64,000 bases of DNA from Nannochloropsis oceanica. Its lineage: Eukaryota > Sar > Eustigmatophyceae > Eustigmatales > Monodopsidaceae. The translations under genes and the position numbers were made by a program. Under the pieces are notes generated by a model, which had not been told where the DNA came from, made no database searches, and worked only from the letters and a program-made list of their open reading frames with translations. Positions 1 to 64,000 of this stretch are shown one piece after another (the stretch's first letter is position 1; the number at the start of each line of letters is the position of its first letter). The stretch lies in NCBI GenBank assembly GCA_004519485.1, contig CP038110.1, positions 558,001-622,000 of the forward strand, in the 5' to 3' direction.

Positions 1-836
1 GGTTGAAACAAGCAATGGAGAATAGAGGTTGACATAGACATACCGCGCCAACGCTCCCCATCATGCTAAGCCCCACCAACCAATGGAACAAGGAGAGGGC
101 CTTGCTGTAGGTTTCGGGGCCGGCTAGCGCTGTAGCAGCCTCCACAGGTTCCGCATGCGGGGCAGTGGAAAGATTGCGGCGGGGGACTAGCTTGTTGAGA
201 TGGACAGTGCGATGAGCAAGGGCCAGGCGACGCAGCATCATGGCTAAAGAACGATGGCTTGTAGGACTGTGACTGTGTGGGAGGGTTACGTCAAAGTCAA
301 TTCGCCGTCGCAATGAAGCAAGAAGTGGGCAAGCAGCAGCTGCACGAAGAACACTTGAGTTGAGCCAAAGCCTTTGCAATTTACTGCCACAAAACACTTA
401 GAGTTGAGCCCAGTAAGGACAGTGCAAGACAAGTATGCTAAACTGGTCTCCGGGCATGCAATTACAGGCAGAAATAATGTCCAGTCTCGACCGAAAAGAA
501 GTGGCAGGAGGGGAGGGAGGTCGTATGCTTTTTTGAAAGCCACTATTCGTCATTAAAGAAAAGGCTCACCAGCATAAAAACACGCTGCATCGAGTTTTTT
601 GTCGTCCTCAGGTCTTTATCAGTTGTTTTCGTGTTCTATAACTCACTATTCAAGCAGCGAGGACCGGACAGAAAGGGAGGTCGACAGGTAGGGGTAAACC
701 TAGTCCGCCCTCTAGCACTTCGGTCTTTTATTCCGACAGCTTCTCACGCGCATTCAGGGACCCCAAAAATATCCACAGCTCCCTCATAATGCAACGATCA
801 TCCTTCAACTCAATTCCGCGACAAATATCCTTCAAC
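1..836. other. Gene-poor segment left of the ARD gene
   Basis: No convincing gene is seen. The open frames of 60-85 codons on both strands resemble no known protein and show no targeting or domain signal. The right end should hold the 3' UTR of the acireductone dioxygenase gene, whose stop codon lies at 837-839 on the minus strand. Confidence 0.5.
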
Positions 837-2023
837 TTAAGCCGCCATTTGCAGGAAACCTTGAGCGTACTTGGTACGGCTAGGGTGATTCTCCTGCGGC
901 CTGTGCATTAATTACCATGTGGAAGTTATCGAGTCGCGAGGTGATATGAAAAACCGAAAACTACGCTCCGCAAAGCGATAAAATAGTCTCAATATCTCCC
1001 AAAGACAATTGTGAACGTGTATACGCACACGCATTCGTACCTGTTGTAGGGCGTCCAAACCGGCGTGCCCTTAAACAGACGAAGGGCCTTGATATAATTC
1101 TTCGTGTCGAGGGTGAACCGGTGGTAAATGCCTTCCGGCAGAACGATCAAGTCGTTCTTCTCCACCTTGACTCGAATCCAACGGTCTTGCCCGTCCCGCA
1201 CGTCAAAATACCCAGATCCGTCCAAGCAGTAGCGGATCTCCTTTGAAAGGGTTGTGAGTAGAGGGGATGGGTATTAGTGGGTGAGTTGAAAGGTGAAAAG
1301 AAAAAGAAAGTCGACTCGACTTATTATCAATAAATGCATGTCGTCTAAGAAATGTATCCCACCATTAATTTTCTATCTTCTCGCGTAATTGTGCTTAGTT
1401 TTCGTCATTTTCCTGCCCGCATTTCGTCGTCGCACCATTAACTTGTCCGCCCTCGATTCCCCTCCCCTGAGGCCTCCTGTGCTCGACGTACCTCGTCCGA
1501 ATGAATATGCTCTTCGAAGAAGCTCTTGATCTTTTCGTCGTAATTTGGCATCGTTTCCCTTGAGACCGTGCATGTATCCTCATAATCATAGCCCCGTTCT
1601 ACCCGCATTGCCTGCATTCGAATTGGTATACCGGAGAAGATGTATGTGAGAACAGACAGGAGCATAAACGTGCATCGTCTCACCGTCATCAATTCCTCAC
1701 AGGGCACGATCCGGGCCCAAGGGAACTTATGCACGCTCAACATCATATTTAAATCCCTATACATCATTTTCAATTGTGGCAATAACTGGAGCGCGCAGAC
1801 TCAACCAAACCCTACAGATTCCTCCCTTCCCTCTCCCTTCCCTCCCTTTCCCTCCACGCACCGCAAACTTAGGGTTTTCCTTGTACGTATCGGCGTCAAA
1901 CGTCCAATACAATACGCCCAGCTTCTGGAGCACCTCCAATGATGCGGGCTTATTCGGATTCAGCCGGTGCTCCTCCCGCTGGTCCACTGTGGGGTCGTCG
2001 TCCATGTACCAGGCCTCCAACAT
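837..2023 (-). CDS. Acireductone dioxygenase (methionine salvage), 4 exons
   Basis: Acireductone dioxygenase of the cupin superfamily oxidises 1,2-dihydroxy-3-keto-5-methylthiopentene to formate and the keto acid precursor of methionine. It probably acts in cytosol or nucleus. Exons (minus strand): 2023-1862, 1611-1492, 1240-1041, 900-837. All introns are GT-AG and phases join to a 181-residue protein, the usual family length. The N-terminus [10 protein letters not shown] is typical. The metal ligands appear as [12 protein letters not shown] (HxHx5E pattern; DE|EIR is created by splicing) and the later His in EGIYHRF. The family's C-terminal tail (PYNR joined to [15 protein letters not shown]) is restored by the last small exon. 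The 1.0 kb to the right, shared with the phosphopantetheinyl transferase gene on the other strand, should hold the promoter. The identification is firm. The exon 1 donor (GTGCGT) is the least certain junction. Confidence 0.93.
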
Positions 2024-3000
2024 GATTATGAAAAGGCGGCAGAGGGCAGATTAATTAACGGTGCAGGGCAAGCAGTGGAATAAGTGTCCTGTCATCCACA
2101 GTTGAGACGTGTGTATGTAGTCGGAGAGTGTGAGGGAAGAGGAGCGCAATTTGATCGTGTGATACGGCTATTGGGAGTGCGTTTTGATTGGCGACTTATC
2201 ATACGCGCAGGCAATCTGCATCGTGAGGGCTTAGTGTGTGTATGATTCGTCAGAAACACATCATCTCTCGCAAGCTCTGGGCCTGTTACCAAAGACGTTG
2301 AGGGAAACATCCCATCGTGTTATTGAGTATGGTGAAAGGCCGGGGGCTCAGAAGTCGGAGGCATATTTCTAAGGAGACGGTGACAAAAGCGATGTATGGC
2401 ATGATGCGGCCCTCCCCAATGCGATGAAATATAGGCAAAGCACCATATTTCAGAGTGACCATATGCACTTTCCCTGGGGGAAATAGACTCGACGGCCCTC
2501 TGGTCTCACATCCTTCCCCTGGGATTAAAGAGAAACGACGCACTCATCCATAAAATATAAGCTTGGCACGGAAGCGATGCAAGGACTGTGTAGTTCACCT
2601 GACGCCGTTGCTTTGAGCGAAACCGCGCGAGACCCATTTTGCTTCCTTATCCTTCGCTGCTTCCCTCCTGCTTGCCTCCCTTGTCATGCTGCACGAACGA
2701 ATCCCACTCGAAATAGGGCGCTTAATTTTTCAGGAAGACAATTTATAAACTCTTGGTATGCTTATGTGTCCGCTTTTTCCCAACTTTTTTGCTCTCTTTT
2801 AGTCGATTAAAATCGACATTTTGTCTCTCAGCCTCTTGTCCTCTTGCTTCCCTGCCTTCACTCTCCTCACGTTGTCCCAATACGTATTCACCCCGCTTAT
2901 CTATGCAGGAGGCACAACTGACTTGGTCGGCATCAAAGAGACTTCGCTCACGGAAGGAAGTGCCGCTGCCGCTCCTTCTTCCCCATTCTGCAGCCTTCCA
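2024..3000. promoter_or_regulatory. Intergenic region between divergent ARD and PPTase genes
   Basis: Head-to-head arrangement of the two flanking genes implies promoters for both here, but no recognisable core element stands out. The PPTase reading frame stays open back to about 2821 without an ATG. A CTCTCAG at 2824-2830 could be a 3' splice site of an upstream leader exon, so the right part may be transcribed leader. Confidence 0.4.
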
Positions 3001-5652
3001 ATGTCGAACCCCGTCGGCGGCGTCTCCTCCCCCCTGCCGCCCCAGCCCACGTCCTGTTTCCCCTTGCTGTTCGCCGCAAACTTTGGCAGACGCGCCCGAC
3101 GACGCAGCCGTGCGCAAACAATGGACACTATGCATGCCTATAAGAGAGAGATGGAAGGGGCAGCATCTGTAGCATCGGCTAACTTGGATGGAGGAAAGGC
3201 CATGACCATGACGATGAAGGGCAAGGATCCCCTCGACGGCAGTAGCAGCACCACCACCATGAGGAGCGCAAGTGGTACAGCAAGCCTGGCCGCGGCTAAA
3301 CAGGGTAAGAGCCTTCGTCGGCGTACTTTCGATAGTACCTGTTCATTCCTATTACCAAGGTCTAGCACAAGTGTCCTCGCCCCCACGAGTCCCAGCAAGC
3401 TGCTGAGCACGGAGGAAGGGCCTGTCATCGCCGGTGCTCCATTGACCACCGCTGCTGGTGCTGTTCCTCCTTTTCTTGCTACGACTATTGCTCCAGCTGC
3501 CGAGAAAGGAAAGTCATTGTGTTTGATTTCGAGTGAATCGTCCACGGACCTGGCGTCTTTGCCTGCTACCACTACCACTACTACTGTTGCTACAGCTGCT
3601 GCTGCCGTTCTGGTCGCCGGCACCAGTGGCCAAATGCCTATGACCACTGCCGCACAGATCGTTAATAGCACAATAATGACAATGACAGCGACAGCGACGA
3701 GCAACAGCACCACTACCACCAGCACCAGCGCCGCGAGCAGCAGCACCACTAGCGGCAGCAGCAGCTCAACGACCACCATCGTTAGCAGTAGTAGCAGTAG
3801 TAGCAGCAGTAGCAGCAGCAGTAAAAGCAACAACAGTAATAACATCATCAACAAATACAGCAGCAGCAGCACCACCACCACCACCACCAGCAGCACGAGC
3901 ATACCCTTCCCTCCCCCTCCTTCCCTTCCCCGTGCATGTCCCGCAGCAGCGGTGCCACCAACGCATGCACGTGTCCCTCCTCCTCCTCCTCCTCGCCGTC
4001 CCTTTCTCCGCTCCCAAAGCATGAGCAGCGGGCCTTCCCATTTGCTCTCCTCCTCGTCCTCCTCCTCCTCCTTTCCCAAGCATCCCCCACTCCTCACGGG
4101 AAACGACCGTTTTTATCACCCGGCGTTGCGACGGAAGGGGAGTAAAAGCATGACTTCTGCCGTTGCCATGGGTCTGGGTCGGAATGGAAAGTGGGGAGGA
4201 GGAGGGATGGGCGACAGTGCTCCTTTGGACTCCTCCCTGTCGTCTTCCTCCACGTTGCGTGAGCCTATTCCCTCCTTGGGCGCGATGAAGAATCATTTTT
4301 CCTCCTCCTCCTCCTCCTCCTCCTCCTCCTCTTCCTCTTCTTCTTATTCCTTCTTAGCTGCCTCGCGGCGCTCGATGTCCTTTACGGCCGGCGCCAATGC
4401 CAAGAGCAAGCACAACCCTCCCGCCCTCTCTCGCCGCCTTTCCCTCGTCGAGCTCCTGCAGCCCCGCGACGACTACACCTACCATCCTTCCTCCTCATCG
4501 CCCCCCCTCCCTCCCCGGCTTATGCCCATGATCAGTAATGGCATGGTCCGCTTGGCGATCAACATGAAAGAGGCCCACCTAACCCCAGCAGTGTGGGATG
4601 TATGTCTCTCTCTCTTCTCCCCTGATGATGCCGCGAAGATAAAGAGGTATCGATTCGACAAGGACAGGAGACTGGCCCTCGGGAGTCAATTGCTGCAGAG
4701 GGCGGTGATTGCATGGACATTTGGGGTTGATTATAAGGAAATTGTGATCTCTCGGACAGAGAAGGGGAAACCGTTTTATAACTACAAGCATCTGACGGAG
4801 TGCAGGGAGGGTGGGAGGGAAGGAGGGGTGCCGTTTCCGAATTGGAACTACAACGTGAGTCATCATGGGGACTATGTGGGGATAGCCTCCGAGCCTGTGT
4901 GCTTGGTAGGCCTCGATATTATGAATGCGAAGGAAAAACCGCGCGGGGGAGGCGGCGGGGGAGGGGGAGGGATGGTGAAGGAAAAAAGTGCGAATGATTT
5001 CTTCAAGAGCTTCCACCGGCAGCTGAGTGCGAATGAGTGGGGATCCATTTATGAGGCGGAGGACGAGGAGAGGAAACTAGAGAGGTTTTATCGGCAGTGG
5101 GCGTTGAAGGTAGGTAGGGAGGGAGGGAGGGAAAGGAAGGGCGGGGGGAGGGAAAAGATGACTGCTTAGATAAAGACTTCTTACTTGCCCCTCCCTTCTC
5201 CCCTCCCTCCCCTCTCTCCATCACAGGAAGCGTACATCAAGGCCATTGGTAGCGGCCTCTCCTTCTCCCCCCGTCGGATTGAGATCACGGGGTTGGATCA
5301 CAGGGAACGTCCTAACAGCGAGGTCGCCTACGACCCCTCCATCTTAAGGATCGATGGCCGTGAGCGACCGAATTGGAAATTTAAATTTACCGGCTTGGAT
5401 AATGGTCACGTGGCGTGTGTGTCACGGGGGCCGCCTTCGGATGCGATTGAGGGGTATAGGCAGCATTTGCTGGAGACGGTGTTGCCCAACAGTCCCCTTC
5501 AATACGGCTTGGAGAGCGTACAGCCGGAATTTGACTCGATTACGGTCAGGGAGTTGATTCCGGAGGAGCGGCTCGTAGAGTTTGATAGGGCGGTGGGAGG
5601 GGGAGGGAGGGAGGGAGGGCGGGTACTGGCGGGATTGGCCGAGGAGCCTTAG
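3001..5652 (+). CDS. Sfp/AASDHPPT-type 4'-phosphopantetheinyl transferase with long Ser-rich leader
   Basis: Transfers the 4'-phosphopantetheine arm of CoA to acyl- or peptidyl-carrier proteins. Exons 3001-5109 and 5227-5652 (GTAGGT donor, CACAG acceptor) give 844 residues. The catalytic part begins near 4540 and follows human AASDHPPT closely: FNVSHHGDYVGIA-like motif (here YNVSHHGDYVGIA), VGLDIM (metal-binding Asp), then FYRQWALK|EAYIKAIGSGL, the W..KEA.K signature, split by the intron exactly after K. The first ~510 residues are Ser/Thr/Ala-rich with poly-Ser runs, including a TCC repeat at 4304-4340. Start: the frame has no ATG between 2821 and 3001; 3001 is the first ATG, 3121 and 4522 are alternatives. 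A Gly-rich loop after VGLDIM and a GGGGREGG run near the C-terminus reflect simple repeats. The enzyme is certain; the extent of the leader is not. Confidence 0.88.
4304..4345 (+). repeat. TCC microsatellite encoding poly-Ser
   Basis: Near-perfect TCC repeat, grading into TCT, inside the phosphopantetheinyl transferase leader. It is read in frame as a run of about 15 serines. A shorter TCC run lies at 4049-4073. Confidence 0.85.
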
Positions 5653-6142
5653 GGGCAGAGATGGGTGATTGCTGCTGTGTGATTCGGAGGGTGAGTGGCT
5701 TGCAGAGTGAGTGACTTGGAGGGCGAGTGTGAGTTTAGGTTCGGGGAAAAAGCTGGATAAATTTGAGAGGGTCAGGGGGAGAGAGTGGGGGACGGATCGA
5801 GGGAAGAAGGGCCGGTGTTGACGAGAGACAGAAAGAGATAGAGAGAAGGAGATAGCGAAACTAGGTCTGAAATAGAGTATGTGTAGATGTCCCAGTATTT
5901 TAAAAAAACAAACCATAACAACCGATTATAAGATGCAAATCGAGGATTTGAATACATTTGCTGGTTTCCCTTTTGTGAAAGGGATTGCCTCATGTCTTTT
6001 GCTATTTCCGTTCGATTTACTTTTCCAGCTAGTAGAGGAGTATAGCATGCCCTCTTGTCTCCTTCTATTTGGCTTCAACCTTTCCTCAGAGGTGGCAGTA
6101 GGGGGTAAGGGCGAGCAACATCATGCATGTATGACGTCCTGA
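5653..6142. other. Convergent 3' intergenic region
   Basis: Lies between the tail-to-tail PPTase (+) and PNKP (-) genes. It should hold both 3' UTRs. No further gene is seen; the short open frames show no recognisable motif. Confidence 0.5.
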
Positions 6143-7561
6143 CTACCGGATGGATGGCAAATAACACCCAAACAAATGCGCTTCCCTCCGGTTTCTAAAT
6201 GGCTTCAACACCAACTCCTTTACCTGCACGTGCTCCTCGAATCCTTCCTCCTTCCCTCCGTCCTCTTTCACAGGCTCGATAAATTTAAAGAATGAGTGAA
6301 TCACCCTCTCAGGTACACAGCGGAGAAAGTCGGCCCCTTCTGCTCTCCCTCCCTCCCTCCCTTCCACAGCAGTCGCGTCTAGGTTAATGCCTCGAAAGAA
6401 ATTAAGGTGTATGGTGGCTACCTTAGGAGGGAGGAACTCCACAACCTTGAGAAGAAGAAAGGTCGAGGAGGAGGAGGAGGAAGGGAGGGAGGGCAAGGGG
6501 CAGGAGCGTAGGAGGTGCACCCATTGCTTCCGGAGCTTGGACGTGGCATTCGTGGCGTCGATGACGATGCTCTCTCCTTTCTCCAGGGCTTCCAAAGCGG
6601 CACGTTGGCATTTGTTTAGGGACTTGAGCGTATCTTGGTTTATGCGGGTGTGGTGGGGGAGGTGGATGTGGCAGTAAGTGGACTTCCCACAGGCGGGGGG
6701 GCCGAGAAGAAGGACGGCTTCTTGGCGCGTCGGAGGCGAGGGAGGGACGGAGGGAGGGACGGAGGGAGGGGTGACGGATTGTCCATGCTCTCCTGTGGAC
6801 AAAGTTGAGGAGGGAAGGCCGGTGCTCCCATTGCTGGTCCTACAGCCGGATCCCTTCCTTCTCACGACCACATACTCCTCCACCGCGCTCCTCCTCTCCC
6901 TCTCAATCGCCGCCTTCAACACCTCTCCTTTATCACAGCTCAGCCTACTTCCCAAAAAGAATTCCTCCGGGGTCTTGAACCCTATCCCTCCCACATTTAC
7001 CGCTAATTTCAGATCACTGTCACTGTGATCCCTCCCCCTCATCTTGCCCTGTTTCGGCCGCCCTGCCGCGTCGCCCACGAAAAAACTATTTGCTGTATCA
7101 ATCCCCTCCTCCCCTCCTCCTTCCTTTCTCCCCCCCCCTCCTCCTCTATACTTCTCCTCCAGCAGATACCAACTCCCTGGGGCCGGTTTATAGAATACGC
7201 TGTGATGCGTGGCAAAATATCCTTCGATTTCTGGGATCTTCAAGGCGGAAACCACAGAGGCGAGGCGCTGAAGGAGGGAGGAAAGGTCGGTGTTCTTGCT
7301 CTCTATGCCTCGTTGGTTTGAGATGATGACAACTTTATACCCTTCCTGGTGGAGGGCTTTGAGGGTGGGAGGGACGGAGGGATGGAACCATTGCCAGTCC
7401 GTGGGAGAGGCGGCGAAGGATTTTTGCGAGCGGGTTTTGATGAGGGTTGAGTCTAGGTCAAAAGCGGCGATACGTATGGGGAATGAAGGTGGGGCAGGGG
7501 GAGGGGACGAAACAGGGGAAGTGCAGGACTCAGGAATGGATTCAGTGTTGTAATTGATTGA

Positions 7562-7598
<37 letters not shown>

Positions 7599-8278
7599 TG
7601 GACTCGAAGATGCAAGAGGCCCACGTCGTACATGAGCCATTCTTGGTTGGGGGGTATGAAAGAATAGGAGAGGCGTTTGGGTGTGTGGCCTTGCAGCAGA
7701 GGTGGGGCGGGAGGCAGGGAGTCATCAGCGAAGATGTTGGAGGAGATATCTAGTCGAGGACGTTTCCCATTGGTGCTAGCGCCTTGCGGCTGGTCACCCC
7801 GTGCTGGGTGCTTGCCTGACACGTCATCGCCGCCTCTGTCGCCACCGCCGCCACCGCCGCCACCGCCGCCATCTTCAGCTGGCGCAAAAGGTTTTGCCTG
7901 CATGTCAATCTCGAAAGGGGTGGTATCCACGCACCTCTTCATTTTCAGGCATTCTGAAAGCCAGGAGTGATGGACCACCTTGATTGAAGAGGGAAGCGGG
8001 CCTTCCACGCCTAAGTCCATGAGAATGGAAGCAGGCGATGCGTCCTGATACTTGTCACCGCACAGCACGTGGGTCATGTCCGGGGGAAAATGCTTGCTGA
8101 CACTGACCGCAGCAGCTTTCTGAAAAAAGGACGATATTTTAGGCGGAATGACACGGCCACTATTTGCTTGCAGAGCTTTGGTGGCAGGTTGGGCGAATGT
8201 GTTGCTCAGTCCAAGGAAATAGACATGCACGCCCTTGAGAAAGGAGGAGGAGGAAGGCTTGGCGGTCGACAGAGCCAT
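6143..8278 (-). CDS. Polynucleotide 5'-kinase/3'-phosphatase with N-terminal BRCT domain
   Basis: Repairs DNA strand breaks by removing 3'-phosphates and phosphorylating 5'-OH ends, presumably in the nucleus. It is a single 711-residue exon. Residues 13-125 look like a BRCT domain: the hallmark helix reads IKVVHHSWLSECLKMKR, a buried Trp with a following Cys. A basic KRPRLD patch near 172 could be a nuclear signal. The HAD phosphatase spans about 268-445 with the catalytic FDLDSTL (274-280), IISNQRG, FYKPAPGSW and FFVGDAAGRP, then SDLKLAVNVGGIGFKTPEEFF. The kinase P-loop is GPPACGKST at 527-535, followed by the VIDATNAT motif. A poly-Ala run near 229-240 and Gly/Glu-rich loops near 137-147 and 379-392 come from simple repeats. 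Animal PNKP carries an FHA domain where this one has BRCT. The enzymatic identity is firm; BRCT is called from motif only. Confidence 0.93.
7563..7596 (-). repeat. CAG/CTG trinucleotide repeat encoding poly-Ala
   Basis: Eleven or so perfect CAG units (plus strand), read on the minus strand as poly-Ala between the BRCT and phosphatase parts of the PNKP gene. Confidence 0.9.
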
Positions 8279-9124
8279 GGTCTGTATCTGTCATGTGACG
8301 TATTGAGCTGGGGTGGGTTGTGGGGGCATAATTAGGTAGATTCGACTTAGAAACACGCATGTCTTGCGTGCGCCCAGCTCAGGCATGATCTATGCGCTAT
8401 ATCGCCGACGATCAAATTTGTATAGTAACGGAAAACGGTACCACACTCAACCCTAACATCACACAGGCTCTGAGGGCGCACACGATCCTGCTCAAAGCGC
8501 ATGTGGTGGTTGACCAAGTATCCCCTTCTGACAGAGGTAGAAGATGACCACCGCACTAATGTTGTGTATTGTAGTCGAAGAGCGTCGAACAACTCGAAAA
8601 GCAAAAACCTCCCCGTTCCGACGAATGATTTGGTCATGCCGACTAAAGTCGAGCAGTCTAAGGAGGTCAAGGTCATGCAATGTTGGCGGTCCAAGCAGGT
8701 ACGTATGTGTGCAGGAAGGCAGGCAAAGAAATCGAGAAAAGGCAGGAATCGGCGGCTTCGACACTGTTTTCCACTGATTCCGAGCACAGTTTGGGGACCA
8801 GAGGGGCGACAGGTAATGTCTCTTTTTTCGATAAGGCAAGCTGTATATTTCTTCTCTCTCGACGATGTTCTCACCCCATTCCATTCTTCTGTGTATTACT
8901 ATTCCTATTCCTTCTTTCTGGTATTGATTGACGAAACAAGACCGTAACTTCCTGCTGCTCGTTATTGCTTTCGCAATGAATGAATATTCTATACCCTTAG
9001 CGTCACATCCTCCTCGATCGTCTCTTAATCCCGCCTTCATGCTTGCCCGCGAACGCAAACATATCTACGCATATCTGCCCTCATTCACCTCATTTTCCCT
9101 TCACCCACACATATTGACGCTCTC
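8279..9124. other. Intergenic region left of PNKP promoter
   Basis: Contains the PNKP 5' flank on its left side and the 3' flank of the reductase-CacyBP gene on its right. Overlapping open frames of 148-188 codons on both strands near 8347-9058 show no family resemblance, so I call no gene. Confidence 0.45.
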
Positions 9125-11249
9125 TTACAGGAAATCATCCATTTCCTCCATCCCTCCCCCCATCCCTCCCGCTCTCCCGCCCCCCAACCCTCCTCCACCA
9201 AATTCAGGCATCCCACTTCCACTTCTGTCCCCCCTCTGCACCTTCATCATCGACTCGGCAATCGTCTTCTTAATTGTATCGTCCCCCTCTTCATACATCT
9301 GCTTCATCACATCCATCAACCCCCCCATTCCTCCATCTCCCCCTCCTAACCCTCCTCCGTCCTTCCCTCCTCCTCCCCCTCCCACCTTTTTCTTCGCTGT
9401 AAGGTCCATCCAATGATCATAAGAACCAAACTCCCCCTTCCTCTTCTTCAGCATGACCACCACCTTATTTTCTTTCACCTTGACCTTCGAATCCTCAACC
9501 ACAATACCCTTTTCCAGGTTATCCTTCACGAGCCGATAGTTCTTCCCACCTTCCAATCCTTCAATCTTCAGGTCAAATCCAAACGGAGTGAAAGCGCAAT
9601 GTACCGCATCTTTCACTTTCCCGACCCCTGGTAACGTCACGTAGACAGACACCCATGCGCTGTTGTATTCCCCCTGGTCCCATCCGTATGAATCGATGGA
9701 GCAGTAAGCCGGCTGCAAAGAAGCAAGCAATGCAGTAGGGCTCGAGCCATTGAATGACGGGGGAGGAGCAGAGGAAGAGGGAGGAAGGGGGGTGGAAGGG
9801 ATTGAGAGAGCTTCCTTCTCCAGGCGGGCGATGAGGGAGGAGAGGGAGGCCTTGAGTTGGGGGTTGTGTGCTAGCATCATCATTTCTCTCGCCTCGGCCA
9901 GCTCTTTCTCCAACCCAACCTTGGTAGGGTCCAGCGCACTACTCCTACTGCTAGTCTCTATCCCTCTTTCCTCCCTTGCCTCCCCTGTTTTAGTGCCGGT
10001 TGGCGTGGAGGGCTCCGCGACCTTGATGAGCATCTTGCCGAGGTTGTCACCGGAGAAAAGACCGAGGAATGCCTGAGGAACACTGTCGAGTCCGTCCACG
10101 ATCGTTTCCAGCGGTTTGATCTAAAAGAGGGAGGGGAGGGGAGTGAGGTTGTAAACAAGATGCATAAATTGGGTGATTATTAAACTACTTTGTTGGTTTG
10201 TTCCGTGTTTTCTCCCTTACAATCGACGCGGACCAAAACCCACAGAGAGGTGATAGAGCCCCAAAGACCACCCATCTATTTTCGTCATATGTACATACCG
10301 TTCCATCCTTCATGAGCTTCCCCAGCTTCGCGAACAACTCTCCCGCGCGCCCCACATAATCCGTCGCCAAAAAACCCTGCCACTTCAAACACCCCGCCAC
10401 CACCTTGAAGTAATTCTTCAACCCATAAGCTTTCTCCGTGCCCAAGATATGATACTGCGAAATGGAACCACATGCCACAATCCTTCCATTCCTCTTCATC
10501 TTTGTCAACAACGTATCAAGGGTTTCCCCGCCTACGTTGTCCCAGTACACATCCACCCCCCCCCGTGCCCATTCCTCCAATGCTTCCTCCACCTTCTTCG
10601 TCTTGTAATTAAACACATGGTCGAATCCCAATTTCTTCAAAACCTCCACTTTACTGTCCGAGCCCGTCGACCCTATCACCTTACACCCAAACGCCTTGCA
10701 TAACTGCCCAACCAGCGAGCCAACCGCCCCAGCCGCTCCAGAAACGTACACCATCTCCCCTGCCTTCGGCTGCCCAATCTCCACCAACGGGAAGTACGTC
10801 GATAAACCAATGAGGCCAAGCACATTAAGATACGCGGACGGGGGAAGGTCTGAAGGTATTTTTTGGAGTGTGTTGGCGTTGAGTGCCGCAAAGGCTGCCC
10901 AGGGCGCCACGCCCGAGACACGGTCACCCGGTGAGAACCCTTGGACGTCAGGGCCTGTGCTGACGACCTCGCCAACAAACATGGAACTTAGAGGCTCATT
11001 GAGTTTGAAGGGCGCGAATTCATCCGTGGAGGAGTTGTCTGCGTCGTTACTGGTGGCATTGTCAGTCTTTGGGGGGTACAGCTTGATCCGCAAGTAAGGG
11101 TCTACGGAGAGACACAGCGTCTTGACAAGCACCTGAGACGGCCCCGGCACAGGCATGGGGCGTGTTTGCTTGCGAAAGTCGGCAGTTTGCGGGGGGCCGT
11201 CAGGGTAGGATGCCAAGACCCAGACTTCGTTGCTGCTGGTGCTCGCCAT
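9125..11249 (-). CDS. Fused NADPH alkenal/prostaglandin reductase and CacyBP/SIP-like protein
   Basis: Exons 11249-10299 and 10120-9125 (donor CG|GTATGTA, acceptor TTTTAG) join in phase to 648 residues. Residues 1-345 are a zinc-independent medium-chain reductase of the prostaglandin/2-alkenal reductase type: N-terminal GroES-like part, then Rossmann motif SGAAGAVGSLVGQL, GSTGSDSK for NADP phosphate, WDNVGGETLD, NGRIVACGSISQY, and the family's end IKPLETIVDGLD...GKMLIKVAEP across the intron. With no stop or ATG between, the frame runs on into a calcyclin-binding-protein region: an N-terminal helical hairpin (LEKELAEAREMMM), a CS/p23-like domain (YGWDQGEYNSAWVSVYVTLP) and an SGS-like tail (GLMDVMKQMYEEGDDTIKK). 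The reductase probably detoxifies reactive alkenals. CacyBP is a ubiquitin-ligase/HSP90-linked adaptor in animals and plants. A hidden gene boundary is possible but I see none. Confidence 0.88.
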
Positions 11250-11937
11250 GAGGCTGATGATGACGACGATGAGAGGCTAAAAAGTCCTGTGGGTTAAAGG
11301 CGGGCGAGGAATGGTGGCGTCAGGCGCGTGAGCTGAGTGGCTAAAGCATCGTGTAAGCAAAACGTATGGGCTGAGTGTCGTGGGTATGGTTGGCACGACG
11401 GGCACACATCGTAGAGGCGGCAGAAATTGTTCGATGCGTCATGTGAAAATCGAGAAACTTCTGTAGCGCCCGCATCCGTTCTTTGCTTCTCGCTTTGCAT
11501 GTCCCTCAGGCACTGACCGCACATACGCTGTGTTCCCCACATAAGGTACATCCTGAGGTAAACCACGCTGTGACTAATGCTGCAACCATTGCTCTTTCAC
11601 TACAATAGCCTTTCTTGTCTCCTTGCCCCCTTCTTGTGTGGGGCATCACACACAAAACCTCCCCTGTCACTACCCGTCGCGTTGTTTAATTTTCTCCGGC
11701 GTCTGTGGCTGGCTTCGTGGGGTGGGTGCGCATTTTGCCTATTTTGCCTTCACTGTGTTCGTTTCTCCATGCATCATGGAGCAGGCCCCCTCCTCCTCTC
11801 CCCTCTTTTGGTGTGTCTTGCCTTTTGCATGCTACGTTAATGGCCGCCATTTGTGTGGTCTGGCGTGCGCAGACTCCAATAACGGAATGGGTTTGGTTGT
11901 GCCTCAACACTTATTCGCCCTTCTTCCCTTCTCTAAA

Positions 11938-12040
11938 CATGCATGCACTGCTGCTTGCCCTGCCCCTGCCGCCTTCAACCATCATCGTGCACGATCACCA
12001 AAAGGAACCACACCTAGCATCTGCCATGACTGCGGCGCCG
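11938..12040 (+). repeat. Dispersed repeat, copy A
   Basis: About 100 bp resembling the reverse complement of 13180-13290. The shared core reads ACCATCATC, a short variable spacer, then CACCAAAAGGAA and CACACCTAGCA. By eye roughly three quarters of bases agree. Its nature (transposon remnant or old duplication) is unknown. Confidence 0.55.
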
Positions 12041-12461
12041 ACGGCCATATGCAAGCAACGCCTTCCCTGTCCTGCGTGCTTGCTGTCGATGTAAAAGGCT
12101 GCTTTTTGTTGTTCCCTTTCCCCCACACAAACCAGTCTTTCCCCCACACAAATTATCCATAACCTATGCAAATTTGAAAGCGATGAGGGACGAGAGTAAG
12201 CTTCGGAAGGCCGGAGCTATTGTGGGGAGAGTGAGCGTGCTTTCTTGTCCAGGTAAAGTGACTTGTATATTAATGTATTTTGGGAGGGTTTGTTGGTGGT
12301 GGGCCGAAAGAAAAACGTTCTTTGCACACGACTGCATACTATCCACATTTCCGTCGACCTGCCTGTCTCGTTAGATTTTCAATATTTGTTATGCGGGCAA
12401 GGATCCATGCCTAGCTGACCATGCACACGTACAATCATACACGTCAAAAGGGAAGGGACGC

Positions 12462-12733
12462 ATGCTGGGGGTGGAGATGGGGGGCATTCTTTTCGACTAC
12501 ATAAAAGGGGACGGGCACAGTGGAAGAAGGTTCTTAAAGCGGTGGGCGGAAGCCTCCCAGGTTATTAGCTTGATGTTGGCGGTCGCCAGCTTAACTGCTG
12601 TGACAGTTTGTAAATACGACCAGGACAATGCGGCGCCGTAATTGGCGCGTATTGAGGCCCAGCGCAAAATGGTTATTGCTTGGTCGGCGTCCGAAGTAGC
12701 GTGTATCGAGGCTGAACGCAAAATAGCGGAGGA
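12462..12733 (+). pseudogene. Possible degenerate coding fragment with an 18-residue repeat
   Basis: An ATG-initiated frame of about 58 codons includes a hydrophobic stretch VISLMLAVASLTAVTV, then a TAA. The same frame continues after the stop as ARIEAQRKMVIAW...ACIEAERKIAEE and ends at TGA. The two IEA(Q/E)RK blocks are direct repeats about 54 bp apart (12643-12672 and 12697-12727). Resumption of a charged, heptad-like frame past a stop suggests a decayed gene or an unrecognised intron. No family is recognised. Confidence 0.25.
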
Positions 12734-13179
12734 ATGAATTGGAGGCCCGGGTAGAGCGCTACAAGCATCACGCTCGAATGGCATATACATATGGTTATAA
12801 GCCGTATTAGACGGCAATCTCGAAAAGAGAACAGTTAAAAGAAAAGAGGAGGGAAAACGGCTCAGGGTCGCAGGAAACAGAAAGGACAAGCCTATGGGAC
12901 CTGCATTGGTGTGTATAACCATGTAAGCTTAAGCTTCACATTTAAGACGTGTACAGTAGCTGGAATTTATTTAACAAAAGGTTGAATGAGGGTGATGATA
13001 TCCACACAAAGCAGTAACGAGGGTACCCTAAAAGTTTTAACGCGGCGATTTCCTGTCTATATTTTGATTTAATGTACTCGCTCCAATTTGCGTCTTCTCA
13101 CTCCATCCTCCACCACTTGCTCCCTCCCTCTATCCCTTCCTCCCTTCCTGATAAAATTGACTCTCGCGCCCATGACTCG

Positions 13180-13290
13180 CAAAGGGCACCAGCTGCGGCT
13201 TTGCTAGGTGTGTTTCCTTTTGGTGGTCGTAGATGATGGTGACAAAAAGCGGCAGATGCAAGGCAGGTATCAGCACATGCACGTAGAGAA
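13180..13290 (-). repeat. Dispersed repeat, copy B (inverted relative to copy A)
   Basis: On the minus strand this reads ACCATCATC, spacer, CACCAAAAGGAAACACACCTAGC (core shortened here), matching copy A 1.2 kb away in opposite orientation. The flanking ~40 bp (CTGCC..GCATCTGCC) also agree. Confidence 0.55.
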
Positions 13291-13983
13291 GGTCGGTATT
13301 GATTGAGTTGGCAAGGAAGGACGCCATTTTAATCGTTCAAATTTTGGCTCCTTTTCAAGAAAGAAAAACCTCGGCCAAGTCTTTCACTAAATTCTGAATG
13401 CATGGAGATCCGTTTCACTTCATTGTATTATTTACTTTCATCAAATCAGTGTAATATGCCGACTTCACATCACATGGCCACGCTTATTCATCTTTTAAAT
13501 CGTCCAAAAGGTTCCTTACTGTAAAATGAATAGTCCAGCGCATGCCACAATTCTTTTGTGAAGCTTGTCTCAAGTGCTGCGCAAATCCGCCGATTTCTAT
13601 TAATATTTAAATGTGTTGCTGCTTTAAACTAAGAATGTGGGCACCAGCGCTGCACAACAGTATTTCCCTTTCAAGATGCAGGCCATATGTCAAATGAAGA
13701 AGCTCCTCGCCCATTTTACTTTTATCTCCCCCTCTTTTCCTGTTGGTGAACCTAATTTCCTTTCTGTGTGGACTGAGTCTCCTCGCGTCCCGCCCTACCG
13801 ATTTCCTCTTTCAATTTCAATCTCCCCTCCAATTTACTATACTTATACCTTCATATGCTTGTTTGTATACTATATGAGCATTACCGTGAGGACAAGTCAC
13901 ATCAAATGCTGCAATTATTTCCACTTTAAATGGCCGTCTCGCGGCGTCCTTTGTTTCTTTCCCTCTCTTGCTGTCTCCCTCCC

Positions 13984-15851
13984 TCACGCCATCGACGCAA
14001 ACGTCGCAAATGTGTCGATAATACACAGGGCCGCCTCCATCCCTGCCGCAGCCGCCAAGTCTCTCGCTGACATTCCTTCAACATTTCTCAAGCCTGCGTC
14101 TGCTCCATTTCGAAGCAATGCTTCCAAACACCCAACCTTTCCCTCCCTTGCCGCCAGCATCAACGCTGTCAACCCCCTCTCATCTTGGGCGTCCAAAAGC
14201 TGTTGTTTCGTCGAGCCGAACGTATGCGCGACCAAAACTTCCAATGCATCCACATTCCCATGCTGTACAGCCCAGTGTACGGTCGTCCACTTCTTTCCCA
14301 GCACTTGATTACTCAGCAGAGGGCACGCACCGCTTTCCAGCAGCAGTCGCACCAGCCCCAAGCATCCCTGTGTCTCCGCTGCGTTTCCAATCCGACTTGC
14401 TTCCAACAAATTCTCCAAGGCTAGATGTAGAGATGTCTTGCCTGCCCGGTCCGTGCTGTCTACTGCCGCGCCTCGTTGCAACAAAAAGCGCGCCATACAC
14501 AAAGCACCCTTGCGGACCGCCACATGGAGAGGAGTCTCGTGCTCCGCCGCCGCCTCATCCTTGTACTCCTTGCGACTACGCGGAGACGGTTTCCCTTCTT
14601 TACTTCCACCGCTGCCGTCACTCCCCATTGTTGGAGAAGACAAAGCCCCGCGAGGAGAGGGAGCGGGCGACTCAACCCAGTTCACTCCTTTGCTACTGTA
14701 CTCGTCAACTAAGATGCTCTTCTCGTTGATCGCCGCACCAGCTTTCAACAGCAGGCTCGCGACCTCCTCGCTCAGGACGCTTGCAGCCGTGTGAAGCGCG
14801 GTTGTACCGTGCTCATTGCGTTCGTTGGGGTTGGCGCCTGCTCGGATCAAGGCGCTGACGGAAGAAGGGCATGGGATACAAGCTGCGACGTGTAATGGTG
14901 TATTACCGTCGGGTCCCCACTCATTCACTTGCTCGGGAGAATCCAAGGCCTTCAAGTGCTGCGTAAGTAGGCCAATGTCTCGGTTTAATATGGCTGAGTG
15001 GAGTTTGAAGTCAGGACCCTTCATGGCCAAGCGCATAGTTTCGTCGTGAGCGTAGTGGTGGGGTTGACTTTGATACCGATCCTCGACAAAGCAGTCCGCG
15101 CCCGCCGCCACAAGCGCTGAGATTACTTGAAGTTTGCGCTCGCGCGTGCCCCTTCCCATGGCTGTAAATGTGTATGGAGAGAAAAAGGCATGAGTGAATG
15201 CAAGCCAGCCAGAAGGCGACGGACACCTTAATACCCTTTCTTCACATACCTGCCAAGTGGAGCGGCGTAGCAGAGCTGATGTGGTTTACCCTATTCAAAT
15301 CCGCACCCAGGTCGATCAGCGATTGCACCGCATCGGAGTGTCCGGCGATAGCGGCCAAATGCAGGGCTGTCTGCCCTCCACCCATGCAATCTGCCCCGTC
15401 GACGGGAACCCCTCTCTGTTTTTTTGTGGTGGAAAAGAGGTTCGATGTAAGAGCTAAAGTGTCCCAGGACGCACCACACCGTTTAAAGAAGATAAAACGT
15501 CACCTACGAGGAGCGCGGCGCGCAACTTATCTGCAAGGAACGAGGGGAGGCGGGCGCAGAAAAAGAAGGCGCACGCTCACACGATGATTCTGCATTTGAC
15601 ACGTAACCATTATTAAAGCGTAGTGTCTGATATCAACTTACCTGCACAAGGTCTCGGATCTTGATCACATCGTTGCGGGAGGCGGCTGCTAGTAATTCCT
15701 CCAGATCCAGTTGCTCCGAGGATCTCTTCAGGCTCCTGCCCCCTCCCCCATTCTCAGTCCCGCCCGAACACTCATCGCTACTGCTGCTCTCCCGGTCCCT
15801 GCCTGGCACGACCATCATAAGGCTTGGAGGTTTGCGATTTAGGTCGCCCAT
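13984..15851 (-). CDS. Ankyrin-repeat protein, 3 exons
   Basis: Exons 15851-15642, 15415-15250 and 15161-13984 join in phase (GTAAGT, GTATGT donors) to 517 residues. No catalytic domain accompanies the repeats, so the role is probably protein-protein binding. Recognisable ankyrin units include [20 protein letters not shown] with LIDLGADLN (exon 2), [90 protein letters not shown] and [20 protein letters not shown]: at least seven, spread from about residue 80 to 500. A Ser/Glu-rich segment of about 30 residues (around 305-340) interrupts the array. The N-terminal 70 residues are polar, with no signal peptide. The start ATG at 15851 is the first in frame. The gene is well supported; the function is not known. 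Confidence 0.88.
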
Positions 15852-16998
15852 GGCATAAGAATGGAAAGCAAAGAAGTTCCGTGTCTCTCGGGCTGGGCAA
15901 ATTGAAAGAGATGGAGGAATGGGCTACGTGTTAGATGGGGGGATGTCATGGCGATCCATTCACACGGGGGCAGAGCGACAATCTTGTGGGGGTAAGGTCG
16001 AACACAATTTCAAAAGACGTAGGATCCGGACTACGGATAGCACAAAAAGTGCACGAAATTTTCCTCAGTCCACCTTATTACATGGCTGTGCTCTCAAAGG
16101 AAAAGAAATAGAGTCCTCGTATGGTATTCCCGAGAGGAAGAAGGCGTGGGCCGGAAGCAGGCTGGGCGCGTGCCTCCTTATAACGGTTTACGTTCAAATA
16201 TGGACATCAGCTCCGTGAATTTTGACACGACTGTGTTACTCACTTCTTGGCATGATTGTAGTGGTATTTAATGCAGGAAAAAGTTTGACTCCGGACAAAA
16301 GACAGAATATTACGTGTCTGAGGATAGAGAGGAGGTGGCGTCGATGCCCTACCATGCTTACGATATATTGTATATCTACATCGCCCCATCCGTGTGGAGG
16401 TCGTTTCCAACGTCTTGGCTGGTTCAAGGTCACCATCCAAGGGTTAGATATGAGAGTGTACGAAATACTTGTCAACTGAGAACGGGCTCACCTAGATGCG
16501 AGATCTGCGGTAATGACATTCTGCAAAGTTGTGTGCTGACTTAATTTATGCATGCGCCTAGAAAATTCCTGGATCACCAGGTGATGAGACAAAACAAGAG
16601 GTCAAGTAGAAAGGAGGTCACAGAGAAACTATACACCAGAGATCGAAGAGCTCACAGAACATGACATCGGCTGCTTGGTTTTGCTTCTTCTGATGTATTC
16701 GTCGCTTTTGCTGGGTGCGCATTCGTGTATGCCCCATCCTTTGCGATGTCGTGGTGTTGGTATTTTGATGTCGGTATGTATATGTATATAAATGGCTCCG
16801 ATTCTCCGGTCTCAATTGCATATTCTTATTCAAGAAGACTCACTCTTACTCATTTTCATTATCATGTGGATCCATCCAAAATTCCGCTTCTCCTGCACTT
16901 TCTCTTCTTTACATCGTCCTCTCTCTTCTTCTCCTTTCCTTTTCTTCCCTCGTCTACATATCAGCCTTCTCAATTCCTACTCCTTCCTCAATACGTCT
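15852..16998. other. Intergenic region, no gene recognised
   Basis: Holds the 5' flank of the ankyrin gene and the 3' flank of the duplicated-domain gene. Overlapping frames of 66-99 codons around 15919-16545 and 16618-17015 show no known motif. The sequence is plainly less GC-rich than the genes on each side. Confidence 0.45.
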
Positions 16999-19928
16999 CT
17001 ACATTTCCACCATAATGGAACTCTCGATATGACGGACTGACGAAGGCAAAGGCAAGACTGGTGGCAACACCACCTCCTGTCCCTCCGCCCCTCCCTCCCC
17101 ATCCGCCCGGACGATCAGAGGGTGAATTGCACTCGCCCCCATGCCGAGGGGAGGAGTATACGTGGAAGATGAGGAGGGGGTAGAAGCAGAAGACGCGAAG
17201 TGCTGAGCGTTATTACCAGACATGTCCTCGTTCTTGCCCGCCTTGCTGGTCGTGGCCTTATCCCTCTTAAACACCTTGCCTTTCCCGCTCTCGCCCGCCC
17301 CTCCTCCATCTCCTCCTTCTTCCATTGCTGCCTCCTCTGCCCCTGTTCGTTCATCTACTCTTGCTCCTGGTCCCTCCGATTGAGTCTTGCGCTTGCGACC
17401 CCGCGCCACCTTCCTGCCATCATAATCCGCACAACCTCCTGACGTAGAAGTACCGGAAGCATACTTTCCCCTCCCTCCGCCCCGACCTCCACCGCTGCCA
17501 CTGCCCACACTACAACCATCCTGCCCAGAGGCCATGGGGTGAGTCGAGCTTAGGGGTACCAATTGCGACATTGGCAATGTCTCGTGAGACTCCCACAAGG
17601 TGTTATAAGCCTCAAAAGCGTCTCTGTACTGCTCAGGCGGGAATGTAGGGGCGAGCTCTCGAATCGCATTGGACAGAGCTGCTTCCAGTCCAGGCCCCGG
17701 GGGACGAAGGGTGATCCCTGTCAGGAATGTGCCACGGACTTTTCGAATGCCGGTGGAAGGGAAGGGGGTCGAAGAGGAGATGGCGGGGGTGGGGGGGGAC
17801 GCAGCAGCGGTAATGGTGGCGGCGGCGGCGGTGCTGGAGGAGGAGGCCTCGTCGGAATCGGAGGAAGAGGAAGAAGAGGATTTTCTCTCCGCCTCCATTG
17901 CATTGCTGTTGGCCATCGCTCCCTCCTTTTCATTCCCCTCCTTCTCCTCCTCCAACCCCTCTCCCGAGTCATTCCCTTTCCCCTCCTCCTCCCCTTTCCC
18001 CTCCCCCTCCTCCACCACTTTCACCTCGCCCCCCCCTCCCCGTGGTATCCGTATTGGATGTGGCCGCACCGTGCATTCCCTCTTCCACTCCTTGCCCCCC
18101 TTCAGTCGCGCTAGCAATCTCTCTCCCTCTTCCCCACTCTCCTTCATCCGCGTCATCCCCTTGGCGAGGGCGAACCAGGTGTTGGCCTCTGTAAGGGGTT
18201 TAAGGCCCAAGCACGGCGGCCCCAGCAATCTCACAATAAATGTCCACAGACTATGTCCGCCCGTCTGACTCGCATCTGTCACCACGTATCCATCCGCATC
18301 ACTCTCTGTCACGGCAACCAACACCCTCAAGAACGCTTCCACGTCAACCCCCGTTCCCCTTCCCCCCTCCCTCCCTCCCTCCCCTCCTCCTCCAGGCGCT
18401 GCCGTTGCGACTGCTTCTTCTGCGGGTTTTGAATTGAGAGTGTCATTTGTCGGCACCTTGCCGCTCCTTCCGTCCCTCTCACCCTTACCTCCCTTTCTCC
18501 CGTCCACTGCCACTGCCTCTTCCCCTACTCCTCCTTTTCCTTTTCCTCCCTCTCCATCTTCTCCTCTTTGTATTTCACCCTTTTCTGCCCTATCTCCCTT
18601 CATCAACAACAACTGCTGCTGCTGCTGCTGCTGCTGTTGTTGTCTTGGAACGTAATGTGGGTGTAGCAGCCCGCTATCCCCCCTCACTTGCGCCACGGCC
18701 TTGACCTGTATTCAGTTTAGTGCGTTTATGAGTTGTGTGAGTTTCATCCCCGATTTCCCCCATTCCTACTTTCGAAAAGTGCGTAAACAGCTAGACTGAC
18801 ACTTGACGGCAACAGGAACATGAATTAAACATTAATCAATAAGAAACTGCCCTTCCTCTCTCCCTCCCTATTTCCACTCACCAGTGCCTGGAACGGGGTC
18901 TCCTCCTTCTTGGCCAAGGCCTCCTCCGCCGCTGCCGTTCTCCACAGATTCCGCCTTTTCCCACCCACCCCTGCCGCCCCCCCCGCCAGACGATTGTGCA
19001 CACAAATCGCCCTCTCGATATCGAGGGCTTCATGACTCATCCACACCGTCGACAGATACTGCTCGACAATCATCATGTACCTCGCTGGGCTTAATCCCGG
19101 AGCCACTGCATTTAACGCTGCTTGGAACTGAGGGTGAAATGAAGGGTCGCTTAACGGATTCTTCAATGAAATTCCCACGATAAAGGTCCCCTTTACTGCA
19201 ATCGGTTCCCCCAGGTCTCCCCGAGGCAAGCGCATAAAGTACTCGCTTGTCCGACATTCCCTTTCCCACCTAGTCGCCCCCAACAGAGCGTCAAGCCTTT
19301 CCGGCTTCTTGTCCCCCCATTGAGACAACGCCCTGGTCAGACTCCGCCACGTCCCACTCTCATTTGCCTCTGATCTTCCCAGGCACGAGGACCCAAACAA
19401 CCGGACAAGGAAACGCCAGAGGGAGTGGCCGTGCACCAGCGTCTCATCTGTGACGATAAACCCTTTCGGATTGGGCACTACGAGAGCACCGACCACAAGA
19501 AGTAAGGCATCAATATCAACAGGGAGACGCAGAGGCCGAGGCTTGTAGTGTGGGTAAAGCAAGTAGCGCATGGAGTGCCGGTGAGGGAGGGCGGTGGAAA
19601 CAACGCCGAGGGGCGGGGGAGGAGGGGGGGGAAGGGTGGTGGGGAAATTGATTGTGGTCGCTCCCTGGTCATTCTTGTTGTCAATACCATCGAACGCAGT
19701 GGTGCTACTCTTGCTGCCGCTTGTGGTGGCAGTGCCTGTAGGAGGAGCAGCAGCAACACCACCAGTACCGGGAGCACTCCCCGGTGAGGTTGTGTTGGTG
19801 GACGCTACAGAACATGACCCTGCGGCCTGGGGAGCTGTGGGCGTCGCACCATGGTTGTTTTCGTTTATCTCGATGGCCAGCTCTTCTTCTTCTAATGCAT
19901 TGGTCTTGCGGGACGTGTCTTCTGGCAT
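16999..19928 (-). CDS. Unrecognised 917-residue protein with a duplicated ~150-residue domain
   Basis: Exons 19928-18882 and 18705-16999 (donor CTG|GTGAGT, acceptor TACAG) join in phase: FQAL|VKAVAQVRGDSG. Each exon carries one copy of a related domain. Copy 1 lies at about residues 140-310 and copy 2 at about 465-705 after a Gly/Glu-rich linker. Shared blocks: a hydrophobic helix (DIDALLLVVGALV / DVEAFLRVLVAVT), then G(F/Y)(I/V)VTD.....GHSLW.F(I/V)VRL(F/L)G..CLG, a W(E/K)RECR-like block, an R(L/I)PRG turn, V(K/R)GTF(I/L).GI.L.P and a C-terminal helix ending (V/L)W.SHE. I do not recognise the family. Copy 2 is interrupted by a long Glu/Ser/Ala low-complexity insert before VRGTF. A CAG-type repeat at 18604-18643 encodes poly-Gln. 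The C-terminus is Gly/Lys-rich. There is no signal peptide or membrane segment, so the protein is probably nuclear or cytosolic. Confidence 0.8.
18604..18643 (-). repeat. Trinucleotide repeat encoding poly-Gln
   Basis: Plus strand CTG/TTG repeat; on the minus strand CAG/CAA, read as about 13 glutamines near the start of exon 2 of the duplicated-domain gene. Confidence 0.85.
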
Positions 19929-20368
19929 AGGTGAATCTGTTGCATGGGAGCAAGGCTCAGTTAGAGGTCAAAAAGGTTGTTGCTTTTTTTGGGGGGGGTT
20001 CAGAGAATACGGTGCAGCAGCCAGAGGCAGGCGTCAATCCCGCATGTGGCTTGATAGGGTGCTTGAAATCCAACGAGCCAAAGACATGCTGCATTTCCAA
20101 ACCTATGGCCTCCAAACGCTTGACTGATGCCACGGAACAAGGAGCATGGCACCAGGGCAATCCGAGGCCGGGAACCGGAGAAGAATCTTCTCGTGCTTTG
20201 GTCATGAAGCACAGCAACAAGGAAGTTGGAAGGGGCGTAAGGTAGAGATGATGACAAGGGCCTTCTTCCATGCCTCCCTCCCTCCCTCCCCCCTTTTATC
20301 ATACACATTACTCACGATTTCAAACCCTCATCCCACATGATCTCAGACGAGGTCAAGGTAGGCCAGTC
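19929..20368. promoter_or_regulatory. Divergent promoter region, duplicated-domain gene and WAPL
   Basis: 440 bp between two head-to-head start codons. It must hold both 5' leaders and promoters. No TATA-like element is obvious. The plus-strand frame is open without a stop from 20270 into the WAPL gene. Confidence 0.5.
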
Positions 20369-23300
20369 ATGGACGCCTTTGAATTCGTAGAGGAGGAAGA
20401 AGAGCGGACAAGGGAAGGCTTGGTGCTGTCCACATCGATGGGGAACAATGCCGCTGCGACATCGGCGACTGCCCGGGCTGCAGCGACCACGCGTGCAGAA
20501 GAACTTCCTCCTATTGGAGCGGCAGCTGCCTCGTTGCTAAGACGGAAACGGGCAAGAGCAGAAGCTGTCGCAGCGGGATGTGGTGGAAGGGGAGGAGATA
20601 AGGATGTTGGGAATGGAGGAGGAGGAGGTGGAGGAGAAGGAGAACAAAGAGGGAGAGGCACTGGAGCATTTCCGCATCCAGTGCAGAAAAAGTACGTCTC
20701 CTCTTCAGCCAAGCGAATGTCGATGTCGACCTTTTCCTCCTGCTCCTCCTCCCACGCTTCCTACGGCAGCAGCCGGAGCAGTAGCAGCAGCAAAAAAATC
20801 AGCGACTTTGATGCCCTCAGAAACGCAGCCACTTTATCGTCATCTTCCTCAACGAATAGTAGCTCGAGATCCTTCTCCTCCTATCGATCTCACGGAAGTC
20901 AAAGAAGCAGTATCATGAAATACGCAGCACCTCCATTTCCTACCTCTGCACCAGGAGCAGCAGCAGCAGGAGCAGTCATAGGAGAAGCAACAGCAGCAGC
21001 AGTGGCAGCAGAACCTGCAGCGAAGAGACCTTTATCTGCCTCCTCTTCCCGCCCTTTCTCCAGCAGCAACACTTCCCACAACGCTTCTGCACCTTCTACC
21101 TCTGCCTTCGCTACTGCTGCTGCTGATACTGCGGCCGCTGCTACTACTACAGCAGAGAAGAGACCCAACCCCGCATCCTCTTCTCTTACCTCCTCCTTCT
21201 TCACCTCCTCAATTATTCAGAAAAGTCTCCCCTCTATCACTGCGTGCAAACACATGAACCTCCATTCTCCTCCCTCCTCTTCCTCTCTCCTTTCTTCCTC
21301 CTCTTCCCCCCCCTCTTCCTCCGCTGCTGTAGTAAGAAGACCTCCCTCCACTTCTTCGTCTTCATCCGTACCACCAGCCTCGTGCCCCCTCCACTCCCCC
21401 ACATCAGCAGCGTCATCACCATCACGCACAACAAGAGTCCTGAATCCCCGTCCCCCTTCCAGACCTCCCTTCCCTCCCTCCCTCCCTCCCTCCCTCGCCA
21501 CCCAAGGGGAAACCCGTCTCTCCTCCCTCCTCCGCCTCGTCGAATGTGTTGGTCCTCACAATCCCTCCGGTTCTCTCCGTCGGTCCAAGGCTCTTGAGCT
21601 AGCACGTGCCGTCCGTGACCCGTACACTCGCTCCCTTCTCCATCTTCATCAGCACCAACAGCAACAACAGAAGCACCAGCAACAGCAGTTGCAGCAGCAG
21701 CAGCATATACAAGGGACTGTGGTTGGTCAGGTGTTTGAAATGCTGGGGGCGGCGATGACTGGGGGGAAGAAGGAGGGGAAGGAGGAGGAGGAGGAGGAAG
21801 TGGGTGCGTGTTTGGTGTGTGCGGTGCTGTTCCTGTTGAAAGACCGAGGCAATCGAGAGTATGTCAAGCGACCAGTCGTAGCGGGTGTGCTTCGGCTGCT
21901 GCGGCGATTGGTGATGGGGAGGGAGGGTGGTGGGGGGAAGAGGGAAAGGGGGGGAGGAAGGGGGCGAGGGGAGGGGAAGGAGGGAGGGCCGAAATATGGT
22001 AGGAAGAGATTTGCCACCTCCCGGTCGACGGTGCTGGAGAGTGTGAGGGGGCTGGTGGAGGAGGAGGAGGAGGAGGTGGTGGTGAGTGGGTTGGGGGCAG
22101 GGATGGGGATCGGGATGGGACAGCTGGCTTTGATGACGTTGCATCGCTTGGTGAGGGAGGAGGAGGACGAGGAGGAGGTGGAAGAGATGGAAGAGGGGAT
22201 GGTGGACGTGGATACGGAGGAGGAGGAGGAGGAGGAGGAGGAGGAGGAGGAGGAGGAGGAGTGCTTGGATGCTGCAGCAGGGACGAAGATTGATGGAACA
22301 GCCAAGACTAGCTTCAAGAGGAAACTTCACCGAGGGGGAGGAGGAAGAGGAGGGAGAGGCGGAGGAGGATGGGGGGTGGATGACCAGGGGCCAGGGTCAG
22401 CGCTGTGGAAGATGAAAGAGTACGTGAGGACGGAGGGGGGTCTCCCTCTGCTAGGTAGGATCCTCTTGGCGGCCTTGACGGCCTGGCCGAAGGGGGAGGA
22501 AGGGAAGGAGGGAGAGGGGGAGGGAGGGCTGCCGTCGTTGGGTGTGTTGACGGAGCTGCGGTTGTGCTTGGAGGTGCTCGAGAGTGCCGCGTACCTGGAT
22601 GTGGACAACCAAGTCTTCCTGGGTGGCCACCGCGTGAGTAGGGGAGGGAGGGAGGGGAGGGCCGCCTTGTCCTCCTCTGTGTCACTGGTGTCGCTGTTGT
22701 TGGAGCTGTTGAGGCGACTCAGAGACTTCACGGAGAGAGAGAGGGAGGAAGGGAGGGCGGGAGGGAGAGAGGAAAGACGGTGCAGCACCGCGGGAGGGGA
22801 GTGTTGTGGCCCCAGGGAGGGGGGGCAGGGGGGAAGGGAGGAAGAGATGGAGGGGCGGTTGCCTCAACACCTGTTGTTGGGCACGTTGAGGGTTTTGGTT
22901 AATTTAACGCACCACAACCAAGAGGCCATCAGGCAAGTGGTCGGCTGTGGTGGTGTGAGGGCATTGATAGAGGTGGTGATGGTGCACTCGAGGGGGGAGG
23001 GTCTGATGGAGGTCGTGAAGGAGGCAGGGGAGGAGGAGAGGGAAAAGAAGAATCGACTTTCGTCTTCCTGCTCCGTGCGCCCGGGCTCGAGTAGCAGCAG
23101 ACAAGGAGCTGCTACCCTTCCTCCTTCTTCCTCCTATCTCTCCTCCTCCTCTCCTCCGCCTCCTCCGCCTCCCAGCTCCCGTCACACCACCAGCAGGAGC
23201 ACTGCCCGAGCCCTTCCTCCCTCCCTTCCTCGACCTCCCCCTCCGCATGGGCTGCGAGAGACCGAGTCGTTTGACGTGAAACTGCTAGGATTAAATGTCC

Positions 23301-25084
23301 TGACCAACTGTGTGGAGAGAAGTAAAGAAGGCAGGGAGGAGCTTGCCTTGTACAGGGTGAGGTGGAGGGAGGGGGGGAAGGGGGTTGTGAGGATGTTTGG
23401 GCCTACGGAGGAGGAGGAGGAGGAGGAGGAGGAGGAGGAGGAGGAAAAAGGGAAGGAGGGAACGATGATGTCGATGTTGAGATTCCTGGTAGAGTATCTC
23501 CGAGAGATTGTCCGGCCGTTTGCGCGGCAGTTGGCGAAGGAAATTAACACGTCGGGGGAGGGAGGGAGGGAGGGAGGGGTGAACCACACCGTTGGAGCAG
23601 GAGCAGGCACAGGAGCAGACGTCATTGTCATGGTCGAAGACGAAGACGGGAAGAAAGGCGAGGACGAGGACGCAGAGCAGGAAGAGTTGTTCGGGGACGA
23701 GCAAGCCGAGCAACTCGTCTTGGCCGGCCACCTGGCCCTCCTCCTTGGATGCCTCGTCAGAGACCATCCCCCGAATCGGAGGGAAATCTTCGCCCATCTC
23801 CCCACCCGGAGCCCACACCTCCTTATCCGTGTCCTCAAAGCCTTCCTCGCTTTCCAACAATCCGTCGGGGTTTTAACCTCCACTATCATGGAGCCCGTCG
23901 CAGGCCTCATTGCTGAACTGGAAGGTGCTCCTCTACCCGTCCTTCCTCCCTCCCTGCCTCCCCCTCAATCGACGTTTTCCTCGGCTCCACTCTCGGCTAC
24001 TGAGGGTGGTCCTGGGTCTAAAGCTCCTGCTCTTCTCTCTTCCTCTGCCTCCTCCTCCTTCTTCTCTACGATAACGTCGAGAAGAGGCGTTCCTCCCTCT
24101 CCTCCTCCCTCCCCCACCCGCCCCTCCTCGTTACTTCCCCCCCCCTCTCCCTCCTTCTCCTCCTCTTCCGCTGCTGTGGATGACTGCTTCTCTCTTTCCC
24201 GTCCAAGCAGCCGCATGGGCAGTAAGAAGAGTCCTCCTCCTCCTCATTCGCCTCCTCCTCCTCCTCTTTCTTCCTCTTCTTGCCCTTCCTCTTCTTCCTC
24301 GTCTGCTCGCGCGGGCGGCTCTGCTGGTACTGCTACTGCTAATACCACAGCTACAATTACTGAAGCTGCTCCTGCTTCTCCGTCAGTCTTTACAGCGGGG
24401 AGGAGGCCGAGACAGCCAGTTCCTTCCCCCTCCTCTTCCCCCTCCTCTTTTTCTCGTTCTCCTGCTGCTGAGAAGAAAGAAGGGAGCAAAGTGACAGCGG
24501 CGGCTGCTGCTGAAGGAGGAAAAAGGGGAAGAGGGGAAGGAGGAGGGAGCAGCCGCAGCTGTCGTAGCTGCCCTCTCTCTTCGCCTAATACAGATTTGAT
24601 ATCCCAGGAAATCAATGGAGGGGGTAGGGAAGGGAGGGGGAGGGGGAGGGATAAAAGAGAAGGACGAGGAGGTGGGGGTGTGGCGGGTAATCAGGAGAGT
24701 GTTCGCAGCACTAGGAGCACGACTAAATTGGCCGCTGCCAAATTTGCTGCTGCTCCTGCTGCTCCTGCTGCTACTGCGGCGGCGGCGGCGGTGAAAGCTG
24801 GTGGTAGGGAAGTGAATAGGAGCAGCATCAGCAGCACCAACAGCAACCGCAACGACAAGCCTGCTGTGTCTGCTGCCTCTGCCACGACCAGGAACCTGAG
24901 AAGAAATGTCAATAGCACCATCAGTAGCACCAGCAGTACAAGCAGCAGCAGTAGCGCCACTGATCGCAGCAAAAATGTGATGATGGAAAGAGGGCCGAAG
25001 GGTGCTGCTGTTGCTACGAAGGGGATGAGAAGGAAAGGAGAACAGGTTAAGAAGGATATGGAGGTGTTTAACTTTAAGGGATAA
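20369..25084 (+). CDS. WAPL-like cohesin release factor
   Basis: WAPL proteins open the cohesin ring together with Pds5 and so control sister-chromatid cohesion and loops. This is a single open exon of 1571 residues from the ATG at 20369; an in-frame ATG at 20270 is possible. The helical-repeat WAPL domain runs from about residue 384 (SLLRLVECVG, then ARAVRDPYTRSLL) through LLGTLRVLVNLTHHNQEAIR and VKLLGLNVLTNCVERSKEGR to the diagnostic end HLALLLGCLVRDHPPNRREI and IRVLKAFLAFQQS near 1185, which parallels the end of human WAPL. The helices are spread apart by Glu, Gly and Ser runs. The N-terminal 380 and C-terminal 380 residues are Ser/Ala low complexity with basic patches. GAG repeats at 22217-22262 and 23408-23446 encode poly-Glu. 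A GTGAGT at 22634-22639 inside a GGREGR stretch could be a donor, but I see no good acceptor. Confidence 0.85.
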   Translation: MDAFEFVEEEEERTREGLVLSTSMGNNAAATSATARAAATTRAEELPPIGAAAASLLRRKRARAEAVAAGCGGRGGDKDVGNGGGGGGGEGEQRGRGTGAFPHPVQKKYVSSSAKRMSMSTFSSCSSSHASYGSSRSSSSSKKISDFDALRNAATLSSSSSTNSSSRSFSSYRSHGSQRSSIMKYAAPPFPTSAPGAAAAGAVIGEATAAAVAAEPAAKRPLSASSSRPFSSSNTSHNASAPSTSAFATAAADTAAAATTTAEKRPNPASSSLTSSFFTSSIIQKSLPSITACKHMNLHSPPSSSSLLSSSSSPPSSSAAVVRRPPSTSSSSSVPPASCPLHSPTSAASSPSRTTRVLNPRPPSRPPFPPSLPPSLATQGETRLSSLLRLVECVGPHNPSGSLRRSKALELARAVRDPYTRSLLHLHQHQQQQQKHQQQQLQQQQHIQGTVVGQVFEMLGAAMTGGKKEGKEEEEEEVGACLVCAVLFLLKDRGNREYVKRPVVAGVLRLLRRLVMGREGGGGKRERGGGRGRGEGKEGGPKYGRKRFATSRSTVLESVRGLVEEEEEEVVVSGLGAGMGIGMGQLALMTLHRLVREEEDEEEVEEMEEGMVDVDTEEEEEEEEEEEEEEECLDAAAGTKIDGTAKTSFKRKLHRGGGGRGGRGGGGWGVDDQGPGSALWKMKEYVRTEGGLPLLGRILLAALTAWPKGEEGKEGEGEGGLPSLGVLTELRLCLEVLESAAYLDVDNQVFLGGHRVSRGGREGRAALSSSVSLVSLLLELLRRLRDFTEREREEGRAGGREERRCSTAGGECCGPREGGQGGREEEMEGRLPQHLLLGTLRVLVNLTHHNQEAIRQVVGCGGVRALIEVVMVHSRGEGLMEVVKEAGEEEREKKNRLSSSCSVRPGSSSSRQGAATLPPSSSYLSSSSPPPPPPPSSRHTTSRSTARALPPSLPRPPPPHGLRETESFDVKLLGLNVLTNCVERSKEGREELALYRVRWREGGKGVVRMFGPTEEEEEEEEEEEEEKGKEGTMMSMLRFLVEYLREIVRPFARQLAKEINTSGEGGREGGVNHTVGAGAGTGADVIVMVEDEDGKKGEDEDAEQEELFGDEQAEQLVLAGHLALLLGCLVRDHPPNRREIFAHLPTRSPHLLIRVLKAFLAFQQSVGVLTSTIMEPVAGLIAELEGAPLPVLPPSLPPPQSTFSSAPLSATEGGPGSKAPALLSSSASSSFFSTITSRRGVPPSPPPSPTRPSSLLPPPSPSFSSSSAAVDDCFSLSRPSSRMGSKKSPPPPHSPPPPPLSSSSCPSSSSSSARAGGSAGTATANTTATITEAAPASPSVFTAGRRPRQPVPSPSSSPSSFSRSPAAEKKEGSKVTAAAAAEGGKRGRGEGGGSSRSCRSCPLSSPNTDLISQEINGGGREGRGRGRDKREGRGGGGVAGNQESVRSTRSTTKLAAAKFAAAPAAPAATAAAAAVKAGGREVNRSSISSTNSNRNDKPAVSAASATTRNLRRNVNSTISSTSSTSSSSSATDRSKNVMMERGPKGAAVATKGMRRKGEQVKKDMEVFNFKG
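22217..22262 (+). repeat. GAG microsatellite encoding poly-Glu
   Basis: Perfect GGA/GAG repeat within the WAPL-like gene, read in frame as about 15 glutamates. Confidence 0.9.
23408..23446 (+). repeat. GAG microsatellite encoding poly-Glu
   Basis: Second perfect GAG repeat in the WAPL-like gene, about 12 units, separating two helical blocks of the domain. Confidence 0.9.
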
Positions 25085-26108
25085 GGAGAGCACAGAGGGA
25101 GAAGGAATGAGGAGGAGGGCGTAGTGGTGATGGTATGATGGAGGATGGTGGGTCGTGGGGTAGAGGAGGTAGAGGATGATGGAGAGGAAGAGGAGGAGGA
25201 GAATATATAAGAGACTGAGGAGGGGGAGGAGGGGGATATGGCGGTGGCACGGAGATGGGAGACGGGTCAAGTTGTGAAAGAGCAATTGAGGGAAGGATAT
25301 ATCGGGAGTAAGGGAACTTCATGGTAGGTAGTGGCAGACAAGAAGATGGCCATAGGCATGTACATACACGTGGGGGTGGGTGGGTGAAAGACTAGGAAGG
25401 TTAATGCAAAGATGATTACATGTGCAGAAGGAACGAAATTAACAATGGGACGGCTGCGAGAGAAAGATGAGGAGGAAGGACTTGGAGAAGAGAGGGATGA
25501 AGGCCGAGAAGAGAAGGGGAGATGAAGAACAAGAAGGAGAGCGGGAAGGAGGAGCAGAACATGGAGGAATAGTGGTAGAAGAAAAGAAAAATCCAAGAAA
25601 GCTTCATAGGACCAGAACCAGAAAGAGTACGTATCACGCTACAGACAAGAGAAGAGAAGCAAAGGATGTGAGCCACCACCTTTCCACCGCCTTGTCGAGC
25701 ATCAGCAGCAGCCACGAAGCCCCATCTTTGTCTTCGTTCGTTCCTTTCTTCTTTGGTTTGATTGCCCCCCGCCCCTCTTTCCATTATCACCCTTCTCTCC
25801 GTGAGTTCGCTCTGTCCCCTGCATAGGCAGAGTGGAGGCCACTACCACCACCACCACACAAACACTCTCTTCCTCTCTCGCGCATGTTAGAGGAGACAGA
25901 AAATGAAGTAAAAGGCAGAGACATGCATGAGCACACAAGTCGCGTGTGCCCCTCTCCCTCATCATTTATTCACCCTCATGTCCCTCCCTCATTCTATCCC
26001 TCCCTCTCATCACAGTGTATATTTAAAACGTATGAGAGATGATTTTTGTGTAGGTCGTCCCACTCCTCCACTCCCTCCTCCCCTCCCTCCCTCCTCCTCT
26101 TATATAGC
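25085..26108. other. Convergent 3' intergenic region, polypurine-rich
   Basis: Lies between the tails of WAPL (+) and RPL26 (-). It is strongly purine-rich on the plus strand to about 25620, then pyrimidine-rich. No gene is seen; the open frames are low-complexity shadows. Confidence 0.5.
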
Positions 26109-26621
26109 TTATGCCGACCCGTCCAAAATAGATGTCAGGGTGGTCTGATATTCCGTCCAAGCCGGATCTTGCCCTGGCTCCGCAATCTTGAGACTATTCT
26201 TGCGCGCCGCCAGCTCTGCCCTCCCCGCGGCCTTCCGCTTCAAGATCGCCTCACGGCTCGCATCGAGATACAGCTTGGTGATCTTCACGCTCGACGCACG
26301 GATGGGCACCGGAATGGTGGTGCTCGTCTTCCCTGCCTCCTTCGCCCCCGATTTCTCGCGCGTGATTCCCTCCACGTGGATGTAGTACTTCTTGCGGTCT
26401 ACTCCAATGACCTTCCCCACTTTCTTCCTGTGATCGCCTGCCGTCACCACCACCTCGTCCCCTGTGCGCACCGGAATGGATCTCACGCCCCCATGCTCAG
26501 CACGCAGCTCCTTGCTTAAGGGGGAGCTCATGATGGTGCGGCGGGTGTGTAGGGGAGCCTTGACGTGCTTCAGGAAGGAGGTCCGACGGCGGGCGGCTTG
26601 GGAGGAACGGTGATTGCCCAT
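26109..26621 (-). CDS. Cytosolic 60S ribosomal protein uL24 (RPL26)
   Basis: Large-subunit protein near the peptide exit tunnel. It is a single 170-residue coding exon. The N-terminus is Arg-rich, followed by [20 protein letters not shown], which matches eukaryotic RPL26 ([18 protein letters not shown] in animals). The KOW segment reads [20 protein letters not shown], then [17 protein letters not shown], and later [20 protein letters not shown]. It is about 25 residues longer than animal RPL26, through an Ala/Lys-rich C-terminal tail ending at 26109. CTTAG directly precedes the ATG at 26621, so an intron in the 5' UTR or an upstream exon is likely. Confidence 0.93.
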
Positions 26622-26667
26622 CTAAGAAAAGGAGAAGGAAGGGACGGTGTTATCGAGAAATGGAAGG

Positions 26668-27000
26668 CTACAAGTCGAGTATTAGGGAGAGAGTAGGAAA
26701 TGGAATGCGGCATTTAGGGGGTAATTTCTGCAATCCAAGGCACCTCTCACGAATGATGATCTACAACAGTAATTAATGCGCCCACCCAGCCCAACCGACC
26801 CCACCCCTTCCTCTTCTAGCCCTCGTGTGCTATCTCTTCTTGCGATATGCCTGTCTACGTACCACGATGGTCTCGCGTCTGATGGTGCTGGTGACGGAGA
26901 TGGCGCTACTGGGCAAGGGAGCCCCAGGAACAAACGCGGCGCAGAGGCCCGCGCACAAGGCCGCGGCAGCCACGAAAAGAAGGGAGCGTCGTCCTATCAT
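26668..27000 (-). CDS. Small protein with heterokont plastid-type presequence (provisional 2 exons)
   Basis: Exon 1 (27000-26863) begins MIGRRSLLFVAAAALCAGLC and continues AAFVPGAPLPSSA: a signal peptide followed by the A|FVP junction typical of bipartite plastid presequences in heterokonts, then a Ser/Thr/Arg-containing transit-like stretch ending RRETIV. GTACGT directly follows as a donor. A phase-compatible second exon can start at 26760 (after GTTGTAG) or 26727 (after TTGCAG) and ends at the TAG at 26668, for 76 or 65 residues. If unspliced, the frame stops after 56 residues. The mature part is too short to assign. Exon 1 and plastid targeting are reasonable; the 3' structure is a guess. 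Confidence 0.5.
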
Positions 27001-27904
27001 CTTCGATTCTATGCAGGTATTAATAGGAAAGGAGGGATACGTGAGTTCTTTTTTTATGGGGTCCATTGCCGTGCTGCTGAGTGAGTATCAAACATGGACG
27101 AGGGCAACAAGGCAAGCGAAGGTCGTGATTGCGAGCCCTCGCGCGCCCGTTGTGTTTCCATTGGGGTCCGATTGTCAACTCTATATAGCTGTTGCCAACC
27201 ACAGGCATTTAGTGGATTCTCTGCGGTGGGTGTGAAGTGTCTTTTTCAAGTCCATGAAGTGCGAGCAGCAGCAATAACAAGACCCCTGGGAGAGGCAAGG
27301 CGAGGGTTGCTGTCGCGACCGCGGGTGGCTCTCGAGGCTCTTGGGAGAGCCTTGTCCTCCTTTTTTGGGGGAAAGCCCTTGTGCCACCCTCCAAACCCAG
27401 ACAGGCAATCCAATGAATCGCCAGATGTAATACGGAGTGGCAGAGGACAGGTAAGACAAGGGTGAGGGCAAAGGCCTAGGACCACCACCCGCGAGTGAGC
27501 AAGCAAGTCAAAGGCAACTGTGGATGTTAGATATCTTGGTGGATTGCCTTGGTACACATCGTGCCTTTTTTCAACGTTGCTCCCCGAGCTCTCAGGACAG
27601 GACACATGGACCAAAGTAAAAGGAAGATGCGATCAAGATGCTGTCAATAATTTTGCGAGGGTTCGCATGGCCATTCTATTATTTACCAGTGGTCGATCGA
27701 GCGAGATGATGCTTGACGCTAGGGCGAAATACATCCATTACATTGTTGCTTTCATTCTGCTTTTTATTGAGTATTTACATGGATTCCTTCCCTCCCCTCC
27801 TTTTCCAACCCTTCATTCCCCCATCCCACGCTCACCATTCCCGGTGCTCTTATACATCTATGCCTGAGATTTGGCCAGTTGCTGTCTACTCTGCTGTCCA
27901 TCCA
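27001..27904. other. Intergenic region right of the small plastid protein
   Basis: Carries the 5' flank of the small plastid-targeted gene and the 3' flank of the helical-repeat gene. Frames of 60-123 codons on both strands resemble nothing known. No repeat is obvious. Confidence 0.45.
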
Positions 27905-30655
27905 TTAACATATCCCACCACCATCTCCATCCGTACCTTTCCACACCGACAACGCCGCCTGACACCGTGCCAAATGGAAAAAGCCATCCACCTCTCCTTC
28001 TTCATTCCTTCCCCTTTCCCCTCCTCCACTTATCCCCACTTCTTCTGAATCCAACAGCATTTTCAACCGTCGCTCCACCTCCTTTTTGAATAAGTTCCAA
28101 AGCGTGTCTCGGGGCTGGTGGAGAGTGCCCAGAGATAGTAGCAGACTCGCAAGCTCTGTTGCCGTAAAAAAAGGCAATCTTGCAGGCAGCTGCTTGCATA
28201 AATGCGATAAAAGCTTCTTCGTTGAAGACGTAGGGGCGAGGGCCGAGTCAGAAGGGCCTATAGGGCCGTACAAACGCGCCAATGCCCACGTAGTCATCAC
28301 TAAATCCTGTGGTGAAAACGTCGCAAGCTTAGTCCTCAGATCTTGACAGATCGCATTCAGCAACTCCTCCCTCAGAGTCAACGTCCCTTTCTTCCCTTCC
28401 TCAGAAATCATGTTATTTTGACGCGGCAACAGCTTCGCCAACGCCCAAAAGAATTTCACCACCTCACTCGGTCTCATGGCCCTCAACTCTTCCTCCTTCT
28501 CCTTCACCCAGCCCCCTTGCCATTCCTCCATCCCTCCTTCCTTCCTGTCCCCCGCAAACACCCCCAAGCATTCATAACCCGTCAAGGCAACAGCCCACAA
28601 ACACATCGCCAAATCTTTCAGGCTGAAATGGGCGTGTTGCTGCTCCAGCACCATCACCACGCGGTCGAAAAATCGGCTTTGGACATGATGCCCTATGGAT
28701 GCAAACGACCAGGACAGGGAAGCCATCTCCGACAGGGAGAGGGAGGGAAGGTGGACAGGAAGGACGGAGTGGGAGAGGACTGTAAACAGATCGGGGTCGT
28801 AATGGCCGAGAGTAGCCAGAGACCAGGCAAGCTGAACGAGGAGGGAGGGAGGGAGGGAGCAGGAGGAGGAGGGTGAAAGGGTCTCAAGAACGCGGACACA
28901 CGTCCTTCCCGCCAAGGCGCTGAGCAGATGTTGCTGCTGCAGGAACTGTTGTTCTTTACCTCCTCCGGCTCCAGCTCCTGCTCCACCTCCTCCACCATCT
29001 CTCCCTACTCCTCCTTTTTCCATCAAAGATACACACGCCCACAACAACTTTGTGAAATCTGTCGCGGACCACTCACCCCCACTGTTCCAAGCGGCAGAAG
29101 CAGCATCAGCCGCAGAAGTAGTAGTACCAGCAATGGCAGCGGCGAAAACCTCGGGAAGTTCTCTGGCCATGAATCCAGTGGCGTTCCTGAAGTCGTTTAT
29201 CGCAAAACAATACATCACATCCACCATCCCACTTCCTCCCTCCCTCCCTCCCGCCCTCAACAAGTCCACCTTTTTCGCCTCCGCGCACACCAACAACTCC
29301 AACATCAACACCTCCCTTCCTCCCTCCCTCCCCCCTTCACCCCACCAGGCAAACGTCCGCGCAACCGCCGCGAGATCTTCCACCCCCAACTCAGCCAGCC
29401 TCCCGCCTAGTGCCTTTGCCAGGCCCTCCCTCCATCCCTCCACCCCTCCCTTCCTCTCTCCTCCTACCCCCAGCCCCGCAAGGCTACACGCCACCATTAC
29501 CAAGTCCTTGCTCGAAAAATTATGAAAATGGGCGAAGGTTGCCTCGGAAATCTTATGCAAAAGGGGGAGGGAAGGAGAGAGGGAGGGGTAGTTCTGAAGT
29601 AGGATGCTCAAAGCCCAAGAGAGACGCGCCAGGTCGTGAGGGGTCAGGGCGGGGACCAGCGACAGGAGGCGGGTTCCTAGAGCGTCGATGAAGGGGAGGG
29701 GGCGAGGGAGGGAGGGGGAGCGCGCCTGGAGGTGAGCGAGAGACCAGGAGAGGGTCACGAGCTCTGACGGCTGGAGGGAGGGCCAGCGATCGTGTTGGAG
29801 GGCAACCGTAGCAGCAGTGAAAAGGCGGGCGAGAAAATCCGGCTCTTGGATTTGGAGGACTGAAAAGGAATACAAGAGATTGCTGATGTCGTGCACGCTC
29901 AGGTTATCAATATGGCATGCGGCGCAGTCCAACAGTTGTTCCACCCGGCGGTCATTAGAGACTCTGGCTGAGATTGCCTCTACTGTTTCTCCTTCGCTCC
30001 CTCCCTCCTCCCCCGCCATTGAGACGAGCCGCGCCAGTCTTACCAAAGCCATTGATGCCAAGACTGCGTCACCGCGAGAAGCTTGGGAAATCTTAAGATG
30101 AACGTCAGGAGAGTTTTGGATGCCTTCGATTTTCCCGCAGACATGCAAGAGCTTTTCCCAAGTGGGCGCCGTCGAAAGGGCGTCCAAAACGTCACGTTCA
30201 TCCTCGGTGAAAGTCAGGGGATGGATGATCGCTTTGTTAATGCTTATGCTGCTGTCGTGGTTGGTGTCGTTGTCTTCTGTTTGAACGACGGGGAGGGGAG
30301 GAGGAGGATGTTGGAGAATTTCGGGCGCGGGAAGGGGTGCCTCTGTAGGGGATGGCCGGGGTGGGGGAGGCATTGCATCCTGTGCATTCTCATCCGTGCC
30401 AGGTGGTTGTAGTACCGGTTGTTGCTCCTCGTGTTGTCCCCCTCGTACGCCCCAAAAGCTACTCCTTTTTTGGCGTTGTTGATGTTGTCGGTGCATCGAG
30501 GAGACGAGAGAGGGATGCGGGCCCGCGGCGGCAGCGGCAGTAGGGAGTAGCACGGCTAGGGCCGGGAAAATGAGGAAAAGCATGCCCTGAGCTCTTATTT
30601 CCCGGCCGCGTCCTCTTTTTCGTGGGCTGGATGTTTTTTTCACGGTTGAAGACAT
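27905..30655 (-). CDS. OPR/HPR-like organellar RNA-binding helical-repeat protein
   Basis: Single exon, 916 residues from the ATG at 30655; the frame is open further upstream but without ATG. From about residue 190 to the end it carries degenerate ~38-residue helical pairs, each with a core like 'DL(A/V)xxxWALAxL': DISNLLYSFSVLQ, ELVTLSWSLAHLQ, DLARLSWALSILL, DLVMVACSLAGLG, DLAAVARTFAWWG, DFTKLLWACVSLM, LLVQLAWSLATLG, EMASLSWSFASIG, DLAMCLWAVALTG, EVVKFFWALAKLL, DLVMTTWALARLY and ELASLLLSLGTLH. This fits octotrico-/heptatricopeptide proteins, which bind organellar RNA. No RAP domain is visible at the C-terminus. Near residue 25 a hydrophobic segment MLFLIFPALAVLLPTAAAAA could be a signal peptide if translation starts at that Met, which would suit plastid import, but no F follows the cleavage site. 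The compartment is therefore open. Confidence 0.8.
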   Translation of the reverse strand: MSSTVKKTSSPRKRGRGREIRAQGMLFLIFPALAVLLPTAAAAAGPHPSLVSSMHRQHQQRQKRSSFWGVRGGQHEEQQPVLQPPGTDENAQDAMPPPPRPSPTEAPLPAPEILQHPPPPLPVVQTEDNDTNHDSSISINKAIIHPLTFTEDERDVLDALSTAPTWEKLLHVCGKIEGIQNSPDVHLKISQASRGDAVLASMALVRLARLVSMAGEEGGSEGETVEAISARVSNDRRVEQLLDCAACHIDNLSVHDISNLLYSFSVLQIQEPDFLARLFTAATVALQHDRWPSLQPSELVTLSWSLAHLQARSPSLPRPLPFIDALGTRLLSLVPALTPHDLARLSWALSILLQNYPSLSPSLPLLHKISEATFAHFHNFSSKDLVMVACSLAGLGVGGERKGGVEGWREGLAKALGGRLAELGVEDLAAVARTFAWWGEGGREGGREVLMLELLVCAEAKKVDLLRAGGREGGSGMVDVMYCFAINDFRNATGFMARELPEVFAAAIAGTTTSAADAASAAWNSGGEWSATDFTKLLWACVSLMEKGGVGRDGGGGGAGAGAGGGKEQQFLQQQHLLSALAGRTCVRVLETLSPSSSCSLPPSLLVQLAWSLATLGHYDPDLFTVLSHSVLPVHLPSLSLSEMASLSWSFASIGHHVQSRFFDRVVMVLEQQHAHFSLKDLAMCLWAVALTGYECLGVFAGDRKEGGMEEWQGGWVKEKEEELRAMRPSEVVKFFWALAKLLPRQNNMISEEGKKGTLTLREELLNAICQDLRTKLATFSPQDLVMTTWALARLYGPIGPSDSALAPTSSTKKLLSHLCKQLPARLPFFTATELASLLLSLGTLHQPRDTLWNLFKKEVERRLKMLLDSEEVGISGGGERGRNEEGEVDGFFHLARCQAALSVWKGTDGDGGGIC

Positions 30656-31280
30656 TATCGGGCGGCTTGTGTTTGGTACGACCCTGGGGAATGTGGAATA
30701 GGGTAGAATGGTGAAGAGGGAGGGGAGGTCAAGAAATAAGAACAACCAATGTTTTTTCTTGGCCTGGTTTTGGGCAAAGAGAATGTGTACTGCGCGTGTT
30801 GCGGTAGAAAATGGAAGACGGCGGTCTGTCTGCGTATTCGTGCCGCGGAGTCCTAAATCCACTTCCACCAACGGCCTGGCGGCAGCGACTCCTTACTTGG
30901 TGGTGCTCTCAGAATGGAGGGCTGCAAAAGAAGGATCTGGTTTCTGCGGCCATGTATCACCTACTAGCAGACACAGGGGCATCAGAACAATATCCAGCGG
31001 TCAAGGGCTCACTTGAGCTTTGTCTGGGTGTGGACTTGCGGAGCCATGGCAGCAAGGATGGGGAGGTTGTCAGCCCAGAATGAAGGGCTGCGAGATGCTT
31101 GCGATTGCTTGCTCTCTCTGGTTCCTTTTTGTGGACGATGACGCCCGGCACAACCAGCCGCACTACCTGGACCACAATCTAAACAATGGCGTGCACGAGT
31201 ACGAGATCGGCCTGCATGCGTAGAAAGCTGTGGCGTGGCCGGGGCGGTGGGAATGCGAGAAGTGCTTGTGGTATCTTTGA
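30656..31280. other. 5' flank of the helical-repeat gene
   Basis: No certain gene. It contains a weak third copy of the dispersed repeat (about 31091-31152) and should hold the promoter of the minus-strand helical-repeat gene and possibly the unseen 5' exon of the candidate plus-strand gene that follows. Confidence 0.4.
31091..31152 (-). repeat. Possible third, weaker copy of the dispersed repeat
   Basis: On the minus strand CATCGTCCACAAAAAGGAACCA resembles the CATCATCGT..CACCAAAAGGAACCA core of copy A (quoted here in part). The match is short and the flanks agree poorly. Confidence 0.3.
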
Positions 31281-31493
31281 ACGGGATGCGCCCCCGCCTA
31301 TCCTCTACTGCGTCTCAAGACCAATGTCGCGCATAGCAAGAAGCCCAAAACCATCACCACCACAACGAGTAGCCGCAATATAGCCTCTTTCATCACCGCC
31401 ATCTATGAAGGGAAACGCAGGTAAGGGTCAGTATTCATTCTTTCGATCGCCTGACTTTCCCTTGTGTCCTGCCCGTACTGTCGTTTGCCTCAG

Positions 31494-31535
<42 letters not shown>

Positions 31536-34086
31536 TGGTAATGATTAGAATAGATTCTTTCCCCGTAAGATCGACCATGGTTCGAAACTGAAAGAGCCCT
31601 GCTCTCTCTCAAGCCAGAGATGCGGGGTTAAAATGAAAACAAAACGTACACACCACAACACACATACATACAGCCTAAATGGGTGCACGAATGAATAAAT
31701 GAGTTTAGTTAGAACCATTTTTCCTTATGTCATTCATTCTGTATACACACACTTTCATCCCTTTCTCCTCCTGTCCAGACAACCACCGATGATTGAGAGC
31801 GGTTCACAAGGACCAGCTACACGGGCAGTACTAACTATACGAGTACCAGCACAAGCAACAATAATAAAAGCAGCGGCAACAGCAACAGCCGCAACAGCGA
31901 CAGAAGTTAAAGTAGCTTGCAGCTTTTCTTTTTCAGCAAGTGACTTGAACGGTATGTATCGTTATTCCAATATACTTGCATTTCCATCTGCGTTCGTAAA
32001 ACCACCCACGCCTGTGTGTGTGTGTAAATATGATGACCTGAACTATTTCCTTAGGACACCAACCTAGTCTCTAATCTCTACGGAGAACGCCCAGAGACGA
32101 TGCGTACAACATTAGTTTTTCACAGTTTGCCTGAAACACACATGCACACACGACCGCACGCTTGCTCTTGTCTCTTGGATGGTTCTGTTCTCTTTCTCCG
32201 TCTCATCTCTCTCATCCCCCTCAATCTTCACAGTTTATCGTAAACTATTTAATGACTGTCTGACCCTTTTCTTGCGCAATTTATAACAATACAGAGCTCC
32301 AACTGACATCTTCATCTGGATGGAGGAGCTTCTCTTCTTCCACCTCCAACTCCGCGCGTACATCCTCAGCCTTTCCCGACTGCGTCACGCACCGCATCAT
32401 CATGTAAGGCTCGCCGCCATATGGGTGCGAAATTGAAAAATGATGATACTTTCAACCATATATGTAAAGAAGAAACGAAAATCAAATGATTAAGAAACTT
32501 TAAGATGACGAGTCCGACGGCCGCCTCTGTTGTCGTTGGCTTCTTCCTCCCTTGTCCTCTGGAGGGCGCAACGCGGGCACGGTACTTGACGCGTTCTGCA
32601 TCTAGTGCTTGTGTTCGTGCGCTTTCAATTTTAAGGAGGCTTGGGGGGGGCTAGCGCGTGGCTGCTTGGGGAATAATCGAGGCATTTGTATGATGGTTTT
32701 TTCTTCGAAACTTACTTAATCTGTCTCTTTCTTGCTCTGTGTTTGTCCAGCTAACGCTCTTCTTCTCTCACTTCTCATTCAGTAAAACACAGAACTTTGA
32801 ATGCATGGTAAAAAAAGCGATATTGGAGCAGAAGAGCGCACTACGACGGCCTTAGCCATGACGACAACGGCCATAGCGAGAAGGTACGCGAAGAGTAAAA
32901 GAGAATGCTTTAATACCTTAATGTTTCCTCCTCTTTATTTTCTTACTTTTCTCGGGTAATGTCTATCTTATGCAGGTATGTCTCGATGTTGTTTGCTGTA
33001 CAGGCCCTATGACGAACACATGGATTCACTTTATGTGCGTCTGATTCCAAGTGAATGAACAATAAACATGTTGCCTTCCTACTGAGAGCCTCAGCCCCAA
33101 CACCATCAAAAGCAGCGCGTATGGCGACCATTTGCCTGCATTTTCGATCCGTTTCTCTCGTGTGCATCAAACGACCTTCATTTTGATGACTCTTTTCTTC
33201 TATCATCCTCCCCTTCTTACAGAGCTCTTCAGCGGACCCCAGCACTGCGGCAACGACAGCAAAAGCGGAGGGACAGCCTTGCACAAACAGTAACAGTTTT
33301 ACTGTAAACCTATCACTTCACCTCTTGGCCTTTCATCATCGCAATAACAGGTAAGACATTGTATCCGCTTCGAAGAAAGGAGGGAGTGAGGGAGAAAGGG
33401 CTGAAAAAGAGGAAGGCCTGATGATGAAGACCAATGCACAATGGGAATCTCTCTGACTGCATTTCCTTATAAAGGAGTGTAGATCTTTGATGAGAACCGC
33501 TGTCATCCTTGAACTTAAGGCTAGCTTATATCCATTCACTCTTCTTTTTTGTCATCGGGCGGAGGGAGGGACGGAGGGACGCGGGGACTAAGGAGGTGTA
33601 ATGATTATTTAGGTATCAGTACGATTGCAAACAATTTAAAAATGGAGGGAAACTCAGCATTTTTACCCCTTCCTTACCACCTCACGACAGATCAAGGTAC
33701 AGCCATTTGGGTCAGAAGGTGGGCGTTAGGTGGCGGGGAAATGTTGGTAGCAGCCTGTGCACCGAAGGAGAGATGAAGCCAAGAAAAATACATAAGTGAA
33801 AAAAGAAAATTAAATAAAAAGGGGGATAAGAAACTTACGCAAAACAAAGTGCTTATATGCGTATGTGTCTATCCGTCAGATTTTCCACAGTGTCGTTAGA
33901 TTTTCCTTCTTTAAATCAATCTTCATTCAATTCTTTGTTTTATGTCTCCCTCTTTCTCTCTCTAATGTCGCTAGTGTTTGTGCTCCGCTTACTCCTTATT
34001 CTTGTCTGCAGATTCTTTTTCTAACACATGGATATACAACTGTTCCATCATTTCCTCCTGATGCTCACCGGCTCCCGCATGCCTAA
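31281..34086 (+). CDS. Candidate unrecognised multi-exon gene (7 phase-consistent exons, 5' end missing)
   Basis: No long frame exists here, but seven short open segments chain in one phase between plausible GT-AG sites: 31281-31420 (donor GTAAGG), 31779-31951 (GTATGT), 32295-32403 (GTAAGG), 32832-32883 (GTACGC), 33223-33350 (GTAAGA), 33613-33696 (GTACAG) and 33891-34086 with a TAA stop. Together they give 293 residues, Ser/Thr/Ala-rich with basic stretches. The last exon is hydrophobic (SFFKSIFIQFFVLCLPLSL), possibly a membrane segment. I recognise no domain. The acceptor at 32831 is weak, and the acceptor of the last exon could instead be near 33973. No initiator ATG is found in the first segment, so an upstream exon is needed. 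It may also be a spliced non-coding RNA or chance. It would be the only gene in 3.6 kb. Confidence 0.3.
31493..31535 (+). repeat. GTT trinucleotide repeat
   Basis: Perfect GTT repeat of about 14 units in non-coding sequence, inside the first intron of the candidate plus-strand gene. Confidence 0.9.
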
Positions 34087-34124
34087 GGATGAAGGGTCTC
34101 TGTGATGGTCATGATCGCAACTGC

Positions 34125-34152
34125 TACTGCTGCTGCTGCTGCTGCTGCTGCT
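34125..34152 (+). repeat. CTG trinucleotide repeat
   Basis: Perfect CTG/TGC repeat of about nine units, just downstream of the stop codon of the S4-domain gene on the other strand. Confidence 0.9.
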
Positions 34153-34250
34153 TGATGGGTAAGCCTCCCTCTTACCCTCCCCTCCCTCCTCGATCCCACA
34201 CTCCCGTCATTCCATCCCTCGACCTGATCCCATCGGGTCTTAGATGACGC

Positions 34251-35881
34251 CTAGATAAACTTGGTCATCTTGACGCGGAATTTGCCTTTGCTCGTCGTCT
34301 CAACCTCGTTGACCTCCAGACGGCCTTTTCCACGGATGGTGACGATGTCACCGCCTTTCAACAACGAGTTGGCGGATTTCGTCTCCTTCCAATTTACTAG
34401 AACGTCGCCGCTCTCAATCATATCCTACGAGAAAAGGGAGGAGGGCGGGAGGGAGGAATGGAAGGAGGAAAAGAAATGTTGAGTTGGAGATAAAATTTTA
34501 GCTCGACGGAAGCACATTTTTGGCTGCCAGATAGGGCAGTAGAAAAGGAATACATGCACCAGAACAAGACACCCTAAGCAATGCCAAAATCATTTTCGTG
34601 CACAAAAAAGAAAGGGTGAAGGGGGAAAGGGGAAGGGAAAGGTGTGAGTGTCCCCGGGGCCCGTGGAGATGTGGCCTACCTACCTACCTTGAGCTTGCTC
34701 CGGCTCATGCCCATCCCGGCGCTGGCCACTGCATCCAGACGCATGGAAGCCTCCACCGATTGCATCTGTGTGTGGAAGAAAGAGCGAGGAAGGAAGGTGT
34801 GTCCGAACAAGTGAAGACGACAAGCGAGCATGTACAAATACGCACGCCTTCAGGACGAGAAAGCCGAGTATTCTTCACGACGTCTCCTCCTCTTCTAGCC
34901 ATCGGTCGCTAGTTCCCGTCCGCCCTCTCACGACCCTTCCCTATTCCACTTCTTACCTCCTTGGTCACCGGGGGCCTTACCCCCAACTCTTTCAGAGGGA
35001 TGGCCTTGTTTTTCACAGGCACACTCCGCACGGATGCCAACGCGGTCATGACGTATTCGGCTACCTCCGGAGCCATGATTACGTGAGCGCCTCGTTCGCC
35101 TTGCAGTAAAATGTCACCCACCTAAGAATGCAAAGAGATGACATGAGAGGTCGTGGTAAAGGGGGAGAAAAGGCCCGCTTCGAAGTTGACGACACAAGTC
35201 CCATCTTTTCCTTCTTCCTGCCCTCCCCCTCTTCCCCTCTCCCTGCCTTTCTGCCTGCCTGTCTGTTTTCTTTCTTGTTCCTTTTACCTTCTCCCTTGTT
35301 ATCCCCGTCCCCAACAAAGCCCCCAAGAAATCCCTATGGCTCGCCTTGTCAAAAATGAAATTGCCCTCCACCGACACCGAGGTGAAGTATGCTTCTCTCT
35401 CCCGGCGTTCTTGCTCCTGGTCGAGCTCGTAGTCAACTGTCCGGGCGAAAAACACACGTTGGCGCTCTGCTTGAGGGAATCCGCCGTCGGGCGTGATGGC
35501 TAAGTCAGCCACACGCTCCAAAACCCTTTTGATGGTTGCTACTTCAGGGGGACGACAAAACTCGAGGACTTGCATCTCCCAGTTCGTCAGGGCTTTATCA
35601 GCTGCCTCGACGGCACGGGCAGCAAGAATGTCTTCGACCCCTTCGGCGACGAGGGATTTCCGTAGTTCCTCGCGGTTGAGACTGTTGCCCCCTCCGGCAT
35701 TGAGACAGGTGGGGCTGCGGGAGTGGGAGGAGGAGAAGGACGGGAGGTAGGAAGGGAGAAAAGCGTGCGTCGCTGTAATGGTCACAATCAGGAAAAGGAG
35801 GAGGAGGCGAGGGGACAGATGGGGGCTGGCGCGGGCAGCTACTACTGCTGCTGCTCTTCTTCTTGCTGCTGGGTTGGACAT
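34251..35881 (-). CDS. Plastid-targeted photosystem II S4-domain protein, 4 exons
   Basis: Exons 35881-35288, 35121-34957, 34765-34688 and 34424-34251 join in phase (all GT-AG) to 336 residues. It matches the cyanobacterial/plastid 'photosystem II S4 domain protein' family (YlmH-like): GGFPQAERQRVFFAR, VEGNFIFDKASHRDFLGALL, GVGDILLQGERGAHVI-type continuation across intron 1, then SVEASMRLDAVASAGMGMSR, the start of the S4 RNA-binding fold, and GDVLVNWKETKSA and GDIVTIRGKGRLEV. The N-terminus has a hydrophobic signal (LLLLFLIVTITATHA) followed directly by FLPSYLPSF, the A|F junction of bipartite plastid presequences. Family members bind RNA and have been linked to PSII assembly; here that is inferred from homology. 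It is divergent from the LuxR-like plastid regulator across 320 bp. Confidence 0.93.
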
Positions 35882-36201
35882 CCTAGAGGTGCCTGTGTGT
35901 ACGGTGGCAGGGAGAGGATGGGGATAGACTTAGGTGAGATCATCTCTTAATAACCTGGTGAGCCACACACAGACATGACCATAGCAGCGGAAAGCTGACA
36001 AGGACTGTCCTTGTCCCGCATGCAATGCTACCATGTCTAACTTGGCTGTGAGAGCTGTAGACGTGGACGCTTCCAAGTTGCATCATCGCCGACGAGACGG
36101 CAACAACCGAGCAACCATAAGCCTCCTCCCCCTAATGCATTTCCCAAACCGCTCGCACACACAGCCGCGCCAGCAGCAACTATGTCTTGATAACGACCTC
36201 C
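35882..36201. promoter_or_regulatory. Bidirectional promoter shared by two plastid-protein genes
   Basis: 320 bp between the S4-domain gene (-) and the LuxR-like regulator (+). Both flanking starts encode plastid-type presequences, so a shared control region is likely. No core element is recognised by eye. Confidence 0.5.
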
Positions 36202-37323
36202 ATGTCCTCGTCCTTGTGCTCCACTCCGAAAATGCTGCCACCCTTCCTTCTCCTTTCCTTCATCCTCATCCTCCTCCTCCTCCTTCCTCCATCCCTAGCC
36301 TTCCTCCCCCCAGTCCTCCTCTGCTCCTCCTCTTCTTCCACAACCACCACCACCACCTCAACAAGCCTGGACGCCGGTCTCTCCTGGCGAACCGATGAGA
36401 TCTATCACTCCCAACCGGACTTCCCAGTCCTCTTTCTAGCTACACGCAACGAGACGTATGCCCGTGAAGTCGAACGGCATTTTGGGGGCCAGGGTTACTT
36501 TGTCCGTTCCAGTCGTACCCTCACCCGGCTAGCCAAAATGGTCAAGACTACGAGGCCAGAAGGGATCTTGATAAGCGATCACTTGTCCACGTCACATATT
36601 TTGGGTTTCTTAGCTAATTTGAGGGATTTGCCTGATTTGTGGTTAATCCCAATTTTCATTGTGCATGACCTTCCTTCACCTACTGCTGCTACTGCTGCTG
36701 TTGGAGGAAGCGATGGTACTGCTGTAGACGGCGAGGGATCGGGGAAACAAGAGGTTGACAGCAGCAGCAGCAAGAGCAGCCGGCATCGGATACGGAAGAA
36801 AAAGTCCCTCCAAGACGACATCATTGATGCAGATTACACCCCTCCTTCCCTCGCTTCCTCATCCTCACCTCTTTCCCAAAAAGATCAAGAACAAAGACAA
36901 CAGCAATGGCGACAATACCACCTCGAGATGCTCCGTCTCGGTGTTCGTGGCATCATCACCCCTTCCTCACCTCCCCTCCCCGAGCTCCAAGCCTTGCTCG
37001 ACGGGGCAAAAGTCACCCGGGGACGAGTCGAAAATTTAGTCTCTACTCTGCAGGGAGGAGTTCTCCACCTCTCGCAACACCAGAAGCGTCTTCTCCCTTC
37101 CACAATTACGCTTGAAGGCCCCCCGCCTCGTTTCACGAACACGGAGCAGGAGGTTTTAAATTTGTTAAGTCGGGGGATGACGGACCAGCAGATAGCTTAC
37201 TCCTTGGGCTGTACAAGCGCGACGGTGGGGAATGCAGTGAGAGGGTTGTTGAAAAAATTGGAGGTGGATCTGAGGGGGGAGCTTATCCGGGTAGCAATGG
37301 ATAATGATTTGCTGACTGAATAG
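36202..37323 (+). CDS. Nuclear-encoded, plastid-targeted LuxR/NarL-type regulator (Ycf29-like) with degenerate receiver
   Basis: Single exon, 373 residues from the ATG at 36202 (36232 is the alternative). A signal peptide MLPPFLLLSFILILLLLLPP leads to SLAFLPP, a plastid-type A|F site, then a Ser/Thr-rich transit region. Residues ~70-280 resemble a response-regulator receiver split by a ~100-residue low-complexity insert: VLFLATRNE, GILISDHLSTSHIL, LIPIFIVHD, then LEMLRLGVRGIITPSSPP. The acidic pair of strand 1, the Thr of strand 4 and the Lys of strand 5 are not seen, so phosphorylation is doubtful. The C-terminus (~315-373) is a clear LuxR-type helix-turn-helix: FTNTEQEVLNLLSRGMTDQQ and IAYSLGCTSATVGNAVRGLL. 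Red-lineage plastid genomes encode ycf29 of this architecture, so this may be a relocated or parallel copy. It is probably a plastid transcription regulator. Confidence 0.82.
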   Translation: MSSSLCSTPKMLPPFLLLSFILILLLLLPPSLAFLPPVLLCSSSSSTTTTTTSTSLDAGLSWRTDEIYHSQPDFPVLFLATRNETYAREVERHFGGQGYFVRSSRTLTRLAKMVKTTRPEGILISDHLSTSHILGFLANLRDLPDLWLIPIFIVHDLPSPTAATAAVGGSDGTAVDGEGSGKQEVDSSSSKSSRHRIRKKKSLQDDIIDADYTPPSLASSSSPLSQKDQEQRQQQWRQYHLEMLRLGVRGIITPSSPPLPELQALLDGAKVTRGRVENLVSTLQGGVLHLSQHQKRLLPSTITLEGPPPRFTNTEQEVLNLLSRGMTDQQIAYSLGCTSATVGNAVRGLLKKLEVDLRGELIRVAMDNDLLTE

Positions 37324-37639
37324 TGGGTCCTCTTCCCTCCCTCCCTCCCTCCCTCCCTCCCTCCCTCCCTCCCTCCCTCCCTCCTTGTCTTACCGTGCCT
37401 TGCGCATGTTCTTCTAAAGGGGGTTGAAGTAAAGAGAAAGACACAACGTACAATTTTTCACGCAGCTCGCGAAATGACACAATTTATAACAACGGAACAA
37501 GTAATCTACATAGCATCAACACAACATTGATATTTCCAACGCCACAGAGCTCTCTTTTGACTTCTGGTCTTCCTGTTTCTTTTACATTTTATGCTATACA
37601 GATCGCTCTCCCTCCTTCCCTCCCTCCCTCCTTCCCTCG
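37324..37639. other. Convergent 3' region with CCCT repeat
   Basis: Lies between the tail-to-tail LuxR-like (+) and kinase-PP2C (-) genes. It contains a CCCT tetranucleotide repeat at about 37335-37384 and a shorter one near 37612-37637, and should hold both 3' UTRs. Confidence 0.6.
37335..37384 (+). repeat. CCCT tetranucleotide repeat
   Basis: About twelve near-perfect CCCT units just after the stop codon of the LuxR-like gene. The same motif (GGGA on the other strand) recurs inside many coding regions of the window. Confidence 0.9.
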
Positions 37640-40600
37640 CTACTGCTCTAAGTCCACAATCAGTACCCCAATATTGTCCATGCTCCCTCTCACATACGCC
37701 TCCCACGTCAACGCCCGCGCTAACGCATGCCAATCCACCCTCTTCCGTCGCCAGACGGTGCGCCTTCTCTCCCTCCCTGCTTCCTCCTCCTCCTCTTCCA
37801 CCACCATTACTTCCTCCCCCATCTCCTCCTCCCCCTTCTCCTCCTCCTCCTCCTCCTCTTCCTCCTCTTCCTCAATCTTCTGCTCCAAAAACGCCACCAC
37901 CTCCGCATTCCCCATCACATCCCACAACCCATCCGAAGCCAACACCAAATACCGATACCTCGCCCTCCCTCCCCTCCTCCCTCCCTCCCTCCCTCCCTCC
38001 CTCGCCCCTCCAAGCGAAACCATGGACATGTGGGGTTCACGTGACAAAAGTCCGTCATACAAGAAATCACCCATTGAACGAGACAAGGCCAACTGCCCCT
38101 CTACGCGCCATACGTCTTCTCCTACATCAGCAGCAGTAGCAGCAGAAGTGGCAGCAGCAGCAGCAGCATCATATGCAACAGCATCCCTACTGCTCTTGCT
38201 GCTACTACTACGACTACTGCTACTACTACTGCTGCTGCTGCTTCTACTGCTACTATTACTATTACTACTACTACTGCTTCCCTCAGTAAAAGATGTCTCA
38301 TTTCCCTTCCTACCCCCTTGCCGCCAAATTCTCGCTCCCCTCTCTTCTAGCGCTCGTCTCTCTTCCGGATTCGATGCCGTGTGGTCAACCGTCATCTCCA
38401 CCGGTCGCTCCCTCCCTCCCTCCCTCCCGTCCTCTATCTCACAACATAAGATAGCCTTAGAGTCCCCCACATTTGCCACCAGCAGCAGTTTCTCCTTTGG
38501 AAATACCAGCGCGAACGTCGCCGTCGTCCCAGACCGGTCATACATCCCTCCCTCTCTCCCTCCCTTCCTCCCTCCCTCCCTTCCTCCTCCTCCCACCATC
38601 AACAAAGTCTTCAAATCCGCATTCGTCCTTAAAAAAGCCTCTCGTACTGCCTCCTTCAACGCCCCCTCTTCAACACCACCCTCCCCCCCTCCCTCCCTCC
38701 CTCCCTCCCACAAGGCTGCAAAATGGGCATGTAAAGTTGCGGAAGCAAACTTTGCCGCCTTTGTACCCCAATGCCCGTCGTAGATTCCGTAATACTGGTA
38801 CTCCCCCTCCCTCCCTCCCTCCCTCCCTCCCCCCCACCCCATGGAATGGTAATCTTCCAACGTCTTTCGCCTTCCCTGCACATCACACCACCCCGAATGG
38901 GGGTCCAGCGGCAGTAGGGCATGAGAACCAATGCAGGACGGAAGGGAGGGAGGGAGGGAGGGAGGAGTGCGGGTGTCGTAACGGCAGAAGAGGCCGTGTT
39001 TCCGAGCGTGGAGGTGGGCGTGGCACGACGGCCAGTCAGAAAAGGAACGGGAGCAGCGGGGGCAGGAGAAGGAGGAGGGGCCTGCAGGGTGTTGTTGAGA
39101 GAGAAAGGAAAAACGACTGGAATTCGTTGGGGTGGAGGAAGGGGAGGAAGGGGGGGAGGGAAAACGGGGAGAGGGTTCTTGCAGTGGTGCTGTGGTGGCG
39201 ACGGCCTTTCGCTCACTTCTGCTCCTGCCGCCGCTGCTGCTGCTGCTGCTGCCAGCCAATGAGGTCAAGAAGGAGGATGAAAGGCTTATCAAGGCCTTGC
39301 TCACACTCGTCACTGACACAGCTGTCATGGAATTCGCTGCTACCTTTCCTCTGGGCATCTTCCCTCCACCTCGCATTACCACCTCCTCCTCTTCTTTCTG
39401 ATTCTCCTCCTCCTCCTCCTCCTCCCCTTCCACTGTTGCCATCCCCTCCCTCCCACATCTCTCCTCCATCTCCCTCCTCGTCGCCCACTCACTCCCGTCC
39501 CTCCCACACACGTACGGACCCTTGAAGTACGCATGGGCCAACGCCTCCCGCGGTCGAATTCTCTTCCCCGGCTCCCACTGCAACAACAGCGACAACAAAT
39601 GCAGCCCCCAGTGATCATGAAACCCCACATCGAGGGGATCTCGCTGTTGCAAGGCTCGACGCAAGTCCTCGAGGGTGCAAGCACTACCGGCCATGGCAGG
39701 AAGGGAAGGCGGGCGAGAAGAGGAAAGGGGGCCAGGCGCGGCATGGTGGCTGTGATGGTGGGTTTGATGATGCTGTCGCTGTCGCCACAAACTCTTCAAC
39801 GCCTCCACCCACGTGTTCTTCTTCCTCCCCCCTCCCCTCCCTCCTTCCCTCCCTCCTTCTTCCTCTTCCCCAAACACGTCTGCAGGCCCAACCACACAAA
39901 AGTCCGCCAAGGCCGCAAGAAGGTACGCGCGCTGTCGATCCTCCTCTGTTTCCCGTTTTAACTGATGCGCCAATATATTCCTATCCCTCGACGACAACGT
40001 GAACACATGAGGCGTCCCCAGAATTAATTCTAAGAAGATGACGCCGATGGACCAGCTGTCATAGCTTTGGGGGTCGCCGACGGCAAAAGGCAAGGAAGGG
40101 TGGAAGAGCACTTCAGGAGGCATGTATTCAGTCGTTTCCTCCTTCTGCGTCGGACCCTCCGGCCCGTACAGGTTCTGCCCCCTTTCGTCCCTCCCGTCCT
40201 CGACTTGGGACACCATATCCACTGCCGACGAAAAATCAGATACTTTCAACACCGCTTCAGGCCCCCCACCGTTTCCTTCAAAATTTTGATTTTGAACTTT
40301 TAAATTCAAAATAAGATTGCTTGGTTTTAGATCTCTGTGAGCGGCTCCTGCGGCGTGAACCTCGGCTGTTCCCTCTAAAATTTGACGTAAGAGGCCTTTG
40401 AGGACATCGTCGCCTCCAGGGCTGAGACGGAGGTGCCGCCAGAAGGCCGAGGGCTCGAAGAGGAGGGGATCGGAGGCGTGATGAGAGGAACGGGGGGAAG
40501 GTGGGATGGTGGAGGAGGAGGACGAGGAGGAAGGAGGAGGATGAGTAGGAGTGTAGAGGTACCGCCGTAGACTTATCCCTTCATCGTGGAAGACGATCCA

Positions 40601-42256
40601 TAGCTCCAGCCCCTCCCCTTCCCCCCCTCCCATCCCCCCTCCCTCCCTTGCACTACTACTGCTGTTCCTGTAAAAATGCTCGACATACCTCGCCACATGC
40701 GGTCTGCCCCTCAACCTCCTCCCAAATACCACCTCCCTCACTCCACACCTCCAAATATCCGTGTTTATCTTCCCTCCCTCCCTCCCTCCTTCCCCCATCG
40801 CCATCCTCTTCATCACATACCTCTCTGGTGATAGCCTGTAACCCCCCCCCTCGTCTTCCACCACCAAGTAGGCTCGCCAGATTTCTCCATGTCCCCCCCC
40901 CTCAAATTTGCGGCCCAAACGATAATGCTGCTGCTGCTGCTGCTGTTGCAATCGTCGCTGCTCCTGCTCGCCGTCGTGATCCTCGGCCCATTCCTCCCCC
41001 TTCTCTTCCCCGCCCTTTCCAGCAACACTGCGACTCGCTATATTTTGCTGCTGCTGATGCCGGTGCTGCTGCTGATGATGAGGAGGAGGATGATGCTGGT
41101 GGTGATAATGGCTGGCCCCATCCCGCCACTGCCGGAATCCCTTTGCCAGCTGCTCCATCAGCCTCCTCAAACCCAATCCTTCCTCCCCTGCCTCCCTCCC
41201 TCTCTCCTTCCTTCCTTCACTACCAACACCCTCCCGGTGCCAAAATGAAGAAGACGTGGACGGGAGCATAATACCTTTGTCAGCAGCCGCAGCAGCCGCA
41301 GCAGCCGCAGCCGCTGCAGCTGCAGCAGCAGCAGAGTCGTGTTTCAGAGGGCCGGCCACCAAGGCAAGCCTCTGCAGGAGCGCTGATTCCTCCTCATCTT
41401 CCTCCACGCTGCCTGTGAGCAAACGACCGCTGCTGGCGGTGGCCATGCTGCTGCCTATGGCGGTATTTGACTTGCGAGCTGGTAGCACCGACGAGGTAGA
41501 TGAGGAGGAAGAAGACGAGGACGACGAGGAGGAAGGAAAGGCAGGAAGCTGCTTCAATTCGGGGGTGACAAATGCATAATCATGCACGTGGTGCCGTACC
41601 CCTTCCTCCAAATATGTCACTCCCAACGGCTGAATGAAGTCTTGCAATATGTATCGATCGTGAATCAACTCGCCGCGTTGAAGTGTTGTGGAGAGAGCCC
41701 CCCCGCAGGAGGTGGAATGGACTTGAAGGGTCGAAGGGCTCGTGGTAGTCGTCGCTGTTGGGGTCATCATGCTGTTCGGTCTTCTCCCACTCAAGGTTTT
41801 CTTGCCACTGCTGCTACTGCTGCTGGGTCGGGTACCAGGGCGGGGGTTGTAAGGTTTAGGGACGAGGAATGTACCATGCTCACCCATCTTGAGGCTCGTG
41901 CCCTTTTCCCCGTTAGAAGACGGGGAGGACGACCATAAATTGTTTTTGGCACCAGAATTATCGTCGCGGAAGTTGTTACTGCTGCTCTTGTGAGCACTGT
42001 CACCGTTCTCATGAGTGCTCGTAATGCCCGTGGCAGGACAGGAGGGACCTTCCGAGGAACCTTGGTGATGGAAGTGATGATAGAAGTGCTGCCAGTCCGT
42101 CCGACTGAGCAGGAGCAATGCCCAGGAAATGAGAGCGCCCACCAAGACGTTGGTATTAAAGATGGCGCCGTTACCGTCTTCATTTCCTTGGTGCTGATCT
42201 TGTACAGGGAATGAATCCGCCCGAGACCTTGGGCGGCGGGCTGGAGACGGGGGCAT
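37640..42256 (-). CDS. Protein kinase - C2H2 finger - PP2C phosphatase fusion
   Basis: Single exon, 1538 residues from the ATG at 42256. Kinase and phosphatase in one chain is known in plants (kinase and PP2C-like proteins). An N-terminal hydrophobic stretch VLVGALISWALLLL (about 36-50) may anchor it in a membrane. Kinase (about 450-830): GGGHGEIW loop, VMKRM lysine, AAHRDLKPSNLIL catalytic loop, VSDFSSA in place of DFG, YMPPE, DSWSIGVIFLELILGTP. A C2H2-like finger follows: CPRCSRSFSDWPSCHAHLHA, then RKHG. PP2C domain (about 1160-1538): TLEDYHSMGW, YYGIYDGHWG, SGTTATFALV, LLVANVGDSKAIL, VEMTVDHTASNPEE, LALSRSMGDF, LASDGLWDVMG, SMDNIGVLIVDL; metal-binding Asp residues are present, so the phosphatase is probably active. 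GGREGG insertions and poly-Ser/Ala/Gln runs lie between and within domains. The kinase may be active despite DFS. Confidence 0.9.
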   Translation of the reverse strand: MPPSPARRPRSRADSFPVQDQHQGNEDGNGAIFNTNVLVGALISWALLLLSRTDWQHFYHHFHHQGSSEGPSCPATGITSTHENGDSAHKSSSNNFRDDNSGAKNNLWSSSPSSNGEKGTSLKMGEHGTFLVPKPYNPRPGTRPSSSSSSGKKTLSGRRPNSMMTPTATTTTSPSTLQVHSTSCGGALSTTLQRGELIHDRYILQDFIQPLGVTYLEEGVRHHVHDYAFVTPELKQLPAFPSSSSSSSSSSSSTSSVLPARKSNTAIGSSMATASSGRLLTGSVEEDEEESALLQRLALVAGPLKHDSAAAAAAAAAAAAAAAAADKGIMLPSTSSSFWHREGVGSEGRKERGREAGEEGLGLRRLMEQLAKGFRQWRDGASHYHHQHHPPPHHQQQHRHQQQQNIASRSVAGKGGEEKGEEWAEDHDGEQEQRRLQQQQQQQHYRLGRKFEGGGHGEIWRAYLVVEDEGGGYRLSPERYVMKRMAMGEGGREGGKINTDIWRCGVREVVFGRRLRGRPHVARYVEHFYRNSSSSAREGGGMGGGEGEGLELWIVFHDEGISLRRYLYTPTHPPPSSSSSSSTIPPSPRSSHHASDPLLFEPSAFWRHLRLSPGGDDVLKGLLRQILEGTAEVHAAGAAHRDLKPSNLILNLKVQNQNFEGNGGGPEAVLKVSDFSSAVDMVSQVEDGRDERGQNLYGPEGPTQKEETTEYMPPEVLFHPSLPFAVGDPQSYDSWSIGVIFLELILGTPHVFTLSSRDRNILAHQLKRETEEDRQRAYLLAALADFCVVGPADVFGEEEEGGREGGRGGGRKKNTWVEALKSLWRQRQHHQTHHHSHHAAPGPLSSSRPPSLPAMAGSACTLEDLRRALQQRDPLDVGFHDHWGLHLLSLLLQWEPGKRIRPREALAHAYFKGPYVCGRDGSEWATRREMEERCGREGMATVEGEEEEEEENQKEEEEVVMRGGGKMPRGKVAANSMTAVSVTSVSKALISLSSSFLTSLAGSSSSSSGGRSRSERKAVATTAPLQEPSPRFPSPPSSPSSTPTNSSRFSFLSQQHPAGPSSFSCPRCSRSFSDWPSCHAHLHARKHGLFCRYDTRTPPSLPPSLPSCIGSHALLPLDPHSGWCDVQGRRKTLEDYHSMGWGGGREGGREGEYQYYGIYDGHWGTKAAKFASATLHAHFAALWEGGREGGGEGGVEEGALKEAVREAFLRTNADLKTLLMVGGGGREGGRKGGREGGMYDRSGTTATFALVFPKEKLLLVANVGDSKAILCCEIEDGREGGRERPVEMTVDHTASNPEERRALEERGARIWRQGGRKGNETSFTEGSSSSSNSNSSSRSSSSSSSSSSRSSSSKSSRDAVAYDAAAAAATSAATAADVGEDVWRVEGQLALSRSMGDFLYDGLLSREPHMSMVSLGGAREGGREGGRRGGRARYRYLVLASDGLWDVMGNAEVVAFLEQKIEEEEEEEEEEEEKGEEEMGEEVMVVEEEEEEAGRERRRTVWRRKRVDWHALARALTWEAYVRGSMDNIGVLIVDLEQ

Positions 42257-43369
42257 GGGGTGAGAAGGAAGGAAAGAGCTTGAAAGGTCAAACAAGGAAA
42301 GGCTGCGCTGGCGACATTGGCTCCTATATGGTGCGCACTGTGCGAACGGATGGTGTGGAGGTGGAGATTAGACGCGTGAGGGTAGCAAAAGGATGGAGAG
42401 GCAAGGCTTGGCGAGCATTATTGGGAGGGGAGAAATAAGCGGCGGAAATTAGGGGAGGAGATTTTGACACAGGTGACTGTGTCGCACTGACACAGCCCTG
42501 TGCTTTTTACTTCGATATCCTCGATCCCTCCCTATACTTTGTCTAGAGCTCGCTTTAGACCCTCGGGGGTGCGCGTTTGCGTCGCGTAGGTTTTTAGGTC
42601 GCATCCCCCCCCTCCAGTTTCTACGATCCCGAACCTCACCACTCCCTAAAATACAATGAGGAGCTCGGTGAGATCTCGCATTACGTATTCTATGTGGCTA
42701 TATCTTGGCAGTACTTCAGCAAAAGAGATAACTATTTGTACCCCCGCAACCATCGAGGAGAACTGGATCCGGCACACGCGGGTAAGATGCAATTTGAAAC
42801 GCGATGTCACGAGTATCAATTCTCTTCTTTGAACATTTTCATATGCTTGGCTGCCGGATGTCAGGCCTAAAATGCGATAAATAAATATTCGATTAGGGGA
42901 GCCCTTCTGAATCCAGATTACTGATGCCTCACCAAAATGCCGGCCGTAGGTACCGTTCTATCTAGCTAACAATAATTGGTACTGGAAACATAACTCCTGT
43001 CGATGAGTTGTGGGCAAAGTATTATTCAAATCTGACAATCTACTTCAGTGCTGTGTAAGAAACGACAGAAACTGATTGAAAAACTCACATTTGTAAATAT
43101 TAACCAAAAGGATGAAACAAAACATTGCACATTTTTGTGATCGTGGTGGCATCTTTTGTTCTCGATCACCGTAATTATGCCTCCGATATGCCCCTTCCTA
43201 TCCAAACATCTGCGTATTTTGGGGGCTACACTTTGTATCTTCCAATATACTTATAGAACTCTGAAGATTTATGTCTCGATCATCCCGTTTGATGACCATC
43301 AAAAAGCACAATCGTATGACAAAATACGGAAATAGCGTCTACATCCGTCGATCTCAAATTCAATAGACC
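42257..43369. other. AT-richer intergenic region
   Basis: 1.1 kb between the 5' end of the kinase-PP2C gene and the 3' end of the CobW-type GTPase, both on the minus strand. AT content rises sharply from about 42650. No gene, repeat or RNA is recognised. It should hold the kinase-PP2C promoter. Confidence 0.5.
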
Positions 43370-44848
43370 TCACTTATTCATGCGAGTCTCCGCACGACAC
43401 GCGAGGCGGATGGCTCCATCGTTATCAATAGGAGCCCAGATCTCTATCCCGTTGTGGAGTCGGACCCGGTAGGGGTTACCGTCGTTCCACTGCTTGATCA
43501 CCTCGCCCAGCTCCCATTGATTCTCATCCACGTGGCAGCGGACCCGAGTCCCAACCTCAAAGCGCAGGGGCTTGGTGACAAGACATGCCGCAAAACCCTC
43601 GGTGAGCTCGGTGCGGTTCAGGTTGCGGCCAATGAAGACAAAACGGTTCGTCCGATCCTGGACGCACTTCCACTCTTGATCGTCCATGGAGGCACCAAAG
43701 AGCATATGGACCCCTTGGAAAATCCAGGGCGCATCGAAGCCCTTAACGGACAGAACGCCCTTGTAGCGGAAGAGTTCCGTGCCCTTATCGCGGAGGAGGA
43801 CGGACAGCCAACGTTCAAGTTGTCCCAAATTCATGTCTCCGGCCAGTCTGAAGCCTACCGAGGTGACGCTCTGGTCATGTTCATGCTCCTGATCCCCGAG
43901 GAACTCCGGGTCGAAGTCTAAGACCCGCTTCAGGTCAAATGCTTTGAGGTCCAGGACTTTGTCTAGGTTGACCACAGCATTTTGGGTGCGTATGATAGGC
44001 GCAAAGTTGTTGACAGCTTTGATGCGCTTTTCGACCTCCATCAGCTCGGCGTCTGTGGCGAGATCAATCTTATTGAGGAGGACTCGATCAGCAAAGGCGA
44101 GCTGCTCCACTGCCTCGTTTTCCACGCCTTCCGGACGAGGGTCATCGAGGTGCTGGATAAGATGCTTGGAGTCCACCACCGTGAGAATAGCATCCAGGCG
44201 CAATTTGGACTGTGTAACACATTACGGGGGAACGGAGGGGGGGAAACGATTTTGTGCGTGCTATGGGCGGATGCAGACAGGAATGCCGGACTCGGAAAAG
44301 CCGACTAGCCTACATACCTGAAGCTCATCATGCACAAAGAATGTTTGGGCGACCGGAGCTGGGTCGGCCAACCCCGTCGTCTCGATGAGGATATGGTCAA
44401 ACTTTCCGGCTTTGCGCTTGAAGAGGTCCGTGAGGATGCGGATCAGGTCCCCGCGGACAGTGCAGCAAATGCCTGGTGGGGTTTGGTGAGACAGGTAAAG
44501 TGAACGAGTGGCTTTTTTGGGGATGAATTGACGTAATAACTTACAGCCATTGTTCATCTCCACAATGTCCTCTGTTCCGAAATCCTTGCGCTTCACAAGG
44601 GAGTCGTCGACGCCCACCTCCCCAAACTCATTCTCAATGACAGCGATACGCTTCCCATGCTGCGCCGTCATAATGTGATTTAGCAGGGTCTATTGATCAT
44701 GCGTATGATATTCATCATAAGTACAGAGAAAGGCAAGTTGCCAGTCGGCGTATATACTGACACCTACCGTTTTACCGCTCCCCAAGAAGCCCGTGAGCAC
44801 CGTAACCGGGATGAGAGTTTTTTTCTTGTTGCTGGCTTTGTTAGGCAT
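43370..44848 (-). CDS. CobW/ZNG1-type G3E GTPase, putative metallochaperone, 4 exons
   Basis: Exons 44848-44768, 44689-44545, 44472-44318 and 44209-43370 join in phase to 406 residues. G3E family GTPases deliver metals; the eukaryotic ZNG1 branch delivers zinc to methionine aminopeptidase. The P-loop VTVLTGFLGSGKT ends exon 1, exon 2 holds IAVIENEFGEVGVDDSLV and MNNG, and splicing creates the metal-binding CICC motif (NNGC|ICCTVRGDL). ILIETTGLADPAP (Walker B region) and LLNKIDLA (base specificity) follow. The CobW C-terminal domain is present (FRYKGVLSVKGFDAPWIFQG, ending FIGRNLN). After it comes an extra ~70-residue tail with an SH3-like look: VGTRVRCHVDENQWELGEV and YRVRLHNGIEIWAPID. No targeting peptide is seen, so it is probably cytosolic. 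Which metal it carries cannot be told from sequence. Confidence 0.92.
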
Positions 44849-46434
44849 GTAACTTGTCTTGTCTAGCTTCAGCTTATTAAGTTTGTATGTCTGTGTATGC
44901 GCGTACTTGCCGATGGTTGCTCGTCGTCGGACTGCAAGTCAATGAGGGAGGAGGAGGGAAGGTTCCCAGCATCCAGGGAGGGGAGGTTTTGGCTTTGCCA
45001 GAGGGGCTGGGATCCTACCTAAATACAGCCAACGAGCAACAGTCGAGATCACAAATGAGCAAGCAAACAGTCAGCAGAAATTCAGATGAGCAGATAAGCA
45101 TATAAGCAGATAAGCAGAAAAGCAAAGGAAAAAATGAATACAAGCACTGCGCACGTCAGATGTCTGAACCTCGCTGCGCACATGGGGTCGGACAAGCAGA
45201 ATCCTGCCCCCTCCACGGAAAGGATGAATGGAGTGGAAGGAATCGGTTATGCTGACCGCACAGACTGCTGCTTGGACATGCCTAGCAACAAGCGCAAGAT
45301 ACAGACACACAGTCTAGTTTACCAAACATACAAAAACAAAAGGGGTCGCCGGATAAGGAAGGAGGGTGGCGAGGTGAAGCAAGCTGCCGTCGGAGAGCGT
45401 CAGCAGACACGCCGGAGTAAGTGCCAACAAATTTTGGGCACCTCATAATATCCACACCAAGCTTTCCGGAGGATTTAAGTCATACTGGATGACAGCGAAT
45501 ATCACCATACCCCACACTGTTTTCATTTTCATGTCGCACCCCCAAATTTGTGTCCTTATATACAGTGTCGTTTCGAGAACATAGCTTGAATATGGCCCAC
45601 GTTGAACTGGGGGGAGGAACAACGCAATCATGGATGAATGCAAGCAAGTGCGCAGGACGTCAGGAGGAAGACATCTTAAAATTCGGGTTAGAATAACGGA
45701 GAGTAAAGTGGACAGATTAGTGACCGTCTGCGGTAAGAGGCAAATGGAAAGAATTTACAATTAAAGGAGCTCAAATCATATTTCAAGAGGCAAAAAGAAC
45801 ATTATGCTACATGTTCGCTACTCGCTTAAGTCTCCTCTATCTTTTTTACCGCTCGTCTGTGATCCCTTTTCACACCCTCCACTTACATTGACTCCCCCCC
45901 CCTCCTCCAGCTCCTCTTCCTCCTCCTATCATCCCCCTCCTCCCTTTTCTCCTTTTTGTCCGCCTTTTCCTTTTCCTTCTCCTCCTCGTCCTCTCTTTCT
46001 TCTCTCATCATCATGCTCCCCTCCTTCTTGTGAAGGGTGCCATCAATTAATTCTCAAGCGACGTTGTCAAAGTAAGACTAAGAAAAGACAAGACGTAAGT
46101 GAGGGATCGAAAATTGTAGATGGTTCTAAACTGTAAGATCGGAACAAGTTGGCGAGCTGAGGGGGGAAAGAAAAGAGATATCGTTCTACATGACTACATC
46201 GCAAAATCGTTGAATGTGGTAAGTCAAGAAGAAAAGTGCTCGAAGGCAAAGAATGAAGACGAACGTATGTCTGAGACAAAGAAGAAAAACTTGGAGCAAA
46301 AGCAAGCGGAGATGCATGATGTAAGAAAAGAAGATATAATAAGGAGCTAATTTGTCATATCGATACATCATTTGCTTCTTCTTTTGGCTGTACAATTGAA
46401 TGCTTGTGTGTTTCTCTCTAACGGGCATGGCAGC
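44849..46434. other. 1.6 kb intergenic region, no gene recognised
   Basis: Contains the 5' flank of the CobW-type gene and the 3' flank of ENY2, both minus strand. Frames of 66-110 codons on both strands show no family motif. The middle is AT-richer with a pyrimidine-rich run at 45893-46020. Nothing else is seen. Confidence 0.45.
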
Positions 46435-47029
46435 TCATCCAACATCAGTCCGCAAGGATTCCCGAATGGCTTTGAGCGCTTCTACTCGTAGGTTGTCCGG
46501 TATTGTTGCTATGATTATGTCAGTGTGCGGATATGAATAGAAATGAGATTAGGCATGCTATCCGCAACCTTTCTGTACCAACCACCACCCCTCCATTTCC
46601 GTATATTTGCCAACCACCCTTCCCCCCCTCTCGTACCTCTTGCCCTTGGCATTGTCAAGGCCACTAGCTCGTCTACTGTCACGCCTTCGATGCAATTATT
46701 CCGCATCACTTCCTTGCAAAGCTCCTTTACCTCTTCCTTCCACCCAGCCCCTTGCAGGCGCTCGCGCAGAACGGCCTTGAGGCGGTCCTTCCCACCCGAG
46801 TCCACAAACTGCTGGAGGATGGCGATTTGCTGCTCCCGTGCGGCTCTTTGCTGCTCCTCTACCTGCTTCTGCTCTTCATTGATTGGCAGGTTGGGGCTGT
46901 GTGGCGTGCATGTTTAGGGGCGTGCATGAGTGCGGTGGGTTGGGAGTGAGATGGATGCGATGCAGGATTTGGATAGACAAATACTTACTTTCCCGTGGAA
47001 ACATCGGTGGCTGTGGCGTTTGCTGGCAT
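46435..47029 (-). CDS. ENY2/Sus1-like transcription and mRNA-export factor, 3 exons
   Basis: Small helical subunit of the SAGA deubiquitinase module and the TREX-2 mRNA-export complex. Exons 47029-46989, 46896-46637 and 46508-46435 join in phase (AA|C and G|CA codons rebuilt) to 124 residues. The family core is DRLKAVLRERLQGAGWKEEV (residues split for length), KELCKEVMRNNCIEGVTVDE and LVALTMPRARA, ending TIPDNLRVEALKAIRESL. This parallels human ENY2 ([20 protein letters not shown]...ITPKGRALVPDSVKKELL). It is about 25 residues longer at the N-terminus, with a Gln/Glu-rich coiled stretch EEQKQVEEQQRAAREQQIAI. The frame in the genome is broken by the introns, so unspliced reading shows only part of it. 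Identification is firm. Confidence 0.92.
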
Positions 47030-47535
47030 TGTTGTGCTGTTGGCGACGTGAACGGTGAGGCTGTGAGCGTCTGTCTTGTGAGTTGAATGTGGATGTGGGT
47101 GGGATGAGAGGCCGTGCATGCCTCCTGACGCGCTGCATTGCAAGAATCGCCAAAGACTACGAGGCGAATACTCTTCCCTTCCTCACACCCTTGATTTTCC
47201 TCGTGCGTGCGTGTTCATGGATAAGCCACCACAGTGTGGTGCTGCGCTTAATGGTGATGCTTCTCTGTGCCGTCAGTGTGTATGTTGCGGGGCATGAGGT
47301 CCCACGAACGCGACCTTGTTCTTTTTTTAGCCTCCTCCCTTCCTTCATCGTTCTGACCCTACCCTGGCTTGGACGATGTCTAACCCTTTCCACACATACA
47401 CTGAACAGGCACAGTCCCGGGTTCACATCATCACGTTTCGCTGGGAAAGGAGAACCAAGCCCGTCCGTCATTCTGCACACTTATCAAGGCACCCCGTCCA
47501 TTTTTCAACTCCTAGCATCACGTCGTGCGAGCAAC
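47030..47535. promoter_or_regulatory. Divergent promoter region, ENY2 and polytopic membrane protein
   Basis: 506 bp between two head-to-head start codons. The plus-strand frame is open through much of it, and an in-frame ATG at 47104 would extend the membrane protein. The extension looks unlike a folded domain, so I treat the region as leader and promoter. Confidence 0.45.
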
Positions 47536-49597
47536 ATGACCACCCCAATCAGCTCTGCGTCTACGAGTTTTTCCACCCCTATCGATGCTGGGGTCCGAGA
47601 TATCGAGGCTGGAACGGCACCAACCGCGCCACCTGCAGTGCAAGCCGCGCAAGACCAGATCCGTGAAGAAGAAGAGGAAGCCACTAGGCCCCTCACTATC
47701 GTCGCGGGCAGCGCCCAGAAGACCGAAGAAGGAGGCAAGGAGGACTCTGAGGACAAAGAGAAAGACAAGGACAGGGACAAAGTCGTCCCTCCCGTTCTCG
47801 GCTTCGCCGGGGGCATCGACCGTGCTGCTTTGCTAGGAGACCATGACGACGAGCAAGGCAGCTTATTGGAGGAGGACGGCCCGGACGAGGACCCGATAGT
47901 GCACGCTACACGCGACCTGTGCCTCGGCCTGCTCCGCAAAGCCTTTTATGTCGTCATGCCTCTCTCCATCATTGCCTCCGTTTTCGCTTGTCTCTATGGG
48001 TGGATCTTCGTGAACACCGCCCACTATCTCGCTGATCCTGACAGCTGGCAACGCTGCATTGTCTACAACACGGGAAATGCCGGAGCGACGCCCCAGAATT
48101 TTGCCGTGAGCGCCTCGGCCTTTGGAGGGATGATGTTCATTTTTATGGGGTTAGGGTTCAAGGCCGGTTATCTTGCTTTGCAGGACATTGAGTTGCTTCC
48201 GTACTCCTTGACGGTGACGTGCTACACTCTGTTGGGGCAGATGGTGTATCGGCCGGTGAACCCCGTGGTGCCGGCCATCACTGAACTGACCCCCACCCTT
48301 GTCTCGCTCGCCTCCTTCATCCACCCGAAGATGTACACGAATGTGCCCAATCCCAATAATAATAATGCCTGCCAACACGCCTACCGAGTGAACGCCTGCT
48401 TTCTGGCATTTTGCTGTATCCTCTTCGCCGCCAATATCTTCAATCTTTTCCTGCAGATCTACGCGCTTGTCCGCACGTGGCGTGTGCCGCGACAGGAACG
48501 TTACGTCTTGGTCTGGTACCGACCTGCACTTGTACTGGTGTTGTTGGCAATTGGTGGGTATATCCTGACTGTGGGTGCCAAGGAAGATGCGGCGTTGAAG
48601 ACATTATTCTTGCTCGAGGAGGTGGGGCATGGGTACTTGTTCCCATTTGAACGCCCCGCGCTTGACACGGTGGGGCTGTTCCTACTGCTGACCGTGGCGA
48701 GTGTTATCTATGGGGCGTGTAAACAGGAACCGGGGAGTTTCAAGTGGGCGGCGTTCACGGCCTACGTCAACGTGTTGCTCTCTTACCCAATATTAATCAG
48801 GTAGGTTTAAAGGGAAGGGAGGGAGGGAGGGAGGGAGGGAGGGACATATTGGCCTCTGGCAGCACATACCCTACGACGGCCGGACTTCCGAGTCACAGAT
48901 CATTAAAGAGCAACGCAAGTACTGACTCTCCTTTGCTTCCTCTCTCCCCTTCCTCCTCCCCTCTTTCCCTTCGATTCCTCGATTCTGTAGCAATTTCCAA
49001 GCATACCACCTCTATGGCTTCTGGACCTACGAGGGGTGCAAGCATTTCCTGGAGACCGACACGAGTCACGCAGGTGGGGCCAACCGGCAGCTCCTTTTCC
49101 TGGTGGCTGGGAATAAGTATCCGGAGACAGAGAAGGCTTTCTGTAGGGATACGAGGGTGGCATTACTAGGGCAATTTGCCCAGTTTGTGATTATGCACCT
49201 GGCGATTGGGGCGTGTTTGCTGGTGGTGTTGGCTAATTGGAGGATTGAAAAGCCCTCGATGCAATTACATTTGTTTGGGTCCAAGGCGTCGTCGTTTTTG
49301 TTTCCCGATGCTCCGCCGGGGCAGGAGGATGGGGAGGGAGGGAGAGGGAGGGGGAGTAGTCAGCACAGGGGGGAGGGGGGAGGGAGGAGGCGGGTGTCGT
49401 CTGTGGCGTCGAACAACTGTACGGTGCTGCAAGAGCCTTTACTGTCACCTTCTGGAGCAGGAGGAGGGACGGGATTACGGCCGCCGCTGCACCATCGACG
49501 ACAGAGTAGTGGATCGGTGACTTCTCACAGGGGGGGAGGGCATGGGCGGGGGAGGAGCTCCATGAATGACCACTTGTTGGGGCCGGTGTTGGATTAG
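47536..49597 (+). CDS. Unrecognised polytopic membrane protein, 2 exons
   Basis: Exons 47536-48800 and 48991-49597 (AG|GTAGGT donor, CTGTAG acceptor, AG|C phase) give 623 residues. The N-terminal ~130 residues are acidic and charged (EEEEEATRP, then a Lys/Asp/Glu run), with no signal peptide. Then come about seven hydrophobic segments: FYVVMPLSIIASVFACLYGW, SASAFGGMMFIFMGLGFKAG, ACFLAFCCILFAANIFNLFL, ALVLVLLAIGGYILTVGA, VGLFLLLTVASVIYGA, AFTAYVNVLLSYPILI and FVIMHLAIGACLLVVLANW. Between the last two lies a loop rich in aromatic residues (NFQAYHLYGFWTYEGCKHF). The C-terminus is Gly/Arg/Ser-rich, partly from GGGA repeats. The layout suggests a seven-helix transporter or receptor-like protein, but I recognise no family motif. 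A longer N-terminus from 47104 is possible. Confidence 0.75.
48816..48843 (+). repeat. GGGA tetranucleotide repeat in intron
   Basis: About seven GGGA units early in the intron of the membrane-protein gene, the same unit that appears within exons elsewhere. Confidence 0.85.
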
Positions 49598-50371
49598 ATG
49601 GGAAGAATTAGAAGGGAGAGGAAAGGAAGGTTCCATTACATGTTTAAATACTCTGCGTGGATAGAGAGAGGGAGGTGGAAAAGCTTGCATGAAAAGAAGC
49701 TAGAAAACTGCATGCATGTGTCACGGAGAAGGGGGAAATGTGCGTCTAGAGCACGCAATGAAATGACTGGAGGAAAAACAGGGGCCCAGAGACTGGGCGA
49801 GAAAAGAGAAGAGATTGAACAAATAAAGAATAAGGAGAAAGTACGCGGCAAATGGTACAATATAATATCTTGCTTTTAGTTTTGCATGTCGGGCCGCGAC
49901 GAAAAGATCGAAGAACGTTATTGTGTGCAGCCTCTTCTCGTCTTGTCCTCCTTGCATTATTTTCACTTCCTCACGGCCTACTGCAGCAATACCGCCACAC
50001 CAACGGCTTGGTCACGTCTTTATTATGGCATATGGGCGATGTGGTCGTTGCAGGGAGAGGCTGTGTTGGCCGGTGAAGAGGGTGGGGGCCTTCCCCAACG
50101 CTCCCTTCTCTGCTTGCTTCTTCATCGCCGCACACGAAAAGGCATCATCGTTGCGCATCTGAAGTACATGTCTCTGATGTCCATCGCACTCCCTCACCGA
50201 ATCCCACGCCATCACATACATACGACAAGGCTCCGCGGACTCACGTTCGGTAGCAGGAAAACGAAGCTGCCGAAGCCAGGACGTGCAAGGCCTGTGGCCG
50301 CGAGCAACCCATCCACGTAGCCTCCCCTCCCGTGCCTCCCGTCTTTCTCCTTTCTCCGGCACCGACGCACC
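49598..50371. other. Intergenic region upstream of the histone deacetylase
   Basis: Holds the 3' flank of the membrane-protein gene and the promoter and leader of the HDAC gene, same strand. Short frames on both strands show no motif. Nothing else is seen. Confidence 0.45.
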
Positions 50372-52258
50372 ATGGCGACGGCCCCAACCAAGCGCCGCAT
50401 CTCCTACTTCTACGATGCCGAAATTGGCAACTATCACTACGGGCAAGGTCATCCCATGAAGGTACTTCTGCCAGTGGAGGCTGTGTGTTTCTCTTGGCTT
50501 GAGCCTTCACTTCTGTTCTTTCCCATCCACACCCTCCCCTTGCCTACTTCCTCCCCTGCCTGGCCATGCTCATATATCCATCGGGGACGCCATAATCGTG
50601 CGTGTGCAGCATTCAATTTTTATAGCACAGCACTCCCAACTCCGTCAATATGAAATCTGCTTGTCCTATCCCTCGCTGCTTGTCCTATCCCTCGCTCACT
50701 CGCCCCCCCTCCCCTCCTTCTCCTCTCCCGTATCTAGCCCCACCGCGTCCGCATGACCCACTCCCTCGTCGTCTACTATTGGCTTTACCGGAACATGGAA
50801 GTCCTGCGGCCCAAGCCCGTCCTGCTCAGCGAGATGACGCGCTTTCATTCAGATGACTATATTAACTTCCTGCGGGTAATAACACCGGACAACATGCAAG
50901 AATACATGCGACAACTCCAACGATTCAATGTCGGGGAAGATTGCCCAGTGTTCGATGGACTTTTTGAGTTCTGCCAGCTGTACACAAGTGGGTCGATTGG
51001 GGGAGCGGCACTGCTGAACCAAAAAGACGCGGACATCGTGATTAATTGGGCAGGGGGGTTGCATCACGCGAAGAAATCGGAAGCCTCTGGCTTCTGTTAC
51101 GTCAACGATTGTGTGCTGGCGATCTTAGAGCTGTTGAAGCACCATCACCGGGTGCTTTATATAGACATTGACATTCACCATGGGGATGGCGTAGAGGAGG
51201 CTTTCTACACCACCGACCGAGTGATGACTGTTTCGTTTCATAAATTTGGGGAATACTTCCCTGGCACGGGCGACGTGAAGGACTCCGGGTATGGTGACGG
51301 GAAGAACTATGCGATCAATTTCCCACTGCACGATGGTATGGACGACGAGAGCTTTTCGAGTGTCTTTCGGCCGGTTATTGGGAAGGTGATGGAGACTTTT
51401 TCGCCAGGAGCGATCGTGTTGCAGTGCGGGGCCGACAGTTTGTCGGGCGACCGGTTGGGGTGTTTTAATTTAAGCCTGAAGGGGCACGCGGACGCAGTGG
51501 CGTTCGTGAAGGGTTTTGATGTGCCCGTGTTGGTGCTCGGGGGGGGGGGATACACTCTGCGGAATGTCCCAAGGTGTTGGGCGTATGAAACGAGTGTGTT
51601 GCTGGATACGGAGATCAAGGACGATTTGCCGTTTCATGATTATTTTGAATGTACGTCACAGTAAAGAGAAGGGGGGGAAGTAGGAAGAGGGAAAATGGAT
51701 ATAGTGTGGCGGATTGTTTGCCTTTTGGTCCTTGTGAGTTGTGCTTCATTATTTTATATAACGTGACTCATGCAACCGGAATCCCCTCCCTCCCTCCCTC
51801 CCTTACTCACTCCCTCTGCAGACTACGGCCCCGACTACAAGCTACACCTGCCTGTGTCCAACATGGAAAATCTCAACACCAAGCCCTACCTCGAGACGAT
51901 CAAGCAGCAGTTGTTTGACATCCTATCCAATGTCTCCCCCACCGGCGCCCAAATCCAGACGGGACAGCCCGGTACGTCTCTTCTTTCTTGTTCGTTGGAG
52001 TTTTCCCACGAAAGAAAAATGTATTGATGTATAGGCATACATAAATATGCATACAACTAAAAGACTACTGATGTCCCCAAATCGACAGGCACGAGCATTA
52101 CCCCCGCGGACTTGGCAGTGCCCATGACAGCCCGTGAGAGGGAGGAGGAGGCAGAGGACAAGAATCCCGATAGGCGGGGAGGCACGGAAAGGGAGGGAGG
52201 AGGAGGGGAGGGAGGGAGGAAGGAGCATCCGTTGGAGATGATGCCAGAGGGGAAGTAG
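50372..52258 (+). CDS. Class I (RPD3/HDAC1-type) histone deacetylase, 4 exons
   Basis: Zinc-dependent removal of acetyl groups from histone lysines in the nucleus, usually within Sin3/NuRD-type complexes. Exons 50372-50461, 50738-51650, 51822-51971 and 52089-52258 join in phase to 440 residues. The N-terminus [20 protein letters not shown] leads to [11 protein letters not shown] across intron 1. Active-site elements are intact: [20 protein letters not shown] (paired His), [17 protein letters not shown] (zinc Asp and His), [17 protein letters not shown] (zinc Asp) and [15 protein letters not shown] (catalytic Tyr). The C-terminal [19 protein letters not shown] is typical of RPD3. The acidic tail is short, with one GGGGEGG run. 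Nearby WAPL, ENY2 and the MYND-SET gene are other chromatin factors but are not linked in any operon sense. Identification is firm. Confidence 0.96.
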
Positions 52259-52730
52259 GGTGGGGAGGAAGTATGGAAGGGGGCAAGAAAGGTGGGAGGA
52301 AGAAGGTGGTTCTTGTAGTACGGGAATGCGCGGTTGGGAGGAGATGGAGGAGATGGAGGAGCAGCGAAGGAGGGGGGGAGGGAGGGAATGAATGGAGGAG
52401 GATAGCATGTTAAGAAAGAAAAACATACAAAGATAGAGAAAGGAGGGGGGAGGAGACCGCAAGTGAATGATCAATCGCACGCTTTTAAACAAGGACAAGA
52501 GATGGGGGGGAAATTCAAAAGGGAAAGAAATAAGAAAGAGAAGATAAGAAAAACAAAATCATGGGACGCCGCGTTCTTCTCTTTGTTGCGAATGAACAAT
52601 GCTACTGCTGGTGCTGACGGTGGTGGTAATGTTAAGTGCTTTAGCTTAGCCTTATTTAATGCCCCCTTTTTCAAGGCCGATATATCTTCACAATGCATCA
52701 CACGGGCATCGTCTGTGCCATTTGCCGTTC
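52259..52730. other. Convergent 3' region, HDAC and UBA5
   Basis: 472 bp between tail-to-tail genes. Purine-rich on the plus strand to about 52560. No gene is seen; it should hold both 3' UTRs. Confidence 0.5.
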
Positions 52731-53897
52731 TCATGACGATTGCAGCGACTGCAGCTGTGCCGCCAAATCCTCCAATCTCACCTTGTCCAAACCCTTTTTC
52801 TCCCCTCTCTTGCCGTCGCTGCTACCCATCGTAGGTCCAACTAGGGAAGCAGAAGCAGCAGTATCTCCGCCTTCTCCTTTCATGCCCTCCTCTCCCTCTC
52901 CTTCCTCATCGACAACCTCAATCCCCCACTCATTCTCCTCATGCACCACCTCGTGCTCCTTCCCCATTTCTCCTTCTCCCCCCCTCTTCCCCTCTCTTGC
53001 CTTCCAACGGCCCCTCCATTCCTCCTGCCGCTTCCGACACCAAACATCCCCACAGTCCGGGTTGGGCATCAACACCTCCCTCGGGAAATGATCCAACAAA
53101 GCACTGTATCCCAAATAATAAGAGACCTCCCCAAAGTTTAGTAAATACTTAAGCGAATTTTGGACTAGGAATCCTGCAATAATACCCATAGTGGTAGGAA
53201 GGGAGGCAGCACACACACCATCCCGTCGCAGCGTCCCTTCGTCGATGCCACTGGCGACGATGAGGGGGGGGAGGCATTCAAAGCAGGCGTTGCGGCCGGG
53301 GAGAAGGGTTTGAATGTGCCCCGAGACTGCGTCTTCGCTTACACCTGATTCCATCCAAACGATATTGAGTTCGTTGCAAGCCTGGTTGATTGTTGTGCGG
53401 GCCGCGTAGTTATCGACGCAAGACAGGACGAGATCGACAGAGGAGTTGTTGGTGAGACTGCCGTTGGCGAGGCGATCGAGGAAGTGGTCGAAGTGCGCTG
53501 TTTCGGTAATGTTGTATCTATGCTCTTCGATGAAGACATCAGGATTGATTTTTTCGAGAGTTTCCTTGGCGGCAGCTGATTTTGTTTGACCTGCTTGCTC
53601 GGGCCGGAAGAAGAGGCGGTTCATATTCGCAAGCTCAACGGTGTCGTAGTCGAAGAGGAGGAGCTTGCCGATGCCGCACCGAGTGAGCATTTCGGCGGCC
53701 ACGGAGCCGATGCCTCCGAGTCCTACGATCAGGATGGACAAGTCGCGGATGCGTTCGTACTCCTTGACGACACCCATGCGCTTGAGGGCCATGAGCCGGC
53801 TGTAGGGGTTGCTGTCGACGACCTCGGCCGACATGGCCTCGATTTTGGTGCGTGGTGGCAATATCGGAGATGGTCGGGACAACGATGGCAACGACAT
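52731..53897 (-). CDS. UBA5-type UFM1-activating E1 enzyme
   Basis: Activates the ubiquitin-like protein UFM1 with ATP and passes it to UFC1, a pathway tied to ER protein quality control. Single exon, 388 residues. It follows animal UBA5 nearly block by block: [37 protein letters not shown] (nucleotide loop), [56 protein letters not shown], then the catalytic Cys in [14 protein letters not shown]. Zinc Cys pairs are CFEC near the middle and CGDVWC near residue 305. After [16 protein letters not shown] comes a ~70-residue Gly/Glu/Lys-rich linker and a short C-terminal helix ([12 protein letters not shown]). The UFC1-binding and UFM1-interacting tail of animals is replaced by low complexity. 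Confidence 0.95.
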
Positions 53898-54357
53898 GAT
53901 GATATGCAGCCCTGTCTCATGGCGTGTGGTTTGGTGTTTCGGTAAATTGTGTGTTGTAGTATGTTGCGGAAAGCAAGACGAGGGAGACGCCAGCCGTTTC
54001 TGCCTTCAAGCAAGAAAGCTTCGATGTCGTTTTTGTTTGCATCCCACCACCCGAGCTTCCGTTTCTTTACTCAATATGCATGGCATTTCGATTCGTTGAT
54101 TCATTCGATATGAATCCGTGCACGATTTTTTGGGTTCAAACCATTGCAGCAGTGCATGTAGCGAATAAAAATCAACCTCCCCACCTGCGGAACATAAATT
54201 TAGATCTCCTGTCCATTCAAAGTCTCAGTCGATGTGCTTGACAAAAAAGTTCATAACTCCATCATGACATGCACATACAGACCGAGACAACAATCAGTAA
54301 ATATTTGTTTGCATTTTCCCTTCATTCAGTTGCGGTACTTTTTCACTTATTTGCCGT
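53898..54357. other. Intergenic region between UBA5 start and MYND-SET stop
   Basis: 460 bp, moderately AT-rich. It should hold the UBA5 promoter and the 3' UTR of the MYND-SET gene. No element is recognised. Confidence 0.45.
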
Positions 54358-56509
54358 TCATTCTACTTTACCCTTCCCTGCTGGTCTTTTTCTTAGCGTC
54401 CCTGTCGCCCCTGTCGCAGCTCCTCCTGCTGCTGCTTCTGCTGCTTCTAATCCTACCCTTCCCTTCAAAACATTTGCGGCTGTACCCACTGCCTCCTTAC
54501 TTTTCATTTTGGGTCGCCCCTTGACTGTCGCTACTGTCCACATGTCGGAGATTACATGCGACCTTCCTTCCTGGCCTGCCAAGGCCATCTGCACCAGCGT
54601 CTCCAATTGCTCTTCCTTCTGCTTTTCATTCCCTCCCTCCGCCCCTACCTCACATCCTTGTCCCCTCCCCACAACGTTGGTCGGGTGGTTGGCCATGTAC
54701 ATAAGTCTCTGACCATTCCCGTTGCCCGGCCCTGTCAAGGACGCTGGCATCACTATCTCGCGTGTTTTCCCTCCCATCAACAGCATTTCCGCTGCAGGAT
54801 CGTCGGCATTCAGGGCCTCTCTCACCTCCCGTTCCAACACAATTTGTCGCCGAAAATACGCCCCTTGACCAGAGGACAAAGATTCCTCTGCCTTCTTCAA
54901 TAACCGCTTCGCCTCCTCCTGCATTGCTCTTTTGTGTGGACCCTCCTCTATACCATATATTTTCCCCCTCCCTCCTAGCATCTCACGTGCATCCTCCCGC
55001 CTCCGATAGGCCTGCCGGTGGACCGCCAGTGCCCATTCCCCCAAGATCAAGGCCGTGGATTGCTCGTCCAGGGTCTGGTGCGTGGCCTGAATAGAGGAGA
55101 AAATCACCGGGGCCAGGGCAATCAGCCGCTCATCCCACTCGCTCCATTCCAACAGCGCCTCCCACCTCCTCCTCTCATTTCTTTCCCTCCTCTCATTTGC
55201 CCTCCAACTACACTTCTGACTACTTATCTTCAAACACCCCCTCCTCCCCTCCTCCATCCCCTCCATGTCTTTCTCCTCCTCCTCCTTCTCCTCCTCCTTC
55301 TCGATCTGTATCGCTGTACCCACCCTCTCTTTTGCCTCATCCACCATCCGACACACACCATCAAACAAGAACCTTCTCGCCCTCTGCAGCAACGAATGCT
55401 GCGGATGCAACCACCGTCCACTCAACAGACAAATCAGAGTCTCGTAATCGTCCACCTGACGCGCCGTTCTCAAAACTCCCTCCCTCCCTCCCTCCATCTT
55501 TCCTTGGTGTGAAACTTTTTCAAGCTCTGCTTCGAAGCGGCGTTCAATGGCCAAGACGTCAGCAGCTGGGATAGTGGCATGACACTCATCGCATTGATAA
55601 TAGGAGAAGGAGGAGTAGGACAAGCAAGCGGAGGAGGACTTAAATGGAGCAAGTAGCGGTCGGGAAGGGTCGTCCTCGTCCTTCTCCTCTTCCTCCTGGT
55701 GCTGGTGCTGGTGCTGGTGCTTCTGCTTGCTGTCACTTGCACTCTCGCTCCTCCTTCTCGCACTCCCCCCTCCCACCACCGGTCGTAATGGTGAAAACAA
55801 CCCTCCTCCTCCTCCTCCTCCTCTTCCTCTTCCTCCTCCTCCTCCTCCTCCTTTCCTTCCTTCTTTTTCACACATTTCCTCCCCCCATCCCTCCCCCTCC
55901 CTCCTCCTACACAGGGGGCAACCCACAGTCCCCGTCTCCAACCCTCCCTCCTTCGGGTCCACGCATCTCTCACACATACACGCCCACCCTCCCTCCGTCC
56001 CTCCCCCCTTCTGTGGAAACCTCCCCTTGGCTAAAGCCAGCTGTCGTTGTCTGGTCGAGAGCTCGGCATTGACGTATGAAACGGTGATTGCTTCTCCTTT
56101 TTTTATTTCCTTCAAGGCTCGTATTTGTAGGCGGTAATCCTTTGCCGCTTTGGCAATGGAGAGGGTCGAATTGGGGAAGCAGGAATGGAGGGAGGAGCAG
56201 GCACGGGGGAAGAGAGCGTAGGCATGGTTGAGGGGGAGGCCAGGGCGGACGGAGGGGTTGTCGTGGGTGGGGAGGGGGAGGGAGTGGAAGAGGGTGAGGG
56301 AGAGGAGGTGCGCGACTTCCGGAGTGGAGAAGATACGGCGAGAGTGGGAAGAGAAGGGAGGAAGGTGATGTAGGGGGAGAAAGGGGGGAAGGGGGAGGAG
56401 CAGTTGCTTGTGGATTTGGTGCTGATTATCCTTGCTGTTGCCCTTTTTGCATTTTTTGTTGCTGTCATTGTTGTTGTTGTTGCTGCTGCCGCTGCTTCTG
56501 CTGTTGTCG

Positions 56510-56570
<61 letters not shown>

Positions 56571-56572
56571 GG

Positions 56573-56616
<44 letters not shown>

Positions 56617-58028
56617 GCTAATGTTATCGCTGCTGCTGCTGCTGCTACTGTTATAGCTGCTGCTACTGCTGCTACTGTTGTTGTTGCTGCTGCTGCTGTT
56701 ATGAGGAAGCTCGTGAATTAAGCACCATTGCTCTTCTCCTTGTTTTATCTGCGCCCGCTGGAAGGCTGCCGCGACGGAGTCAAGGACAGTGCATAGATAG
56801 GTGGGATGGAGGTGTTCCACGTAGGAGGGGGAAAGGAGAAGGCGCTGGTAAGCGAGAGGGTCTTGTTCTTTCAAACTGAGGCAACGGAGGATGCCGAGGA
56901 GGGGGACGACAGAAAGGGGGTCAGGGAAAGAAGGAAGAGAGGGAGGAGAAGAGGAGGGAGGAGAAGGGGCGATAGCACCGGCTGGACGTGGGAGGGTGCA
57001 GCAGGGGGAGGAGGAGGAGGAGGAGGAGGAGGAGGAGGAGGTAAAGGAGGATGGGGAGGAGGATGAGGAGGAGAGAAGAGATTGGACAAAGGTACATTCG
57101 TGCAAGGCATGCTTCTCGACCATTTGCTCACTATAGTGGCAAATCGGGCTACACATCTCCAAGCCACAATTTTTGCACTTAACCCCTTGCCCATGCTTCA
57201 TCGAGGACATGCAACAAATACATTGTGTGTACAAATGTGCTGGTCCTATCAATACATTTTCCTCCCCCTTTTCTTCACCCTCCTCCTCTTCCTCCTCCTT
57301 TCCTCTCTTTCCCCCTTTCACCATTGTCCGATGCCACAATCGAGAGTCAGTCACCCATGCCTTCGTAATCACAGGCCAAAAGACCACAGGACATTCCTCC
57401 AAGATAACTTGCCCTGGCTTAATGGGGGCCGTGGCGATGAGGTGTCGGCGTTGGTACCGGTAGAAGGGATTGCTTGGGCAGAGAGAAGTGGAGGAGAAGG
57501 AATGAAGGGGATTCAGTGTGCTGGCCTTTTTGACGGGCCAGCAACATTCCAGCTTGTGTACAGGCCAGTGTTTTCTGAAGGACGCAGATGGATAGGAAAA
57601 AGGAAAGAGCGAAGGAGAGAGAAACGATGAGGTGGGCGGGAGCGTAAGTTGAGATGACGGAGAAAAAAAGGAGGAGAAGACGAGACAGTAAGATCGTAAA
57701 GTAACAAGCGGCCCACGGACAAGTGCCTCATACACTTGATAATCAGAAGAATGAAGATGTGCTGCTTTCATACGGCCCAACTCACTTACCTTTGGCAGTC
57801 CTTGTCACAGTAGAAAGCACCTCCGTTGCATTTGACGCAGGCCTTGCCATTGGGCTTCCCACAGACGGCACACGCCTTGCACTGTTCCAACCGCCCCTCT
57901 CCATCATCATCTTCGCCGTTGCCAAATCCATACTCGAGGGCCTTGGGCGTTGAGGGGGTGGCGTCTAGAGGGAGGACAAGGGCGGAGTCCGGAGGGAGGG
58001 CGCGACGGCGGCGAACAGAAGCCACCAT
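54358..58028 (-). CDS. MYND-SET (SMYD/SmydA-like) protein with long poly-Asn insertion, 2 exons
   Basis: Putative protein-lysine methyltransferase. Exons 58028-57790 and 57574-54358 join in phase to 1151 residues; the intron splits the MYND finger: CAVCGKPNGKACVKC, FYCDKDCQ|RKHWPVHKLEC. The first SET block follows: YRYQRRHLIATAPIKPGQVI, LEECPVVFWPVITKAW. A second Cys cluster reads CICCMSSMKHGQGVKCKNC with CSPICHYSEQMVEKHALHEC. A Ser- and then Asn-rich insertion (about 50 Asn, from the GTT repeat at 56509-56617) separates the middle region from the SET core LHSCFPNSTLSIAKAAK, IRALKEIKKGEAITVSYVN and the post-SET Cys (ACMCERC). The usual NHSC motif reads LHSC here. The C-terminal ~400 residues are helical, with poly-Glu and Gly inserts. 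The family is clear; activity is not certain. Confidence 0.88.
56509..56617 (-). repeat. GTT/AAC microsatellite encoding poly-Asn
   Basis: Plus strand GTT repeat of about 36 units with few interruptions. On the minus strand AAC/AAT, read as a poly-Asn run in the MYND-SET gene. It is the longest trinucleotide repeat in the window. Confidence 0.92.
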
Positions 58029-60097
58029 CAGCGAGAGGTGGCGTGATGCTGTGGCTTCTGTGTATGGCAACCAAAGACAGGGCATGAGAGGGAAGCATGA
58101 AATCAAAAAGGAGATTATTAAAATGAGGCTGCAAGTGCATGAGTGCATGTCTTGCTGATAGACCACTTCGCAGGGACGACGTCGCTTGGCAAAGAGCACC
58201 ATCATATCGATCTCCTCTATATTACTTTTCTGCAGATTTCAGCTCTCATCATCATCATATCTAAACCTTGAATTTATCGACAATCGTTCTCTGCTTTGCG
58301 GAGGGCTCGTGATCGATACCCACCCATCTAGTCATCCTGAGCCCCTTCCAATCCCATAGAAAGAGTCATAGTGTATTTTTTGATTCGAGTTCGACCTTGG
58401 CCGTCCGAGTCTCCAACTCGAACTATTGATGCAGCTCCCCTGGATTCTACAACTCCGCGAAAACTAGGACATTGTGATATTTTTTTATAATACAGTGATG
58501 AAACCGCAATAAAAAACACCACAGCCAGATAAAGCACATGTAGACACATATTTTTTCACAAGTGGGCAACTCATGGTTGCATCCTGACCGGAGATATCGG
58601 AGCTCCTAGCTTTTTCCATCAGTTGCCTGTTGCGGCCAAATATCGAATTATTTGAAAAATTAAAAACTCCATGTGGTCTGCAATAATAAAGACTACAACG
58701 TTGAGCATGAAATGTTGTCTTCCCCTCCCCAACCACCATTTTCACAATTTTCCCCAAAGACATGTTGATGGATACGATAGCTCCATTTCAGTGTAATAAA
58801 AGGCTCAAAAACTCAGATTCCGTGAACGAAGTGCTATTGCTATACACGTTCAACACTTTGCGACCGTTTCTTTTCTGGGGCGCCATGTGTCTCTCTCAGG
58901 AGAGCATTTGTTGAAACGAACGTTCTATAAGCATGTTTATGGAGCATGCTTTCGCTTCAGACACTGCTGTCCACTTCTTTGAGACCGCGCTGTTGACCTC
59001 GAGAATCTGCATAGATCTTTCCACCATGTGGGCGATGGTGCAACGCGTCGTGAACGGGCCCATGTGGTGCTCGGCCGCACTCTCTGAACGGGGCCCAGTC
59101 TGCCGTATGACACTCCTTCCTCTTTCAAAATCCCCATCAGCATTTGCGCCATAAGCATAGCTTATCACCATACTATGTCCAAGAGACACGGGCCCAGGGG
59201 TGTCCCCTTTTGACCGCCACTAGTCAGAAGTGATGGCAGCGTGAGGTACCAGAGAATAAATTAATATTTTTCTATGGATCATCTCACATAGAGCCCTCGC
59301 CTGTCAACCAGCAACCGATACTGTTACTTGCATTATCTTGAAGACATACACCGAGTTACCCTTTAACGAGCAGCCAACTCTGTTACTTACGATATTTGAT
59401 TGGCGCTCACATGACCGGAAAGACTTGCGCCCTATGGCCTCTGGCCACTACCAGACAAAAGTGATGGCGGCCATCTCCCTCCCACTTCTTGTCTCGACCA
59501 GAAATATCCGTATACAGCTATGCCAAACCTTTAAGAACACATCGAGTCACATGGAACACACCATAGACACACGATGTCACCCTTTCCCCAAACTTTAGGA
59601 CCATGTCTCCAGTCTGCCGAATCCTAACCCTGGCCCTGCAATGCTGGCAGACGCGCGTTTTGCACGCGCAGTAATTTTTTACGGGGTAGTGGAAAACTTC
59701 CGTCATGTCCGTGCCGCAAATGACACACCCTTCGTGGCTCCCCATATTTCAACCTGTGATGTGAATGAGGAGGAAGTCCTTAAGAGGACATCCATTTCGG
59801 CATCTTTCTTATTGTCTACGCCCACGACCTGTATCACCGTGATACAACTGCTGCGCACATCTTTTGGGATCCCTGGACGGAACGACAACCAGGAGGCAGA
59901 AGACATCTGCGAATATCCGCATGCTGATAAATGTCGCATAGCCACTCACTCACACACTCACCGACCATCTGACACCCATACCCACACCCATACACCCTCA
60001 TCTCCAGCACAAAAAGGATAAACGAGGATTTAATCGGTTTCTCTTCTGCCTTGAATGCGGTTTCCATTTTAGAAGAATCTTTTTTCAACGAGTGAAA
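58029..60097. other. 2.1 kb gene-poor, AT-richer stretch
   Basis: Should hold the MYND-SET promoter at its left and the promoter of the FkbM-like gene at its right. One minus-strand frame with a RING-like Cys pattern is listed separately. Two similar segments at about 59307-59341 and 59368-59405 (CAGC.AACC...CTGTTACTT) hint at an old tandem duplication. Otherwise nothing is recognised. Confidence 0.45.
59518..59745 (-). CDS. Possible small zinc-finger (RING-like) ORF or exon
   Basis: 75 codons from an ATG at 59745: CVICGTDMTEVFHYP and YCACKTRVCQHCRARVRIRQ give the spacing C-x2-C ... C-x-C-x4-C-x2-C, as in degenerate RING or related zinc fingers. The last Cys pair is not clear (TSCVYGVF). A good acceptor (CACATCACAG) precedes the ATG by eight bases, so this may be an internal or terminal exon of a larger gene whose other exons I cannot place. 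It could also be a remnant. No neighbour suggests a role. Confidence 0.3.
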   Translation of the reverse strand: MGSHEGCVICGTDMTEVFHYPVKNYCACKTRVCQHCRARVRIRQTGDMVLKFGERVTSCVYGVFHVTRCVLKGLA

Positions 60098-61165
60098 ATG
60101 CATCCTGAAATCTCAACTCACAAAGGAAAATTGGAGGTGATTAAGATAGACAGGCTCTTCGAAAGCTGCACTTTTTTGTACACTAGAGTTAAAAACCAAT
60201 GGGCCACACTTTGCCTTATATCTTTCTGCATTATCGCTGCGGAGTGGATTTTAAGTTCTGGCGGCAGTAAGCCATTCATGAGAAAGCCTAGTTTTGCTAT
60301 GAGCGATGTGGCTCTCGATCCGGCCGATAAGTGGATTATGAATCTCCACAGATCATCCAATGCGAATTCGACCTACAACAAGAGTCAAGGGTCCCAAGAT
60401 TATTACCTGGAAACTATTTTTGCACACATTGGGGAGACGAATAGGTATTTTGTCGAATTCGGTTTCAATGAGAAGTCATACACAAGCGGCGGCTCGGGTG
60501 CTAATACCTGGGACCTCCACGATAAAGGGTGGCGAGGACTGCTGTTGGATGCCGATCATGAAAATCCGGCAATTAACCTTCGGAAGCACTTCCTATACAG
60601 CAACAACATCGCCAGTATATTTGAAACCTACCTCGTACCAAAAGAGCCGGACTACTTATCGTGTGACATGGACAGCCATGATCTCTTTGTTTGGAAAGCA
60701 ATCCTAGAAGCGGGTTATCGACCCCGGCTTATGTCCACGGAATTCAATTCAAATTACCCACTCAACCTGACGATTACAGAAATTGATCCCTCTTTGAAGG
60801 AACACGATGCCGTATCTGAATTTCGCTTCAAACAATGCGCCTGGGGTGCCTCTGCAGGCGCGTTAAAACTCATTGCTGATCAATACGGATATGTTCTTGT
60901 GGGACGCGTCCGCAATCTGGACCTTTTCTGGTTACGAAAGGATCTACTTCCCAACTCCTGGATAATTCCAGAATTTTCGTGGTTTTTTGACAACGAATTG
61001 GGAATACTCCATCACAATGCGCAGCAGTCCGCGGATATTTACAACTACCTCATGGACTACGCTGAATATACCCGAAGCGGAAATTTGCAGGCCGCTATGG
61101 CCTTAGCTGCGAGTACTATTAAGAGCGCCCGCTTGGACTGCTTTAGTGGCATCGTCGGATCGTAA
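60098..61165 (+). CDS. FkbM-like methyltransferase with N-terminal membrane anchor
   Basis: Single exon, 355 residues from the ATG at 60098. One hydrophobic segment near residues 36-54 (WATLCLISFCIIAAEWIL) after a basic N-terminus suggests a type II membrane protein, its catalytic part in the ER/Golgi lumen. The domain resembles the FkbM/Methyltransf_21 fold: SQGSQDYYLETIFAHIGETN, YFVEFGFNEK (SAM-binding motif I), GWRGLLLDADHENP (motif II, acidic end), CDMDSHDLFVWKAILEAGYR and PRLMSTEFNSNYPLN. Such enzymes O-methylate sugars or small molecules; the substrate here is unknown. Unlike its neighbours it has no low-complexity insertion, no GGREGG run and lower GC, so its evolutionary history may differ. 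The domain assignment comes from motif order only. Confidence 0.75.
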   Translation: MHPEISTHKGKLEVIKIDRLFESCTFLYTRVKNQWATLCLISFCIIAAEWILSSGGSKPFMRKPSFAMSDVALDPADKWIMNLHRSSNANSTYNKSQGSQDYYLETIFAHIGETNRYFVEFGFNEKSYTSGGSGANTWDLHDKGWRGLLLDADHENPAINLRKHFLYSNNIASIFETYLVPKEPDYLSCDMDSHDLFVWKAILEAGYRPRLMSTEFNSNYPLNLTITEIDPSLKEHDAVSEFRFKQCAWGASAGALKLIADQYGYVLVGRVRNLDLFWLRKDLLPNSWIIPEFSWFFDNELGILHHNAQQSADIYNYLMDYAEYTRSGNLQAAMALAASTIKSARLDCFSGIVGS

Positions 61166-62220
61166 GTCGGCCGTCTCCATGTATAAATGAGCCCCTACTA
61201 CTACTGTCTGGCACTACTCTGTCAAGTTCCTCCGTCTTCATCTTTCTGAGTATTTGACATGAACAAATGTTGGCTTTCTATGCATGCTTTTCTGGGATGT
61301 ATTCGATCCGATAGCGAAACAAATCCATTAAAGAAAAACGAAAAGATAAAAGTCTCTTTATGAAGCATTGAGGGTGATGCTCTGTCCAAGGGCTTTCTCG
61401 CGAGGAATCGCGCCGGAACCGAGCTTTAAAAGTGCAGAAGTCCCCCAAAATCGAGCTGTCCACGCAGAAACCATCGCTGAAGCGTTGATACCTCATGACT
61501 ACATTGAGGGGGGGGGGGGGAAAAGCGTCATGCGGGGCGGGCTTATTTTGGTGCTCAAAATATGATAGAAATAGATGTCACCATGCCGGTGGCAAAGCGC
61601 CTAGAGGCGAATAAACCCCTATAAAATAAAAACAATAAAAAAACTTAAATAACTTTCTGTATAGTCCGTATGAAACCCTGGGCTATTTGTCGTAGGAGAG
61701 GAAGGCCGGGGAAAGCTATTTTCCTCCACTCCCGTTCCCCTTTGCTCTCCCGGGTGTTGCGCTCGCATTCACTTCCTCCATCCATACCTTCCTAAATATC
61801 ACCCTGGTATACTTAATTTTCGCCTTGGTCTTCCACTCGCCCGCCGCGCTTTTCTCTTTCATGCCTGTAACTGGAAAAAGTACCGGCGAGTTTCTTTCAG
61901 TGATTATTATTCTGCCTGCCCGCCAGTCCTCGTCCTCGTTCACAACGTGAACATCCTATTTCTCCTCCTTCTTATCCGAGTGCGAGTCCGTGTGCATCAG
62001 CCGCCCCGCGGCGTGTACAGAATTGTTGAGAGTGGTGCGGTGGGATGAGGTCGTTAATTTTTTCTTTGCTGCTGAAGCCGGATCCTCTAAAGCTAACTAC
62101 TGGACCTTCGTGGGCTGCCGTTGCCATACTTTTTGTGCATCGGTCCTACGTTGATGAGGCGTGGTACTATATTGGCCTTGAGTTGTTAATGAGGGAAGGC
62201 GCTTCGATGGCCTGAGGCGA
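61166..62220. other. Intergenic region with one doubtful minus-strand frame
   Basis: 1.05 kb between two plus-strand genes. A homopolymer of about 13 G lies at 61508-61520. A minus-strand frame at 61716-62012 is noted separately. The right end should hold the promoter of the thioredoxin-TPR gene. Confidence 0.45.
61716..62012 (-). pseudogene. Doubtful minus-strand coding remnant or exon pair
   Basis: From an ATG near 62000 the frame reads MHTDSHSDKKEEK, meets TAG, and resumes in the same frame as DVHVVNEDEDWRAGRIIITE, with a further 58 charged residues to the TAG at 61716. The TAG also forms an AG acceptor (AAATAG|GAT), so the downstream part may instead be the last exon of an unseen gene. 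No family is recognised. Confidence 0.2.
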
Positions 62221-63820
62221 ATGGTGCTCGCTTGCCATCTGAAGAGTATCCAAGTCGAGAAAAGAACAAGACATCTCATGATTCCCAAACTAAACGCTCT
62301 TCTTACCGTCAGACAGGCCGCCATGTACCGTCGCTTGTTGTCTGACAACACGCGCAGGAGGATTACCGATGTCTCCCTACGCTATCGATCCGCCCCACCT
62401 CCTTTGCCCCTCGTATGCTGCCGGGGCGCAGCCTCCTCCAAACCACCCCCCTCCGGCCGTCTACCCAGCACAGGCAACGGGCTGATAGGCATGCCCCCTC
62501 CTCCCCGTTCCCCACCCTCTACAGTAAAGTCCAAGCCCAAGATATCCCCTCCAGCGGCGGCCGCACGCGCGCCATCAATCATCGAGGTGGACGTCAAAAA
62601 TTTTGTGGCCTTACTCAACTCCCCCGTGCCCGTCATCCTGGACTGTTACGCCACTTGGTGCGACCCTTGCAAGAAGCTCACTCCGGTGCTGGAGAAAATC
62701 GTGGGGAAGTATCCAGGTAGGGTTATTCTCGGAAAACTCGACGTGGACAAGCACCCAGAGCTGGCAGCGCAACTGAAAGTCAGCTCTCTCCCGGCCGTCT
62801 TCGGTCTCTGCGAGGGCAAGCTAGTCGATCGATTCGTAGGCATGCCCACCGAGCCCATTCTGGCGGGATTCCTGGACAAGATGCTCTCCATCATTCCACC
62901 TGCAGGCACCGATGAGGGAGTGGATGGAGCGCCTTCCGTGGCGGAGAGACAGGAGGCTGATCTGGCCATGGCCGATAGTTTGATGAAAGGAGGAAACAAT
63001 GGGGGGAAAGAGGAGAAGGACAAGGCCACCAAAGCGGGTGCGTTGTATAAACAAGTGTATGAGGAACTGGCAGCAGAGGAAACACCAGCGCCTTATTTGC
63101 AGGCGCGATGCTTGGCGGGTTTGGCGCGGTGTGCATTGATGGGAGGAGCAGCGGAGGAGGCGAGGCAAATTGTGCAACTACTGAGGACGAAGCACAAGGC
63201 GGAGATGGAGAGTATACTGGTAAGAGAAAGGAAGGGAAGGACAGGGGAAAGAAGAAGTCCTGTTGAGATGCTGATGCACGACTTCTCGTCTATATTCCGC
63301 CCTGCATTTCCCGTAACAGGAGGTTGCCAGTGCCGTCTCTTTCGCGGAAGTGGTTATGCAGGCGCCGCCAGAGGAAGGAGGGCTCTCAGTAGAGGACACA
63401 TTAAAGAAGCTGCAGGGGGATGTACTTAAGGCACCGACTGATCTGGAGGCCCGGTATCAGCTGGCGTTGAAGTGCTTCCAGCTGCAACGGTTCGAGGCAG
63501 CGATGAATGAGTGCTTGGAGGTGGGAAGTAAAAGGGAGGGATGGAGGGAGGGGGAGAGAGATGAGGATAAAAGGAGGATTTTAATAGATTATTTTCATTT
63601 AGAAACATATTTGACTGAAAATTGGACAATTTGTCATCTTGAAATATTCTCATTCTTGTCACCCTCTCCCCCTCCACCTACACAGATCATCAAGCGCGAG
63701 AAGGAGTGGAAGGAAGGGGCTGCCAAAGCCTTGCTACTCAAGATTTTTGAGGCCTTGGGCCCACAAAACGAAGTGACCAAGAAAGGACGGCAACGCATGA
63801 CGAATTACCTTTTTTTGTAG
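62221..63820 (+). CDS. Thioredoxin-TPR protein, CnoX/YbbN-like, probably organellar, 3 exons
   Basis: Exons 62221-63219, 63320-63520 and 63686-63820 join in phase to 444 residues. The thioredoxin fold (about 120-225) reads IIEVDVKNFVALLNSPVPVI, LDCYATWCDPCKKLTPVLEK with active site WCDPC, then LGKLDVDKHPELAAQLKVSS and LPAVFGLCEGKLVDRFVG (cis-Pro kept). Helical TPR-like repeats follow: CLAGLARCALMGGAAEEARQ, LEARYQLALKCFQLQRFEAA, and the C-terminal LLLKIFEALGPQNEVTKKGR. This order matches bacterial CnoX/YbbN, a chaperone-redox factor that protects proteins during chlorine or oxidative stress. Bacterial CnoX commonly lacks one of the two cysteines; here both are present, so it may be a true oxidoreductase. 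The N-terminus from the internal Met at 62323 (MYRRLLSDNTRRRI) is Arg-rich and looks mitochondrial; the annotated ATG at 62221 is only the first in frame. Confidence 0.88.
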
Positions 63821-64000
63821 ATCCGGTTATAGGTGAAGAGGATGCTTGTCCTTCCAACCCCCTCCTCCTGTCTCCTCCTTCTTTTACTCCCAGGCCTTCG
63901 CCTTTCTGCGCCGGAAGAATTTCATCAAAGAAGTATTTGCTCTTTCAAGATAACCAAGTGCGAGACATGCCTAGTACCAACAAAAATAGAAATGAAGACG

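Follow-up and report, generated by a model that had tools for sequence, protein, structure and literature searches.

An apparently undescribed domain family, duplicated in one gene of Nannochloropsis oceanica, with a tentative likeness to winged helices

The nearest described comparisons for the duplicated Nannochloropsis oceanica domain considered here are the RFX DNA-binding domain (PF02257; RFX1 1dp7, RFX5 8zjr), the Pox_D5-type winged helix (PF03288; phage P4 alpha origin-binding domain 1ka8) and the ARID domain (PF01388), whose fold is all-helical. The algal domain shows no sequence or profile similarity to RFX above that of decoys, and compared with RFX it is predicted to carry one additional helix and one additional strand after the recognition helix and before the wing, as well as two more C-terminal helices and variable inserts in the wing. 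Profile similarity to the Pox_D5-type winged helix is likewise absent, and the algal domain lacks the primase-helicase domains that surround the latter. With ARID there is a vague likeness in two motifs, but the profile tests are negative and the predicted algal fold has a beta-sheet.

The window, that is, the whole stretch of 64,000 nucleotides that was analysed (C13:558001-622000), carries the gene for the duplicated domain on its minus strand, head to head with a WAPL-like gene. The features are as follows.

16999..18705, minus strand: exon 2, 568 codons plus stop, with domain copy B followed by a C-terminal tail of low complexity
17386..17415, minus strand: basic tract RKVARGRKRK downstream of copy B, a possible nuclear-localisation signal
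17563..18354, minus strand: domain copy B (residues 467-730 of the protein), containing a low-complexity insert
17740..18039, minus strand: low-complexity insert in copy B, about 100 residues, between PR and V.GTF
18643..18669, minus strand: LLHPHYVPR upstream of copy B, counterpart of the LLYPHYKPR directly before copy A
18706..18881, minus strand: inferred phase-0 GT-AG intron of 176 bases, falling in the linker that separates the domain copies
18882..19928, minus strand: exon 1, 349 codons from the Met at 19928, with domain copy A (open frame, GT donor at 18881)
19011..19571, minus strand: domain copy A, protein residues 120-306, lacking a large insert (from the five-copy alignment and the AF2 model)
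19929..20368, no strand: gap of 440 bases from the start codon to the first considered Met of the WAPL-like gene
20369..25081, plus strand: WAPL-like gene (cohesin release; PF07814), a divergent neighbour outside the domain family

The intron was placed from the nucleotide sequence (donor CTG/GTGAGT, acceptor TACAG/GTC), and joining the two exons gives a minus-strand frame of 917 amino acids that is open throughout, from the Met at 19928 to the stop at 16999. Both the linker and the tail of the protein are of low complexity.

The original prediction described two regions of about 150 residues, one per exon, which share six ordered motifs and which it read as a clear internal duplication. In the inferred gene model copy A does lie within exon 1 and copy B within exon 2, and all six motifs recur in order in both copies, for example VTDETLVHGHSLWRF / VTDASQTGGHSLWTF and WMSHE / WESHE. 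One motif, given as GTF..GI.L.P, is present in both copies but is correctly spelled GTF..GI.L..P. The domain had also been drawn too short, since the core spans about 185 residues (each copy has 175-186 letters in the well-filled columns of the alignment). The duplication is borne out by BLASTP between copies A and B, with 39% identity over 103 amino acids in the N-terminal part (E 4e-22) and 34% over 64 amino acids in the C-terminal part (E 2e-9), values that place their likeness far beyond chance. A PHY.PR motif precedes the motifs listed earlier in both A (LLYPHYKPR) and B (LLHPHYVPR). Copy B is interrupted twice: a low-complexity insert of about 96 residues, starting with poly-Q, separates LLHPHYVPR from the remaining copy, and the insert of about 100 residues appears in the BLASTP alignment as a gap flanked by copy B residues 105 and 206.

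Is the domain restricted to this protein? The count of two holds for the window protein but is too low for the genome, where a six-frame search of 29,264,788 bases in 32 contigs found at least five copies in at least four genes. With copy A as the query, the search returned, in addition to copy B, copies on contigs C5 (E 2.9e-21), C16 (2.8e-18) and C2 (7.6e-18), named C, D and E, respectively. The same five copies were found at E <= 10 when C, D, E or the N-terminal half of B served as the query. The copies are homologous and can be aligned end to end, in four independent genes; pairwise identities range from 26.5 to 40.4%, and the alignment contains 21 invariant columns. Conserved residues are largely aromatic, glycine or hydrophobic, with a few polar ones that are invariant (D42, S50, E71, R117, Y172 and E181 in copy A numbering). 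Copy B resembles E (40.4% identity) more than A (36.4%). In a tree of the five copies none of the inner branches has support, and A and B do not form a supported recent tandem pair.

Large inserts occur at few sites, such as the wing-like region of B and the stretch upstream of its first helix, and copy C carries an insert of about 90 residues following its equivalent of VTD. The frame of copy D is 223 amino acids from stop to stop and ends 9 residues past the domain, with nothing downstream of it. A common set of residues has been kept across four loci, and large low-complexity inserts are tolerated at a few fixed places, in the manner of surface loops.

The original prediction could not place the domain in any family, and the searches agree with this: Pfam, NCBIfam, PHROGs and PDB sequences gave no meaningful score for the five copies, and a profile or structure search placing both window copies in a known family was sought but not found. 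Pfam offered no credible match for the window frames or the five copies. NCBIfam had no match for the five copies at E <= 1, and PHROGs only two weak matches of one member each (E 0.19 and 0.22). The best PDB sequences for the five-copy profile (E 0.063, then 0.7 and 1.4) were taken as chance. Four Pfam candidates were likewise judged to be chance matches: IFT52_central (E 0.011, 16.5 bits where the cut-off is 27.9, confined to residues 149-191 of copy D), TFIIF_alpha (E 0.0029, one member of five), BKRF4 (E 0.0033, one of five, on exon 2 frame residues 235-320, which are insert) and ISG65-75 (E 0.18 on copy A). As positive controls, RFX1, the ARID2 RFX region and a P4 fragment were each assigned to their own Pfam family.

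Searches of sequence collections were also negative. A tblastn search of phage records returned no relatives at E <= 1. Viral contigs were covered by three pattern scans and GTDB by two; 6, 5 and 95 stretches fitted a pattern in the former and 95 and 145 in the latter, none of them confirmed. Such scans depend on short peptides, exact or degenerate, and their low sensitivity lets distant relatives escape. The family is unnamed among the matches listed for Nannochloropsis literature on ARID, transcription factors and their binding sites, novel domains and conserved hypotheticals. Literature pairing Nannochloropsis with RFX, or RFX with winged helix and stramenopiles, gave no matches. Orphan domain families are frequent in thinly sampled protists. 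As far as these tools reach, sequence comparison supports the view that the domain represents an undescribed multi-gene family. The earlier proposal of a candidate new domain family is supported by its recurrence in three more genes and by the fact that no Pfam, NCBIfam, PHROGs or PDB family takes the five copies.

Predicted structures were compared with known folds, as had originally been suggested. AF2 models of A (covering 18978-19571) and D, built from five sequences as input, are of moderate confidence (pLDDT 74.9 and 73.1) and contain a beta-sheet, and neither has a confident match to a known fold. With model D, the top three realigned chains were all DNA-binding winged helices, each a weak match, whereas the likeness to RFX is absent with the model of copy A. 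Given this weak lead towards an RFX-type winged helix, the family could be new without its fold being so. PF02257 has no match on the five copies at E <= 10, where HMMER filters drop weak ones, and it recovers the controls RFX1 (2.2e-33) and ARID2 RFX region (2.5e-21). An hhalign comparison with an RFX alignment of only three sequences gave a probability of 0.2% over 18 columns at a non-equivalent place, and column-shuffled decoys did as well as the RFX profile in 12 of 60 local and 15 of 60 global comparisons. With these tests at decoy level, the RFX lead comes from the weak structural matches. The Pox_D5 model, PF03288, finds its P4 fragment control (7.2e-18) and none of the five copies, and decoys equalled the P4-type domain profile in 42 of 60 local and 50 of 60 global comparisons. 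Neither PF02257 nor PF03288 matches anywhere in the genome.

From the models, the fold would run helix, strand, helix, a recognition helix with a conserved W..L, and a strand pair ending in V.GTF..GI.L; this winged-helix-like unit would be capped by two C-terminal helices carrying Y..(L)W.SHE. Such a domain might bind DNA, or a partner bound to DNA, inside the nucleus. Two copies joined by a long flexible linker would then allow bivalent binding, and the tails of low complexity could recruit partners. DNA binding and nuclear location are suggested by the structural lead, the basic clusters and the low-complexity flanks, the last being common in nuclear regulators. Basic clusters occur in three of the four genes. 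Against 1000 shuffles, that of gene C exceeds all and that of gene E is matched by 22; that of the window gene is equalled in 112, and so is a weak indication on its own. Gene D has no basic cluster, and the charge of the two window copies is near neutral (19 K+R and 19 D+E in B, 22 and 19 in A), both of which count against DNA binding and nuclear location. Winged-helix DNA binding would be the best single mechanism, and the domain may be a nuclear DNA-binding module. The reading as a whole, a nuclear two-domain member of an undescribed family with winged-helix-like domains that bind DNA or a DNA-bound partner, is held tentatively, at somewhat less than an even chance.

What else could the domain be? 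The lack of a confident fold match for either model, the near-neutral charge and the mostly aromatic, glycine and hydrophobic conserved residues would all suit a globular domain with its own distinct fold, used for protein-protein contact or scaffolding and not for DNA binding, in which case the duplication would give a bivalent adaptor. This is quite conceivable, if on balance doubtful: the weak top three matches of model D are all to DNA-binding winged helices, and an AF2 prediction from five sequences is just moderately confident. A bolder reading, in which the fold is absent from the PDB, was invented by or is confined to eustigmatophytes, and forms a tandem nuclear module whose gene has an upstream region in common with the WAPL gene, appears unlikely. 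The few invariant polar residues listed above might point to an enzyme or a ligand-binding domain whose family is unrecognised, but no catalytic-type motif was recognised, no family matches, and long low-complexity inserts adjoin the conserved motifs; this is distinctly improbable.

It is also improbable, though marginally less so, that the copies belong to a wider eukaryotic family named in other databases, so that the missing match is an artefact of the collections. The collections covered are viral, prokaryotic, PDB and curated families, and short-pattern scans miss distant relatives; however, Pfam spans all life and has no matching model. Divergent ARID membership was rejected on the profile tests and is very hard to credit. 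What speaks for it is no more than a superficial motif likeness in D..L..V..GF.VTD and the closing Y..LW.SHE. Against the genome's two ARIDs, by contrast, hhalign gave a probability of 0.1% (E 0.47), and decoys scored as well in 20 of 60 local and 13 of 60 global comparisons. PF01388 leaves all five copies unmatched while matching two genes elsewhere in the genome, and a two-ARID profile recovers 22 sequences from the PDB at E <= 1, mostly ARID-type by name, where the five-copy profile finds none. The beta-sheet of the AF2 models is a further obstacle.

If the winged-helix reading is true, a class of DNA-binding protein has been missed by standard family models, in an oil-production alga whose regulators are sought for engineering. 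Should the fold prove new, copy D offers a small stand-alone domain suited to expression and structure solving. On either reading, the five-copy alignment suffices as a seed for a family model.

The WAPL-like neighbour matches PF07814 at E 2e-7 (30.8 bits, cut-off 24.6), and a literature search pairing N. oceanica with cohesin gave no matches. The two genes may be regulated in common. The genome's two ARID genes above the Pfam cut-off lie at C28:244085-244306 and C17:421876-422067, and by profile they are unrelated to the duplicated domain. Elsewhere in the window, the minus strand encodes a polynucleotide kinase 3'-phosphatase (6146-8290) that has an AAA_33 kinase portion and matches BRCT at its N-terminus, and a 1148-codon frame (54361-57804) with a borderline partial match to the SET domain (E 1.6e-4, 22.5 bits, the cut-off being 22.4). 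Also on the minus strand, a 1575-codon frame at 37643-42367 combines a protein kinase (E 2.4e-17) with a PP2C phosphatase (E 1.4e-32). On the plus strand, 36136-37320 ends C-terminally in a LuxR-type helix-turn-helix (GerE, PF00196, E 4.8e-10), a bacterial-type DNA-binding domain in an apparent algal nuclear gene.
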